NCBI GenBank assembly: GCA_949152475.1
Contig: OX424561.1
Span: 43,800,802 to 43,864,801 of the forward strand
From: Terebella lapidaria
Taxonomy: Eukaryota; Annelida; Polychaeta; Terebellida; Terebellidae
Reading direction: 5' to 3'
Length of the DNA: 64,000 nt
This document shows positions 1 to 64,000 of this stretch, piece by piece (position 1 is the stretch's first letter; every line of letters begins with the position of its first letter). Under the pieces are notes generated by a model, which did not search any database, was not told the origin of the DNA, and worked only from the letters and a program-made list of their open reading frames with translations. The translations under genes were made by a program, and so were the position numbers.

Positions 1-365
1 CTTTGGAGATTTGGTCAAGCCCTTCGAAAAAATGTTATGTTACATCATGATGACCCAATGTCCTAAGCTTAGGAAATTGGGTCAAGCCCTTCGAAAAGTT
101 TGTATGTTACATTATGATGACCCAATGCTCTAAGCTTAGGAGATTGGGTCAAGCCCTCCAAAAAGTTTTAGTTTTACAATATGATGACCCAATGCCCTAA
201 GCTTAGGAGATTGGGTCAAGCCCTTCGAAAAGTGTTTATGTTACATAGTGATGACCCAATGCCCTAAGCTTAGGAGATTGGATCAAGACCTTCGAAAGGT
301 TTTTGCATTTAATTTACATCATAATGACCCAATGCCCTAATCTTCGGAGCCTGGGTCAAGCCATG
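1..365. repeat. 66-bp tandem repeat (about 5.5 copies)
   Basis: A unit of about 66-68 bp containing 'GGGTCAAGCCCTTCGAAAAG', 'ATGATGACCCAATGCCCTAA' and the palindrome CTAAGCTTAG recurs five to six times with a few mismatches each. The first copy is cut by the window edge. GGGTCA and TGACCC give each unit an internal dyad. No coding potential is seen. Confidence 0.9.
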
Positions 366-835
366 TATGTGTGTGTGGTTTGGTGTTGTGACATTACTTC
401 ACTATTAAACTCGTTACTTTGTGAATTTAATGAAGTTCATGGTTTGATAGTCAGTTTCTGATTATTGACGATCATGCTTCGGTTAGCTTCTTGACAACTG
501 TCTAGTAACGATGTTAATAATATATGAAATTGTATGGGATATTGCACTATATCATGTTATGACAAAATCGTTATAAATGCATTAGAGTGGCATTTCAAAC
601 TTAAATTTTGAATGGGATACCCATGTGATGCTTAGCGAATTGCCATGCTACATTCAAGACCCATTCACCCTCCCCCAACCCCTCGGTTTATGTTATTCAG
701 GACACGCACGTGTCACGTGCTGTTATCATTGTTGGTGTAGATAAATATGCGCATGTATATAATCTTTCTGGAAGATAAAAAATATAGGTACACGTAGGTC
801 TGTCATAATGATTGTATCAGACCAGACCATTGTAT
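366..835. other. No gene recognised; 5' flank of the PLE array
   Basis: Unique-looking AT-rich sequence with no supported ORF. It includes a CACGTG palindrome near 714. It ends abruptly where sequence identical to the interior of the Penelope element ORF1 begins (CACTGGGGTGTTAACC), marking the 5' truncation point of the first unit. Confidence 0.5.
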
Positions 836-1756
836 CACTGGGGTGTTAACCGTCATGGTCAAGGCTCTAACTTCTTTGGCCGCCTCCTAATGGACCTAAA
901 ACGTGCCAACTCTCCTACTAACAATCCTAAACCCTCTCGCTCTTCACCTCCATCTTCAAATAACACCCCTCCCTCTGTGTCCACTTCTAACCGCTTCCAA
1001 CTCCTTGATACCCTCTCTAACCCTCCTTGTCTATCATCATCTGATGATTGGCCACCTCTCTCTCGCTCTTCTCCTGATAACCGCCTTAGTGCCACGCCCA
1101 AACGGCGTCCGCGCTCTCCTTCTTCTCCTGAACTCTCACCCTCCTCTCTACCCAAAGGCAAACGCACTCGCTTTGTCTCTCCTAAAAACTCTCCTAACAC
1201 CACTTTCCATGTCTCTCCTTCCACTATCAGAGGACCCAAAACTCTTTGGGCCCTTCCTAAACTAACCTCCTCCACTGTCATCCTCGGCTCTTCTAACCTT
1301 TCTCGCATCACCAAATCCCCTGTCAGTGATATCCAAGTTGTGTCTTATCCTGGAGCTTTGTTCAACCATCTAAGAATGATGTTCACGGCCTGTAAAAAAT
1401 CATTTGATGCCCCCCAAAACTTAATCTTAAGTGTAGGCCTGAACAATCGAAGCTCCAAACCAAGTGTTACTTCAATTCCAGAACTGAGGAATATGCTCAG
1501 CAGTGCTTTCCGAATCTTCCCCCACTCCAAAATTCTCATTCCAAAAATTAACTACTCAGACAATCTTCCGTCTGTAGAGAAACGCAACTTGGATATGATT
1601 AACAGGGCTTTGGATGACATGAGTTCACGTTTCAGCAATCTCACAGTTGTTAAACAGTTGGATCCAATCAAGTTTTCTACACAGACAGATAACATTCATT
1701 GGACTGAACAAACGGCCAATGAAATGTTGAAATTCTGGCTCAGTCATTTAAACTAA
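836..1756 (+). pseudogene. PLE ORF1 fragment: end of NADAR domain, linker and SGNH hydrolase domain
   Basis: The element-derived frame begins at the HWGVNRHGQGSNFFGRLL block, the last conserved block of the NADAR fold, and runs to the normal ORF1 stop. It holds the whole Ser/Pro/Arg-rich linker and the SGNH-type domain, with LGSSN as block I, VSYPGA as the oxyanion glycine block, SVGLNN as block III and TDNIHW as the Asp-x-x-His block. The frame stays open into upstream flank, but that part is unrelated to the element. With no promoter or native start, this is a truncated copy although its frame is intact. Confidence 0.8.
1747..1753 (+). promoter_or_regulatory. Predicted -1 ribosomal frameshift site T_TTA_AAC (unit 1)
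   Basis: The heptamer TTTAAAC lies exactly in the ORF1 zero frame as T TTA AAC and is followed directly by the ORF1 TAA. ORF2 is open in the -1 frame from 1723 through this site. The heptamer matches the X_XXY_YYZ consensus and is the one coronaviruses use. A weak 4-bp stem (GAGT/ACTC) begins 13 nt downstream, but a strong stimulatory structure is not obvious. Confidence 0.7.
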
Positions 1757-4035
1757 ATCATTCTGAGAGTCCACCGAACTCCAGTACGACTAATAATGTT
1801 GTAAACCTTTCCAAATTTACACTTTCGGACACACAAATCGCTCTTCTAAATCGTGGTTTGACATTTGTTCCCACACCCAAAATAACATTGGATCCAATTA
1901 AACAAGCTGTGCAAGATTTTGGTAGAAAACTCAAACTTCAAAATTATTTTTCTCACCGTCCAAATTCATTCACAAATAGATCAAAATTCACTCCAAAATC
2001 TACCTGGACTCCACCGAGTTCCATGATTGACAAGCCCGTTTTAGATTGCATTTCGGCAATATCTAAGGAAATTGAAAACTTGAAAATTCAACCAGAAACC
2101 AAAAACCTAACAAAAATGGAATATAAAACTATAAAGAATTTACAAAATAACGTAGACTTGGTAATTAAAAAAGCAGATAAAGGTAGTGCAGTCGTAATTA
2201 TGGATAGGCAAAATTATATTAATGAAGGCTTTCGTCAATTATACAATCCAGCTCATTACAGAGAAATTGACACTCCTCTTTACCTAGAAAATTCAGCAAA
2301 AATAACAAAAATTTTAAAAGGATTACGCAATTCTGGATGCCTTTCTGAAAAAGTATTCCAATTTCTTTTACCACCAGAACGCCCTCGTCAAAGAAGATTT
2401 TATATGCTACCTAAAATTCATAAACCCAAAGACTCCTGGCCAATTCCAAATGTAATGCCTCCAGGGCGCCCAATTGTTTCGGACTGCAGCAGTGAATCTG
2501 AAAAAGTAGCTATGTATATTGATTCATATATAAAAGATCAAGCAAATAAGCATCCGTCATATATAAAAAACATGTATGACTTTTTAGATAAAGTTAGAGG
2601 GCTTGAACTAGATCCAAATTCTTTACTAATCACTTTAGATGTTGAAAGTATGTATACTAATATAAATCATGAAGAAGGTATCCAAGCAATTAAAAATGCA
2701 TTCCCGACTTTGGCAAACAATGAACTATTCAAAGGTATAATAGAATTATTGGAAATTTCACTTAAATGTAATGACTTTGAATTTGACGGTAAGACATTCC
2801 TACAAGTTTCAGGCACAGCCATGGGTCAGAAATATGCACCTCATTATGCAGATATTTATATGGCTGAATTTGAAAAGCAAGCTTTACAAAAGTGTCCATT
2901 CAAACCAGATTGCTATTATAGGTATTTAGATGACATTTTCCTCATTTGGCCACATGGCATTTCCAAATTTCACCAGTTTCTCGAAATTTTCAATTCTCAT
3001 AGGGCATCAATCAACTTCAAAGCTGAAATTAGTACTGATTCAGTTAATTTTTTGGATACTACTTTGTTCAGGAGCAAAGAAAACACATTAGAAGCAAAAG
3101 TTTTCTTCAAGCCAACGGATACTCATCAGTTGTTGCATAAGCTCTCTTTTCATCCAAAACACACTTATAAAGGACTAATCAAGTCCCAAGTTTTTCGATT
3201 TTTCCAAATTTGCTCATATCCAGATGATGTTGAATCAGCTTGTCAAATATTATTCAAGGCACTTTCGAAACGTAACTATTCAAAACGTTGGCTTCGCAAA
3301 ATCAAGAATGAAACATTGAGAATTTTGAACAGTGAGGAAAGACTAGGTGCTGATTTTCAATTGCCCACTTCCAGCTCGTCTGGCTCAAAACCTTGTAATT
3401 CTAGACAATGTCAGACATGTCATTTAGTTCCAAATTGTCAAAATTTCTCGGGATCAGTTTTTGAACAGACCTACTCAATCAACTCAGCTTTGGATTGCAA
3501 CTCAGAAAATATAATTTATCTATACACTTGTAAGCTTTGCGAAAAACAATATGTAGGTGAAACCGGTAAATCACTCAAATTCAGAAACAATCGTCACCGT
3601 GCTGCAATAACTAGCTGCAATGAGGAAAATGCATTATACAGTCATCTATCTAAATTTCACAGCAAAACTGAATTTTCCATTGAATGTTTTTCTCTTTTAC
3701 CAATTGAACAGGTTTCCGATCTTGGTGATGAACTTTTAAACAAACAATGGCGACTTGAAAGGGAATATTGTTGGATTGATACTCTAGGCACTTTCGAACC
3801 TCATGGCCTCAACGTTCAAAAATTTACAAAGTATGACCCTTTGAACAAAAGTAAAAATAAATTCGACATGGTGTATATAGTACCCTTCTCAAAAACAGGT
3901 ACTCTTTCAGCCCAAATTGTTAAAAAGCATATGAAACAACTCAACAAAAATACTGATGGTGATATTAAAATAGCAACAGCTTACAAGAAGCATCAAAATC
4001 TTAAAGAACTTTTAGTCAGAAGCAAACTTAAATAA
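1753..4035 (+). CDS. PLE ORF2: Penelope-type reverse transcriptase with GIY-YIG endonuclease (unit 1)
   Basis: The RT copies element RNA into DNA and the GIY-YIG domain nicks the target. The start given is the first -1 frame codon after the slippery site, because the first in-frame ATG lies well inside the conserved N-terminus (LLNRGLTFVPTPK). Counted from the TTG of that block, the order is IKKADKGSAVVIMD (about 104-116), FYMLPKIHKP (181-190), motif A with Asp261 in LDVESMYTNI, motif B GTAMGQKYAPHYAD, motif C YLDD (356-359), the PLE thumb KPTDTHQLLH, a Cys-rich segment CNSRQCQTC, and the GIY-YIG core IIYLYTC...YVGETG (552-570) with FRNNRH and LEREYCWID...GLN. All RT and nuclease motifs look intact. 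Alternative: translation by reinitiation rather than frameshifting. Confidence 0.88.
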   Translation, partial: LNHSESPPNSSTTNNVVNLSKFTLSDTQIALLNRGLTFVPTPKITLDPIKQAVQDFGRKLKLQNYFSHRPNSFTNRSKFTPKSTWTPPSSMIDKPVLDCISAISKEIENLKIQPETKNLTKMEYKTIKNLQNNVDLVIKKADKGSAVVIMDRQNYINEGFRQLYNPAHYREIDTPLYLENSAKITKILKGLRNSGCLSEKVFQFLLPPERPRQRRFYMLPKIHKPKDSWPIPNVMPPGRPIVSDCSSESEKVAMYIDSYIKDQANKHPSYIKNMYDFLDKVRGLELDPNSLLITLDVESMYTNINHEEGIQAIKNAFPTLANNELFKGIIELLEISLKCNDFEFDGKTFLQVSGTAMGQKYAPHYADIYMAEFEKQALQKCPFKPDCYYRYLDDIFLIWPHGISKFHQFLEIFNSHRASINFKAEISTDSVNFLDTTLFRSKENTLEAKVFFKPTDTHQLLHKLSFHPKHTYKGLIKSQVFRFFQICSYPDDVESACQILFKALSKRNYSKRWLRKIKNETLRILNSEERLGADFQLPTSSSSGSKPCNSRQCQTCHLVPNCQNFSGSVFEQTYSINSALDCNSENIIYLYTCKLCEKQYVGETGKSLKFRNNRHRAAITSCNEENALYSHLSKFHSKTEFSIECFSLLPIEQVSDLGDELLNKQWRLEREYCWIDTLGTFEPHGLNVQKFTKYDPLNKSKNKFDMVYIVPFSKTGTLSAQIVKKHMKQLNKNTDGDIKIATAYKKHQNLKELLVRSKLK

Positions 4036-4445
4036 TCCAACAAAATTTGTTCAATGTCGCTCATTGAATTTTTATTGCTGTTTTATGTTATGTGTTACTC
4101 TTACAATTATCTTGTGCCAGTGCATTTTTTATACTCTCCAAAACATACTTAGCCCGTGCCTAGCATATTGTAAGAGTCAAAACACATTTATAAATATTTT
4201 ATGAATATTTTGTTTTTCAGTTCATTTTAGTACATTTTGTTTTTATTTCATCGCATTTTATTTGAAGTCTCCTGAAGCAATGCAAGTCAATTTGACACAT
4301 CTTCAGTTTCAAAAAAACAATTTCATGCCTAATAAAATCTCTGCCTAAGAATCTATTGCTGGAAAGCACCGCAGTAATACCATTTTGAAAATACTTCCTT
4401 TCAGCATACTTCAAAAAATATAACTTCAAACGCTAATTATGTTTA

Positions 4446-4622
4446 TCAATCAACTAACTGCTAATTGTTTTACTCAGTGTCAGATACGCATATAAGAAAC
4501 AATTAAATTCACTAACTGTTAATTATCTATACTCAACATATGTCACTCTTCTTGGCAAACTGTTCTGGAAACTGCTAATTGATTTGCTCAACCATTGGTA
4601 AACTGTTAATTGATTTACTCAA
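4446..4622 (+). promoter_or_regulatory. Iterated motif upstream of the PLE TATA box
   Basis: A motif close to AACTGYTAATTGWTTTRCTCA occurs four times at irregular spacing just upstream of the TATA box. Such iteration ahead of a promoter could be a set of binding sites. The same block recurs in unit 3. Its role is inferred from position only. Confidence 0.4.
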
Positions 4623-4655
4623 ACAAAATTGACATTGGCACAAGCCAATATTTCC

Positions 4656-4663
4656 TATAAATA
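4656..4663 (+). promoter_or_regulatory. TATA box of PLE unit 2
   Basis: TATAAATA stands in an AT-poor local context (CCTATAAATACTGC), about 30 bp before TCTCTAGACTTCCGC, which would put transcription start immediately ahead of the hammerhead-like motif. PLE promoters are known to lie in the 5' (pseudo-LTR) region. The call is inference from sequence and spacing. Confidence 0.5.
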
Positions 4664-4693
4664 CTGCAACCACAGTAGGTTCTCTAGACTTCC

Positions 4694-4731
4694 GCACTTG
4701 ACAAAGGATTCAACTCCGAAACCGGTCGTGC
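4694..4731 (+). ncRNA. Hammerhead-like ribozyme motif (unit 2)
   Basis: Reading 5' to 3': stem I strand GCAC, core TTGACAA, stem II GGA-TTCAAC-TCC, GAAA, minimal stem III C-CG-G, then TC and the returning stem I strand GTGC. This is the type I hammerhead order with predicted cleavage after GGTC. Compared with the CUGANGA core, the two changes (C3 to U, G8 to A) fall on bases that pair with each other, so pairing is kept. There is one unpaired A at the base of stem II. PLEs are known to carry minimal hammerheads with very short stem III. Activity is uncertain. Confidence 0.5.
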
Positions 4732-4748
4732 AACAGGCAGAGTACATT

Positions 4749-4833
4749 GTGAGTAACCTCTTTTATATTGTTTTGTATTATTTTGTTGTGTTTTAGATAC
4801 TGGTCAGATTATTGACCATATCTTTGCATTCAG
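4749..4833 (+). other. Probable 5'-UTR intron of PLE unit 2
   Basis: A strong donor (ATT|GTGAGTAA) is followed by T-rich sequence and two possible acceptors: TTTTAG at 4791-4796 and the better spaced TTGCATTCAG ending at 4833. An 85-nt intron between promoter and ORF1 resembles the short intron described in Drosophila Penelope. No transcript evidence is available here. Confidence 0.4.
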
Positions 4834-4964
4834 GTTTCTTCAAACGTTGTGTTCTCATTTTATACAATTGTTTTTATTGTTCATAATTTTATCCTTTGGT
4901 TTTATCATCCAAATCAAACACGTTCTGGTTTTAATACTTTCAAAATTAATTGCTGAAACGTATC

Positions 4965-6674
4965 ATGGCTCTTTCTAAACCTCCTCACTTCCGTTCTTTT
5001 TACACTCTTCTTCAATGTTTTCACCACCTGTCACTAATGCTCCAGCAGTCTCAAGGCCAAGTCACCAGGGCTTTCAGTAAAAAACAACAACACCTGGATG
5101 ACTTCATTAAACCTGCTTGTTCTGGTCCCCTAATCAAACAAAAAATCTCCAAAATTAATCAAAATTGGGTACAAAACGTGACCAAACATTTGGTGGAACA
5201 CTATGAGAGCTCAATTCAAAACCTTTTGGCCCACATTTCCTCTTTAGGTTTATCAGATTCGGACATTGCAAATTCGGTAGCTCTCGTCATTCAGCAGGCT
5301 AAATCTCATTTCGGCAAAAAACTTCAGGCTTCCACCATCCAGAAATTCAAAACCTCTACTCTTCCAAATTCCCCTATTCCAAATTCTAACTCTCAATCAA
5401 AACCTCAGACTTGCGAGGTAAAAGGTCACAAACACCCACTTAGTAATTTCTTCCCATGTAATATATCCTATCGTGGTATGAGATTCCCTAGCCTTGAGCA
5501 CATCTATCAGTATCACAAAGCCCGGTACCATGACTGTCAACACCTAGCCAATCGGATCCTCAGGGCTCCCCATGCAGGAGTGGCCAAACGTTTGGCTAGT
5601 GAAATTCCTAGCCTGTCCCCATTCTGGCATAAAAGTAAAAATGGAATCATGCGTCAACTTCTTCAAGTTAAGTTTAATTCTTGCAAATTGTTCCGTGACA
5701 CTCTGATGGGTCTTCCTGAAGGGTGTCACATTGTCCATCCAGTTCCTGACAGCCACTGGGGTGTTAACCGTCATGGTCAAGGCTCTAACTTCTTTGGCCG
5801 CCTCCTAATGGACCTAAAACGTGCCAACTCTCCTACTAACAATCCTAAACCCTCTCGCTCTTCACCTCCATCTTCAAATAACACCCCTCCCTCTGTGTCC
5901 ACTTCTAACCGCTTCCAACTCCTTGATACCCTCTCTAACCCTCCTTGTCTATCATCATCTGATGATTGGCCACCTCTCTCTCGCTCTTCTCCTGATAACC
6001 GCCTTAGTGCCACGCCCAAACGGCGTCCGCGCTCTCCTTCTTCTCCTGAACTCTCACCCTCCTCTCTACCCAAAGGCAAACGCACTCGCTTTGTCTCTCC
6101 TAAAAACTCTCCTAACACCACTTTCCATGTCTCTCCTTCCACTATCAGAGGACCCAAAACTTTTTGGGCCCTTCCTAAACTAACCTCCTCCACTGTCATC
6201 CTCGGCTCTTCTAACCTTTCTCGCATCACCAAATCCCCTGTCAGTGATATCCAAGTTGTGTCTTATCCTGGAGCTTTGTTCAACCATCTAAGAATGATGT
6301 TCACGGCCTGTAAAAAATCATTTGATGCCCCCCAAAACTTAATCTTAAGTGTAGGCCTGAACAATCGAAGCTCCAAACCAAGTGTTACTTCAATTCCAGA
6401 ACTGAGGAATATGCTCAGCAGTGCTTTCCGAATCTTCCCCCACTCCAAAATTCTCATTCCAAAAATTAACTACTCAGACAATCTTCCGTCTGTAGAGAAA
6501 CGCAACTTGGATATGATTAACAGGGCTTTGGATGACATGAGTTCACGTTTCAGCAATCTCACAGTTGTTAAACAGTTGGATCCAATCAAGTTTTCTACAC
6601 AGACAGATAACATTCATTGGACTGAACAAACGGCCAATGAAATGTTGAAATTCTGGCTCAGTCATTTAAACTAA
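4965..6674 (+). CDS. PLE ORF1: NADAR domain - Ser/Pro/Arg-rich linker - SGNH hydrolase domain (569 aa)
   Basis: The start is the first in-frame ATG, with a good context (ATCATGG). Residues 1-150 are unassigned. Residues about 153-285 form a NADAR (YbiA/DUF1768) domain: LSNFFP (159-164), YRGMRFPSLEH (to His179), YQYHKA (181-186), a conserved Trp221, MRQLLQVKF (229-237), DSHWG (262-266) and NFFGRLLM (275-282). NADAR enzymes cleave N-glycosidic bonds, and members remove ADP-ribose from guanine in nucleic acids. Residues 285-400 are a basic Ser/Pro-rich linker with KRRPRS (possible nuclear signal). Residues about 407-569 match an SGNH hydrolase: Ser416 in GSSN, Gly436, GLNN, and Asp548/His551 in DNIHW. 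Esterase domains occur in ORF1 of CR1-like LINEs and in rotifer Terminons. The NADAR fusion is the unusual part, and what it acts on is unknown. Confidence 0.85.
   Translation: MALSKPPHFRSFYTLLQCFHHLSLMLQQSQGQVTRAFSKKQQHLDDFIKPACSGPLIKQKISKINQNWVQNVTKHLVEHYESSIQNLLAHISSLGLSDSDIANSVALVIQQAKSHFGKKLQASTIQKFKTSTLPNSPIPNSNSQSKPQTCEVKGHKHPLSNFFPCNISYRGMRFPSLEHIYQYHKARYHDCQHLANRILRAPHAGVAKRLASEIPSLSPFWHKSKNGIMRQLLQVKFNSCKLFRDTLMGLPEGCHIVHPVPDSHWGVNRHGQGSNFFGRLLMDLKRANSPTNNPKPSRSSPPSSNNTPPSVSTSNRFQLLDTLSNPPCLSSSDDWPPLSRSSPDNRLSATPKRRPRSPSSPELSPSSLPKGKRTRFVSPKNSPNTTFHVSPSTIRGPKTFWALPKLTSSTVILGSSNLSRITKSPVSDIQVVSYPGALFNHLRMMFTACKKSFDAPQNLILSVGLNNRSSKPSVTSIPELRNMLSSAFRIFPHSKILIPKINYSDNLPSVEKRNLDMINRALDDMSSRFSNLTVVKQLDPIKFSTQTDNIHWTEQTANEMLKFWLSHLN
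6665..6671 (+). promoter_or_regulatory. Predicted -1 frameshift site T_TTA_AAC (unit 2)
   Basis: Same heptamer, frame and adjacency to the ORF1 TAA as in unit 1. In this complete unit, slippage would fuse 569 ORF1 residues to 760 ORF2 residues. Confidence 0.7.
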
Positions 6675-8953
6675 ATCATTCTGAGAGTCCACCGAACTCC
6701 AGTACGACTAATAATGTTGTAAACCTTTCCAAATTTACACTTTCGGACACACAAATCGCTCTTCTAAATCGTGGTTTGACATTTGTTCCCACACCCAAAA
6801 TAACATTGGATCCAATTAAACAAGCTGTGCAAGATTTTGGTAGAAAACTCAAACTTCAAAATTATTTTTCTCACCGTCCAAATTCATTCACAAATAGATC
6901 AAAATTCACTCCAAAATCTACCTGGACTCCACCGAGTTCCATGATTGACAAGCCCGTTTTAGATTGCATTTCGGCAATATCTAAGGAAATTGAAAACTTG
7001 AAAATTCAACCAGAAACCAAAAACCTAACAAAAATGGAATATAAAACTATAAAGAATTTACAAAATAACGTAGACTTGGTAATTAAAAAAGCAGATAAAG
7101 GTAGTGCAGTCGTAATTATGGATAGGCAAAATTATATTAATGAAGGCTTTCGTCAATTATACAATCCAGCTCATTACAGAGAAATTGACACTCCTCTTTA
7201 CCTAGAAAATTCAGCAAAAATAACAAAAATTTTAAAAGGATTACGCAATTCTGGATGCCTTTCTGAAAAAGTATTCCAATTTCTTTTACCACCAGAACGC
7301 CCTCGTCAAAGAAGATTTTATATGCTACCTAAAATTCATAAACCCAAAGACTCCTGGCCAATTCCAAATGTAATGCCTCCAGGGCGCCCAATTGTTTCGG
7401 ACTGCAGCAGTGAATCTGAAAAAGTAGCTATGTATATTGATTCATATATAAAAGATCAAGCAAATAAGCATCCGTCATATATAAAAAACACGTATGACTT
7501 TTTAGATAAAGTTAGAGGGCTTGAACTAGATCCAAATTCTTTACTAATCACTTTAGATGTTGAAAGTATGTATACTAATATAAATCATGAAGAAGGTATC
7601 CAAGCAATTAAAAATGCATTCCCGACTTTGGCAAACAATGAACTATTCAAAGGTATAATAGAATTATTGGAAATTTCACTTAAATGTAATGACTTTGAAT
7701 TTGACGGTAAGACATTCCTACAAGTTTCAGGCACAGCCATGGGTCAGAAATATGCACCTCATTATGCAGATATTTATATGGCTGAATTTGAAAAGCAAGC
7801 TTTACAAAAGTGTCCATTCAAACCAGATTGCTATTATAGGTATTTAGATGACATTTTCCTCATTTGGCCACATGGCATTTCCAAATTTCACCAGTTTCTC
7901 GAAATTTTCAATTCTCATAGGGCATCAATCAACTTCAAAGCTGAAATTAGTACTGATTCAGTTAATTTTTTGGATACTACTTTGTTCAGGAGCAAAGAAA
8001 ACACATTAGAAGCAAAAGTTTTCTTCAAGCCAACGGATACTCATCAGTTGTTGCATAAGCTCTCTTTTCATCCAAAACACACTTATAAAGGACTAATCAA
8101 GTCCCAAGTTTTTCGATTTTTCCAAATTTGCTCATATCCAGATGATGTTGAATCAGCTTGTCAAATATTATTCAAGGCACTTTCGAAACGTAACTATTCA
8201 AAACGTTGGCTTCGCAAAATCAAGAATGAAACATTGAGAATTTTGAACAGTGAGGAAAGACTAGGTGCTGATTTTCAATTGCCCACTTCCAGCTCATCTG
8301 GCTCAAAACCTTGTAATTCTAGACAATGTCAGACATGTCATTTAGTTCCAAATTGTCAAAATTTCTCGGGATCAGTTTTTGAACAGACCTACTCAATCAA
8401 CTCAGCTTTGGATTGCAACTCAGAAAATATAATTTATCTATACACTTGTAAGCTTTGCGAAAAACAATATGTAGGTGAAACCGGTAAATCACTCAAATTC
8501 AGAAACAATCGTCACCGTGCTGCAATAACTAGCTGCAATGAGGAAAATGCATTATACAGTCATCTATCTAAATTTCACAGCAAAACTGAATTTTCCATTG
8601 AATGTTTTTCTCTTTTACCAATTGAACAGGTTTCCGATCTTGGTGATGAACTTTTAAACAAACAATGGCGACTTGAAAGGGAATATTGTTGGATTGATAC
8701 TCTAGGCACTTTCGAACCTCATGGCCTCAACGTTCAAAAATTTACAAAGTATGACCCTTTGAACAAAAGTAAAAATAAATTCGACATGGTGTATATAGTA
8801 CCCTTCTCAAAAACAGGTACTCTTTCAGCCCAAATTGTTAAAAAGCATATGAAACAACTCAACAAAAATACTGATGGTGATATTAAAATAGCAACAGCTT
8901 ACAAGAAGCATCAAAATCTTAAAGAACTTTTAGTCAGAAGCAAACTTAAATAA
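6671..8953 (+). CDS. PLE ORF2: Penelope-type RT + GIY-YIG endonuclease (unit 2)
   Basis: Differs from the unit 1 protein by one residue seen (Thr for Met just before YDFLDKV). All RT motifs (LDVESMYTNI, GTAMGQKYAPH, YRYLDDIF), the Cys-rich linker and the GIY-YIG nuclease (IIYLYTCKLC, YVGETG, FRNNRH, LEREYCWID, GLNV) are present. The first 35 residues after the slippery site include LSDTQIALLNRGLTFVPTPK, the conserved start of PLE reverse transcriptases, which supports translation from the frameshift rather than from an internal ATG. The element falls in the endonuclease-bearing PLE group (Penelope/Poseidon/Neptune); which clade is not resolved by eye. Confidence 0.9.
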   Translation, partial: LNHSESPPNSSTTNNVVNLSKFTLSDTQIALLNRGLTFVPTPKITLDPIKQAVQDFGRKLKLQNYFSHRPNSFTNRSKFTPKSTWTPPSSMIDKPVLDCISAISKEIENLKIQPETKNLTKMEYKTIKNLQNNVDLVIKKADKGSAVVIMDRQNYINEGFRQLYNPAHYREIDTPLYLENSAKITKILKGLRNSGCLSEKVFQFLLPPERPRQRRFYMLPKIHKPKDSWPIPNVMPPGRPIVSDCSSESEKVAMYIDSYIKDQANKHPSYIKNTYDFLDKVRGLELDPNSLLITLDVESMYTNINHEEGIQAIKNAFPTLANNELFKGIIELLEISLKCNDFEFDGKTFLQVSGTAMGQKYAPHYADIYMAEFEKQALQKCPFKPDCYYRYLDDIFLIWPHGISKFHQFLEIFNSHRASINFKAEISTDSVNFLDTTLFRSKENTLEAKVFFKPTDTHQLLHKLSFHPKHTYKGLIKSQVFRFFQICSYPDDVESACQILFKALSKRNYSKRWLRKIKNETLRILNSEERLGADFQLPTSSSSGSKPCNSRQCQTCHLVPNCQNFSGSVFEQTYSINSALDCNSENIIYLYTCKLCEKQYVGETGKSLKFRNNRHRAAITSCNEENALYSHLSKFHSKTEFSIECFSLLPIEQVSDLGDELLNKQWRLEREYCWIDTLGTFEPHGLNVQKFTKYDPLNKSKNKFDMVYIVPFSKTGTLSAQIVKKHMKQLNKNTDGDIKIATAYKKHQNLKELLVRSKLK

Positions 8954-9573
8954 TCCAACAAAATTTGTTCAATGTCGCTCATTGAATTTTTATTGCTGTT
9001 TTATGTTATGTGTTACTCTTACAATTATCTTGTGCCAGTGCATTTTTTATACTCTCCAAAACATACTTAGCCCGTGCCTAGCATATTGTAAGAGTCAAAA
9101 CACATTTATAAATATTTTATGAATATTTTGTTTTTCAGTTCATTTTAGTACATTTTGTTTTTATTTCATCGCATTTTATTTGAAGTCTCCTGAAGCAATG
9201 CAAGTCAATTTGACACATCTTCAGTTTCAAAAAAACAATTTCATGCCTAATAAAATCTCTGCCTAAGAATCTATTGCTGGAAAGCACCGCAGTAATACCA
9301 TTTTGAAAATACTTCCTTTCAGCATACTTCAAAAAATATAACTTCAAACGCTAATTATGTTTATCAATCAACTAACTGCTAATTGTTTTACTCAGTGTCA
9401 GATACGCATATAAGAAACAATTAAATTCACTAACTGTTAATTATCTATACTCAACATATGTCACTCTTCTTGGCAAACTGTTCTGGAAACTGCTAATTGA
9501 TTTGCTCAACCATTGGTAAACTGTTAATTGATTTACTCAAACAAAATTGACATTGGCACAAGCCAATATTTCC

Positions 9574-9581
9574 TATAAATA
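9574..9581 (+). promoter_or_regulatory. TATA box of PLE unit 3
   Basis: Same TATAAATA and surroundings as in unit 2. It lies in the 5' region directly downstream of unit 2, so it could also serve as the right-hand pseudo-LTR of that copy. Confidence 0.45.
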
Positions 9582-9611
9582 CTGCAACCACAGTAGGTTC
9601 TCTAGACTTCC

Positions 9612-9649
9612 GCACTTGACAAAGGATTCAACTCCGAAACCGGTCGTGC
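9612..9649 (+). ncRNA. Hammerhead-like ribozyme motif (unit 3)
   Basis: Identical to the motif of unit 2 (GCAC stem I, TTGACAA, GGA/TCC stem II, GAAA, C-G stem III, TC, GTGC). With two copies flanking unit 2, self-cleavage would release a unit-length RNA from a tandem transcript. Confidence 0.5.
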
Positions 9650-9666
9650 AACAGGCAGAGTACATT

Positions 9667-9751
9667 GTGAGTAACCTCTTTTATATTGTTTTGTATTATT
9701 TTGTTGTGTTTTAGATACTGGTCAGATTATTGACCATATCTTTGCATTCAG
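9667..9751 (+). other. Probable 5'-UTR intron of PLE unit 3
   Basis: Same GTGAGTAA donor and TTGCATTCAG acceptor as in unit 2, at the same offset from the ribozyme-like motif. Confidence 0.35.
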
Positions 9752-9882
9752 GTTTCTTCAAACGTTGTGTTCTCATTTTATACAATTGTTTTTATTGTTC
9801 ATAATTTTATCCTTTGGTTTTATCATCCAAATCAAACACGTTCTGGTTTTAATACTTTCAAAATTAATTGCTGAAACGTATC

Positions 9883-11586
9883 ATGGCTCTTTCTAAACCT
9901 CCTCACTTCCGTTCTTTTTACACTCTTCTTCAATGTTTTCACCACCTGTCACTAATGCTCCAGCAGTCTCAAGGCCAAGTCACCAGGGCTTTCAGTAAAA
10001 AACAACAACACCTGGATGACTTCATTAAACCTGCTTGTTCTGGTCCCCTAATCAAACAAAAAATCTCCAAAATTAATCAAAATTGGGTACAAAACGTGAC
10101 CAAACATTTGGTGGAACACTATGAGAGCTCAATTCAAAACCTTTTGGCCCACATTTCCTCTTTAGGTTTATCAGATTCGGACATTGCAAATTCGGTAGCT
10201 CTCGTCATTCAGCAGGCTAAATCTCATTTCGGCAAAAAACTTCAGGCTTCCACCATCCAGAAATTCAAAACCTCTACTCTTCCAAATTCCCCTATTCCAA
10301 ATTCTAACTCTCAATCAAAACCTCAGACTTGCGAGGTAAAAGGTCACAAACACCCACTTAGTAATTTCTTCCCATGTAATATATCCTATCGTGGTATGAG
10401 ATTCCCTAGCCTTGAGCACATCTATCAGTATCACAAAGCCCGGTACCATGACTGTCAACACCTAGCCAATCGGATCCTCAGGGCTCCCCATGCAGGAGTG
10501 GCCAAACGTTTGGCTAGTGAAATTCCTAGCCTGTCCCCATTCTGGCATAAAAGTAAAAATGGAATCATGCGTCAACTTCTTCAAGTTAAGTTTAATTCTT
10601 GCAAATTGTTCCGTGACACTCTGATGGGTCTTCCTGAAGGGTGTCACATTGTCCATCCAGTTCCTGACAGCCACTGGGGTGTTAACCGTCATGGTCAAGG
10701 CTCTAACTTCTTTGGCCGCCTCCTAATGGACCTAAAACGTGCCAACTCTCCTACTAACAATCCTAAACCCTCTCGCTCTTCACCTCCATCTTCAAATAAC
10801 ACCCCTCCCTCCACTTCTAACCGCTTCCAACTCCTTGATACCCTCTCTAACCCTCCTTGTCTATCATCATCTGATGACTGGCCACCTCTCTCTCGCTCTT
10901 CTCCTGATAACCGCCTTAGTGCCACGCCCAAACGGCGTCCGCGCTCTCCTTCTTCTCCTGAACTCTCACCCTCCTCTCTACCCAAAGGCAAACGCACTCG
11001 CTTTGTCTCTCCTAAAAACTCTCCTAACACCACTTTCCATGTCTCTCCTTCCACTATCAGAGGACCCAAAACTCTTTGGGCCCTTCCTAAACTAACCTCC
11101 TCCACTGTCATCCTCGGCTCTTCTAACCTTTCTCGCATCACCAAATCCCCTGTCAGTGATATCCAAGTTGTGTCTTATCCTGGAGCTTTGTTCAACCATC
11201 TAAGAATGATGTTCACGGCCTGTAAAAAATCATTTGATGCCCCCCAAAACTTAATCTTAAGTGTAGGCCTGAACAATCGAAGCTCCAAACCAAGTGTTAC
11301 TTCAATTCCAGAACTGAGGAATATGCTCAGCAGTGCTTTCCGAATCTTCCCCCACTCCAAAATTCTCATTCCAAAAATTAACTACTCAGACAATCTTCCG
11401 TCTGTAGAGAAACGCAACTTGGATATGATTAACAGGGCTTTGGATGACATGAGTTCACGTTTCAGCAATCTCACAGTTGTTAAACAGTTGGATCCAATCA
11501 AGTTTTCTACACAGACAGATAACATTCATTGGACTGAACAAACGGCCAATGAAATGTTGAAATTCTGGCTCAGTCATTTAAACTAA
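9883..11586 (+). CDS. PLE ORF1: NADAR + linker + SGNH domain (unit 3, 567 aa)
   Basis: Same ATG choice and domain order as unit 2. The linker lacks two residues (Val-Ser after NNTPPS) through a 6-bp difference inside a Ser/Pro-rich, repeat-prone stretch. All NADAR blocks (LSNFFP, PSLEH, DSHWG, NFFGRLLM) and SGNH blocks (GSSN, SYPGA, GLNN, DNIHW) are kept. A second open copy of such a specialised ORF argues for recent purifying selection or very recent duplication; the near identity favours recency. Confidence 0.82.
   Translation: MALSKPPHFRSFYTLLQCFHHLSLMLQQSQGQVTRAFSKKQQHLDDFIKPACSGPLIKQKISKINQNWVQNVTKHLVEHYESSIQNLLAHISSLGLSDSDIANSVALVIQQAKSHFGKKLQASTIQKFKTSTLPNSPIPNSNSQSKPQTCEVKGHKHPLSNFFPCNISYRGMRFPSLEHIYQYHKARYHDCQHLANRILRAPHAGVAKRLASEIPSLSPFWHKSKNGIMRQLLQVKFNSCKLFRDTLMGLPEGCHIVHPVPDSHWGVNRHGQGSNFFGRLLMDLKRANSPTNNPKPSRSSPPSSNNTPPSTSNRFQLLDTLSNPPCLSSSDDWPPLSRSSPDNRLSATPKRRPRSPSSPELSPSSLPKGKRTRFVSPKNSPNTTFHVSPSTIRGPKTLWALPKLTSSTVILGSSNLSRITKSPVSDIQVVSYPGALFNHLRMMFTACKKSFDAPQNLILSVGLNNRSSKPSVTSIPELRNMLSSAFRIFPHSKILIPKINYSDNLPSVEKRNLDMINRALDDMSSRFSNLTVVKQLDPIKFSTQTDNIHWTEQTANEMLKFWLSHLN
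11577..11583 (+). promoter_or_regulatory. Predicted -1 frameshift site T_TTA_AAC (unit 3)
   Basis: Conserved heptamer immediately before the ORF1 stop, in the same relative frames as the other units. Confidence 0.65.
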
Positions 11587-12947
11587 ATCATTCTGAGAGT
11601 CCACCGAACTCCAGTACGACTAATAATGTTGTAAACCTTTCCAAATTTACACTTTCGGACACACAAATCGCTCTTCTAAATCGTGGTTTGACATTTGTTC
11701 CCACACCCAAAATAACATTGGATCCAATTAAACAAGCTGTGCAAGATTTTGGTAGAAAACTCAAACTTCAAAATTATTTTTCTCACCGTCCAAATTCATT
11801 CACAAATAGATCAAAATTCACTCCAAAATCTACCTGGACTCCACCGAGTTCCATGATTGACGAGCCCGTTTTAGATTGCATTTCGGCAATATCTAAGGAA
11901 ATTGAAAACTTGAAAATTCAACCAGAAACCAAAAACCTAACAAAAATGGAATATAAAACTATAAAGAATTTACAAAATAACGTAGACTTGGTAATTAAAA
12001 AAGCAGATAAAGGTAGTGCAGTCGTAATTATGGATAGGCAAAATTATATTAATGAAGGCTTTCGTCAATTATACAATCCAGCTCATTACAGAGAAATTGA
12101 CACTCCTCTTTACCTAGAAAATTCAGCAAAAATAACAAAAATTTTAAAAGGATTACGCAATTCTGGATGCCTTTCTGAAAAAGTATTCCAATTTCTTTTA
12201 CCACCAGAACGCCCTCGTCAAAGAAGATTTTATATGCTACCTAAAATTCATAAACCCAAAGACTCCTGGCCAATTCCAAATGTAATGCCTCCAGGGCGCC
12301 CAATTGTTTCGGACTGCAGCAGTGAATCTGAAAAAGTAGCTATGTATATTGATTCATATATAAAAGATCAAGCAAATAAGCATCCGTCATATATAAAAAA
12401 CACGTATGACTTTTTAGATAAAGTTAGAGGGCTTGAACTAGATCCAAATTCTTTACTAATCACTTTAGATGTTGAAAGTATGTATACTAATATAAATCAT
12501 GAAGAAGGTATCCAAGCAATTAAAAATGCATTCCCGACTTTGGCAAACAATGAACTATTCAAAGGTATAATAGAATTATTGGAAATTTCACTTAAATGTA
12601 ATGACTTTGAATTTGACGGTAAGACATTCCTACAAGTTTCAGGCACAGCCATGGGTCAGAAATATGCACCTCATTATGCAGATATTTATATGGCTGAATT
12701 TGAAAAGCAAGCTTTACAAAAGTGTCCATTCAAACCAGATTGCTATTATAGGTATTTAGATGACATTTTCCTCATTTGGCCACATGGCATTTCCAAATTT
12801 CACCAGTTTCTCGAAATTTTCAATTCTCATAGGGCATCAATCAACTTCTTGGATCCAATCAAGTTTTCTACACAGACAGATAACATTCATTGGACTGAAC
12901 AAACGGCCAATGAAATGTTGAAATTCTGGCTCAGTCATTTAAACTAA
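11583..12947 (+). pseudogene. Truncated PLE ORF2 fused in frame to an ORF1 tail (units 3/4 junction)
   Basis: The RT is normal through LDVESMYTNI, GTAMGQKYAPH and YLDDIF to HRASINF. There the sequence jumps to LDPIKFSTQTDNIHW, the C-terminal end of ORF1 from the next copy, and keeps the frame to the ORF1 stop. The product would be an RT palm without thumb or nuclease, carrying the last SGNH block. It is the by-product of a 5'-truncated insertion or recombination and unlikely to have a function, though the in-frame join is noteworthy. Confidence 0.75.
12938..12944 (+). promoter_or_regulatory. Predicted -1 frameshift site T_TTA_AAC (unit 4)
   Basis: Conserved heptamer before the ORF1-tail stop. 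In this copy the upstream zero frame is the truncated RT of unit 3. Confidence 0.55.
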
Positions 12948-15226
12948 ATCATTCTGAGAGTCCACCGAACTCCAGTACGACTAATAATGTTGTAAACCTT
13001 TCCAAATTTACACTTTCGGACACACAAATCGCTCTTCTAAATCGTGGTTTGACATTTGTTCCCACACCCAAAATAACATTGGATCCAATTAAACAAGCTG
13101 TGCAAGATTTTGGTAGAAAACTCAAACTTCAAAATTATTTTTCTCACCGTCCAAATTCATTCACAAATAGATCAAAATTCACTCCAAAATCTACCTGGAC
13201 TCCACCCAGTTCCATGATTGACAAGCCTGTTTTAGATTGCATTTCGGCAATATCTAAAGAAATTGAAAATCTGAAAATTCAACCAGAAACCAAAAACCTA
13301 ACGAAAATGGAGTATAAAACTATAAAGGATTTACAAAATAACGTAGACTTGGTAATCAAAAAAGCAGATAAAGGTAGTGCAGTCGTAATTATGGATAGGC
13401 AAAATTATATTAATGAAGGCCTTCGTCAATTATACAATCCAGCTCATTACAGAGAAATTGACACTCCTCTTTACCTAGAAAATTCAGAAAAAATAACAAA
13501 AATTTTAAAAGGATTACGCAGTTCTGGATGCCTTTCTGAAAAAGTATTCCAATTTCTTTTACCACCAGAACGCCCTCGTCAAAGAAGATTTTATATGCTA
13601 CCTAAAATTCATAAACCCAAAGACTCCTGGCCAATTCCAAATGTAATGCCTCCAGGGCGCCCAATTGTTTCTGACTGCAGCAGTGAATCTGAAAATGTAG
13701 CTATGTATATTGATTCATATATAAAAGATCAAGCAAACAAGCATCCGTCATATATCAAAAACACGTATGACTTTTTAGATAAAGTTAGAGGGCTTGAACT
13801 AGATCCAAATTCTTTACTAATCACTTTAGATGTTGAAAGTATGTATACTAATATAAATCATGAAGAAGGTATCCAAGCAATTAAAAATGCATTCCCGACT
13901 CTGAAAAACAATGAACTATTCAAAGGTATAATAGAATTATTGGAAATTTCACTTAAATGTAATGACTTTGAATTTGACGGTAAGACATTCCTACAAGTTT
14001 CAGGCACAGCCATGGGTCAGAAATATGCACCTCATTATGCAGATATTTATATGGCTGAATTTGAAAAGCAAGCTTTACAAAAGTGTCCATTCAAACCAGA
14101 TTGCTATTATAGGTATTTAGATGACATTTTCCTCATTTGGCCACATGGCATTTCCAAATTTTACCAGTTTCTCGAAATTTTCAATTCTCATAGGGCATCA
14201 ATCAAATTCAAAGCTGAAATTAGTACTGATTCAGTTAATTTTCTGGATACTACTTTGTTCAGGAGCAAAGAAAACACATTAGAAGCAAAAGTTTTCTTCA
14301 AACCAACGGATACTCATCAGTTGCTGCATAAGCTCTCTTTTCATCCAAAGCACACTTATAAAGGACTAATCAAGTCCCAAGTTTTTCGATTTTTCCAAAT
14401 TTGCTCGTACCCAGATGATGTTGAATCAGCTTGCCAAACATTATTCAAGGCACTTTCGAAACGTAACTATTCAAAACGTTGGCTTTGCAAAATAAAGAAT
14501 GAAACATTGAGAATTCTAAACAGTGAGGAAAGGCTAGGTGCTGATTTTCAATTGCCCACTTCCAGCTCATCTGGCTCAAAACCCTGTAATTCTAGACTAT
14601 GTCAAACATGTCATTTAGTTCCAAATTGTCAAAATTTCTCAGGATCAGTTTTTGAACAAACCTACTCAATCAACTCAGCTTTGGATTGCAACTCAGAAAA
14701 TATAATTTATCTATACACTTGTAAGCTTTGCGAAAAACAATATGTAGGTGAAACCGGTAAATCACTCAAATTCAGAAACAATCGTCACCGTGCTGCAATA
14801 ACTAGCTGCAATGAGGAAAATGCATTATACAGTCATCTATCTAAATTTCACAGCAAAACTGAATTTTCCATCGAATGTTTTTCTCTTTTACCAATTGAAC
14901 AGGTTTCCGATCTTAGTGATGAACTTTTAAACAAACAATGGCGACTTGAAAGGGAATATTGTTGGATTGATACTCTAGGCACTTTCGAACCTCATGGCCT
15001 CAACGTTCAAAAATTTACAAAGTATGACCCTCTGAACAAAAGTAAAAATAAATTCGACCTGGTGTATATAGTACCCTTCTCAAAAACAGGTGCTCTTTCG
15101 GCCCAAATTGTTAAAAAGCATATGAAACAACTCAACAAAAATACTGATGGTGATATTAAAATAGCAACAGCTTACAAGAAGCATCAAAATCTTAAAGAAC
15201 TTTTAGTCAGAAGCAAACTTAAATAA
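12944..15226 (+). CDS. PLE ORF2: Penelope-type RT + GIY-YIG endonuclease (unit 4, second subfamily)
   Basis: Open over the full length, with every RT motif (LDVESMYTNI, GTAMGQKYAPH, YRYLDDIF), the KPTDTHQLLH thumb, the Cys segment (CNSRLCQTC) and the nuclease residues intact. It differs from unit 2 at about twenty residues. That an older-subfamily ORF2 is still open suggests it was inserted relatively recently by an active element. Without its own ORF1 N-terminus or promoter it is probably not autonomous. Confidence 0.85.
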   Translation, partial: LNHSESPPNSSTTNNVVNLSKFTLSDTQIALLNRGLTFVPTPKITLDPIKQAVQDFGRKLKLQNYFSHRPNSFTNRSKFTPKSTWTPPSSMIDKPVLDCISAISKEIENLKIQPETKNLTKMEYKTIKDLQNNVDLVIKKADKGSAVVIMDRQNYINEGLRQLYNPAHYREIDTPLYLENSEKITKILKGLRSSGCLSEKVFQFLLPPERPRQRRFYMLPKIHKPKDSWPIPNVMPPGRPIVSDCSSESENVAMYIDSYIKDQANKHPSYIKNTYDFLDKVRGLELDPNSLLITLDVESMYTNINHEEGIQAIKNAFPTLKNNELFKGIIELLEISLKCNDFEFDGKTFLQVSGTAMGQKYAPHYADIYMAEFEKQALQKCPFKPDCYYRYLDDIFLIWPHGISKFYQFLEIFNSHRASIKFKAEISTDSVNFLDTTLFRSKENTLEAKVFFKPTDTHQLLHKLSFHPKHTYKGLIKSQVFRFFQICSYPDDVESACQTLFKALSKRNYSKRWLCKIKNETLRILNSEERLGADFQLPTSSSSGSKPCNSRLCQTCHLVPNCQNFSGSVFEQTYSINSALDCNSENIIYLYTCKLCEKQYVGETGKSLKFRNNRHRAAITSCNEENALYSHLSKFHSKTEFSIECFSLLPIEQVSDLSDELLNKQWRLEREYCWIDTLGTFEPHGLNVQKFTKYDPLNKSKNKFDLVYIVPFSKTGALSAQIVKKHMKQLNKNTDGDIKIATAYKKHQNLKELLVRSKLK

Positions 15227-15340
15227 TCCAACAAAATTTGTTCAATGTCGCTCATTGAATTTTTATTGCTTTTACTGTTTCATGTTATGTGTTACTCTTA
15301 CAATTATCTTGTGCCAGTGCATTTTTTATACTCTCCAAAA

Positions 15341-15377
15341 CATACATACATACATACATACATACATACATACATAC
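15341..15377 (+). repeat. (CATA)n tail of PLE unit 4
   Basis: About nine CATA repeats follow the conserved 3' end CTCTCCAAAA. The same tail, shorter, ends units 5 and 6, showing the natural 3' terminus of the second subfamily; units 1 and 2 keep only CATAC before the next unit. Confidence 0.85.
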
Positions 15378-15871
15378 TAACCTCCTCCACTGTCGTCCTC
15401 GGCTCTTCTAACCTCTCTCGCATCACCAAATCCCCCGTCGGTGATATCCAAGTTGTGTCTTATCCTGGAGCTTTGTTCAACCATCTCAGAATGATGTTCA
15501 CGGCCTGTAAAAAAACATTTGATGCCCCCAAAAACTTAATCTTAAGTGTAGGCCTGAACAATCGAAGCTCCAAACCAAGTGTTACTTCAATTCCAGAGCT
15601 GAGGAATATGCTCAGCAGTGCTTTCCGAATCTTCCCCCACTCCAAAATTCTTATTCCAAAAATTAACTACTCAGACAATCTTCCGTCTGTAGAGAAACGC
15701 AACTTGGATATGATTAACAGGGCTTTAGATGACATGAGTTCAGGTTTCAGCAATCTCACAGTTGTTAAACAATTGGATCCAATCAGGTTCTCTACACAGC
15801 CAGATAACATTCATTGGACTGAACAAACGGCCAATGAAATGTTGAAATGCTGGCTCAGTCATTTAAACTAA
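15378..15871 (+). pseudogene. PLE ORF1 fragment: SGNH domain only (unit 5)
   Basis: Holds LTSSTVVLGSSNLSR through DNIHW to the normal stop, that is, almost exactly the SGNH module without NADAR domain or linker. The catalytic Ser, Gly, Asn, Asp and His blocks remain. No native start. Confidence 0.75.
15862..15868 (+). promoter_or_regulatory. Predicted -1 frameshift site T_TTA_AAC (unit 5)
   Basis: The heptamer is kept although the ORF2 downstream is broken. In this copy alone, a substitution creates an ATG in the ORF2 frame 15 bp upstream of the heptamer. Confidence 0.55.
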
Positions 15872-18146
15872 ATCATTCTGAGAGTCCACCGAACTCCAGT
15901 ACGACTAATAATGTTGTAAACCTTTCCAAATTTCCACTTTCGGACACACAAATCGCTCTTCTAAATCGTGGTTTGACTTTTGTTCCCACACCCAAAATAA
16001 CATTGGATCCAATTGAACAAGCTGTGCAAGATTTTGGTAGAAAACTCAAACTTCAAAATTATTTTTCTCACCGTCCAAATTCATTTACAAATAGATCAAA
16101 ATTCACTCCATAATCTACCTGGACTCCACCCAGTTCCATGATTGACAAGCCTGTTTTAGATTGCATTTCGGCAATATCTAAAGAAATTGAAAATGTGAAA
16201 ATTCAACCAGAAACCAGAAACCTAACGAAAATGGAATATAAAACTATAAAAGATTTACAATATAACGTAGACTTGGTAATCAAAAAAGCAGATAAAGGTA
16301 GTGCAGTCATAATTATGGATAGGCAAAATTATATTAATGAAGGCCTTCGTCAATTATACAATCCAGCTCATTACAGAGAAATTGACACTCCTCTTTACCC
16401 AGAAAATTCAGAAAAAATAACAAAAATTTTAAAAGGATTACGCAGTTCTGGATGCCTTTCTGAAAAAGTATTCCAATTTCTTTTACCACCAGAACGCCCT
16501 CGTCAAAGAAGATTTTATATGCTACCTAAAATTCATAAACCCAAAGACTCCTGGCCAATTCCAAATGTAATGCCTCCAGGGCGCCCAATTGTATCTGACT
16601 GCAGCAGTGAATCTGAAAAAGTAGCTATGTATATTGATTCATATATAAAAGATCAAGCAAATAAGCATCCGTCATATATAAAAAAAACACGTATGACTTT
16701 TTAGATAAAGTTAGAGGGCTTGAACTAGATCCAAATTCGTTACTAATCACTTTAGATGTTGAAAGTATGTATACTAATATAAATCATGAAGAAGGTATCC
16801 AAGCAATTAAAAATGCATTCCCGACTCTGAAAAACAATGAACTATTCAAAGGTATAATAGAATTATTGGCAATTTCACTTAAATGTAATGACTTTGAATT
16901 TGACGGTAAGACATTCCTACAAGTTTCAGGTACAGCCATGGGTCAGAAATATGCACCTCATTATGCAGATATTTATATGGCTGAATTTGAAAAGCAAGCA
17001 TTACAAAAGTGTCCATTCCAACCAGATTGCTATTATAGGTATTTAGATGACATTTTCCTCATTTGGCCACACGGCATTTCCAAATTTAATCAGGTTCTCG
17101 TAAATATTCAATTCTCATAGGGCATCAATCAAGTTCAAAGCTGAAATTAGTACTGATTCAGTTAATTTTCTGGATACTACTTTGTTCAGGAGCAAAGAAA
17201 ACACATTAGAAGCAAAAGTTTTCTTCAAACCAACGGATACTCATCAGTTGCTGCATAAGCTCTCTTTTCATCCAAAGCACACTTATAAAGGACTAACCAA
17301 GTTTTTCGATTTTTCCAAATTTGCTCATATCCAGATGATGTTGAATCAGCTTGCCAAACATTATTCAAGGCACTTTCGAAACGTAACTATTCAAAACGTT
17401 GGCTTCGCAAAATAAAGAATGAAACATTGAGAATTCTAAACAGTGAGGAAAGGCTAGGTGCTGATTTTCAATTGCCCACTTCCAGCTCATCTGGCTCAAA
17501 ACCTTGTAATTCTAGACTATGTCAAACATGTCATTTAATTCCAAATTGCCAAAATTTCTCAGGATCAGTTTTTGAACAAACCTACTCAATCAACTCAGCT
17601 TTGGATTGCAACTCAGAAAGTATAATTTATCTATACACTTGTAAGCTTTGCGAAAAACAATATGTAGGTGAAACCGGTAAATCACTCAAATTCAGAAACA
17701 ATCGTCACCGTGCTGCAATAACTAGCTGCAATGAGGAAAATGCATTATACAGTCATCTATCTAAATTTCACAGCAAAACTGAATTTTCCATCGATTGTTT
17801 CTCTCTTTTACCAATTGAACAGGTTTCCGGTCTTGGTGATGAACTTTTAAACAAACAATGGCGACTTGAAAGGGAATATTGTTGGATTGATACTTTAGGC
17901 ACTTTCGAACCTCATGGCCTCAACGTTCAAAAATTTACAAAGTATGACCCTTTGAACAAAAGTAAAAATAAATTCGACGTGGTGTATATAGTACCCTTCT
18001 CAAAAACAGGTGCTCTTTCGGCCCAAATTGTTAAAAAGCATATGAAACAACTCAACAAAAATACTGATGGTGATATTAAAATAGCAACAGCTTACAAGAA
18101 GCATCAAAATCTTAAAGAACTTTTAGTCAGAAGCAGACTTAAATAA
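15868..18146 (+). pseudogene. Broken PLE ORF2 (unit 5)
   Basis: The reading frame is split into five pieces, but all segments of the RT-GIY-YIG protein can be followed in order: LLNRGLTFVPTPK, KKADKGSA, FYMLPKIHKP, MYTNINHEEG, YLDDIF, KPTDTHQLLH, CNSRLCQTC, YVGETG and GLNVQ. The C-terminal 239 residues (Cys segment and nuclease) form one open block. Non-functional as a whole. Confidence 0.8.
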
Positions 18147-18271
18147 TCCAACAAAATTTGTTCAATGTCGCTCATTGAATTTCTATTGCTATTTTATGTT
18201 ATGTGTTACTCTTACAATTATCTTGTGCCAGTGCATTTTTTATTCTCTCCAAAACATACATACATACATAC

Positions 18272-18840
18272 AAAACCTGCAGACAATTTTGTATGGAGCG
18301 ATACATACTGGTGGGATAGCATTGTCATCGTCCGATATGTCCGAGATGATTGCAGAAGTTCCCGGTCGGTCACTGCCCCTGCTTTGTTCAAGAAAGGGCC
18401 GGTAATTCCCGCTCATCCAAATCTTCCACATCAGCTGCAGATTGACCAATTAAACAGATATATGGGTTGAACTGAAAAGCCTGGCAATGAATTTTGGCTT
18501 AATTTTATTAGTTTTTTGTGATAGAATTAAAACTCATATTCTAATTTGAAACATAAAAGCTCGATATTTAAATGTATATCGCAAGTCAAATGCACGACCT
18601 AACGAAGGAAATGCAATATTGATGAGTGATGACAATTGATTCAAGGTAAACTTATACATAGAGATCCTATTTACCGAATCAGCAAATTTCCCCTTTCATC
18701 AACAAAACTGGATTTAACCGTTGATATTATCGCTTTGGGTGGTTCATTCGTATGTGAAGCAAAGATGGTAGAGAGACATCCTTGGGTGAAGGTCGGGTTG
18801 ACACTTATTCAGGTTTGCGCTCCGAAGCGCGCCAACGACT
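18272..18840. other. Non-PLE segment A (duplicated flank)
   Basis: Unrelated to the element. It is nearly identical to the start of the segment after unit 6 (21732 onward), from AAAACCTGCAGACAATTTTG to GAAGCGCGCCAACGACT. It contains no supported gene. Relative to the other copy it lacks about 422 bp at its right end, including the first part of the next ORF1 fragment. Confidence 0.7.
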
Positions 18841-19378
18841 TCCCACTATCAGAGGGCCCTAAACTCTTTGGGCCCTTCCTAAACTAACCTCCACCACTGT
18901 CGTCCTCGGCTCTTCTAACCTCTCTCGCATCACCATATCCCCCGTCAATGATATCCAAGTTGTGTCTTATCCTGGAGCTTTGTTCAAACATCTCAGAATG
19001 ATGTTCACGGCCTGTAAAAAGTCATTTGATGCCCCCAAAAACTTAATCTTAAGTGTTGGCCAGAACAATCGAAGCTCCAAACCAAGTATTACTTCAATTC
19101 CAGAGCTGAGGAATATGCTCAGCAGTGCTTTCCGAATCTTCCCCCACTCCAAAATTCTTAATCCAAAAATTAACTACTCAGACAATCTTCCGTCTGTAGA
19201 GAAACGCAACTTGGATATGATTCACATGGCTTTGGATGACATGAGTTCACGTTTCAGTAATCTCACAGTTGTTAAACAGTTGGATCCAATAAAGTTCTCT
19301 ACACAACCAGATAACATTCATTGGACTGAACAAACGGCCAATGAAATGTTGAAATTCTGGCTCAGTCATTTAAACTAA
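18841..19378 (+). pseudogene. PLE ORF1 fragment: SGNH domain (unit 6)
   Basis: Carries the end of the linker and the SGNH module to the usual stop; interrupted near its left end. Compared with units 1-3 the GLNN block reads GQNN, shared with unit 7. Confidence 0.7.
19369..19375 (+). promoter_or_regulatory. Predicted -1 frameshift site T_TTA_AAC (unit 6)
   Basis: Conserved heptamer before the ORF1 stop. Confidence 0.5.
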
Positions 19379-21562
19379 ATCATTCTGAGAGTCCACCGAA
19401 CTCCAGTACGACTAATAATGTTGTAAACCTTTCCAAATTTACACTTTCGGACACACAAATCGCTCTTCTAAATCATGGTTTGACATTTGTTCCCACACCC
19501 AAAATAACATTGGATCCAATTGAACAAGCTGTGCAAGATTTTGGTAGAAAACTCAAACTTCACTCCAAAATCTACCTGGACTCAACCCAGTTCCATGATT
19601 GACAAGCCTGTTTTAGATTGCATTTCGGCAATATCTAAAGAAATTGAAAATTTGACAATTCAACCAGAAACCAGAAACCTAGCGAAAATGGAATATAAAA
19701 CTATAAAGGATTTACAAAATAACGTAGACTTGGTAATCAAAAAAGCAGATAAAGGTAGTGCAGTCGTAATTATGGATAGGCGAAATTATATTAATGAAGG
19801 CCTTCGTCAATTATACCATCCAGCTCATTACAGAGAAATTGACACTCCTCTTTACCTAGAAAATTCAGAAAAAATAGCAAAAATTTTAAAAGGATTACGC
19901 AGTTCTGGATGCCTTTCTGAAAAAGTATTCCAATTTCTTTTACCACCAGAACGCCCTCGTCAAAGAAGATTTTATATGCTACCTAAAATTCATAAACCCA
20001 AAGACTCCTGGCCAATTCCAAATGTAATGCCTCCAGGGCGTCCAATTGTTTCTGACTGCAGCAGTGAATCTGAAAAAGTAGCTATGTATATTGATTCATA
20101 TATAAAAGATCAAGCAAATAAGCATCCGTCATATATAAAAAACACGTATGACTTTTTAGATAAAGTTAGAGGGCTTGAACTAGATCCAAATTCTTTACTA
20201 ATCACTTTAGATGTTGAAAGTATGTATACTAATATAAATCATGAAGAAGGTATCCAAGCAATTAAAAATGCATTCCCGACTCTGAAAAACAATGAACTAT
20301 TCAAAGGTATAATAGCATTATTGGAAATTTCACTTAAATGTAATGACTTTGAATTTGACGGTAAGACATTCCTACAAGTTTCAGGTACAGCCATGGGTCA
20401 GAAATATGCACCTCATTATGCAGATATCTATATGGCTGAATTTGAAAAGCAAGCATTACAAAAGTGTACATTCCAACCAGATTGCTATTATAGGTATTTA
20501 GATGACATTTTCCTCATTTGGCCACACAGCATTTCCAAATTTAATCAGTTTCTCGAAATATTCAATTCTGATAGGGCATCCATCAAGTTCAAAGCTGAAA
20601 TTAGTACTGATTCAGTTAATTTTCTGGATACTACTTTTTTCAGGAGCAAAGAAAACACATTAGAAGCAAAAGTTTTCTTCAAACCAACGGATACTCATCA
20701 GTTGCTGCATAAGCTCTCTTTTCATCCAAAGCACACTTATAAAGGACTAATCAAGTCCCAAGTTTTTCGATTTTTCCAAATTTGCTCGTATCCAGATGAT
20801 GTTGAATCAGCTTGCCAAACATTATTCCAGGCACTTTCGAAACGTAACTATTCAAAACGTTGGCTTCGCAAAATAAAGAATGAAACATTGAGAATTCTAA
20901 ACAGTGAGGAAAGGCTAGGTGCTGATTTTCAATTGCCCACTTCCAGCTCATCTGGCTCAAAACCTTGTAATTCTAGATTATGTCAAACGTGTCATTTAGT
21001 TCCAAATTGTCAAAATTTCTCAGGATCAGTTTTTGAACAAACCTACTCAATCAACTCAGCTTTGGATTGCAACTCAGAAAATATAATTTATCTATACACT
21101 TGTAAGCTTTGCGAAAAACAATATGTAGGTGAAACCGGTAAATCACTCAAATTCAGAAACAATCGTCACCGTGCTGCAATAACTAGCTGCAATGAGGAAA
21201 ATGCATTATACAGCCATCTATCTAAATTTCACAGCAAAACTGAATTTTCCATCGATTGTTTTTCTTTTTTACCAATTGAACAGGTTTCCGATCTTGGTGA
21301 TGAACTTCTAAACAAACAATGGCGACTTGAAAGGGAATATTGTTGGATTGATACTTTAGGCACTTTCGAACCTCATGGCCTCAACGTTCAAAAATTTACA
21401 AAGTATGACCCTTTGAACAAAAGTAAAAATAAATTCGACCTGGTGTATATAGTACCCTTCTCCAAAACAGGTGCTCTTTCGGCCCAAATTGTTAAAAAGC
21501 ATACGAAACAACTCAACAAAAATACTGATGGTGATATTAAAATAGCAACAGCTTACAAGTAG
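19375..21562 (+). pseudogene. Broken PLE ORF2 (unit 6)
   Basis: A long open stretch of 680 codons covers the RT from STWTQPSSMIDKPVLD through YLDDIF, the Cys segment and the GIY-YIG domain, but the conserved N-terminal block is put out of frame by the 50-bp deletion shared with unit 7, and the C-terminus ends about 15 codons early. Confidence 0.78.
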
Positions 21563-21731
21563 CATCAAAATCTTAAAGAACTTTTAGTCAGAAGCAAACT
21601 TAAATAATCCAACAAAATTTGTTCAATGTCGCTCATTGAATTATATTGCTGTTTTATGTTATGTGTTACTCTTACAATTATCTTGTGCCAGTGCATTTTT
21701 TATACTCTCCAAAACATACATACATACATAC

Positions 21732-22643
21732 AAAACCTGCAGACAATTTTGTATGGAGCGATACATACTGGTGGGATAGCTCTGTCATCGTCCGATATGT
21801 CCGAGATGATTGGAGAAGTTCCCGGTCGGTCACTGCCCCTGCTTTGTTCAAGAAAGGGCCGGTAATTCCCGCTCATCCAAATCTTCCACATCAGCTGCAG
21901 ATTGACCAATTAAACAGATATATGGGTTGAACTGAAAAGCCTGGCAATGAATTTTGGCTTAATTTTTATTAGTTTTTTGTGATAGAATTAAAACTCATAT
22001 TCTAATTTGAAACATAAAAGCTCGATATTTAAATGTATATCGCAAGTCAAATGCACGACCTAACGAAGGAAATGCAATATTGATGAGTGATGACAATTGA
22101 TTCAAGGTAAACTTATACATAGAGATCCTGACTACTGGGCCCCTATTTACCGAATCAGCAAATTTCCCTTTTCATCAACAAAACTGGATTTAACCGTTGA
22201 TATTATCGCTTTGGGTGGTTCATTCGTATGTGAAGCAAAGATGGTAGAGAGACATCCTTGGGTGAAGGTCGGGTTGACACTTATTCAGGTTTGCGCTCCG
22301 AAGCGCGCCAACGACTGGTGCGTGTCTTGAGCCCTGGTGACATACATGTACATTCCCGCTATCATGTTCAATATACATACATGTATACCGGGTATATGAG
22401 TACATGGGCCTAATATTGCATACAGTGCGCGCATGATAGCATGCCAAGGTTGATTGAAAAGACGGTCGGGCCCTAAATGTTTGGAGCTGTAACTATTGAC
22501 AGTATAGGACGTTAGGGCAGTTATAACGTTTTTAATTTACAGATGGCCGACTGAATTGTCATCAGTGTTGCACAATTAAGGGCCGAGAAAATTGGGATTA
22601 TCACTAGCTTTGCTATGTTTAGCTACATGTCCATCGCCACGAT
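21732..22643. other. Non-PLE segment B (duplicated flank)
   Basis: The longer copy of segment A. Its last 75 bp (22569-22643, TGCACAATTAAGGGCCGAG to CCACGAT) reappear after unit 7. No gene is recognised. Contains ATACATGTA-rich sequence near 22340-22390. Confidence 0.7.
22569..22643. repeat. 75-bp direct repeat flanking PLE unit 7 (left copy)
   Basis: Matches 25522-25596 with one mismatch. The two copies abut the left and right ends of unit 7 exactly, as an unusually long target-site duplication would. Confidence 0.75.
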
Positions 22644-23276
22644 TCTCCTGAACTCTCACCCTCCTTTCTACCTAAAGGCAAACGCTCTCGCTTTGCCTCT
22701 CCTAAAAACTCTCATAACACCACTTTCCATGTCTCTCCTCCCACTATCAGAGGGCCCAAAACTCTTTGGGCCCTTCCTAAACTAACCTCCACCACTGTCG
22801 TCCTCGGCTCTTCTAACCTCTCTCGCATCACCATATCCCCCGTCAGTGATATCCAAGTTGTGTCTTATCCTGGAGCTTTGTTCAAACATCTCAGAATGAT
22901 GTTCACGGCCTGTAAAAAGTCATTTGATGCCCCCAAAAACTTAATCTTAAGTGTTGGCCAGAACAATCGAAGCTCCAAACCAAGTATTACTTCAATTCCA
23001 GAGCTGAGGAATATGCTCAGCAGTGCTTTCCGAATCTTCCCCTACTCCAAAATTCTTATTCCAAAAATTAACTACTCAGACAATCTTCCGTCTGTAGAGA
23101 AACGCAACTTGGATATGATTCACAGGGCTTTGGATGACATGAGTTCACGTTTCAGTAATCTCACAGTTGTTAAACAGTTGGATCCAATAAAGTTCTCTAC
23201 ACAACCAGATAACATTCATTGGACTGAACAAACGGCCAATGAAATGTTGAAATTCTGGCTCAGTCATTTAAACTAA
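22644..23276 (+). pseudogene. PLE ORF1 fragment: linker end and SGNH domain (unit 7)
   Basis: Contains the last part of the basic Ser/Pro linker and the SGNH blocks GSSN, SYPGA, GQNN and DNIHW. No native start. Confidence 0.7.
23267..23273 (+). promoter_or_regulatory. Predicted -1 frameshift site T_TTA_AAC (unit 7)
   Basis: Conserved heptamer before the ORF1 stop; seventh occurrence in the array. Confidence 0.5.
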
Positions 23277-25394
23277 ATCATTCTGAGAGTCCACCGAACT
23301 CCAGTACGACTAATAATGTTGTAAACCTTTCCAAATTTACACTTTCGGACACACAAATCGCTCTTCTAAATCATGGTTTGACATTTGTTCCCACACCCAA
23401 AATAACATTGGATCCAATTGAACAAGCTGTGCAAGATTTTGGTAGAAAACTCAAACTTCACTCCAAAATCTACCTGGACTCAACCCAGTTCCATGATTGA
23501 CAAGCCTGTTTTAGATTGCATATCGGCAATATCTAAAGAAATTGAAAATTTGACAATTCAACCAGAAACCAGAAACCTAGCGAAAATGGAATATAAAACT
23601 ATAAAGGATTTACAAAATAACGTAGACTTGGTAATCAAAAAAGCAGATAAAGGTAGTGCAGTCGTAATTATGGATAGGCGAAATTATATTAATGAAGGCC
23701 TTCGTCAATTATACCATCCAGCTCATTACAGAGAAATTGACACTCCTCTTTACCTAGAAAATTCAGAAAAAATAACAAAAATTTTAAAAGGATTACGCAG
23801 TTTTGGATGCCTTTCTGAAAAAGTATTCCAATTTCTTTTACCACCAGAACGCCCTCGTCAAAGAAGATTTTATATGCTACCTAAAATTCATAAACCCAAA
23901 GACTCCTGGCTAATTCCAAATGTAATGCCTCCAGGGCGCCCAATTGTTTCTGACTGCAGCAGTGAATCTGAAAAAGTAGCTATGTATATTGATTTATATA
24001 TAAAAGATCAAGCAAATAAGCATCCGTCATATATAAAAAACACGTATGACTTTTTAGATAAAGTTAGAGGGATTGAACTAGATCCAAATTCTTTATTAAT
24101 CACTTTAGATGTTGAAAGTATGTATACTAATATAAATCATGAAGAAGGTATCCAAGCAATTAAAAATGCATTCCCGACTCTGAAAAACAATGAACTATTC
24201 AAAGGTATAGTAGAATTATTGGAAATTTCACTTAAATGTAATGACTTTGAATTTGACGGTAAGGCATTCCTACAAGTTTCAGGCACAGCCATGGGTCAGA
24301 AATATGCACCTCATTATGCAGATATTTATATGGCTGAATTTGAAAGGCAAGCATTACAAAAGTGTCCATTCAAACCAGATTGCTATTATAGGTATTTAGA
24401 TGACATTTTCCTCATTTGGCCACACGGCATTTCCAAATTTAATCAGTTTCTCGAAATATTCAATTCTCATAGGGCATCGATCAAGTTCAAAGCTGAAATT
24501 AGTACTGATTCAGTTAATTTTCTGGATACTACTTTGTTCAGGAGCAAAGAAAACACATTAGAAGCAAAAGTTTTCTTCAAACCAACGGATAATCATCAGT
24601 TGCTGCATAAGCTCTCTTTTCATCCAAAGCACACTTATAAAGGACTAATCAAGTCCCAAGTTTTTCGATTTTTCCAAATTTGCTCATATCCAGATGATGT
24701 TGAATCAGCTTGCCAAACATTATTCAAGGCACTTTCGAAACGTAACTATTCAAAACGTTGGCTTCGCAAAATAAAGAATGAAACATTGAGAATTCTAAAC
24801 AGTGAGGAAAGACTAGGTGCTGATTTTCAATTGCCCACTTCCAGCTCATCTGGCTCAAAACCTTGTAATTCTAGACAATGTCAGACATGTCATTTAGTTC
24901 CGAATTGTCAAAATTTCTCAGGATCAGTTTTTGAACAAACCTACTCAATCAACTCAGCTTTGGATTGCAACTCAGAAAATATAATTTATCTATACACTTG
25001 TAAGCTTTGCGAAAAACAATATGTAGGTGAAACCGGTAAATCACTCAAATTCAGAAACAATCGTCACTGTGCTGCAATAACTAGCTGCAATGAGGAAAAT
25101 GCATTATACAGTCATCTATATAAATTTCACAGCAAAACTGAATTTTCTATCAAATGTTTTTCTCTTTTACCAATTGAACAGGTTTCCGATCTTGGTGATG
25201 AACTTTTAAACAAACAATGGCGACTTGAAAGGGAATATTGTTGGATTGATACTCTAGGCACTTTCGAACCTCATGGCCTCAACGTTCAAAAATTTACAAA
25301 GTATGACCCCTTGAACAAAAGTAAAAATAAATTCGACGTGGTGTATATAGTACCCTTCTCAAAAACAGGTGCTCTTTCGGCCCAAATTGTTAAA
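23273..25394 (+). pseudogene. Broken PLE ORF2 (unit 7)
   Basis: Open from STWTQPSS through RT motifs (YLDDIF), Cys segment and GIY-YIG nuclease to SAQIVK. It then reads into the inverted ORF1 fragment, so the last 35 residues are replaced. The N-terminus is out of frame as in unit 6. Confidence 0.78.
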
Positions 25395-25399
25395 TTGTT

Positions 25400-25516
25400 A
25401 GATTTTTTGTTTGATCAGAGGACCAGAACAAGCAGGTTTAATGAAGTCATCCAGGTGTTGTTGTTTTTTACTGAAAGCCCTGGTGACTTGGCCTTGAGAC
25501 TGCTGGAGCATTAGTG
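25400..25516 (-). repeat. Inverted fragment of PLE ORF1 N-terminus
   Basis: The reverse complement reads CACTAATGCTCCAGCAGTCT through CACCTGGATGACTTCATT to AACAAAAAATCT, which is ORF1 codons about 21-61 of unit 2. Short inverted pieces of the element's own 5' part at one end are typical of PLE insertions. Confidence 0.85.
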
Positions 25517-25521
25517 AAAGA

Positions 25522-25596
25522 TGCACAATTAAGGGCCGAGAAAATTGGGATTATCACTAGCTTTGCTATGTTTAGCTACATGTCCATCTCCACGAT
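25522..25596. repeat. 75-bp direct repeat flanking PLE unit 7 (right copy)
   Basis: Second copy of the repeat at 22569; after it, unique flank begins (CATCTGAAATAAATATATC). Confidence 0.75.
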
Positions 25597-26480
25597 CATC
25601 TGAAATAAATATATCTAGTGCCAGACTAGAAATAATCTTGAGCAAGTTGATAATCAGCAAGATACAAAGAAGTGTTTATTGCCCATACTAACAGACAGAG
25701 ATTGAAATCGGATGGTTTTGTGGAAGCGGCCTAATTGCATGTTGCTGTCCGTAGTGATTTGAGTGACTGGAGCGGGATTAAAATAATCCAGCAGCCAGGT
25801 TGACAGTGAACAAGGTTTTTTGGGCAAATTTTCGACTTGTTGCACATATTTGAACATTTTCACTTGGATGTTGGTGAAAGACGGGATCGAAGAATCCAGA
25901 AATACTGGAATTATGAGATTATTTCTGCTGCGAATAATTATTTCCTAATTATTCATAATTATTTTATGAATAATTATTTATAATTATTTCTCACGCTTAG
26001 AAGTAATTAAAAAGCCAGTCTGACAACACACAGGTACGCCACTTTATGGACCATGACCAACTCGGTATAAATAAAAAATTCCACCCACTCAAGAAATTGC
26101 ATATGTATGCAAGTACTTATGATACGGTAACCGGACATCACAATAGCGGGGACCCTTCAAACTCCCCATAGCTAGGCCTAATGCGCAGATGCATCACATG
26201 CAGCGAAAAAAGTCAACTGTTATGCATTTGCATGAAAATTGTTCAGGACCTGGAAAGTTCAAAGCTCAATAACTCTGGGGATTATTAACGAAATCATACT
26301 CAGTGGGACGTTATCCTCAATCCCTCCTCTCGTTTTTATAAAAAAAAATATTTTCTTCACCATTAGCTTGGATGTCGATCTGCTCAAGCCACTGTTTCCA
26401 CCACTGCTTGTCTTCTTCATGTGTCACGTACACAAAACTCTGAAACATTTAGGTACATGTATGTTATGTCATACAAGTTT
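25597..26480. other. No gene recognised; AT-rich, with a palindromic AATTATT tract
   Basis: Between 25915 and 25990 the words AATAATTATT and ATAATTATTT alternate in a self-complementary stretch. The rest shows no supported ORF or repeat. Confidence 0.4.
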
Positions 26481-26539
26481 TCAAAAGTTCCAAAAGTTAT
26501 TTATATCTAAATATTTGCGAATATTTACGAATCGGAAAA

Positions 26540-28290
26540 CTGTTTCATAAATAAATACCTGCGGAATGTCTTTTTTGAGTGACTCTATCTCTATTTTATC
26601 GTAGTCCGATCTCAGAAGGCACGGGACTCCATTGGGTAATGTCTTTAGGAGATGTGGGTTGTCTGGTCGTGCGATGCTTGGTGTACACACGGGATCTTTC
26701 GACCACTTGGTTACGATTGTGGCCTTCCCTGAACAATCTTTGGTGATTTGAATACACGAGGTTTGCTGTGCATTGATAAACTATTGATGTGAGGCAAAAG
26801 CCACGCAGTGATATCATATAACTGTTTAAGTTGAGAAGCTTTTGGACTGGGTTGAAAGCTGCTTGTGAAACCATTTAGAAGTTTGTCAATTGATATTGCA
26901 GAGTGTTTGTTGAGCCAGCTAGAGAAACGGGAAAATACTTGATCGATGTCTTCATGCGTGTGTCCGACCATGAGGAAGCTGATTTCGATCTTCCTAAATA
27001 TTCTTGCTTCTATCAGTAGGCAACATAACGCCAGAACGAAAAGATTTTTGTTTTCTTTACCACAATTGTCCATTTGTAGGTACCATACAGGTGGCAGGGG
27101 GCTGCACATAACAAACCGTGAAGTGATATGTTCATTGTCAAATTTGAGCCATGTGACCACTGGCAGAAATCTAAAAACCCGAAAATATCAATACCGTGCG
27201 CAATAACCCCTGTCAGGTGCGTTTTCAGTTTTGCCATGGACTAAAGCATTTTGCCCACTTGCGCAAAATGAGGCAGGTCTGTTTTTGATTGGTCCATCCC
27301 GTTTACGATAGTGGACAAATATTTTTCTGGCATACGGCGGGCCTTTTCCGAATGTTTGTAATATTTTTGTCTTTCGCAACTGAAACAAAATTTCGGAAAA
27401 TTATTAACATATGACGATCCTAGTTCAGCTATACTCTGATTTTTTCTAACTTGTTTACACCGTTTTTTGTCGATATTTTTGCGATGTTAAATGCTATCGT
27501 TTTATAATTTGGCATGCTTCGCCAGAGTCAAACGGCAATTTTCTACCAAATTTCAGACTTCTATCGCAAAAATAGAAGAAGTTGGCAATCTACCCCAATG
27601 TGAAATTTCAGCTCAAAACAGGATCTCGAGAGTCGGGGCATATTCGAGGATTTGGTCTTGTTTACATCCATCGAAAATCAAAGTATTTTACACAAACATG
27701 TTGATTTCGAAAGATTGCATGCACCACTACAAAACCGAGCAAATGTACCAAATTGTCTGTGGACCCAGAAATTAAATGAGAGGGCTAAATTTAACATATG
27801 GGTGGATTGCCAACATTTTCAATTTTTGCGATAGTAAGTCTGACAATAGGTTAAATATTGCCGTTTGATTCCCGGGTGAAGTATGCCAAGTTATACGATA
27901 CCATTTAGGATCGCATTGATATTGCCGAAAAACAGTGTAAACGAGTTAGAAAAATCAGAGTTTAATTCCATTTTTTTTTTTCAATTTCAAATGCATGTTT
28001 TCCATTTTTTTGGCTTCGATCTCAACAAATGATGGTCTCTTGTCAATTGACTAAAAAGATAATAAATTGAACAGCAGATTGAGCAGCAGGCATGAAGCAA
28101 AATATATTGATGACAAATACTTTTGAGTGTTGAGATGTCTTTCTCGGCAGTCTTTAGGTGCCCTGCGGACTGCCTTGTCCTTAGTTAGCTTCGCCTTGAT
28201 AAACGTGCATTTATCACACTTGGCAAAGCGATTTACCTGTAAATTAAATTCATGAATACATTTGAGGTAAAAACATGTGCGATTTTTCAT
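26540..28290 (-). pseudogene. Decayed gene of the VGHTHEDID family (DUF7869-like), split by a MITE
   Basis: Read on the minus strand, conserved blocks come in family order: NRFAKCDKCTFIKAKL (about 28240), GMDQSKTDLPHF (about 27290), KLKTHLTGVIAHG (about 27220), YLQMDNCGKENKN (about 27070) and SFLMVGHTHEDIDQVFSR (about 26980), then KWSKDPVC (about 26690). These resemble an animal multi-copy family of unknown function, possibly transposon-derived (the Asp-Asn and His-x-x-Asp motifs recall RNase H-like nucleases; this is inference). A stop lies between the second and third blocks, and at least two frame changes separate later blocks. Introns could explain some, but the stop and overlapping frames favour a pseudogene. 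The MITE separates the first block from the rest. Confidence 0.55.
27434..27960. mobile_element. Fold-back MITE with about 200-bp terminal inverted repeats (family 1, copy 1)
   Basis: The left arm (CTCTGATTTTTTCTAACTTG ... GTCAAACGGCAATTTTC ... GACTTCTATCGCAAAAATAG ... TTGGCAATCTACCCCAATGT) pairs with the right arm at roughly 80 percent identity, ending TTAGAAAAATCAGAG. The arms cover most of the element. No transposase is present. A target-site duplication is not clear. A relative lies at 47195-47560. Confidence 0.8.
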
Positions 28291-28399
28291 ATTTGTAAAT
28301 TCTGCTATTATGGTCTACAATTTGTGCGATTAATTTTGATGTACAAGTATATGACCAAATAGGGTATATAATTTGTGTATGTAGATAGTATATTCAAGT

Positions 28400-29510
28400 A
28401 AACTATATTGTACTACCGGCGGGATCAGCACGTGGTTGAAGTACTACTTCCACAACCTGTGGAAGTAGGACGCGGAACAAATCGGGCCTTGGTTTGACCA
28501 TAGATTTCCGTTTGTGTTGAGCAACACGGCAATTACAGCTCATGTGTATTTGGTAATTTGTCAGCAAACATTGCCACAAAATAACCGATCCAAGCAACTG
28601 TTTGCTGAATGGCTGGAGCATGTCGACCGCGCTTATGGCTGTTTGGAGTCACGACTGTTATGTTACCAGCTTGAAAAAAAAACCCAGAAACACATACATT
28701 TACATTTTGTAAGGAGGCCTCTGCAGTCTGCACACTTTCTACAAATCAATAAGCATGACATGAAGCACATGTACGGTGGCTGATACTTTTAGTTACTTTG
28801 CGCTGTTATTTGGTCACTCGGTTTTGAGATACTAAAGTGGCCTCAATCGGACACTATATACTATGATAGTCCCGAGCACGGACGTTTGTTTAGGCCACAG
28901 AGCGGTAACCCGTTTAGCCAATCAGCTAGCGTTGACCTCACTCAGGCAATTTAAAGGGAAACCTTTGTGAAACATTGATAATAGAGCTTGGAAATTTAAA
29001 TATTCGAATAAATAGGAAATCATTTCTCAGGATTTGGGGAATTTGACCGTTCAGAAATAGAAGCCTCAACACTGTTCTCCGGTAACCTTTCAAGTGCTTG
29101 GGTTGATTTTTATAAACGGCCCACACCACTTGTGCGACAATATATTCAACCTTTTTGTGCATCTGAAAAGTATTACAGGTCGAGCAGTCCATGTCTATTT
29201 CAAGCTCTTTGATTGAACTAAGTGCTGTTGAATTATTACAGAATGTGGCGGCCACGAAGACGGTCTATGGCACTTACCAGCTGCCGTCAATCGACAAGCG
29301 AGGAGCTGGATACTAGCTTCTGGCTAGATAATGTATTATAGTATTGTAAGTTCACATATTTTGTTGGAATCTGTTTTTGTCTTGGTCTTTCGAAAGATGT
29401 TTACAAGTGCTAAAATGTTGGGCGCAATTTGGCATGATATTTGGCATGATACAATGGTCTTCCCGGGATAAGATTTTACGGAGCCCCTGAAGGGGCATAC
29501 CGAAAATATA
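28400..29510. other. No gene recognised
   Basis: Several open stretches of 60-105 codons exist on both strands, the longest on the minus strand at 28938-29255 with CSTCNTFQMHKKVEY, but none shows a family motif or supporting context. Some upstream exon of the VGHTHEDID gene could lie here; I cannot show it. Confidence 0.3.
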
Positions 29511-29514
29511 TATT

Positions 29515-29915
29515 AATCCATGCGCACGATTTAACAATTCGTGCGCACGAATTACTAATTCGTGCACACGAAATACTTATTTGTGGGCACGGATTACTAG
29601 TTCGTGGCCACGAAATACCAATTCGTGGATACGAAATGCTAATTCGTGGGCACGAAATACTAATTCCTGGGCACGAAATACGAATTGTTAAATCGTGTGC
29701 ACGGATTACCTTGACTAATCTGTGGGCATGAGTTGATAATCCGTGGGCACGATTTAATAATTGGTGGGCACGATTTAACAATTCGTGCGCACGAATTAGT
29801 ACTTCGTGCCCACGAATTAGTAAATCGTGTCCACGGAGTGTTAATTCGTGGCCACGAATTGTTAAATTGTGCGCACGGTTTGGTAATTCGTGCGCACGGA
29901 TTGGTAAACCGTTGC
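29515..29915. repeat. Array of about 20 short palindromes (TTCGTGnnCACGAA)
   Basis: The unit AATTCGTGSSCACGAAWTANT (about 20-22 bp) is repeated about twenty times. Each unit is a perfect or near-perfect dyad whose central two bases vary (GC, GG, CC, CA, TC). Unit sequence drifts while the dyad is largely kept. Because of the dyad both strands look alike. Confidence 0.9.
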
Positions 29916-30086
29916 TGCAAGTTGTCATCATTCATTGTGTCAGAATCTTCATTGTGTCAGAAGTCAGGTTTACAATATTAAGTCATCCACAATCACTCAG
30001 TTCACACCATTGAGTCATCAGTAGTCAATCAGTCAATAAAATCATCAGTTATCACTCCTATAAGAACATTACGTTACCAACATTCA

Positions 30087-30353
30087 CTCAAATACCAACA
30101 TAACTATAAGTATTCTGTGAACACATAGCACTCAATTTAACAACATTAGGTGAGACAAAATCTCTTTTTTGTATGATCTTAATTTAATGATTTCCAAACC
30201 CAATCTTTTGCCAACATTGATTCAATACTTTACTCAACGATGTTACCTACCTAAGTCTTCAGCAACTGTTCAGATCACTCAAATACCAACAAAACCATAA
30301 GTATTCTGTGACCACATAGCACTCAATTTAACAAAATTAGGTTAGACAAAATT
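30087..30353. repeat. 77-bp direct repeats beside the DIRS-type element
   Basis: ACTCAAATACCAACA...AAGTATTCTGTG...CACATAGCACTCAATTTAAC...TTAGGT(G/T)AGACAAAAT occurs at 30087-30163 and 30277-30353 with a few mismatches. The stretch between, from TTAATTTAATGATTTCC to GCAACTGTTCAGAT, recurs at 60145-60245. Confidence 0.75.
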
Positions 30354-30691
30354 CCCAAATTTTAATTGTAAATTTGCCGTTTATTGTTATTACTCACCTC
30401 TAAACTACTACATGCTCCTTTTCGATCCTTTGGATCGTTCTGGATAGAAATTCGCGTACTGAAAGCAAGGCACGATCGTCTGCCTGCATGACTCGAGCGC
30501 TCCTTTTGCCGCCAATACCGCCGCGCATATGCGCGCGCAGCTGTGCAGAAGCTTCACTTTTCTGTCCAAAAAATGACAAAAGGAAGCCCCTAGCACAAAA
30601 CTGGCGGGGATGGATGAGAGGGCCGTTACAGTAGTAGTTTAGAGGTGAGTAATACCAATAAACGGCAAATTTACAATTAAAATTTGGGAAG
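30351..30691. repeat. 61-bp inverted repeat around the left DIRS terminal repeat
   Basis: TTCCCAAATTTTAATTGTAA...TAAACTACTAC at the left is inverted as GTAGTAGTTTA...CAATTAAAATTTGGGAA at the right, with about 217 bp between, which include the left terminal repeat. Possibly a small non-autonomous derivative or a rearranged end of the element. Confidence 0.65.
30400..30556. repeat. Left inverted terminal repeat of the DIRS-type element
   Basis: CTAAACTACTACATGCTCCT...GAATTTCGCGTACTGAAAGCA-like sequence to CTGTGCAGAAGCTT is the inverse of 36910-37064, with few mismatches and a small length difference. Rich in CG and in the palindrome GCGCATATGCGC. Confidence 0.8.
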
Positions 30692-31204
30692 CTTATTTTA
30701 TACATCACAATTCTAAACTACTACATGTTCCTTAGAATCAAAGGATAGGCGGTGGAACAGTTGTGCTAGAGAGTCATGAAAACAGACGATAGTCTTGATT
30801 TCAAGCGAATCGCTAAAATGTTACATTTTCGATATATCTTTAGTAAATAATAAATATACTCACCTACCGGTGCGATCGCTTGCCTCCGACATGCACGAAT
30901 TTCTTCTTCACCCCATCGGTGGAAAACGGTACTCTACTTGAGACCGTAACACAAATAACTCAAACACAAGCACAAAGTGTTGCTATATACACGTGCATTT
31001 TAGAACCAAGACTTTTCTGTCCTGCTGGTTCAAACCACAGCCTGCGCTATGACCAGCGGACCTTTTTTAAATCTGGACGACTGGTCCTGAAGTTCGGCAG
31101 CATTGGACAGATAGAACCCGATGAATGTCATGAAATCAGTCCACATTCCGGCTCTCACGATATATTCCAACGGAATATTCAACCTGGCCGCCAAAGACAT
31201 CAAG

Positions 31205-32325
31205 ATGTAAGAATCAATCTATTACCACCAATAGTCAGATTTTGATAATGCCAATAACAAACGTAATATACAACATTTTGCAATAGAAACAAAGCCCGAC
31301 CAAACAGTTTATCCAAATACACACTGGCGTCATCAGGGGCAGACAGTGTGTTAAATGTAGTTGTTTCTACTGTACACATGATGGAATTAGTATGCAACTG
31401 CCCAACAACCTATGAAAATAATTTAGAAATCTGAAACAAACCCCATGGAATAGATATATGACAAGTACATAAGTACCTAATAACAAGCCAGAAGGCTACT
31501 GAGTTGATGGTATCCTCGGGGACAGATTTAACGTCCGCCAGCAGTGACACCGACTCAGTGGTATGAATGTAAGAATCGATCTATTACCACCAATAGTCAG
31601 ATTATGATAATGCCAATAACAAACGTAATATACAACATTTTGCAATAGAAACAAAGCCCGACCAAACAGTTTATCCAAATACACACTGGCGTCATCAGGG
31701 GCAGACAGTGTGTTAAATGTAGTTGTTTCTACTGTACACATGATGGAATTAGTATGCAACTGCCCAACAACCTATGAAAATAATTTAGAAATCTGAAACA
31801 AACCCCATGGAATAGATATATGACAAGTACATAAGTACCTAATAACAAGCCAGAAGGCTACTGAGTTGATGGTATCCTCGGGGACAGATTTAACGTCCGC
31901 CAGCAGTGACACCGACTCAGTGGTATGAATGTAAGAATCAATCTATTACCACCAATAGTCAGATTTTGATAATGCCAATAACAAACGTAATATACAACAT
32001 TTTGCAATAGAAACAAAGCCCGACCAAACAGTTTATCCAAATACACACTGGCGTCATCAGGGGCAGACAGTGTGTTAAATGTAGTTGTTTCTACTGTACA
32101 CATGATGGAATTAGTATGCAACTGCCCAACAACCTATGAAAATAATTTAGAAATCTGAAACAAACCCCATGGAATAGATATATGACAAGTACATAAGTAC
32201 CTAATAACAAGCCAGAAGGCTACTGAGTTGATGGTATCCTCGGGGACAGATTTAACGTCCGCCAGCAGTGACACCGACTCAGTGGTATGAATGTAAGAAT
32301 CAATCTATTACCACCAATAGTCAGA
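31205..32325. repeat. 362-bp segment repeated three times
   Basis: Copies starting at 31205, 31567 and 31929 are almost identical, and a fourth stops after about 35 bp. Each contains the same minus-strand open stretch with TVETTTFNTLSAPDDASVY, of unknown meaning. The exact period and low divergence indicate a recent local amplification inside the element. Confidence 0.9.
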
Positions 32326-32428
32326 TTGGTGGTATCTGATCATTAATACTTTTCAGGTGGTATCACATATTGGTGGTATCACATATTAATACTTTTAATA
32401 TGTGATAATATATTGGTGGTATCACATA

Positions 32429-33577
32429 TTAATACTTTTCAGATGCACATATTAGCCACATCCCGAAGATGTGTCGGATTTGGTGGGACGATACTTTGTA
32501 AGTCACTTGATCGTCAGCACCTGACTCCGCATAGACAGTCCTCACTACAACCTTCACCCATCTGGATAGTGTAGCTGTGGAGATATCCGTAGCCCTATAG
32601 GGCTGATAGGAAATGAATAATCGCTTACGATCTTTCCTGATCGATCTGGTACGATCAATGTAAATTTTCAGCACTCTGACCGGGCACAAGAGTGCGTCCG
32701 GCTAATTCCATCCTACGTAACCGCCGAGTGACGGAATTACGATAGGGGAGAATGCTTTCCGACCTCAACTGCAGCACATGTTTTAGGCATAAAATCACGT
32801 ATTGGGTATAAGGAAACGGAACCATCTGCGCCAAATGCCACTCGCGAAATGTTGATCGCTGCGACATCTGAGCGTCTTCGACCACTTGCTAGCATGACTA
32901 GCAAGAAAGTCTTAGGAGTTAACCTCTGCAAGGAAACTTCCTTGAGAGGCTCAAAAAGGTGCTTTAGTAAGACAATATAGCACAAAAGCCATGTCCCAAT
33001 CCATGAGAGTAGGAACTCCCGTAGCCTTTGCGTCCTAAAGGACGCCAATAGATCAGCAAGGAAACGATTATTAAATTAAATCGATCCCCCTTGCACGGAA
33101 TACAGGGCCAAACATGGACCTGTATCCCTCGATCGTAGTAGGCTTCAAATTAAGCGTATCAAAGAGATAGCAGAGAAAGTCTAGCACTGCATTCAGAGGG
33201 GCAGAGAGCGGATCAATGCGCCTTCCGTTACACCAACGTACGAATACTCTCCATTTAGCTTCATACGTTTTAGAGGAGGATCTCCTATTCTTTCTCGTGA
33301 GACACCTGCTGAGAAAATCCTGCCTCCTGGTAGGATCGCTCGATAGCTTCCACACTATCGAGTGAAAATGTCCCACCCCGGCTGCTTCAGCAACCTGTTC
33401 CCGATCGGGAGGACCCCAGGTACATCGATCAGGAGAGACAATAGTAGCGGGAACCACGCCTGCATCGGCCAGCATGGCGCCACCAACAGAATCTCGCACT
33501 GAGACCTGGCTACTTTGTGCAGCACTTCCGTTAGAAAACAGGTTGGCGGGTACGCATACCTGTACATCCCGTCCCAC
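32429..33577 (-). pseudogene. DIRS-type tyrosine recombinase region
   Basis: Overlapping minus-strand reading frames contain KTYEAKWRVFVRWCNGR, LNAVLDFLCYLFD, TPKTFLLVMLASGRRRSD, CPVRVLKIYIDRT and SSHQIRHIFGMW, following the order of phage-type tyrosine recombinases in DIRS elements. It is broken in a few places. This enzyme integrates a circular intermediate in the family. Confidence 0.7.
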
Positions 33578-34956
33578 GACTGGGACATCGCGTCCATAGC
33601 CATTGAGGAAAAGACCAGGGGCTTGTGATTCCGAGAGGTTGCGAATAGGTCTATATCGGTGTCCCGAACGCCTGACAAATGCGACGAAACACCCCCGGAT
33701 GTAAACTCCATTCCGTGCCTATGATCTTGTCATTGCAACACTAGACACCATTGAATGGGTCTGAGGAAGCACCTGCCGAACAGCAGCTGCTTCTGCATTG
33801 AAGCCAACAGACCGATGATGAACAGAAACTGTCGAGCTGTGATCGACAACTGCGTCAGCGCGACATCCATCACCGCAATCGCCTTGAGAACTCTCTTCCT
33901 CGGAGGAAGAGCTACTCCTCGATCTAGATCGTAATCCACCCCGACATACTCGAATCTCTGAGTCGGAGACAGATGAGACTTTGCCCATCTGGGGATCCAG
34001 CCTAGACTGGTCGCCAACCTGAGGACGAACCCGGATTGCTCTATAGCTTAGTCGGGGATTCGGCTATGATTAGCCAATTGTTGATGTAATGGTGGAATTG
34101 AATTCCAACCGATTGAAACCTGGCTGCCATCGCCCTTACAATACGGGTGAACATGTAAGGTGCGGTGGCTACTCCAAAGGGAAGCACTCTGAACTGATAC
34201 ACCGAGCCCTCGAAAGTGAACTTGAGGTATTGCCGATCGTCTGGGTGTATGGGCACATGCAAGTACGCGTCCTTGACGTCAATACTGACTGCAGACTTGC
34301 CCTCGGACAGAGCTTTTTGAACGGAAAGCGCCAACTCCAACTTGAACCTGGGTATGATCAGGAATTTGTTGGGGTTTGACAAGTCGAAAACAGGACGCCA
34401 CCCGCCAGTCTTTTGCGGCACTAGGAAGATGAGAGAATAAAATCCCCTTTTCTCTAGCAACTGCTGCACCTCGTGCTGCAGGAGCTGAAACTTTTCCCGA
34501 TCGCCGAGCACAGGGAAGAACCACGCTTTTGGTTCTGATCGGTGGCTTTCCAGCCTCCCATCTGAAGGTGAGACCGAACTTCACCCATGCCACGACTGAA
34601 TTGTCTGATGACGCCAGATCATTCCAGTTCCGAATGAACTGAGCCAGGCGCCCCCCGACTGGACCAGGTTGTGAAACATCGAATTCCGAAAGAACTGAAT
34701 CCTCCACAGAGCCTACGATTCCCTGCAACAAGTCACTTCTTAGTAGAAGATTTCCCCTTGCCTTCAAATCGTCCACCCCCTTTGCCTCCACACTTGCCAC
34801 CCCCTTGAGGAGGGGGAGGCTGCACCCCCCGAAAGGGTGGCTGCATGGAAGCGGGTGCATGTGGTGCCTGGGGTTGGGCAGGCTTCTGACCCTTGGTCTT
34901 CTTGCCTGTTCGAGACCCCTCCGACTTCCCGAGCAAAGCCTTGGCCATAGCCTCAT
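33355..34956 (-). pseudogene. DIRS-type reverse transcriptase / RNase H region
   Basis: GWRPVFDLSNPNKFL, SVDIKDAYLHVPIHPDDRQ-like and YQFRVLPFGVATAPYMFTR segments identify a DIRS/Gypsy-side reverse transcriptase. Downstream come the connection and RNase H region and a DIDLFATSRNHKPLVF block typical of the RNase H end in DIRS elements. Broken in several places. Confidence 0.7.
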
Positions 34957-35731
34957 CCCGAAGATGTTCCCGCATGACGGAAATATCCGACCGAGAGAAG
35001 TTGGCGTAGGTATAGCCCTGAGAAAAGTGGCCTCCCACGTAGCTCAGCGACGTCCGTAGCAGACACGTCGAGCAAACGGAGATCGGCATCACGTATGGTG
35101 AGATCCAATTGTGCACCCAGGTGCGCACTGTCACGCTCAGCAGCATGCATGAATGTTGGCGCGACTCCCCTCCTCCAGATCCGCCTCGTCAACAAACTCC
35201 TGTACCACAGTGGTCAGGTGATCTGTCAACGAAAGCTGTCCCATCAACTGATGAGACAGAGTCTGCCAGTGAGAAAGGCGAGCCTTTTTCACATAAGCCG
35301 ACCAGACCGTACCCTACTTCTGGGAAAGCAAGTGGAGGTTAGGGTCTTAGACAAGGACGGAAGTCTGATGTCCACCTTGGGACTCTATAGTCTGATAGGT
35401 GTCGACGACTCAGATCGAACACGGCTAGTCCGGAATGTTGACTCCACACGAGCCACATCCTTCTTAACCATAAGTTCCTTGTTAATCTTGTCGAATGACT
35501 TGACTTATGCGGGAGCCACAGGGAGCCAGATCAGCCGGCGAACTGGCGCCGACGTGAATCTACCAGTTCCCGGTGAGGGCCCTGGAGCATTGATCGGCAA
35601 GTCCATACGTCTTGCCACCGACTCCAAAGCCCACTGGAAGTTAGAACCCTCGGCCTGATTGGAAGTCTCATCCTTCGAGGAGGACGACTCCTGATCAGCT
35701 TCTGCTCGACCCCCCCCCCCCCCCACGATCA

Positions 35732-36552
35732 TTGGACCTCACAGGTCCGATCGAAGACATTGATGACCCCAAGGGTACATCAAAGGACGGACAAGGGAAT
35801 GCCTGCTCAGCGAACGCGCCTGTCCGGCGACTGACATCAGCATACACAGGACTTGAGTGGTCCTGGGGAACGATCTCAGCACCACCCGCCCGATCGTGCC
35901 CTGATCGAGGACCAAGAGCACGACCGCCAAGAGCTCGATCGGTCCCGACTGAGGGACGACGAAGGTGGAGTGCGGTTCCTTGGCCACTTTCGCCTTGGCA
36001 AAAACAGAAACCTTCTTCTTAGAAGATTTCGACTTCTTGCCAGCAGGGGGAGCAAGCTCTCCCTGTGACGAAGGGGTAGCCGAAGAACCGGCCGGGACTC
36101 CCTGTCCAAGCAGGGAAGAGAGGCCCGGCAGAAGGGGACCCTGAACGGATAACAGCGACTGTGCAAAAAACACAGGACCATGTCCTGTGTTAGCCCCAGG
36201 GGCTGACTAACACCAGACGTGATCTGAGCTGTCACAGGCGGAGCCTCCACCTCCATGGGCGACTGGCAGCCTGCGGAGATAAAGCTTCCGCAAGCCTCAA
36301 AGCATCCTGACGAGCCACCGAGGCCTCAGCATACTTTGCAGTCGCCTGCACGAAGGAAGTGGGACGCCAGAAACGGCACAGATCACACCTCAAATCCTCC
36401 ATAGATACCGGGCCATGGTCCAAACAGTCCAAACAGTCGTATTGACCAGACACTTCGGGCACGGACGTTCGTCCATGGCCCCAGTACCAAGGGAGGATTG
36501 TGAAGTCATGATCACCAAAGGGAACTAACAAGTCACAGTAACGAGCGGGCAA
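35732..36552 (-). pseudogene. Gag-like first region of the DIRS-type element
   Basis: Open minus-strand stretches at the 5' end of the element, rich in Ser, Pro, Lys and Arg, with no catalytic motif. Position before the RT suggests the gag-like ORF. A run of Cs at 35711-35724 lies at its edge. Broken. Confidence 0.45.
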
Positions 36553-36909
36553 ATAAGCAAACCTGAGACTGCACTGGAAAAGAACCCTAAGAGGACTACG
36601 AATAAATATGAATTACAGTATATGAACAATAAATATACCGTACAATATTAACGTAGAAATAATAATAGATGTAAACAACAGGTACACTATCAAGTACGAC
36701 GGGTGAACTTTAATGGGGGAACTGGCTAAACAAATCGCTGACGATCTAGCAAGTAACAAACTATCGACCAATACTTATCCAAATAGACACAAAACAATGT
36801 CTATGAACGTTGCAGGTGAAATTCCGTTAGAATATACCGCAAAAAGCTAGTTTGCAGACTAAATTCTACGAATTCATCGGGACCAAATATCCAAAGCAGC
36901 AAAAATGGC

Positions 36910-37064
36910 AAGCTTCTGTGCAGCTGCGCGCGCATATGCGCTGCGGTTTTGATCACAAAAAGAGCGCTCGAGTCATGCAGGCAGACGATCATGCCTTGCT
37001 TTCAGTACGCGAATTTCTATCCAGAACGATCCAAAGGATCGAAAAGGAGCATGTAGTAGTTTAG
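36910..37064. repeat. Right inverted terminal repeat of the DIRS-type element
   Basis: Ends GAAAAGGAGCATGTAGTAGT and carries the same GCGCATATGCGC palindrome as the left copy. Just outside, CTCTTTTTTGTATGATCTTAA (37087 region) matches sequence at 30163-30183, on the far side of the left end. Confidence 0.75.
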
Positions 37065-38370
37065 ATTGGTGTTGTATAAAATAAACTCTCTTTTTTGTAT
37101 GATCTTAAAAGGTGAGGTGAAACACTAAAACATATTTAGCACAACGGTTAATATATCATCAAAGAGTATATTTCCACCAGCAGTTCGGCTTTTTGCTGCC
37201 TGTGAGATGTTTGATCTGGGTTTGAATATCCCGCTGCCACTGTCTTAATGACCGTGGGAGCCGCCATTAATCTTCTGGGCTGTGCAGCATGCTGTGTGAC
37301 GTCACTGGCTGGGTTAGATTATCTGGGTCAGGCTGAGACCAGCTTCTGTACATACATGATAAGGGCCTAGCCCAGCGATGTACCACATAGCAAGATAGCT
37401 TCTGGTTTTCAGAAAAATGAGGAGAAAAAGCACAAGTTGCCTTGCATTGTCCCAGGATGCACAAATATTTTCTCTTAGAAAGCAAATGACCGTGTCCATT
37501 TTCATCATCCATACGTCCATGTGTAGTGAAAACTAGTGTTTGTCATGAATATTACATCAGTTGAAAAGTAGTTCAGCCCAATAACACTGCCCCTGAATAG
37601 TGCCAGTTGAGAAGTGTCTCATAACAAGATGATAATAGCACCTAACCTTTTCTCATATTTATTCTCTCATCTATCATGTCTTTATGCTCCTGTACCTACA
37701 TGTCATTATACATATTGTCATATCTGGATCAGGTTATAGTCAATGCTGTGCACATTTTAATGATAAATGAGTATTTGTTTGTGTACTTAAAAAAGGCAAG
37801 TTCATCCTTCAGCGAATCACGCTTTTTGCCCTTAGTTTTGTTTGGGATAATCGGACCAACTTGAAATTTTGTGTGTCTCAATTGGGTATTCAGCACATTC
37901 AGGGCTAATATCGTGTTTATGCCCGAACATAATGAACCTATTGTGTTGATTTGGAGTCAGATGGCATAGTCGGTGTATATTAAATATGTTTACACTGAAG
38001 CAACATATATACATCGAATAAAAGCTGATGTTTTTGCACAGACTCAGGAATTCCATGCTGGGGCTGGAATTTATACTTACTCGCTGTTGACAGGTCGCTG
38101 AGAGGTCGCAGTGAAACATAGGCCTACACATATTAACAATAATGGAAAAGAAAAAAAAACAATTGTATTAATTAATTAATTATTCGAAATCAGTGGGGGT
38201 GAATGTATGTGTATGGTTTTATTTATGTTTATGTACTTGTATACGAAATAAATAAAATAATTAAGATGACATCTGTTGAGTGACAGAGCAGGCTAACATT
38301 CACTGATGCGCGATGCGCCGCCACAGAGACAATGACCTACATGGTCAAAGGCTGGTGAATGACGGGACAT
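37065..38370. other. No gene recognised
   Basis: AT-rich sequence with scattered short open stretches lacking motifs. Nothing supportable apart from simple AT repeats near 38150-38250. Confidence 0.4.
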
Positions 38371-38374
38371 CCAA

Positions 38375-38470
38375 CACACCAGCAAAACCGACTAGCGGAA
38401 CGCGCGTCCCCTCGATCAAAGATGGCGAGCGGTAGGTTTTGCTTCGATTTGTTTTGCCGAAAAATATGGA
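38375..38470. repeat. Dispersed repeat with 'GATCAAAGATGGCGAGCGG' core (inverted relative to 57.8 kb)
   Basis: About 70 bp from CACACCAGCAAAACCGACTA to GTAGGTTTTGCTTCGA match the reverse complement of 57770-57840 and of 57990-58022/59643-59690. Includes AAAGATGGCGAGCG, which looks like a start-codon context or a YY1-type site, but no coding continuation is shared between the copies. Confidence 0.65.
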
Positions 38471-39142
38471 ATATTTTGAGTTATTTGTATGTTTTGTGTT
38501 GTATTTAGATGAAGCACATATTACTCCGGACAGCAGACATTATAAACAGGTTGTATGCCACTTAAAACGCATAAACAATGAATATTTCTTATCGCTGAAA
38601 ACCCGCACTGATTAACGGAACGCAATACAATGATTTACGGAAAGCGCCAGACAGTTTATTTCCCGATGAACGGAACGCACAAAAACCTTGTTGCATGAAA
38701 TAAATGAATAAACCAACATGTGACTCAACAAATAGGTGAAAATAACTGTTGTGCACACGTGTGTTTCTTTCATAACATCGCGGATTCCTTACCATAAAAT
38801 TAGGAATCATTTCTCAATTTAGGAAATGTATCGTGCTGAAGAACATTTCAACACGAATACCAATTTTCTCCCTGAAATAGAAATATTGCAGGCCTAAAAT
38901 TCCCAATAAAATTTGCCAGATTATGTAATATACTAGTATCAATAGTACAAGTAGGCCCTATCAAAAATTTTGTAGGTATTATTCACAAGTGTTTTTTTCT
39001 TGTTCGTTTTTATTTTTTACGTTTTGCAGGTCATTTTGAAGCCGAAAAACTTTCACCTTTGGAATTTATTTTCTCAATCATTTGTGTCACTATATGCCAT
39101 ATGTTTCGACATGGTATATGGTTTGTATCACTCTTTAAATAT

Positions 39143-39600
39143 ACAGTCATTCAGGCAGTTACGAGATTCAGGCAGTATCGAGAAATGTAAAGATTGGTAC
39201 GGTGTTAAAAATAAGAATATCTATTGTATTCCAAAGGTACTGATATTACGTTGAAACCATATCATTTGCGCTTTTATGGTGGAGAAAGAACACCATTACC
39301 GTATTTTCCTTACATGAGATTCAAGGATGAGCATATAGCAGTCGCCTTATATTTGTACCGCACAAACTGTCGTAAATCGCTCATGATGCGAAAGGCAGCT
39401 GAGAACATCCTAAAGCAATTGGATTTTTTTTATATATTTATGTTTTATAGGTATGGGGTATGTGTCGGGATTGAAATGGGAAAGTTTGAGACATCTACAG
39501 TATTTTATCAGTTAATGCTGAGTAAGAAACCTTTTGCAGAAATTCAGTCAGTTACGAGAAACGTCATTTTGGGGTGGTATCGTCGTACGCATATTATAGT
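39143..39600 (+). repeat. Fragments of the 'TTCAGGCAGTTACGAGAAAC' repeat
   Basis: At 39143-39188 the beginning and end of the repeat seen at 56500-56727 are joined directly (CAGTTACGAG|ATTCAGGCAGTATCGAG), and a further end-like piece lies near 39545. An open stretch of 142 codons at 39224-39652 spans the area but shows no known motif. Confidence 0.5.
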
Positions 39601-40122
39601 TCGATGTGGATTTGTCAGCATAGCTCCATATAAAAAATATATGATGAAATAAAAATAATATTCACGAATGTCGCAAGTGACACGTATAATTCTGTTATAT
39701 GTCAAAATATAAATTTGTGGCATTTATTTCATGTATAGCGAATTAATGGTAATGATAATTCATTGAAACATTCTACATTTATACTATCACAAAGCTTGCA
39801 TATGGAATGAAAAGGTTATCAGTAGGATGCTACGGAGTACAAAATGGAAATATCCATAGACAATACACATATATCAGTTTAGTAAATATTACTTAAATGT
39901 ATATTCTAACATGGTGACGTCACAGCGCTCTTAGCATTTCAGTCATTTCAAAAGGTGTTATATCAGTTGATATACGGCCCTAGGGCCTATATCAGATTAA
40001 CGTTTCCAGGAGCAACGACCTACAAAAACGTCATGACCGAAACAAACATGTGTAGCCATGGTAACGTTTGTTCCCGCACAATCATTTACCATGTTAGAAT
40101 AGAAATAATGTATAGATTTTTC

Positions 40123-40231
40123 GTAATTGTCTGCAAAATAAACTTCTCGGGACAGGTGATATAGCCCTCGACGCCTTCGGCGTCTCGGGACCTTATCACC
40201 TTGCCCTCGAAGTTTATTGTGCGACAATTAC
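40123..40231. repeat. 109-bp fold-back sequence
   Basis: GTAATTGTCTGCAAAATAAACTTC...GGTGATA is inverted as TTATCACC...GAAGTTTATTGTGCGACAATTAC around the centre CGACGCCTTCGGCGTC. A hairpin of this type, with an inner CTTCGG turn, also occurs near 51.7 kb. Confidence 0.75.
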
Positions 40232-40619
40232 TCCAAATCAATACATTATTCCTTAAATAATGAGACGGGGCAGGTGGGGGTGCGATAGAGGGGGAGGGGG
40301 AAACAAAGAGAGAGAGAGATAAAAAAAATGTTTGGCAGAAAATTGGCGGGAAATGTACATGGATTCAATATCCAGAAAATCAAAATCACGCAATTTGAAG
40401 TTTTAAATCTCGTTTTTTGGTACGCTCATAACAATAGGATAGTAAAATGCTAGCTACAGTCATATTAGATATCTATGGCTACAGTGTTGTATCAACGTCA
40501 CTCACCCAATGATCCAAACGAAATTACATTAGAATGTTACATGTACCGTATATATTTTGGACTTTATAAGCACGAGTTATTGGGTTAATATCCAAACTAT
40601 GTATACTTGTTTTTATAGG

Positions 40620-41020
40620 AACACGAAAAACGTCAAATAGTCCATGAGCTGAGTTGAAAATTGGTACCAACTCTAGGGACTAAAGATTGTTGTGATTTTC
40701 TGATAGACCCATGTATCTGGGAATAACATTTTTTGGCCAAAGTATGTGGAATTTTTTTTTTGAATGGCAAAAACTACAAAAAAATGCTGAAAAAAATACT
40801 TCGGTTTCATCAACAACACAGTATGGAAATATCGATAATTCCATCGATATACAACATAATGATAACATGTATGTTTTGAAATATGTCCCTATTATTCCCA
40901 CAAGTAATGATGACAACTATTGTGCATATATGTGTGTCAATATTTAAAATATTCACAAAAACATAACCCACCCCCCTAATGAAATGTAAAGTTCGTATAT
41001 GTCGTAAATATGCCATAACA
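40620..41020. repeat. Dispersed repeat, left member of an inverted pair with 55435-56020
   Basis: Shared words in the same order on opposite strands include TTGTTGTGATTTTCTGATAG, ATGTATCTGGGAAT, CTTCGGTTTCA, GATATACAACAT/ATATACAACAT and CATATATGTGTGTCAA. The right member carries extra sequence in the middle. Confidence 0.7.
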
Positions 41021-42019
41021 TATTGCTCTATGGTATGCTGCATCGTACTTTTGTTCACACAGGCGGTGTCTCTGAACTTACATGTACATATCATTTTCTA
41101 TGAAGGTCATTCGCTTGGTACAGTCAGGGTGACTGGGGAGCACGGCGAGGGCTTAAAAGTACTCATTTAAGCAAAATACAATCCATGTGTTAATCACAAC
41201 TACCCCCGTGACACTCGATTGGCGGCATCAATTTACTAAATCAATTTTAGTATCCTAAGAGTTTTCAGTCAGTTCAAATTGAGTATTAAGAATGTCAGAT
41301 AATTATAGAAATCTTCATGCAAATTTACAGCATCAGCAGGCAGAAGATAAACAGGCAACAACCTGACAACAGTCCCATTTCCATGTGAAGACTCCTACCG
41401 TTGGTGAAGGGGCCTAGGAGAGAGTTGCTTGCTGATTTCCCCATGTTTCGGCATAAATATTGAGTAATGCAACGTCTTCGGCAAAAAAAAAATGGTAATG
41501 AATGTTACCAAAAAGACACACCCGTTTTATAAATATGGCCGCCTCGCGGACTTATGGTTCCGTAATGCTGCCCCAGTGCCACCGTCGTAGCACCTCAGTA
41601 TCACCGCCATCCCCCATTAGCACATCAATGGCCCCTCAATGATGCCCCCAACAAAGTAGTACTACCGCAAATGAAAACCGTAAAATCGCCAACAAACTTG
41701 TAGTGGTAACTCAATGGAGTCGCCATGTCCTCAATGACACCGTCGTGCATCCTCCCTTGTTCCTCAGTAGCACCGTGAGTCTTATTGCAGTCACTAGTTC
41801 TGTAATTATTATACATATGTATTACCACGTATCATTACTAACAAAAAAACATAACACCATACATTTCCCAATGACAAAAAATGTCCACCGGGAGGCAAAT
41901 GTTACCCGTTGCCATCATGATGCCGAATCTACTTTTTGGACATGGGCTAACTGTTCAAATATTCACATATTTACTACTGAAAATCTTATTAAAGGGTTAT
42001 GTCAGTGGCGTACCTGATA

Positions 42020-42900
42020 TTTTTAGGCTACCGAACCTTTGTCCGATAACCTATTGCCGTGGCGTTGCGTCCGTCGTCTGTCGTTGTCATCGTGGTCGTC
42101 CGTCTACATTTATATCTTTAAAGTTTACGATCGAATCTTCCTGAAATTTTTGCACAAAAATGCCTAAAAATATTTTGAGAGGGAGAAGGTTTTTTTCGGT
42201 TTTTTTTTTTCGCAATTTTTTTTTCAAAATGGCAACCATTTTTGACGGAAATCGGCCTATTTTGGACTTTGACGGTCGTTTTCTCGAAATCTGTTCAGTA
42301 ATTTTTTTTCTCATTGATGCACAACACTCATCGTATGTACCCCTGTTACGTGTATAAGTTTCGTTGTGCTTGAATCTCTCGAAGTGGGCCATTTTGGGCC
42401 TAAACTCGGCCTAAATGGGACTTTCCCATGTTAAATTCTCCTATGCTTCATTATTGCTAATATCTCACTTAATGTTGAGATTAGAGATTATGAATCAATT
42501 GTGGGCATATAGGAAATGATATATGAGGAATATTATTGTGACCTCGAATTTGATCTTTGATCTCATTTTCAAGGTCACAGGACAAAATGGCTAATATCTC
42601 GTTTATTATCAACTTTACAGTCAAGGAATCAATTGTGGACATATTGGAAATGATGTATGCTAGATATTTTCATGACCATGAACCGGACCTTTGACCTATT
42701 TTTCAAGGTCAGAGCACAAAATGGCTAATATCTCGCATATTATCGACTTTACAGCTTAGGAATCAATTGTGGACATACTAGAAATGATATATGCTGAATA
42801 TTCTTGTGACTTTGAATAACCAATAACCTTATTTTCAAGGTCACTGGACAAAAGGCTAATACGTATATAAAATATATATAGTCTATTAACCTTTCTTAAC
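42020..42900. repeat. Dispersed repeat 'CGTTGCGTCCGTCGTC' with internal minisatellite (copy 1)
   Basis: Starts with GGCTACCGAACCTTTGTCCG, GCGTTGCGTCCGTCGT, passes a T-rich part with AAAATGGCAACCATTTTTG, and ends in three to four degenerate units of about 110-118 bp (CTAATATCTCG...CAATTGTGGACATA...TTTTCAAGGTCA). Copy 2 lies at 45540-46690 and a head fragment at 44860-44940. Confidence 0.8.
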
Positions 42901-43460
42901 CCTTGTGCTAATATTTTCAGAGGGGGCCCAACTTTTGATTATGTAATGTTGTGATACATCATGGTGTGATGTATATTATTTTTGCACAGTAATGCAGATG
43001 GTACAATATAGCGAACATAATATTCTACCACTCATCAATTCACCGAAAAGCAAAGGAGCAGCCTATACATGCTATACGGCGTGGGGTCTGGGGCCCGGTG
43101 AACGGCCCCAGAAGCCAGAGCTTTCTTCATGTGTTGTTCTGTGGTTGATTCTGAACTCTTCTCTGGCTCTGAATGGGTACTTTCAATTCTCCACAAGCAT
43201 GCAATTATCTTATCATGTTGGTATATAAGTATGTATCTCTAAACTATACATCATGTCACTTTACATAGTTCATTTCACATAACATAATTAATGAATAAAG
43301 ACACTCAATTGCCACCACACATGTGCTTTGAACGTGTACGGGCACAATGATAACAGCAATGTATAATGATAATGTTGCACAGCATCTCGATACTGAAAGC
43401 ATCAAAGTCATCAAAGTCAATACTGAAAGTCATGTTATGTAACGCTGTACTGCGGCTTAA

Positions 43461-43879
43461 GGTAGTCCGCTCCAAACAGTGAGGGGAGGGGGTCAAAGCG
43501 TTTTTTTAAAAATAAATAACTGTATCAACATAATCTAGAGCTTCAAAATGATATATTTTATAGAGGAACTGTTCAGCATCCTAAAACTGAAAAGAAAATA
43601 GGGGGTCACCGTATCCGTTCGCATGGAAAACACGATGCAAGTTGTGAATATGGACAAAAAAAATGTGCAAAAATGCCAAAATTTATGTCATTTTAGGTAA
43701 ATGTGTGCGATTTTGATCGAATATGTAGAAGAAACGAGCACGGTGACCCCCTATTTTCTTTTCAGTATTAGGATGCTGATCATTTACCCTATAAAATAAG
43801 TCATTTTGAAGAGATGATATTCAAGAAATGACTTTTAAATTTTGACTCATCGTTACCTCAGTGTTTGTAGCGGACTACG
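43461..43879. mobile_element. TTAA-flanked fold-back MITE
   Basis: Long inverted arms begin GGTAGTCCGCTCCAAACAGTGAGG and end CCTCAGTGTTTGTAGCGGAC-TACG, each end flanked by TTAA (43457-43460 and 43880-43883). The arms share AGGGGGTCACCGT and ACGGTGACCCCCT near the centre. TTAA target duplications are used by piggyBac and Kolobok transposons. No transposase is present. Confidence 0.85.
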
Positions 43880-44423
43880 TTAACAGATTTTTTAATCAGG
43901 AATTTTTTCAAAAAAAAATATTGTGGGAGCACCCCTCCCCCTCCCTAAACCTAATCCCCCCGGATACGACGCCCTAGAACTTTGGCAAAAAGTTTGCTGA
44001 CTCTGGTTATAATCCCCGCACATCGTCGATGCACCAATCCAGGAATTGTTGTCAATACATTTTAGTTTCAACGCATTATGAAGCATGCAACAAAGAGTCT
44101 AATGCCGTTTGTTGCCAGTGAAAGAATCTTGTCGAAACTTCCATTCATAAATATAGACGATTTTGATGTACAAAGATATTTGTAATTTAACTACCAGTAA
44201 ATAGACTAGAAACCATTAGATTTAATTGTTGGGAAATTTGTTCCATTATGACATTTCATCATTCAGTCAACTGTTCGAAAGAAAATTGTTACCAAGTTAC
44301 CAAGTCACTGTGCATGCTAAGAGCGTATGACGCGGCCTCGGTCTGTTATTCAGTTTATTGTAGAAACGTCATTGCGAACTCATATCGGACCTGCGGAGCA
44401 CATATCGAATCGAGTGGGCTGAT

Positions 44424-44705
44424 ACTGTGTTGAACCCACAAATGTTAAAACGCCCACAAATGTGAAAACCCACAAATGTGAAAACAAATTTTGTAAATCA
44501 CCCACAAATGTGAAAATATCATTACCCACAAATGTGAAAAAAAATCCACCCACAAATGTGAAAAAAAAATTTAACCACAAATGTGAAAACGGTTTTTGTC
44601 ATTTGCCCACAAATGTGAAAATCAAACACAGCATTAGGTTCCACATGAGGAATGTCTTTTATTGTTATGTCTTTTTACGGAACCTTGTTCTGATAACCCA
44701 TTGCA
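44424..44705. repeat. Array of CCCACAAATGTGAAAA (left member of an inverted pair)
   Basis: Eight to nine copies of a 16-bp core CCACAAATGTGAAAA, separated by variable A- or T-rich spacers, followed by a short non-repeat part with CACATGAGGAATGT. The whole block, including spacers such as AACAAATTTTGTAAATCA, is the reverse complement of 54120-54430. Confidence 0.88.
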
Positions 44706-44970
44706 TGGCATTGCGTCCTTCATCCGTCGTCGTCCGTCATACGTCTTACATTTTTATTTTTATCTCGAATTTACGGTCGAATCTTTTCGAAATTTGCGCT
44801 AAAATGCCTAAGAATACAGGGAAGCACTTTTCTGAAAGATTTTTTGGGCTACCGGACCTTTGGTCCGATAACCTATTGGCATCGCGTTGCGTCCGTCGTC
44901 CGTCCATCCGTCGTCCGTAAACAATATTATCTTTAAATTTTTGTAACGATTGTGACTTCGTTAAGTAGCA

Positions 44971-45133
44971 ACCAGGTTAGTACCGTCATAGCATGGTTAG
45001 TAGACAAACATCACATCACATATCACACATCATATAATGAATAGTTATAGTAATGTCGCCGTTGCCGGAGGCCCGAGTACACCATAACTTGGGTGCCCGG
45101 AGCCAACAGCGTGGGCTTGTTGTTCGTCCGGCC
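44971..45133. repeat. Direct repeat (ACCAGGTTAGTACCGTC...), copy 1
   Basis: Shared with 53217-53378 in the same orientation: GTACCGTC, CATGGTTAGTAGACAAACAT, GGGC(T/G)TGTTGTTCGTCCGGCC. The junction ACCAGGTTAGTACC is unbroken here, while at the other copy a TIR element sits in it. Confidence 0.78.
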
Positions 45134-45539
45134 TTGCTGACGGTCCTGACACGGAGATGGAACTCCGGACAGTCCGACAGTCTACCAGAGCCTGTACGCA
45201 CAAGATCCCCGGTCATGATCCATGACCGGGGCCTCCATATATATTTGGTCCCGGGGCCGCAGCCCATTTATTACAGACGGGACATGAGCTATGCGCCGCT
45301 CTGCAGTTACCCCCAAGGCGTCAGGGAACAGACTGCCAAGAATCTGGGCAAGCTGTTGACTATATTGCCAAGGCTGCAAGTGCACAGCGTATACACAATT
45401 GTTATAACGTAGAGAGGAGAATCACTAGCGCGTGACGTTCTAATCCCTAGCAACGTCCACCGGCCTCTACTCCGACCGATCAATATTACAGTGGCGTAGC
45501 CAGAACACCTGTCACAAACTACGGTTACCAAATAATCGC
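45134..45539. other. GC-richer stretch, no gene recognised
   Basis: Contains the palindrome GGTCATGATCCATGACC and, near 45490, CAGTGGCGTAGCCAG, a phrase often found near ends of dispersed repeats. A plus-strand open stretch of 119 codons has no motif. Confidence 0.35.
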
Positions 45540-46690
45540 CACATTTTGCACAAAAATGCCTAAAAATATTTCGAGAGCGAGGTATTTTTCAGTTTTTGGA
45601 TTTTCACATTTTTTTTCAAAATGGCGGCCATTCTTGACAAAAAACAACCAATTTTTTTACTTTGGCGGCCATTTTCTCAAGAACTGTTCAGTGACTTTTT
45701 TTCTTATTGATGCATAACACTCCTCATATATACCACCCCTGTGACGTGTATAAGTTTCGTTGCCCTTAAATCGCTCGAAGTGGGCCATTTTGGGCCCAAA
45801 CTCGGCCCAAATGGGACTTTCGCATGTACAATTCTCCTATGCTTTATAATGGGGCACATTTTTCCAAATATCTCGCTTACTATTGAGATTAGAGATTAGG
45901 AATCAATTGTGAACATATAGGAAATGATATATATTGATTATTGTCATGACCTTGAATTTGACCTTCGACTTAATTTTCAAGGTCAAAGGACAAAATGGCT
46001 AATATCTCGCTGATTATCGACTTTACAGCATAGGAATCAATTGTGAACATATAGGAAATGATATATGCTGAATATTATTGTGACCTTGAATTTGACATTC
46101 GGCCTAATTTTCAAGGTTACCGGACAGAACGGCTAATATCTCGCTTATTATCGACTTTACAGCTTAGCAATCAATTGTGAACATGTAGGAAATGATATGT
46201 GCTGATTATTCTCGTGACCTTGAATTTACCTTTGACCTAATTTTCAAGGTCACAGAACAAAATGGCTAATATCTCCCTCATTATCTACTTTACAGCTTAG
46301 CAATCAATTGTGAACATACAGGAAATGATATATGCTGAATATTCTCGTGACCTTGAATTTGACCTTTGACCTAATTTTCAAGGTCACAGAACAGCAATCA
46401 ATTGTGAGCATATAGGAAATGATATGCTGAATATTTTCATGACCTTGATTTTGACCTTTGACCTCATTCTCAAGGTCAGAGCACAAAATGGCTAATATTT
46501 CGCTCATTATGTACTTTACAGCTTAGGAATCAATTGTGAAAATGTATGAAATGATATACAATGTACGATGAATAATAAAATTTTTCGACCTTGAATTTGA
46601 AACTTTGACCATATTTCCAAGGTCCTTGAACAAATTGGCTAAGATCTAAAACATATATTGTCCGGCAACCTTCCTTAGCCCTTGGGCTAA
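45540..46690. repeat. Dispersed repeat with internal minisatellite (copy 2)
   Basis: Parallels 42150-42900: TGCACAAAAATGCCTAAAAA, AAAATGGCGGCCATT, CTCGGCCCAAATGGGACTTT, then about six degenerate units of roughly 115 bp with TTTTCAAGGTCA and AAAATGGCTAATATCTCGC. The copy has more minisatellite units than the first, showing expansion. Confidence 0.82.
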
Positions 46691-46695
46691 TTTTC

Positions 46696-47195
46696 TAGGT
46701 CGTGTGGTATCCTGCACTTAGCAGGATTCACTCCATATTTGTACCAATTACTAGTTCTAGATACAACTGCCTATCTAGACCAGATAACCTGCATATCAAC
46801 CAAAAAAAGAATCGGATTGTTCATTTTTCTAGGTCGCGTGGTATCCTGCACTTAGCAGGATTCACTCCATATTTGTATCAATTACCAGTTCTACATGCAA
46901 CTGGCTATCTAGACCAGATAGCGTGCATATCAACCAAAAAAGAATTGGATTGTTCATTTTTCTAGGTCGCGTGGTATCCTGCGCTTAGCAGGATTCACTC
47001 CATATTTGTATCAATTACCAGTTCTACATGCAACTGGCTATCTAGACCAGATAGCCTGCATATCAACCAAAAAAAATCGGATTGTTCATTTTTCTAGGTC
47101 GCGTGGTATCCTGCACTTAGCAGGATTCACTCCATATTTGTATCAATTACCAGTTCTACATGCAACTGTCTATCTAGACCAGATAACCTGCATAT
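46696..47195. repeat. 132-bp tandem repeat, four copies
   Basis: Each unit begins TTTCTAGGTCG(C/T)GTGGTATC, contains the inverted words TCCTGCACTTAGCAGGA and ends TTGTTCAT; the last is shortened. Close similarity suggests recent amplification. Confidence 0.92.
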
Positions 47196-47560
47196 CTATC
47201 TTGAAAACTAAAAAAGTTGGCAATCTACCCCAATGTTAAATGCTGGACATAAATTGGACCACAGGAAATCAAGCAACTTTGAGGATTTCACGCTCTTCAT
47301 TCCGCTAAGAAACGTTAAACGGGGAAAATTTTGGAGTTGGAAGAATCGTACAGATGTTTTCTAATAAAATATCATTCTTACAAAGTACTGTACAATGCTG
47401 ACCTCGTATAACATGCCAAATGACGTCCAAAGTTGCAAATTTCCTGTTTTATGCGAAATTTGACATAGGGGTAGATTGCCAACTTTTTTCTGTTTTCAAG
47501 ATAGAAGTCTGAAATTTGGTGAAAAAATACGGTTTTATGCCAAATGTAAACAAACAAAAT
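47195..47560. mobile_element. Fold-back MITE (family 1, copy 2)
   Basis: Left arm TATCTTGAAAAC...AAAAGTTGGCAATCTACCCC and right arm GGGGTAGATTGCCAACTTTT...GTTTTCAAGATAGAAGTC, the same TIR core as at 27434-27960. The left outer part of the arm is missing, where it joins the 132-bp array. Confidence 0.75.
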
Positions 47561-47647
47561 TTCAAATTGATCCAGCCATCCTAAACGAAGTTATGGCCAA
47601 AAATCATATGAGGTTTTGTGTTGAACTTGACTTTACCCTCGAATGTA

Positions 47648-47875
47648 CAGTCATTCAGGCAGTTCCGAGTAACTTTTTGGAAAAAGGTCTGAATCTCTGT
47701 GTTGCTAATCGCACTTTCTATCCTTTATGCATTGATGGACAGCAAATATTGTCCCCTCTAGCAACTGAAAATCTTGCGGAATGTATACAGTGTTTCCACA
47801 GATATGGAAAAGAATGTCAGGAACATAATTTGGGTAGTTCCGTGACAGTTCCGGCAGTTCCGTGACACAGTCCTT
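47648..47875 (+). repeat. Dispersed repeat with CAGGCAGTTCCGAG / CGGCAGTTCCGTGAC ends
   Basis: About 228 bp homologous to the reverse complement of 56500-56727 (shared GATGGACAGCAAATATTGT-like and CAACTGAAAATC words). Ends resemble each other (GGCAGTTNCG), perhaps terminal repeats of a small element. Confidence 0.6.
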
Positions 47876-48008
47876 TGCGTACATTTTGAGAGCTATTGGG
47901 CTGTCTCATTGCCAATTACGGGTCTAATCGCGAACATCGGAATTCTTAACTTCATAATTATATTGAAGTAAGAGCAGATATATCGCACCAATGACCAAAA
48001 ACGATATC

Positions 48009-49082
48009 TATGGAGTTCCACAGGCGACATACGACATACTACATACTACATACGACATATGACATACGACATACTACATATGACATACTACATACGACAT
48101 ATGACATACGACATATGACATACGACATACTACATATGACATACGACATACGACATATGACTTACGACATATGACATACTACATATGGCATACTACATAT
48201 GACATATGACATACGACATACTACCCCATCCTTCCCATTGAAAGAATAAACTTTCTCATGGCCGCCTCAGAAGGACTGAGGCGCGATGTGCAATCACTAC
48301 TTAAACAAAGAAAACCACCTCAGGGATGACAAAAATTGTCACCTTCATTGAAAAAGAAAATAAATACAATATTTAACTGTTCAAAACCTCCAGGCTACTG
48401 GCGTCCTCACATTTCTGCCATGCTAAACGGTATAGCCAAATTCAATGGAATTTTCATTGTGGATTTTTCAGATGAAAAATTTGATACAAATTTGATAGGC
48501 CTACATGAAAACATGAGTCTGCTGGATACGTGTAGCTATCATTTGTTTGGATGAGGTGTGTGATAGATCGGACACTGTATGAGTTGATTGGTATTTTGCA
48601 TGTGATAAGTCATATGTAGTATGTCATATGTCGTAATATTCGTATGTAATATGTCATATGTAGTATGTCATATGTAGTATGTGGTATGTCGTATGTAGTA
48701 TGTCATATGTAGTATGTCATATGTCGTATGTCATATGTAGTATGTCATATGCAGTATGTCATATGTAGTATGTCATATGTAGTATGTCATATGTAGTATG
48801 TCGTTTGTAGTATGTCGTATGTAGTATGTACCATGATGTCATACATTGGTAAGTCACTTTCACCCTAGCCCTGAAAACAAGGCAAAAGCAGGTTGTATTT
48901 TAGGGTTTTTTTTCGCTCACCTTCACGAAAAAAAAATCTTGAAATACACACTGCTTTTGCCTTGTTTTCAGGGCTACCTTCACCCAGGTCACTTTTAAAA
49001 TCATATGTCGTATGTAGTATGTCGTATGTAGTATGTGGTATGTCGTATGTAGTATGTCGTATGTCGCCTGTGGAACTCCATA
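48009..49082. mobile_element. Fold-back element with satellite arms (CATACGACATACTAC)n
   Basis: Terminal inverted repeat TATGGAGTTCCACAGGCGAC, next to GATATC on both sides, continues into about 200 bp of a degenerate 10-bp satellite (CATACGACAT / CATATGACAT / ACTACATACT) on the left. The reverse-complement satellite fills 48600-48842 and 48996-49070. The middle holds about 330 bp of single-copy sequence. Confidence 0.85.
48867..48975. repeat. Perfect 24-bp inverted repeat forming a 109-bp hairpin
   Basis: AGCCCTGAAAACAAGGCAAA... at 48867-48890 is exactly inverted at 48952-48975, and pairing continues inward with a few mismatches (TTGTATTTTAGGG/CTTGAAATACACA and the T/A runs), leaving a loop of about 10 nt. 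It could fold like a long pre-miRNA or be a small fold-back insertion; expression is unknown. Confidence 0.85.
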
Positions 49083-49099
49083 GTATGATATCCCATGGC

Positions 49100-51600
49100 C
49101 GTGCAATTCGTAAACTTTTTAACGTTTCGTGTTGAAAATTGTTACACACACAGATCGTGTGTCCGTTCACTGGCGTTCCGACCGATGCAGAAAACTATCT
49201 CGATATTGAGGTGTTTATGAAAAAAACAATACGATTCCAACAACCTTTTACTCTAATATAAAATGCTCTCCTCAAGAAGTGGAAATATGTTATGTTTGAT
49301 ATACAAATTTCACGGCCACCACCAAATGTTGTTGATCGAATGAAAATTATCGAAAAATCACTTCCCATGCAAAGATTGCATGAGCATCCATTCTCAGGAG
49401 CAGCCTTGGCCTAGTACAGATAATCTTTGTTATCTTTAATGCCTTTAATGTTGAATTATATTGACTTTGAATGATAATCAGTGAATCATTTTGTAACAAT
49501 TAATACTAGTCCAATATAACGTTTCACGCAACTGGCTGAATGAGTGCAAATATTAATTAACCACTCATTGTCAGCTGACAATATATCGTAATACTCTCAA
49601 AATTTCCTATTTTAATCTAGATACATGTCCCGTGTCTTTATAGCAAAAATATATTGTCAACTAACCAGTATGGTGAAGTTATGAGACACCTATTATAACA
49701 TACATGGTCAATCTCTGCTTATACACAGTAGTTTGATGAGGATAGACTTTGTCAGACAACCAATGCCTTGTAAGCATTCTAGCATTGATATACATTCAAC
49801 CGGGCATTCGATTTGATCGAAAGCCCTAGGGCTTTTCGATCCCATCGAAAGCCCTCCTGGATTTGTTTACGCCGTTCCGTTTACCTCCCTCCTAAATCCA
49901 GAATATTTTGTAAACCATACTGAAAACAGAATATTTCAAATATTTTTTCAATGTAAGTAGATCTATATAGTATAGACTGGGCAGAATGATTGAGAATCAT
50001 TAAAAATATAATTTATTTTAAAAAATTAAGGGTTTTATACAGTTTTGCAGTGAACAAGTAAGCAAAATCACTGTGACACACATGACACAACAGTCACTAT
50101 GTACTTTTCCATCCTGAGATTTTGGCTAGACATGCGTTTTTAACCTTGTGTTATATATTTGCAAGGAGTCCGTACTGCATGTACTGTACACTGTCACAAA
50201 ACATTGGTGATTCCCGTGCCGATTGTCAACGGGCCAAGTCAAGGTATGGAGCAAGCAGGCTGATCACTTGTCATGCTGCCAGCGCTGATGATCTTGTCCT
50301 GAAATGTCTGAATTGCGGATGAAGATTTATAACTGGACTTCCTGAGGCAGGATTACTTGGATGTGCCGTAGATGTCTACAACAACAATTGTTGGGAGTCC
50401 CAAGACGACGAGGAAGTCGTAGCTCGGCCATCGCCATCGGCCAGTGTTGGCGCGGACCCGACATCTTTCCAAATGCCGCGGAACGGTGTGCACACGCATG
50501 CAACAAATGTCACGCAAAATATACATGATCCCTCCGATTTCCAGTGGAACTAAAACACTTTGAACATGTCCATACACTCTATTTCCTCTTGGTGTATACA
50601 GAACCGCATGACAGCTCGTATTTTTGCTGAATTTCGACTGTAAATATCCACATGATGAAAGGCGATCCCTCAATGCTGCATTGCCAGGCGGCAGGGGGAG
50701 TCAAATGGAACAGCTGCATCTTGACGGTCGATCAATAATTTTACGTTATTACGTTTTCTGGCCAGCGGTCCGGCTCTGGGGCGGTCATGCTGATCGTAGC
50801 GGAGAATTAAAGACCTAGTAGCATGCCGATGAAAGTGCTTTTCATTTAGTCCATTATGAATAGTTATCTGTAAATTCGAACGAATTTTACAAATACAATC
50901 AATGGGTTTCGAGATATTGAATCAAATAGGCACACCTTCCGTAAATTGCCGAAGATTTTGATCACGATTTTAGTATGGGTCACGTGGTTTGTGACGTCAT
51001 TTGAGGCAGTACTGAAAGTACATGTAGCCAGCAAGGTAAACTGCATGTCGCATATTCATTCTCGTTGTGTATGTTTGACGATTCAAGTGAGAGGGTGAGA
51101 TGGTTGGAATACGGCATTTCTTGTCTTGATATTTAGAATCAGTACTATCCATTCTCCCAGAAGGGAGGTTTGTTGAACTGCAAGATGTCCAGTATTTGTT
51201 GGTTTTCACGTGTTTTCTTTTGAATCTCATGTATTTTGGAGTGGTTTTCTATCTTTGAGCTGACCGCCCAAATTACGTGTTTTACGTTTTTGGCCAGCCA
51301 TCAAAGCACATTTTGCCTCAACTGACGTCACGATTACGGAAACTGCCGAAGCTATTTTTTTCATCGGCATGAGAAGGCGATTGCAATACTGGCTCAATAT
51401 ACTCGATTATATGTAGCTGTTATTAATTACCAATTAACGCGAACATCTTTTTTATCACCAAATGTCCACAATGCCTTTATCTGAACAGGAATAAAACCAT
51501 AAAATGGTACCTTGCTACTATGACTTTAAACGATTTTTAGTTCTTCTATGGGTATTTCTGCCCAAAATCGGTTGTATATAGGAGTGGTTTATGTCATAAT
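49100..51600. other. No gene recognised
   Basis: Low-complexity AT-rich sequence, with a short hairpin at about 49800-49860 (GATCGAAAGCCCTAGGGCTT). Between 50330 and 50810 the composition is richer in GC and both strands have short open stretches, but no motif or conserved start context is recognisable. Confidence 0.35.
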
Positions 51601-51768
51601 AGGGATTAATCCTGCGTTCTCGGGCATTGCAGTCCTACAAACAATCTCGGGTAAAATGACTATGTCAAAAGCCCTCCGTCGCTTCGCTCCGTCGGGCTAT
51701 TGACGTTGTCATTTTCCCCTCGATTGTTTGTAGGACTGCAATGCCCTCGAAAGCAGGCTCAATCCCTA
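51601..51768. repeat. 168-bp fold-back sequence
   Basis: AGGGATTAATCCTGCGTTCTC...GGGCATTGCAGTCCTACAAA is inverted as TTTGTAGGACTGCAATGCCC...AGGCTCAATCCCT around CGTCGCTTCGCTCCGTCGGG. Same design as 40123-40231 (long stem, GC-rich turn), suggesting a fold-back family. Confidence 0.85.
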
Positions 51769-51947
51769 AAATATATCACGAGCGAATTTCGGGCGTTCAC
51801 GCGGGTAAAACGGAATGCTACTATTATATGCTTATCTTGAAATCCCGTGAAAGGGAAATCGGGTGGGGATATTTTTTCCCTTCCAATATAGAGGCGAGTG
51901 ATAATACTTCGACGTAATATAGTGTAACGTATTTACTCGACCAGGTT

Positions 51948-53216
51948 CACGGTGGCTAGGCGTTACGCGTTATTCAGGGAGTGCCGCGTAAAATCGTGAG
52001 TATGACGCGTTATTTGTGAGGAAATGGCATATGAAACGACCCAGGTTCGTACTTAAAATTGGGAAACTGAATGAAAAGGTTCAGTTTCTTCCTAAAATTC
52101 TGTTTCCACGGAACATCCAAATAAGCAAACATCAGGTTTGCTCCCATGAATTACATGCAAACGTCGTTATATTTACGAGAATGGACACACAGTTCATGAC
52201 AACACCCGCATGTTTGCGACTCGTTCGTGAAATATCATCGGTTATCAATTGAAACTAACGAAGTGTATGTCGGTAAAACATAGAATGCTCGGAGAAATCT
52301 TTCTTTATTGTTACACCATTAAACCAGCTGTTTTAATCGAGTATTTCACTACATAGGAGGTTTTTTGTGGTTTTTGCATATCATCCTGAGGGAGAAAACC
52401 TGCACACGCGTTAAATCATGAGGAACTATGTGAGCGTTGTCGGGGATGGTGGCGCTGGAAGTGTGAGAGATTTTTAAAGAATGATTTGAGGCTGCACTCG
52501 CTACAAGAACTGACGATACTCCTCATTTATCATTATCATCAATATATTTCTCCCAATCTTAATAACTCTGAAATTGGCAATACTGAGAACTTCATATGTC
52601 TTTTACAGAGAAGTTCACCAAGTGAACACAGTATCTCTTTAACATGAATTCATTTCATCAATTGAGCATTGAAACTGGTGCAAGAGTCGCACTTAAAAAT
52701 GAAATAACCCAACTTCAACAAAATATTTACTCATGCACATACGCGTAAAGCCCTCACGCACATCGCCTAAAATATAGCAAATAAACAAATGATACATTGA
52801 ACCTAAATTTGTGCCACCTGCGACCGATGTGAAACATTTTGAAGACAGGCACATGTGAAACCCATACTATCACTATCATAGAGCTCGCATTTTAACTACA
52901 TTCCTGCCGATACATAACAATTTCAACCGCAAACCCGAGGAGAGTGGCTGTCGAAGTAATATTGACAGATATTTTGCAGCCAAAGGTATCGCTACACTGG
53001 CTTATTTCTTTAATTTAAACTATGTACAACAACCATGAATATGTGTAATGTTCCGTGCAGACCCCAATACGACATTTCAAAACGGTCAAAATAGCGAAAT
53101 TGTATGTATTTCCATCTCACGGTCACTCTGAGGCTTCCATTTCCTCTCGAATAGCACGTAAAACTCACCACTTTACGCGGCACTCCGTGAATAACGCGTA
53201 ACGCTTAGCCACCTTG
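51948..53216. mobile_element. Non-autonomous DNA transposon with about 50-bp TIRs and AGGTT duplication
   Basis: Ends CACGGTGGCTAGGCGTTACG and (reverse) CAAGGTGGCTAAGCGTTACG; arms match through CGCGTTATTCA and GAGTGCCGCGTAAA. It is flanked by AGGTT on both sides (51943-51947 and 53217-53221). The sequence at 44971-44985 reads as the empty site (ACCAGGTTAGTACC). No transposase is encoded. Superfamily is not assigned; five-base duplications fit only a few groups. Confidence 0.82.
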
Positions 53217-53378
53217 AGGTTAGTACCGTCAAGGCATGGTTAGTAGACAAACATCACATCACATATCATATAGTGAATAATAATAGTAATGTTGCCGTTA
53301 CGTGAGACCCGAGAACCATGGGAGGGGTCCCCGGAACCACAACGCTTGGGCGTGTTGTTCGTCCGGCCTTGTTAATCC
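53217..53378. repeat. Direct repeat (GGTTAGTACCGTC...), copy 2
   Basis: Second copy of 44971-45133, with the TIR element inserted at its left end and a 256-bp tandem repeat beginning at its right. Confidence 0.78.
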
Positions 53379-54110
53379 TTGGGCATCCTGAGCCCATTTC
53401 CTTGAAAAATAATCCTACTTCCGGTTGGTGTCATTTGACACCACAGGTGTAATCTGATACCAAACCACACCTAGTATATTGCCAATTAGCCCTACGGGTT
53501 CGAAAATAATGTCCTTTTTGCTCTACGATCAATCTTTATTGAGATATGGAGGTTTTTATGGAAAAGTGGGTGATAATAGGGGAAGTATCAATTTTTGGCC
53601 TTCAAAAAACCAAAACGGCCTAATAACTGATCCTTGGGCATCCTGAGGCCATTTCCTTGAAAAATAATCATACTTCCGGTTGGTGTAATTTGACACCACA
53701 GGTGTAATTTGATACCAAACCACGCCTAGTATATTGCCAATTAGCCCTATGGGTTCGAAAATAATGTCCTTTTTGCTCTACGATCAATCTTTATTGAGAT
53801 ATGAAGGTTTTTATGGAAAAGTGGGTGATAATAGGGGAAAGTGTAAATTTTTGGCCTTCAAACACACCAAAACGGCCTAATAACTGATCCTTGGGCATCA
53901 TGAGCCCATTTCCTTGAAAAATATTTCTACTTCCGGTTTGGTGTAATTTGACATCACAGGTGTAATCTTATACTAAACCACACCAGTATATGGCCAATTT
54001 GTCCTACGGGTCCGAAAATAACGTCCTTTTTGCTCTACGATCAATATTTACTGAGATATGAAGGTTTTATGGAAAAATGATGATAATAGGGGAAAGTATT
54101 AATTGTGCAA
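53377..54110. repeat. 256-bp tandem repeat, three copies
   Basis: Units begin CCTTGGGCATC(C/A)TGAG at 53377, 53632 and 53889. Each contains GGTGTNATTTGACACCACAG, itself an inverted repeat (GGTGTcatttGACACC), and TTTTTGCTCTACGATCAATC. The third is shortened and most diverged. Confidence 0.92.
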
Positions 54111-54119
54111 TAGGTTTTC

Positions 54120-54430
54120 AGAACAAATGTCGGTAACCTAAAAACATTCCTCATGTTGAAGCTAATGTTGTGTCAGATTTTCACATTTGTGGGCAATTGA
54201 CAAAAATCGTTTTCACATTTGTGGTTGATTTTTTTTTTCACATTTGTGGGTGAAGTTTTTTTCACATTTGTGGGTGAAGATTTTCACATTTGTGGGTAGT
54301 TGACAAAAAACGTTTTCACATTTGTGGTTGATTTTTTTACATTTGTGGGTGATTTACAAAATTTGTTTTCACATTTGTGGGTTTTCACATTTGTGGGCGT
54401 TTTAACATTTGTGGGTTCAACATACTGTTT
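54120..54430. repeat. Array of TTTTCACATTTGTGGG (right member of an inverted pair)
   Basis: Ten to eleven copies of the core, inverse of 44424-44705, with matching flank on both sides (CATTCCTCATGTTGAAGC and GTGGGTTCAACA...). Spacer order is mirrored, so the blocks share descent rather than only unit sequence. Confidence 0.88.
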
Positions 54431-54525
54431 GGTGACATACGGCAATATCGGATTTGTTGAACCGTGCACGTTACGGTTCAGTATCAGTTAGATGTATAAT
54501 AATCTGTGATTTTACACTTACTATT

Positions 54526-54590
54526 GTCACATTTGCACTGATGTCTTCGCCGATGAGGGATACGATGCCCGAAAAGGCTGAAATTTGGCC
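54526..54590. repeat. 65-bp dispersed repeat (inverse copy at 62032-62094)
   Basis: GTCACATTTGCACTGATGTC to GGCTGAAATTTGGCC, with CGATGAGG...CCCGAAA in the middle. The other copy differs by a few substitutions and one base. Nature unknown; possibly the end of a small element. Confidence 0.65.
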
Positions 54591-55434
54591 ATTTCGGCCG
54601 GTCACCCACCGAGCGCCTGAGGATCATCCGTGACCATCTGGCAACAATCGGACATCGTAGACACGTCGGTAGAGGCATCGGAAGAAAATAACGCAGAGTT
54701 ATTTTCATGCGGCGACCGGTGGAAAAAATGACATCGGTGGTGAATCGCTTGCACGTCTGCCGGTGAGCGGCCAGAGCCGCTTCAGATGCCCATCAGGTGC
54801 CGAGGGAATCGACCAATCGACCGAGGGAATCGACCAAATCACCGCAGGGTATCCTGCCGGGCGCCGATGAATGTCCGGAAGGTACCCTTCAGATAATCGG
54901 GCGGATTTGTACATATCAGACGGTCACTGAGCAGGTACATGTACCAGAAGGGTATTATGTGGTCTCCGGTAGGGCATCGTTGGTTGGTCAGTCTTTCTTG
55001 AAATTCGTGAAAATTAATTCGGACGGACACGGTGAAGACACGCGATCGTACAATGTAGGTGACTATAGCGGTCACCGGTGGACAATGCCTGGTGGTTTCA
55101 TGACCACTCGAAAGATATTGGAAAAATTCCTGACAAACTATCACCGGCGGCCGGAACATCGGTAGATAGGCCTATCACCAATGTCCCCACATCGACCGGC
55201 GACCTGTGCAAAATGTGACCTAGGCATTAGTCGAGTGTTGACCTGCCATATATGTATGGAAATAAACTATCATAGTCTCCAACAATCAATATTAAAGTTT
55301 TATCAGTAATTACCATGGTAACCCTTATCATTATGACAATATACACAACAGGTAAGTAGGTGCAAAGATGATATGGATGATTTGATGGTTTTATCAAAGA
55401 TTGAATATTTGGTTTTATCATGATGCGGACCAAA
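54591..55434. other. No gene recognised
   Basis: GC-richer stretch with repeated words CGAGGGAATCGACCAATCGA and CCGGTGG. A 122-codon plus-strand open stretch (54797-55165) shows no motif; I do not call it. Confidence 0.35.
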
Positions 55435-56020
55435 AATGGCGTATTTCTTAGATAAACGCACATTACATTTCACTAGTGGTTGGGTTAGGTTATTATTTTA
55501 AATGTTGACACACATATATGCACAATATTTATCATCATTATTTGTTGGAATAATAAGGACATATTTTAAAACATCAAAGTCATTAATATGTTGTATATTG
55601 ATAGAATTATTGATATTTCCGTGCAGTGTCTTTGGTGAAACCGAAGTATTTTTTTCAGCACTTTTTTGTAGTTTTTGCAATTAAAAAAAAGATATCCGCG
55701 TATATTGATCATAAATTGTTATTATAATAATATTTCATTTGATTCCAAACATTTATTCACCAAAATTATGCTTGTAGCTAGAGTATTGGTCATTTTATTG
55801 ACATTTTTGTAGTTTGGAGAAACCCATCCATTACGTGATCGACATGTTTCACAAAATAGCTCACCGTGACGTAAAGCTACTCTGCCCACATGGCCATCAT
55901 ACTTTTTTGATTCCCAGATACATCGGACTATCAGAAAATCACAACAATCTTTGGTCCCTAGAGATGGTACCAATTTCTCTCATATGGCCATCTATCTCAT
56001 GGACTAAAAACGATTGTTAA
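55435..56020. repeat. Dispersed repeat, right member of an inverted pair with 40620-41020
   Basis: Same words as the left member on the opposite strand, including TGAAACCGAAGTATTTTTTT-like and ATTCCCAGATACAT. About 200 bp (55700-55905) without counterpart lie in the middle. Confidence 0.7.
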
Positions 56021-56499
56021 ATAATTTTCATCAATACAGGTAATTAACATCGAATAAATTATGCATTGTATTGTCGTTTACTGTGTTTCCAGTTCATGCT
56101 TGTGACACGTCGATTTCGTACGTCCATTCACATGTTTATTGAGACGGTGACGGCTGTTAATTTTTAAATAAACAGAACTCTCATGTACTGTTTATATGCC
56201 TATGGTAACACATACAACCCTTGCTTGGCCTGTCAGCAACATTGAATTACGGCGGGTCGATAACCTTTCCGAAACACGGACCCGCGGCCGTGGGTATCAC
56301 GTACACGGCATTTACGTTTTCGAGTTTCTCGCCTTTTGCCCGTGATGTTGTTAATCGGTGTGATATTTTTTGCATAAATCTTTACAAATTACATAAAGTA
56401 ATGATTCAATATTACATAAAGCATTCCGATAGTTGTCATAATCTCTGTGTATACCAGTGCGATGGTCCCTTGTCGCTCAAACTGTTCACAACATAACAT

Positions 56500-56727
56500 T
56501 TCTCGATACTGCCGGAATTCTATCTAAACTGCCCAAATTTCATTCATTAGATTATGGCCTACAGCTAAAAATACAATGGAAATATATTCGCACGATTTTC
56601 AGTTGTTAAATGGGTACAATATTTGCTATCCATCGCAGCAAAAATATCATAACATTCGACTATCATTATAAAAATATATGCACTTTTCCAAAATGTTTCT
56701 CGTAACTGCCTGAACGACTGTATACCG
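56500..56727 (-). repeat. Dispersed repeat with GGCAGTTACGAG end (inverse of 47648-47875)
   Basis: On the minus strand it begins ACAGTCGTTCAGGCAGTTAC and ends GAATTCCGGCAGTATCGAG. The same two ends are fused in the deleted copy at 39143. Confidence 0.6.
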
Positions 56728-57668
56728 AAAAGAACATAAAATAACCAGAATGGTATCCAGATCATTACTGTAATGGTTGAAATTAATATTATGAACATAT
56801 GGACAGTCATTGTGGAATTTATGTTCGATGTATTCATTTTAGCTTTGAAATATAATCTTTGACCTTGATTTATAAATAAGAAGAATGATCTGCAGTGAAA
56901 ATTGCTCCATGCACAAAAAAGTTATACCGATACAAAAACGTTTTATGGTTATCCATGATCTATCTAACATTTCATGACATTGTAATAGTGATATGAAAAT
57001 GTGTGTACTTGCAGAAAAAACAGTATGCGATTAGACTGTCCACCAAGTCTTACTGATATTAGAATATGAATAATATTTCGCGCGTGGTTGAAATCAAGCA
57101 CTTCCATTTAATAGTAATTGTCTCATTCCATTCCTCAGTGTACATCAAAGCACACTCTGGACATAATATTCTGAATGTATATCTGTTTGTAAAGTTAAGA
57201 TATTGTGAGGTGTGTGGTACGGTATCAAATGAACATAGATAACATAACATGATGTATAGAATGATGAATTGCATGCAGTGCGGCTCACCATCTGAATTCC
57301 CAAACTATAAATGACAAAAACTCATTCATGCTCATGTCAGTGATGTTTGCATAGGATTACATAGGCCTGAATTTCATAGTCACGCACGGAACACCTCATT
57401 ATTATATTTTTTTGTTAAATTTGATCTTCATGTAATAAAGGCCTACCTGGTGCATAACACTGTCAACAGTTGCCATGTCTGAAATATATGAATGCACCTT
57501 CAACACTACAGTGAACAAACATGGATAAAGTTCGGAAAATAAATTCTTAGCTGGAAATTTCATGTTCATGACTTCGCGTTCCGTATGTCAATTCCGTATG
57601 TCAAGATCTTCGTGTTTTCTTATCAGCTCATTTTCGACGCGATACACCCATATTACTATCTAAAGCAG

Positions 57669-57900
57669 GTGCTTTACCTGACTAACCCATCTATAATTTT
57701 GTTTTATGTATAGATCACATGCAAATATCGCCCTAATTCGCTGCATCGGCCGGAAAATTTCTCGAAGCAAAACCTACCGCTCGCCATCTTTGATCAAGGA
57801 ACGCGCGTTCCGTTAGTCGGTTTCGCTGGTGTGAGTAGGCCCGGGCTCCTGATGTTCATGTTGTACTAGAACTGTCTCCTGCATTATTTACCTGAATATA
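57669..57900. repeat. 232-bp tandem duplication, first copy
   Basis: From GTGCTTTACCTGACTAACCC through the GGAACGCGCGTTCC palindrome to CCTGAATATA. The second copy starts directly after it and is interrupted by a LINE (58024-59642), resuming at 59643-59757. Confidence 0.88.
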
Positions 57901-58387
57901 GTGCTTTACCTGACTAACCCATCTATAATTTTGTTTTATGTATAGATCACATGCAAATATCGCCCTAATTCGCTGCATCGGCCGGAAAATTTCTCGAAGC
58001 AAAACCTACCGCTCGCCATCTTTAATAGAATAGAATAGAATTTATTTCGCACTGGTACATAATCAATAATTCACATTAGTACATAAAAAAATATACAACC
58101 AATGGCGAGATGAAGGGCTTGAGCCATCTTGGCTGTATACCTGGTAAATAATGGAGAATGAATTGAAAAAAACAATGAATAATGATGCAGCACTCAGGTG
58201 CCCAACAACTCATGGTGAGAGAATAACAAAAAACAAAAATACCACACAAACTAAAAGCCCAGGGTAGGTATGGATAATTGAGTTGAAACATATGTACACG
58301 CATAACATAGATACATTAAACAAATTAACGATAATTAACTTTGGTAACATAGAAGTAAATGTGTCGATTTGTGCAAGCTAAGCGATC

Positions 58388-58515
58388 GTGGGGGGGGGGG
58401 GGGGAAGTGGGAAGAGAGATGATGATGATGCGGATGCGGACGATGATGAGGGGGATGCGGACGATGATGATGATGATGCGGATGAGGATGAAGGGGAGGG
58501 GGATGAGGATGATGC

Positions 58516-58555
<40 letters not shown>

Positions 58556-58556
58556 G
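58388..58556. repeat. Poly-G and (GATGATGCG)n simple repeat in the LINE 3' UTR
   Basis: A run of 14 Gs is followed by GATGATGATGCGGATGCGGA-type triplets ending in twelve GATs. The long open frames here are low-complexity artefacts. Confidence 0.9.
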
Positions 58557-58619
58557 GTCATTGTTATGTCAGCCGCCCGATGAGCCACCACTGCTGCCGC
58601 TGGGGCCCAGTCTCGACCG

Positions 58620-59635
58620 AGACATCAGAGCCTAGTGATCACTGTACCCGCGCAAAACACTCCGCTTGAAGCGCACAGAAAACGTTTTTTTGCTGTATAA
58701 CGTCTGGTCGGGTCTCATGAACAAGTCGCTGTGAATATCGTTCCATAACTCAGGGCCTTTTTTGACAATGCTCTGGCACACGGCTGTGCGACGCGCATTG
58801 GGCTGAACTAGTTTTAATGATTTGCTGTGTTTCATAGGCATGCGTTTCTTGAGATTATGAAAAAAGATTACTCAGCGTCAGAGGTAATTGGCCATTAAGA
58901 AATGCGTATACATACTTTAGGACCTGCATGTGATATATGTCTGTTAGTTTTAAAATAATGAGGCGTTTGAAAATCGGTTCGGTGTGTGAGTTGAATGGTA
59001 CCCCCGCCACGGAGCGGATTATCTTTTTCTGTTGCACGACAAGTTTGTTCAGGTAGGTAGAGTGGGCTGCTCCCCACAGTGTTATTCCATAGAGTAAATG
59101 TGAGTACGCTAGAGTATAATATAAGGATTTCAAATGTTGTGATGTCAGTACCTGTCTGGCTTTAAATTGCGAACATTGCTTTAGAAAGTTTTTAGATAGA
59201 TTATTTATATGTTCAGTCGATTTCAATTTGTCGTCGATATGAATTCCTAAAAACTTTGTATGTTTGCATTGTGTTATTGTCTTGTCCGATAGGTTAAGCT
59301 GGGGGAGGTTAAGTTGTTGTTGACGTGAAGAATTACCGAATAACATGTAGTTTGTTTTTAGAACATTGAGAGACAGTTTGTTGGCTTTGAACCAATCAGT
59401 CTAGTTCGATATTCATTTGATAATATAGTGAGGACAGGTTTGTGGACGATGGATAAAGGGTTGTTTCATCAGCAAATAATATTGAATTTGAGTACTTCAG
59501 GACATTTGGTAAATCATTGGTATATAATATGAAGAGAAGTGGCCCTAAAACTGATCCTTGGGGAACGCCACAAGAGATATTCTGCAACCCTGAACATACT
59601 CCCATATATTGTACATATTGAGTTCTGTTGCCCAA
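58620..59635 (-). pseudogene. LINE reverse transcriptase remnant
   Basis: In order: SCGVPQGSVLGPLLFILYTN (RT motif B), SILFADETTLY (motif C, where FADDT is expected), then KFLGIHIDDKLKSTEHI, LLYGITLWGAAHSTYLNKL, QQKKIIRSVAGV, and a C-terminal GPELWNDIHSD segment with KRSVLRGYSDH at the end. A frameshift separates motif C from the following part, and another separates the last segment. The catalytic Asp-to-Glu change and the truncation mean it is dead. The endonuclease domain is absent. Confidence 0.8.
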
Positions 59636-59779
59636 ATAACTGTGATCGAGGGAACGCGCGTTCCGTTAGTCGGTTTCGCTGGTGTGAGTAGGCCCGGGCT
59701 CCTGATGTTCATGTTGTACTAGAACTGTCTCCTGCATTATTTACCTGAATATAGTGGGCTCCAAAGCATTAGCCAGTGG

Positions 59780-60130
59780 ATTCATCGGAACAATTTCATC
59801 AATAAGTTCCCTATCATTGTCCGATGAATCCATCACGTACATTACTGGTGTTCACTTTACAACAACATGTAAGGCAGAGCCGCCAGTAGGCTACTCTGTA
59901 TAACAACACTAGGCAGTGTGCCAGAGAATGTCTGGAGCCTGAGAATTGACCCAACCAGTGACGTCACTGGACAGAGTACACAAGATGGCGCACTCCAGGC
60001 TCTGCCTGGGCTGTGCTGGCCTAATTAAAAACAGCTGTGTACAATAGAGGGGGTCTTATCACTCTATCTGAAAGTGTTAATCCTCGTTTACAGTGTATGT
60101 CAGTACTCTACACAAGTTTATTAGCAGTGT
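59780..60130. other. No gene recognised; short hairpin at 59780-59832
   Basis: GTGGATTCATCGGAACA is inverted as TGTCCGATGAATCCATCA about 20 bp later. The rest shows no supported feature. Confidence 0.45.
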
Positions 60131-60144
60131 AGCATGTCCCCTTT

Positions 60145-60245
60145 AATTTAATGATTTCCAAACAAATTTTTTTGCCAACATTGAAATATTACATTACTCA
60201 ATGATGTTACCTACCTAAGTCTTCAGCAACTGTTCAGATAACAAA
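60145..60245. repeat. Copy of sequence next to the DIRS-type element
   Basis: TTAATTTAATGATTTCCAAA to AGCAACTGTTCAGAT matches 30178-30282 in the same orientation with small differences. Confidence 0.75.
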
Positions 60246-60559
60246 ATACTTATTCAGTGGTATGTGGTAAAAGATTACTGACGGTAGTTTTGATATGCCA
60301 TGTTGTAAACCTGAGTTCTGAAACATTGATAAAGATTTGCTCTTTTTTGCCAATACATGTGTGTCGTTATATTCTGCATGTGTGAAACTTAGCTATGGAC
60401 ATATTAGGCATCATTCTAAAACAAACATTCACTCAGATATTACAATATATGTACCCAAATTTGGCATTCCATAGAACCATTTTGGCCAATCCAGTTTAGT
60501 TGGATTGGTGGTTATAGTTGATACTTACATTTGACCTTATATGTATATGTTCTTTTGCA

Positions 60560-62031
60560 GGAGATTCATTTCAGTTCATTTCATTTCAAATTATAAGTAC
60601 ATGTTTGAAATCTACATACTTGGAAACATAAGAATAAACCAAATTCTAGACCAATTATCGGTGAAGAGAAACCATTATCTTCGTTCAGCTATGCACAATG
60701 GTGGCCATCTTGGATTTCTTCCACAATGAATGCTCTACATGTTGGAAATGGTTTTTGTAATGTACATATACATGTGTATATTTCAGACAAATGAACTGAA
60801 TTAATCACATTAATCAAATTACATGACCTTAACTGTTGATCATGATCAAATTCTGTGTTGCTGCAAGTGTGTTTATTGCCAAATTAAATATATATCATTT
60901 AGCAGTTGAGGCATTGGGGACATTGTTATTTTAACCACTGATGTTATTAAGCACCATCAGCTTGTAATTAAGGCAAAAAATTGGTGATAATGGCTACACA
61001 CTTGTTTTAGTTTATTGAAGTTTTAGAAAAAATACGACAAAATATGCCATTCAGGTGGCTGCCTTGGATTTCATGCTAATGAACTATGTTGAAGTAGTTG
61101 AAAACATTTTTTCTGCAGTTCTTAAACTCTAATAAGTGTATGTTCAAATTTCGTGTGTATAGTACAATCAGTGTGAATGATATACATGTATGCAATTTTG
61201 TGCTTATCATTGATCAATTTGGGTCTTGTCGCAATTGTGATTATTGCCAACTTCAACATATTCTTGAGCAATTAAGGCATAGAGGACATTGTTAGTTCTA
61301 CCACCGATGTTTCTAAGTACCAGCAGCATGTATTAGAGCACATAAGTGGTGATAATGACCACATAGTTGTTCGAAATATTAAAGTTTCATGAACAAACAA
61401 TGAAAAAATATGGGAATATGATGGACGCCATCTTGGATTTCATGCTGAAGTGCTATGCTAAAGTAGTTGACCGAAGTAGGTACCAAGTTTATGTCTTTAG
61501 CACAACTAGTAGCAGAGATCTATGCAATTAGGTATCAAATAGCATATGACTAACTGCTATTCGACAAAAGTGACAGACTGCTATTAAGGCACAAAATTGT
61601 TGATAATCTCCACACAGGTTCTTAAAATATTAAAGTTTTAGAAAAAAAATGTGACAAAATATGCGATTCTGATGGTCGCCATCTTGGATCTCATGCTGAA
61701 GGGGTATGCTCGAGTAGTTGAAAATATTATTGTTGCGTTCCTTGCCATCTGAAACATATGTTTAGGTACTAACTTTGTGTCTCTAGCACAAATAGGGGAA
61801 AAGATATATACAACTTTGTGTTTATCGTTGATCTATTTCGGTTTCAACCCCAATTGTGTTTATTGCCAAATTCAACGGATTTTTCAGCAATTTGGGCATT
61901 GGGGACATTGTTATTTTTGCCACTGATGTTAACAAGTACCAATAGCATGTATTAGGGCACATAATTGTTGATAATGGCCACACAGTTCCTCAAAATATTA
62001 AAGTTAATATGACAAAATATGCGATTCTGAT
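60560..62031. repeat. Degenerate tandem repeat of about 330-350 bp (four to five units)
   Basis: Each unit carries ACAAAATATGCGATTCTGATG, CGCCATCTTGGATTTCATGC, a GTAGTTGAAA word, ACAACTTTGTG/ATCATTGATC and GGCATTGGGGACATTGTTA. Units are heavily diverged, so this is an old satellite or the body of an old element. No coding sequence is preserved. Confidence 0.7.
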
Positions 62032-62094
62032 GGCCAAATTTCAGCCATTTCGGGCATCGTATCCTCATCGGCGAAGGCGTCGGTGCAAAGTGAC
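62032..62094. repeat. 63-bp dispersed repeat (inverse of 54526-54590)
   Basis: Begins GGCCAAATTTCAGCC exactly where the degenerate tandem unit (GATTCTGATGG...) is interrupted, so one end of the element is defined here. Confidence 0.65.
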
Positions 62095-62282
62095 TTAGGC
62101 ACCACACGGCAATAAAAACCCTGCAGTTTACCGCCAAACGTTACATGATGTGTTGGGTCAGGCCATGTCTACGTTGACGTTCTATTGCACAAAATTTGAA
62201 GATACTGTATTGGTTGGTCCTGATAGAATCGTGCCGTTCCAGTGCAAGACATTGAAACGACATTGCAAGACACTGTTTTAAC

Positions 62283-62672
62283 GCTTCCACGTGTGAAATT
62301 GGTAGCTTTGAAACTTTCTATGTGTGAACGTAGAAACCTAAATCGTTCTACGTGCGAACGTGGAAAGGTATAAATGCTTCCACGTGTGAACGTGGTAGCT
62401 TTGAAACTGTCTACGTGTGAACGTGGAAACCTACATCTTTTTACGTTCAAACGTGATAGGTTTTAAAGTTTTCTACGTGCGAACGTGAAAGCATATATTG
62501 TTTCCACGTGTGAACGTGGTAGCTTTGGACTTTATACGTGTGAACGTGGAAGCCTAAAACCTTTCTATGTACGAACGTGATAAGTTTTAAAGTTACCACG
62601 TGCGAACGTGATAGCGCTAAATGCTTCCACGTGCGAACGTGGTAGCTTTGAACTTTCTACGTTCGAACGTGC
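62283..62672. repeat. Array of short palindromes (CCACGTGYGAACGTGG), about 12 copies
   Basis: A dyad TTCCACGTGYGAACGTGGWA recurs about every 35-36 bp, alternating CCACGTG and CTACGTG forms. On the minus strand it stays in frame with the LINE remnant beside it and reads ARSNVESSKLPRSHVEAF-like 12-residue repeats, so the array may have grown from LINE coding sequence. Confidence 0.85.
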
Positions 62673-63271
62673 AAGGTTTTTACTAGAAAAAAACCCACAA
62701 ATTTTTTCCCCGCACATGTCACCTATGGGCTTCCATAAATAGTTGCCACGGAGTGTCAGTTCATTCATAATTTTGTACATTGTAGTCAGAAGATAGTAAT
62801 CACGACGTGTTTTCAGTGTAGGCCAACCCAATTCTGATAGAAGAGCAGTATTACTCACAGAATTATAGGCACCTGTACAAGATATGGCAGCAGATCTTTG
62901 ACATTTTTTTCCAATATATTGTACAAATCACTAGTACAGTTGTTATACAGCAAACAGCCATATTCCAGGATTGACCTAATGTATGTTTTGTAAATGTTTT
63001 CTTTGCACTTCCTTGGTGAATTATTAGCCATACATTTTAGCATGTTTATCATGGGTCCTGCTTTCACAACCCTATCGTGAATATGACTTGCCCAGGACAT
63101 ATCCTCACATGAAATGACACCGAGATGGCAATGCTTTGTTACTCGCTCTATAGTTGTATTATCGAAGAGAACATCTCCGTAGTGCATTCGATTTCGTTTC
63201 TTGGACATGTAACAAAATCCATGCAACTGCCACGCTAAACCGTTCGTTAGGAATGACCACGTGACCTTCAA
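62555..63271 (-). pseudogene. LINE reverse transcriptase C-terminal remnant
   Basis: Minus-strand segments RVTKHCHLGVISCEDMSWAS, MINMLKCMANNSPRKCKEN, YIRSILEYGCLLYNNCTSD, LLSELGWPTLKTRRDYYLL and MYKIMNEL are the post-RT domain of a LINE ORF2. The match breaks once between LEKN and NTALLSELGW. RT core and endonuclease are missing. Its 3' side runs into the palindrome array. Confidence 0.75.
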
Positions 63272-63284
63272 AGTCTACTGACGA

Positions 63285-63480
63285 AGACACCGTTCGCGGA
63301 AGAACCATTCGCGGAAGAACCGTTCGCGGAGGCACCACCAGCGGAAGCACCGTTCGCGGAGGTACCGTTCGCGGAAGCACGTTCGCGGAAGAGGAGCCTT
63401 CGCGGAAGAACCGTTCGCGGACGCAGTCTTCACCACGTGGAGATGAGTAGGGAAGAGACGTTCGCGGACGAAGATGCGTG
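63285..63480. repeat. 15-bp minisatellite (CCGTTCGCGGAAGNA)n
   Basis: About ten copies of a CG-rich 15-mer with variable last bases, then more scattered TTCGCGGA words to 63470. The open frames across it are repeats of CCG/CGG codons and are not called as genes. Confidence 0.9.
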
Positions 63481-63493
63481 CGCAGCCACCCTG

Positions 63494-63502
63494 GCTATAT
63501 AA
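63494..63502 (+). promoter_or_regulatory. TATA-box promoter-like element
   Basis: CTATATAAGG lies about 30 bp before CTCTGAGAGCACTGCAACAG, followed by an ATG with good context (GTCATGG) that opens only 23 codons. This could be the promoter of an element or gene continuing to the right of the window, whose start I cannot confirm. Confidence 0.35.
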
Positions 63503-63529
63503 GGGGGAGCGGACGGCCGCTCTGAGAGC

Positions 63530-64000
63530 ACTGCAACAGTGACATCGACCGTGGGGAGATCGTCATGGCCACAGCCAAGGGACTCGACGACCTCCGTGCG
63601 GACGACTCCTTCTTCAGGGCCTTTGATTTGACGTGACTTACGACTAACTACCTGGAGAAACCATTCGACTAACGGGACGGGAAACTTCAACGGGAAGGGA
63701 CAGAGAGAAGCCTCGGTGAAGAACTCTTTTTAGTTGTGCCCTCGTGCACTAGTTATTTTTAAACGTGATCATACAGTGCTCCATGTTTGAACTTCATATC
63801 TGTACGTCACGTTGGTGACCGACAATTCATTGATGATGAGATGTTGATAAATCTTCATTTATTCACGTCTGAGTTGATTCTTGCCTGAAGTAAGCCGGTG
63901 AGCTACTGAGTGATGATAAGCACCATTTAGTGACGGCTCTCGAATCACAACGCGCGGGAGTTACAAAAGTCTATACGATCAAGAAGCAGGGTTTTTGGGA
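63530..64000. other. No gene recognised; possible 5' leader of a rightward unit
   Basis: Downstream of the TATA element there is a short open frame (MATAKGLDDLRADD...) and then AT-rich sequence with no motif to the window end. Confidence 0.3.

Follow-up and report, generated by a model that had tools for sequence, protein, structure and literature searches.

Endonuclease-bearing Penelope-like elements (PLEs) are marked by a reverse transcriptase (RT) with a C-terminal GIY-YIG domain and a Cys cluster, by head-to-tail copies, by loss of 5' sequence and by a microsatellite 3' tail; a hammerhead ribozyme in the pLTR is absent from some PLEs. The Terminons and Athena elements of bdelloid rotifers are PLEs that carry a GDSL/SGNH esterase among their extra open reading frames (ORFs), but they are giant and endonuclease-deficient, the GDSL esterase is one of many ORFs, and NADAR is not mentioned in the available portions of the sources (PMC5408684, PMC6431247). 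The ZfL2-1 element likewise has an SGNH esterase in its first ORF, but it is a LINE with a coiled coil, and NADAR is again not mentioned in the accessible part of the report (PMC3905857). NADAR domains in retrotransposon proteins have already been published, in the pol of a Gypsy element (Ectocarpus) and in ORF1 of a Tx1 LINE (oyster), both of which are element classes other than PLEs (PMC12477816).

NADARs that have been assayed remove ADP-ribose from guanosine in RNA (PMC11833690), and in the P. nicotianae NADAR enzyme the contacts with ADP-ribose are E43, K50, W89 and W133. What NADARs do beyond DarT operons, and in eukaryotes generally, animals among them, is unclear (PMC11125620).

The window analysed here, a stretch of 64,000 nucleotides from the annelid Terebella lapidaria, contains seven head-to-tail copies of one element at 836-25394 with a full period of about 4.9 kb, and all features described below lie on the forward (+) strand. 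Copy 2, which carries 4965-8953, is the full element, and five of the seven copies lack the 5' part. Copy 1 (836-4151) lacks everything before the middle of ORF1, and copies 4-7 (12849-25394, with starts at 12849, 15376, 18843 and 22643) lack their 5' parts and are 94.8-98.1% identical to copy 2. Copy 3 (8956-12848) has its full 5' part, but its ORF2 is cut off and followed directly by the end of ORF1 from copy 4, a junction that possibly reflects truncation or a deletion between copies. The 3' UTR (8954-9069) has an (ACAT)n tail at its end in copies 4-6, that of copy 4 being listed by TRF. The near-identity of the copies suggests that the element was recently active.

The array thus shares with endonuclease-bearing PLEs the head-to-tail arrangement, 5' loss and microsatellite 3' tail, in addition to an RT with C-terminal GIY-YIG and Cys cluster. 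It differs from them in an ORF1 containing NADAR and SGNH domains, in a −1 overlap between the ORFs with a slippery heptamer, and in having no hammerhead ribozyme match in Rfam (8940-9900 searched to E 10 and 1-20000 to E 5). A degenerate look-alike of the hammerhead (4694-4731 and 9612-9649) shows no folding advantage over shuffled sequences. The copy array, the frame relation of ORF1 and ORF2 and the slippery site are absent from the first-pass annotation of this DNA.

ORF2 (6641-8953; 770 codons stop to stop, in the −1 frame) encodes an RT core at residues 289-433 (7505-7939; Pfam RVT_1, E 3.6e-11), whose catalytic D306, D403 and D404 are kept in 19/19 aligned sequences, and a C-terminal GIY-YIG endonuclease at residues 597-687 (8429-8701), with a conserved Cys cluster upstream (C558, C563 and C566). 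The GIY-YIG match of the window copy is under the Pfam cut-off (E 0.002); 12 of the 19 aligned sequences are matched at E up to 0.01 (best 2.3e-7), and residues Tyr599, Tyr610, Gly612, Arg621 and His625 are kept in all 19, Glu681 in 18. The RVT_1 match and the GIY-YIG residues kept in aligned relatives bear out the first-pass annotation in its claim that ORF2 is an endonuclease-bearing PLE protein; an ORF2 profile gave no match at 0.01 among solved structures. The element is an endonuclease-bearing PLE, and in the joint explanation set out below its two ORFs are read as arranged in a gag/pol-like manner.

ORF1 (4965-6674, 569 residues) consists of a helical-looking N-terminal region, a NADAR domain, an S/P-rich basic linker and an SGNH domain, and belongs to a family of 22 ORF1 sequences including that of the window. 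Alignments delimit a conserved N-terminal domain at residues 10-130 (4992-5354), which occurs also in members without NADAR and is missing from P0010. Fourteen members have NADAR and eight do not, indicating that NADAR is dispensable. In the window protein, NADAR at residues 155-286 (5427-5822) is matched by Pfam PF08719 over the curated cut-off (E 5.8e-16), and the family profile matches the YbiA structure (2.4e-19), which confirms the NADAR domain originally claimed for ORF1; a chance motif match is ruled out by the profile E-values and the conservation in the family.

The domain contains E178, K185, W221, H258, D262 and W265. E178, K185, W221 and W265 are invariant in the 14/14 NADAR-bearing family rows and map, via the PDB-profile alignment, to the P. 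nicotianae residues E43, K50, W89 and W133. At the third catalytic position all 14 have His (H258 in the window protein), in the column occupied by E125 and by a His of T4 gp30.3, a feature that the PLE NADARs share with T4 gp30.3-type phage NADARs, although T4 gp30.3 is a standalone phage protein. The YbiA-type catalytic Glu is missing from the PLE NADARs (neighbouring position 257 is Glu in P0017 only) and, since H258 stands in its place, NADAR activity is not assured. Mean pairwise identity among seven close members is 57.7% for NADAR, 57.3% for the N-terminal domain and 47.9% for SGNH, and the mean values over 12 members (P0010 and P0015 left out) are 44.5%, 40.5% and 39.7% respectively; by this measure NADAR equals or exceeds the N-terminal domain in conservation and surpasses SGNH.

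The SGNH/GDSL hydrolase domain occupies residues 407-569 (6183-6671), and the nearest solved relative of the family profile is the ORF1 esterase of the zebrafish element ZfL2-1 (crystal structure 4c1b; 1.2e-7). Block I of the window copy reads GSSN instead of GDSN, with Ser416, Gly436, Asn466, Asp548 and His551 present. The SGNH domain reported for ORF1 is therefore upheld by the match to 4c1b and by S416, G436, N466 and H551. The proposed check of ORF1 against Pfam profiles succeeded in part: NADAR was matched, and a search with the window ORF1 protein alone gave no SGNH match. With an E limit of 0.5, GDSL family PF13472 matches 18/22 family members, the best at 4.2e-5. The SGNH Ser is missing in 3/14 NADAR-bearing members and in 4/22 of the whole family, and of the 13 NADAR-bearing rows that are not gapped in this region, eight keep Asp in the column of Asp548 and 11 keep His in that of His551.

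In the proposed mechanism, ORF1p, comprising the N-terminal domain, NADAR, the basic linker and a LINE-type SGNH, would be the main product and would probably coat or escort the element RNA. Its NADAR, in which E178 and K185 are combined with a phage-type His as third catalytic residue, is predicted to be an N-glycosidase that would most likely strip ADP-ribose from guanines in the RNA or cDNA of the element, or in host nucleic acid close by, and thereby allow marked templates to be copied. A role of this kind on nucleic acid fits both the conservation of the catalytic residues and the published biochemistry of NADARs. An unlikely but substantial alternative holds that NADAR performs no chemistry and serves a coat-like ORF1p as a structural or RNA-binding module, its conservation reflecting folding and RNP assembly. 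The replacement of the usual catalytic Glu fits this, as does the loss of the SGNH Ser in 3/14, indicating that ORF1 domains can persist without chemistry, and the NADAR of nematode SNA-3 serves RNA metabolism, NADAR mutations there also lowering the protein level (PMC9303266). However, the four NADAR residues are invariant while the SGNH Ser decays, and phage NADARs have His at the third position, the characterised one retaining activity on guanosine-ADP-ribose (PMC11125620).

Rather improbably, NADAR could instead act on small NAD-derived molecules, such as ADP-ribose derivatives or signals, and counter an NAD-based alarm in place of removing nucleic acid marks. Small-molecule activity has been proposed for viral NADARs, above all those of phages (PMC9503650), YbiA itself acts on riboflavin intermediates (PMC11543638), and the NCBIfam riboflavin N-glycosidase model matches at 5.9e-17, under its cut-off. 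Against this, NADAR is fused to a coat-like protein that is produced in cis with the RT, which suggests that its substrate lies inside the RNP, and macromolecular targets are favoured for the polyprotein NADARs of eukaryotic RNA viruses (PMC9503650).

The two ORFs overlap by 34 bases, and within this overlap lies TTTAAAC (6665-6671, zero-frame phase T TTA AAC), followed directly by the ORF1 stop TAA (6672-6674). Under the definition X XXY YYZ, with YYY being AAA or TTT and Z not G, it is the only phased slippery heptamer in ORF1, and codon shuffles placed such a heptamer within the last 12 ORF1 codons in 831/20000 cases. The zero-frame reading, Leu-Asn, is found at the ORF1 end or at most 11 residues from it in 19 of the 20 members with intact C-termini (P0015 and P0023, whose C-termini are broken, were left out), the exception being P0024.

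For the −1 reading, 8000 candidates were scored, and 120 of the 2155 ORF2 relatives among them were listed; 50 of the 120 contain the anchor, and 43 were usable, having at least 10 residues upstream of it. Among these listed matches, FK[LR] is present in 24/43. It is missing from the other 19 N-termini, in 15 of which the stretch upstream of the anchor is shorter than 23 residues; the four misses with 23 or more are P0080, P0095, P0126 and P0133. By eye, GKL, KKL and GKL stand at a similar position in P0080, P0126 and P0133, as would be expected from GGGAAAC and AAAAAAC, and the P0095 N-terminus does not fit a slippery-site reading. Three of the six ORF1/ORF2 pairs tried (the window and two on equal-sized contigs) can be fitted together, and solely in the −1 frame, with overlaps of 6-7 codons that force TTTAAA(C/T), and the remaining three had no visible overlap; the relatives' heptamer is deduced from paired proteins rather than from DNA, with alternative start codons allowed. 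ORF1 and ORF2 matches coincided on equal-sized contigs four times, compared with 0-3 at 40 shifted offsets, a count that is supporting only.

A gag-pol-like −1 ribosomal frameshift at this heptamer (UUUAAAC in the RNA), directly before the ORF1 stop, is likely on these grounds, and would produce, in minor amount, an ORF1-ORF2 fusion that carries RT and GIY-YIG. A possible stimulatory stem (6680-6747, arms 6680-6688 and 6739-6747) begins 8 nt past the heptamer and is weak (z −1.55, with 13/200 shuffles folding as well; z −1.18 in a separate run). This weakness would also suit expression of ORF2 through reinitiation after the ORF1 stop or on a transcript of its own, with TTTAAAC kept for another reason, and overlapping stop arrangements serve reinitiation in other retroelements. 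Such a route is nevertheless improbable, because the ORF2 frame has no ATG before residue 101, beyond the blocks Asn-Leu-Ser (28-30) and GLxFVPTP (45-52) that are conserved in relatives, and because the overlap conserves FKL and LN, both readings of TTTAAAC.

Taken together, a recently active PLE, a frameshift, a coat-like ORF1p and de-ADP-ribosylation of nucleic acid by NADAR make up the best explanation, which as a whole we put at somewhat less than an even chance. If true, PLEs would gain a gag-pol-like expression strategy with a slippery site, of which a literature search found no report in a PLE, and a PLE may be able to reverse a chemical modification that cells could turn against the element. 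The catalytic residues of this element-borne NADAR are better preserved than those of the neighbouring SGNH domain, which suggests a concrete, testable role, with nucleic acid ADP-ribosylation as a barrier to retrotransposition. A broader proposal, which we regard as doubtful, is that in an animal-type PLE lineage a gag-pol-like −1 frameshift arose, as did a coat protein with its own nucleic-acid de-ADP-ribosylase, and that this, together with the captures by Gypsy, Tx1 LINE and RNA viruses, would point to an undescribed pressure from guanine ADP-ribosylation on reverse-transcribing elements in invertebrates. The earlier claim that the fusion is undescribed holds for PLEs, in that none with NADAR was found in the available parts of the literature searched, but not for retrotransposons at large, given the published Gypsy and Tx1 cases (PMC12477816).

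Chance or misassembly could in principle have put a host or bacterial NADAR gene next to a PLE, but this reading is rejected as extremely improbable, even with standalone NADAR genes common in phages (295 records) and present in bacteria, because one reading frame joins NADAR to the N-terminal domain and SGNH, NADAR is present in array copies 2 and 3, four ORF1 and ORF2 matches share equal-sized contigs, and the suggested search for ORF1s of the same build returned 13 further members with NADAR ahead of the SGNH region (P0015 breaking off within SGNH), an architecture which, being common to 14 distinct ORF1 sequences, is not a chimaera.

In a tree of 28 rows, the 14 PLE NADARs fall on one side of a branch supported at 97/97, together with T4 gp30.3 alone, whose very long branch makes its placement unsure; Phage_30_3 matches 2/22 family members (best 0.008). 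The NADAR of P0025, which looks like a Tx1-type ORF1, has Glu at the third catalytic position and lies outside the PLE group, and a single origin with Tx1 LINE NADARs is not supported in this tree, which contains no animal host NADAR genes. Alignments A1 and A3 exclude P0003, which is 99% identical to the window protein, and A3 also excludes P0025; the NADAR alignment omits L004 and L005 (both the same as L003), L010, L014 and P0146, and the tree omits vir_L007. A second family-profile search gave no new member and only two bacterial NADARs. Viral contigs searched with A1 gave 13 loci, a search of them with the ORF2 alignment found no relative, and RT matches were seen at 0/14 NADAR loci (E 1e-3). 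L014 was dismissed as a contig of P0010, its ORFs being those of an ordinary bacterial contig with a NADAR fragment, and a family-profile match to the BAR-domain chain 9uhd (0.014) was taken as chance. Scattered Pfam matches at E up to 0.5 were also seen, each in a single family member.

The window carries near its start a single Penelope-like element (PLE) in a head-to-tail array of seven copies (836-25394, period ~4.9 kb), of which copy 2 is complete, with both ORF1 (4965-6674) and ORF2 (6641-8953) open. The first-pass annotation had placed NADAR and SGNH hydrolase domains in ORF1 and had read ORF2 as an endonuclease-bearing PLE protein, and all three assignments hold. Window ORF1 matches the Pfam NADAR profile (E = 5.8e-16) and the family profile matches the solved NADAR structures 2b3w (2.4e-19) and 8bau (4.4e-16); at the level of homology, the NADAR identity of this domain is beyond doubt. 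The SGNH domain is likewise real as judged from profile matches, with the family profile matching the LINE ORF1 esterase 4c1b (1.2e-7) and PF13472 found in 18 of 22 family members with E of 0.5 or less (strongest match 4.2e-5), although not in the window's own ORF1 protein. ORF2 contains RVT_1 and a C-terminal GIY-YIG domain with conserved catalytic residues.

ADP-ribose contacts described for a Phytophthora NADAR include E43, K50, W89, E125, D130 and W133 (PMC11543638), for which the window equivalents are E178, K185, W221, H258, D262 and W265. Five of these six columns are invariant in all 14 NADAR-bearing rows, the D262 column being Asp in 12, and His replaces E125 in every family NADAR. 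Phage NADARs of the gp30.3 type are similarly reported to have His at the E125 position, and a characterised phage NADAR to be active (PMC11125620, PMC11543638); in our alignment a His of T4 gp30.3 falls in the H258 column. The SGNH Ser is missing from three of the 14 rows (P0011, P0012 and the truncated P0015), the first two of which have also lost the SGNH His, and just 8 of 13 rows keep Asp at position 548. Lipase activity therefore looks optional from these residue patterns, whereas the NADAR site does not.

The same ORF1, which the first-pass annotation had proposed seeking elsewhere, does occur in other sequences. ORF1 used as the query against 5.8 billion proteins gave 23 matches: a 99% copy of window ORF1 (P0003), what looks like a Tx1-type LINE ORF1 carrying NADAR (P0025), and 21 ORF1 relatives with the N-terminal and SGNH regions mostly or fully present (P0010 lacks the N-terminal region; P0015 and P0023 break off in SGNH). 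NADAR is present in 13 of these relatives, or 14 of 22 with the window included. When the tree is built from N-terminal and SGNH columns and rooted only at the midpoint, two changes explain the presence and absence of NADAR, a pattern that two losses would give if the ancestor had the domain. In a 28-row NADAR tree a branch with 97/97 support separates all 14 family NADARs, accompanied by the very long-branched T4 gp30.3, from P0025, YbiA, 8bau, the bacterial row and the viral-contig rows; one capture with later losses would be the simplest history. Only four ORF1 matches pair, on contigs of identical size, with an ORF2 match among the best 120 of 2155, so linkage to the RT is direct in the window and indirect in other family members.

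ORF2 lies in the -1 frame relative to ORF1 and its first ATG is not before residue 101. Within the overlap, TTTAAAC (6665-6671) is read in the ORF1 frame as T TTA AAC, and the stop codon of ORF1 comes next. ORF1 contains no other slippery heptamer in phase, and all seven array copies keep this one. Of 20000 codon shuffles, 831 placed a phased heptamer among the final 12 codons. Leu-Asn is the exact ORF1 end in 15 of 20 family members with unbroken C-termini and lies at most 11 residues from the end in 19, and FK[LR] stands at the ORF2 N-terminus in 24 of 43 relatives from the best 120 of 2155. As judged from these protein ends, Leu-Asn (TTA AAC) and FK[LR] (TTT AAA C) are the heptamer's two readings. 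Among six ORF1/ORF2 pairs examined for joint encoding of their peptides, the window pair, P0008/P0032 and P0010/P0037 (the latter two paired through contigs of identical size, with the overlap visible) could be jointly encoded in no frame but -1; the fits span 6, 7 and 7 codons respectively, with TTTAAAC or TTTAAAT adjoining the stop. The called ORF2 start of the other three is too far downstream for overlap, and 21 of 480 cross pairs were compatible. The candidate stimulatory RNA structure downstream of the heptamer is weak. By eye, the ORF2 relatives P0080, P0126 and P0133 have GKL or KKL at the FKL place, which is what GGGAAAC or AAAAAAC heptamers would give, and a swap between slippery sequences is possible.

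We propose that the ORF1 protein is probably a coat-like partner of the element, that an ORF1-ORF2 fusion made by -1 frameshifting would probably place the RT and the endonuclease in one particle with it, and that NADAR probably clears ADP-ribose from guanines, keeping the nucleic acid unmarked. Every NADAR tested in one report stripped ADP-ribose from guanosine in RNA (PMC11833690). NADAR is also described in Gypsy and Tx1 elements (PMC12477816) and in RNA virus polyproteins (PMC9503650), which may point to a common pressure. In searches of an open-licence library of papers we found neither a PLE with -1 frameshifting nor, judging partly by title, one with NADAR; the first-pass annotation knew of no described PLE with this fusion.

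Shared parts of copies 1-3 are 99.8-100% identical; copies 4-7, which lack 5' parts, share 94.8-98.1% identity with copy 2, and (ACAT)n runs on from the 3' ends of copies 4-6. Comparing ORF2 of copy 4 with that of copy 2 shows 29 synonymous codon differences, 14 non-synonymous ones and zero stops, consistent with descent from elements that were active and under selection. Relative to copy 2, copies 5, 6 and 7 have one, two and no stop changes respectively, and all three have gaps within ORF2. The ends of copies 5 and 6 (18149-18300; 21610-21760) share the same (ACAT)n and then the same flank, AAAACCTGCAGACAATTTTG..., a pattern that points to segmental duplication and not to two independent insertions. 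Immediately 3' of copy 7 lies an inverted 124-base piece of ORF1 (25400-25523, minus strand).

Upstream of ORF1, a hammerhead-like core (4694-4731 and 9612-9649) reads TTGACAA ... GAAA with GCAC/GTGC flanks and carries what we take, from the presumed core numbering, to be a paired C3-to-U and G8-to-A change; it had no Rfam match and folded no better than shuffles. A GC-rich stretch of degenerate ORFs (33071-36200, minus strand) includes one that matches RVT_1 (5e-14) and another that by eye resembles a tyrosine recombinase, for which Pfam gave no match, together suggesting a decayed DIRS-like element. An ORF at 26711-27187 (minus strand) matches DUF7869, a domain of unknown function (Pfam, 1.4e-50). 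Satellite-like arrays (31205-32327, 42416-46620 and 1-362) comprise a 362-base unit at 99% matches, a 134-base unit at two places and a 67-base unit at the window start.
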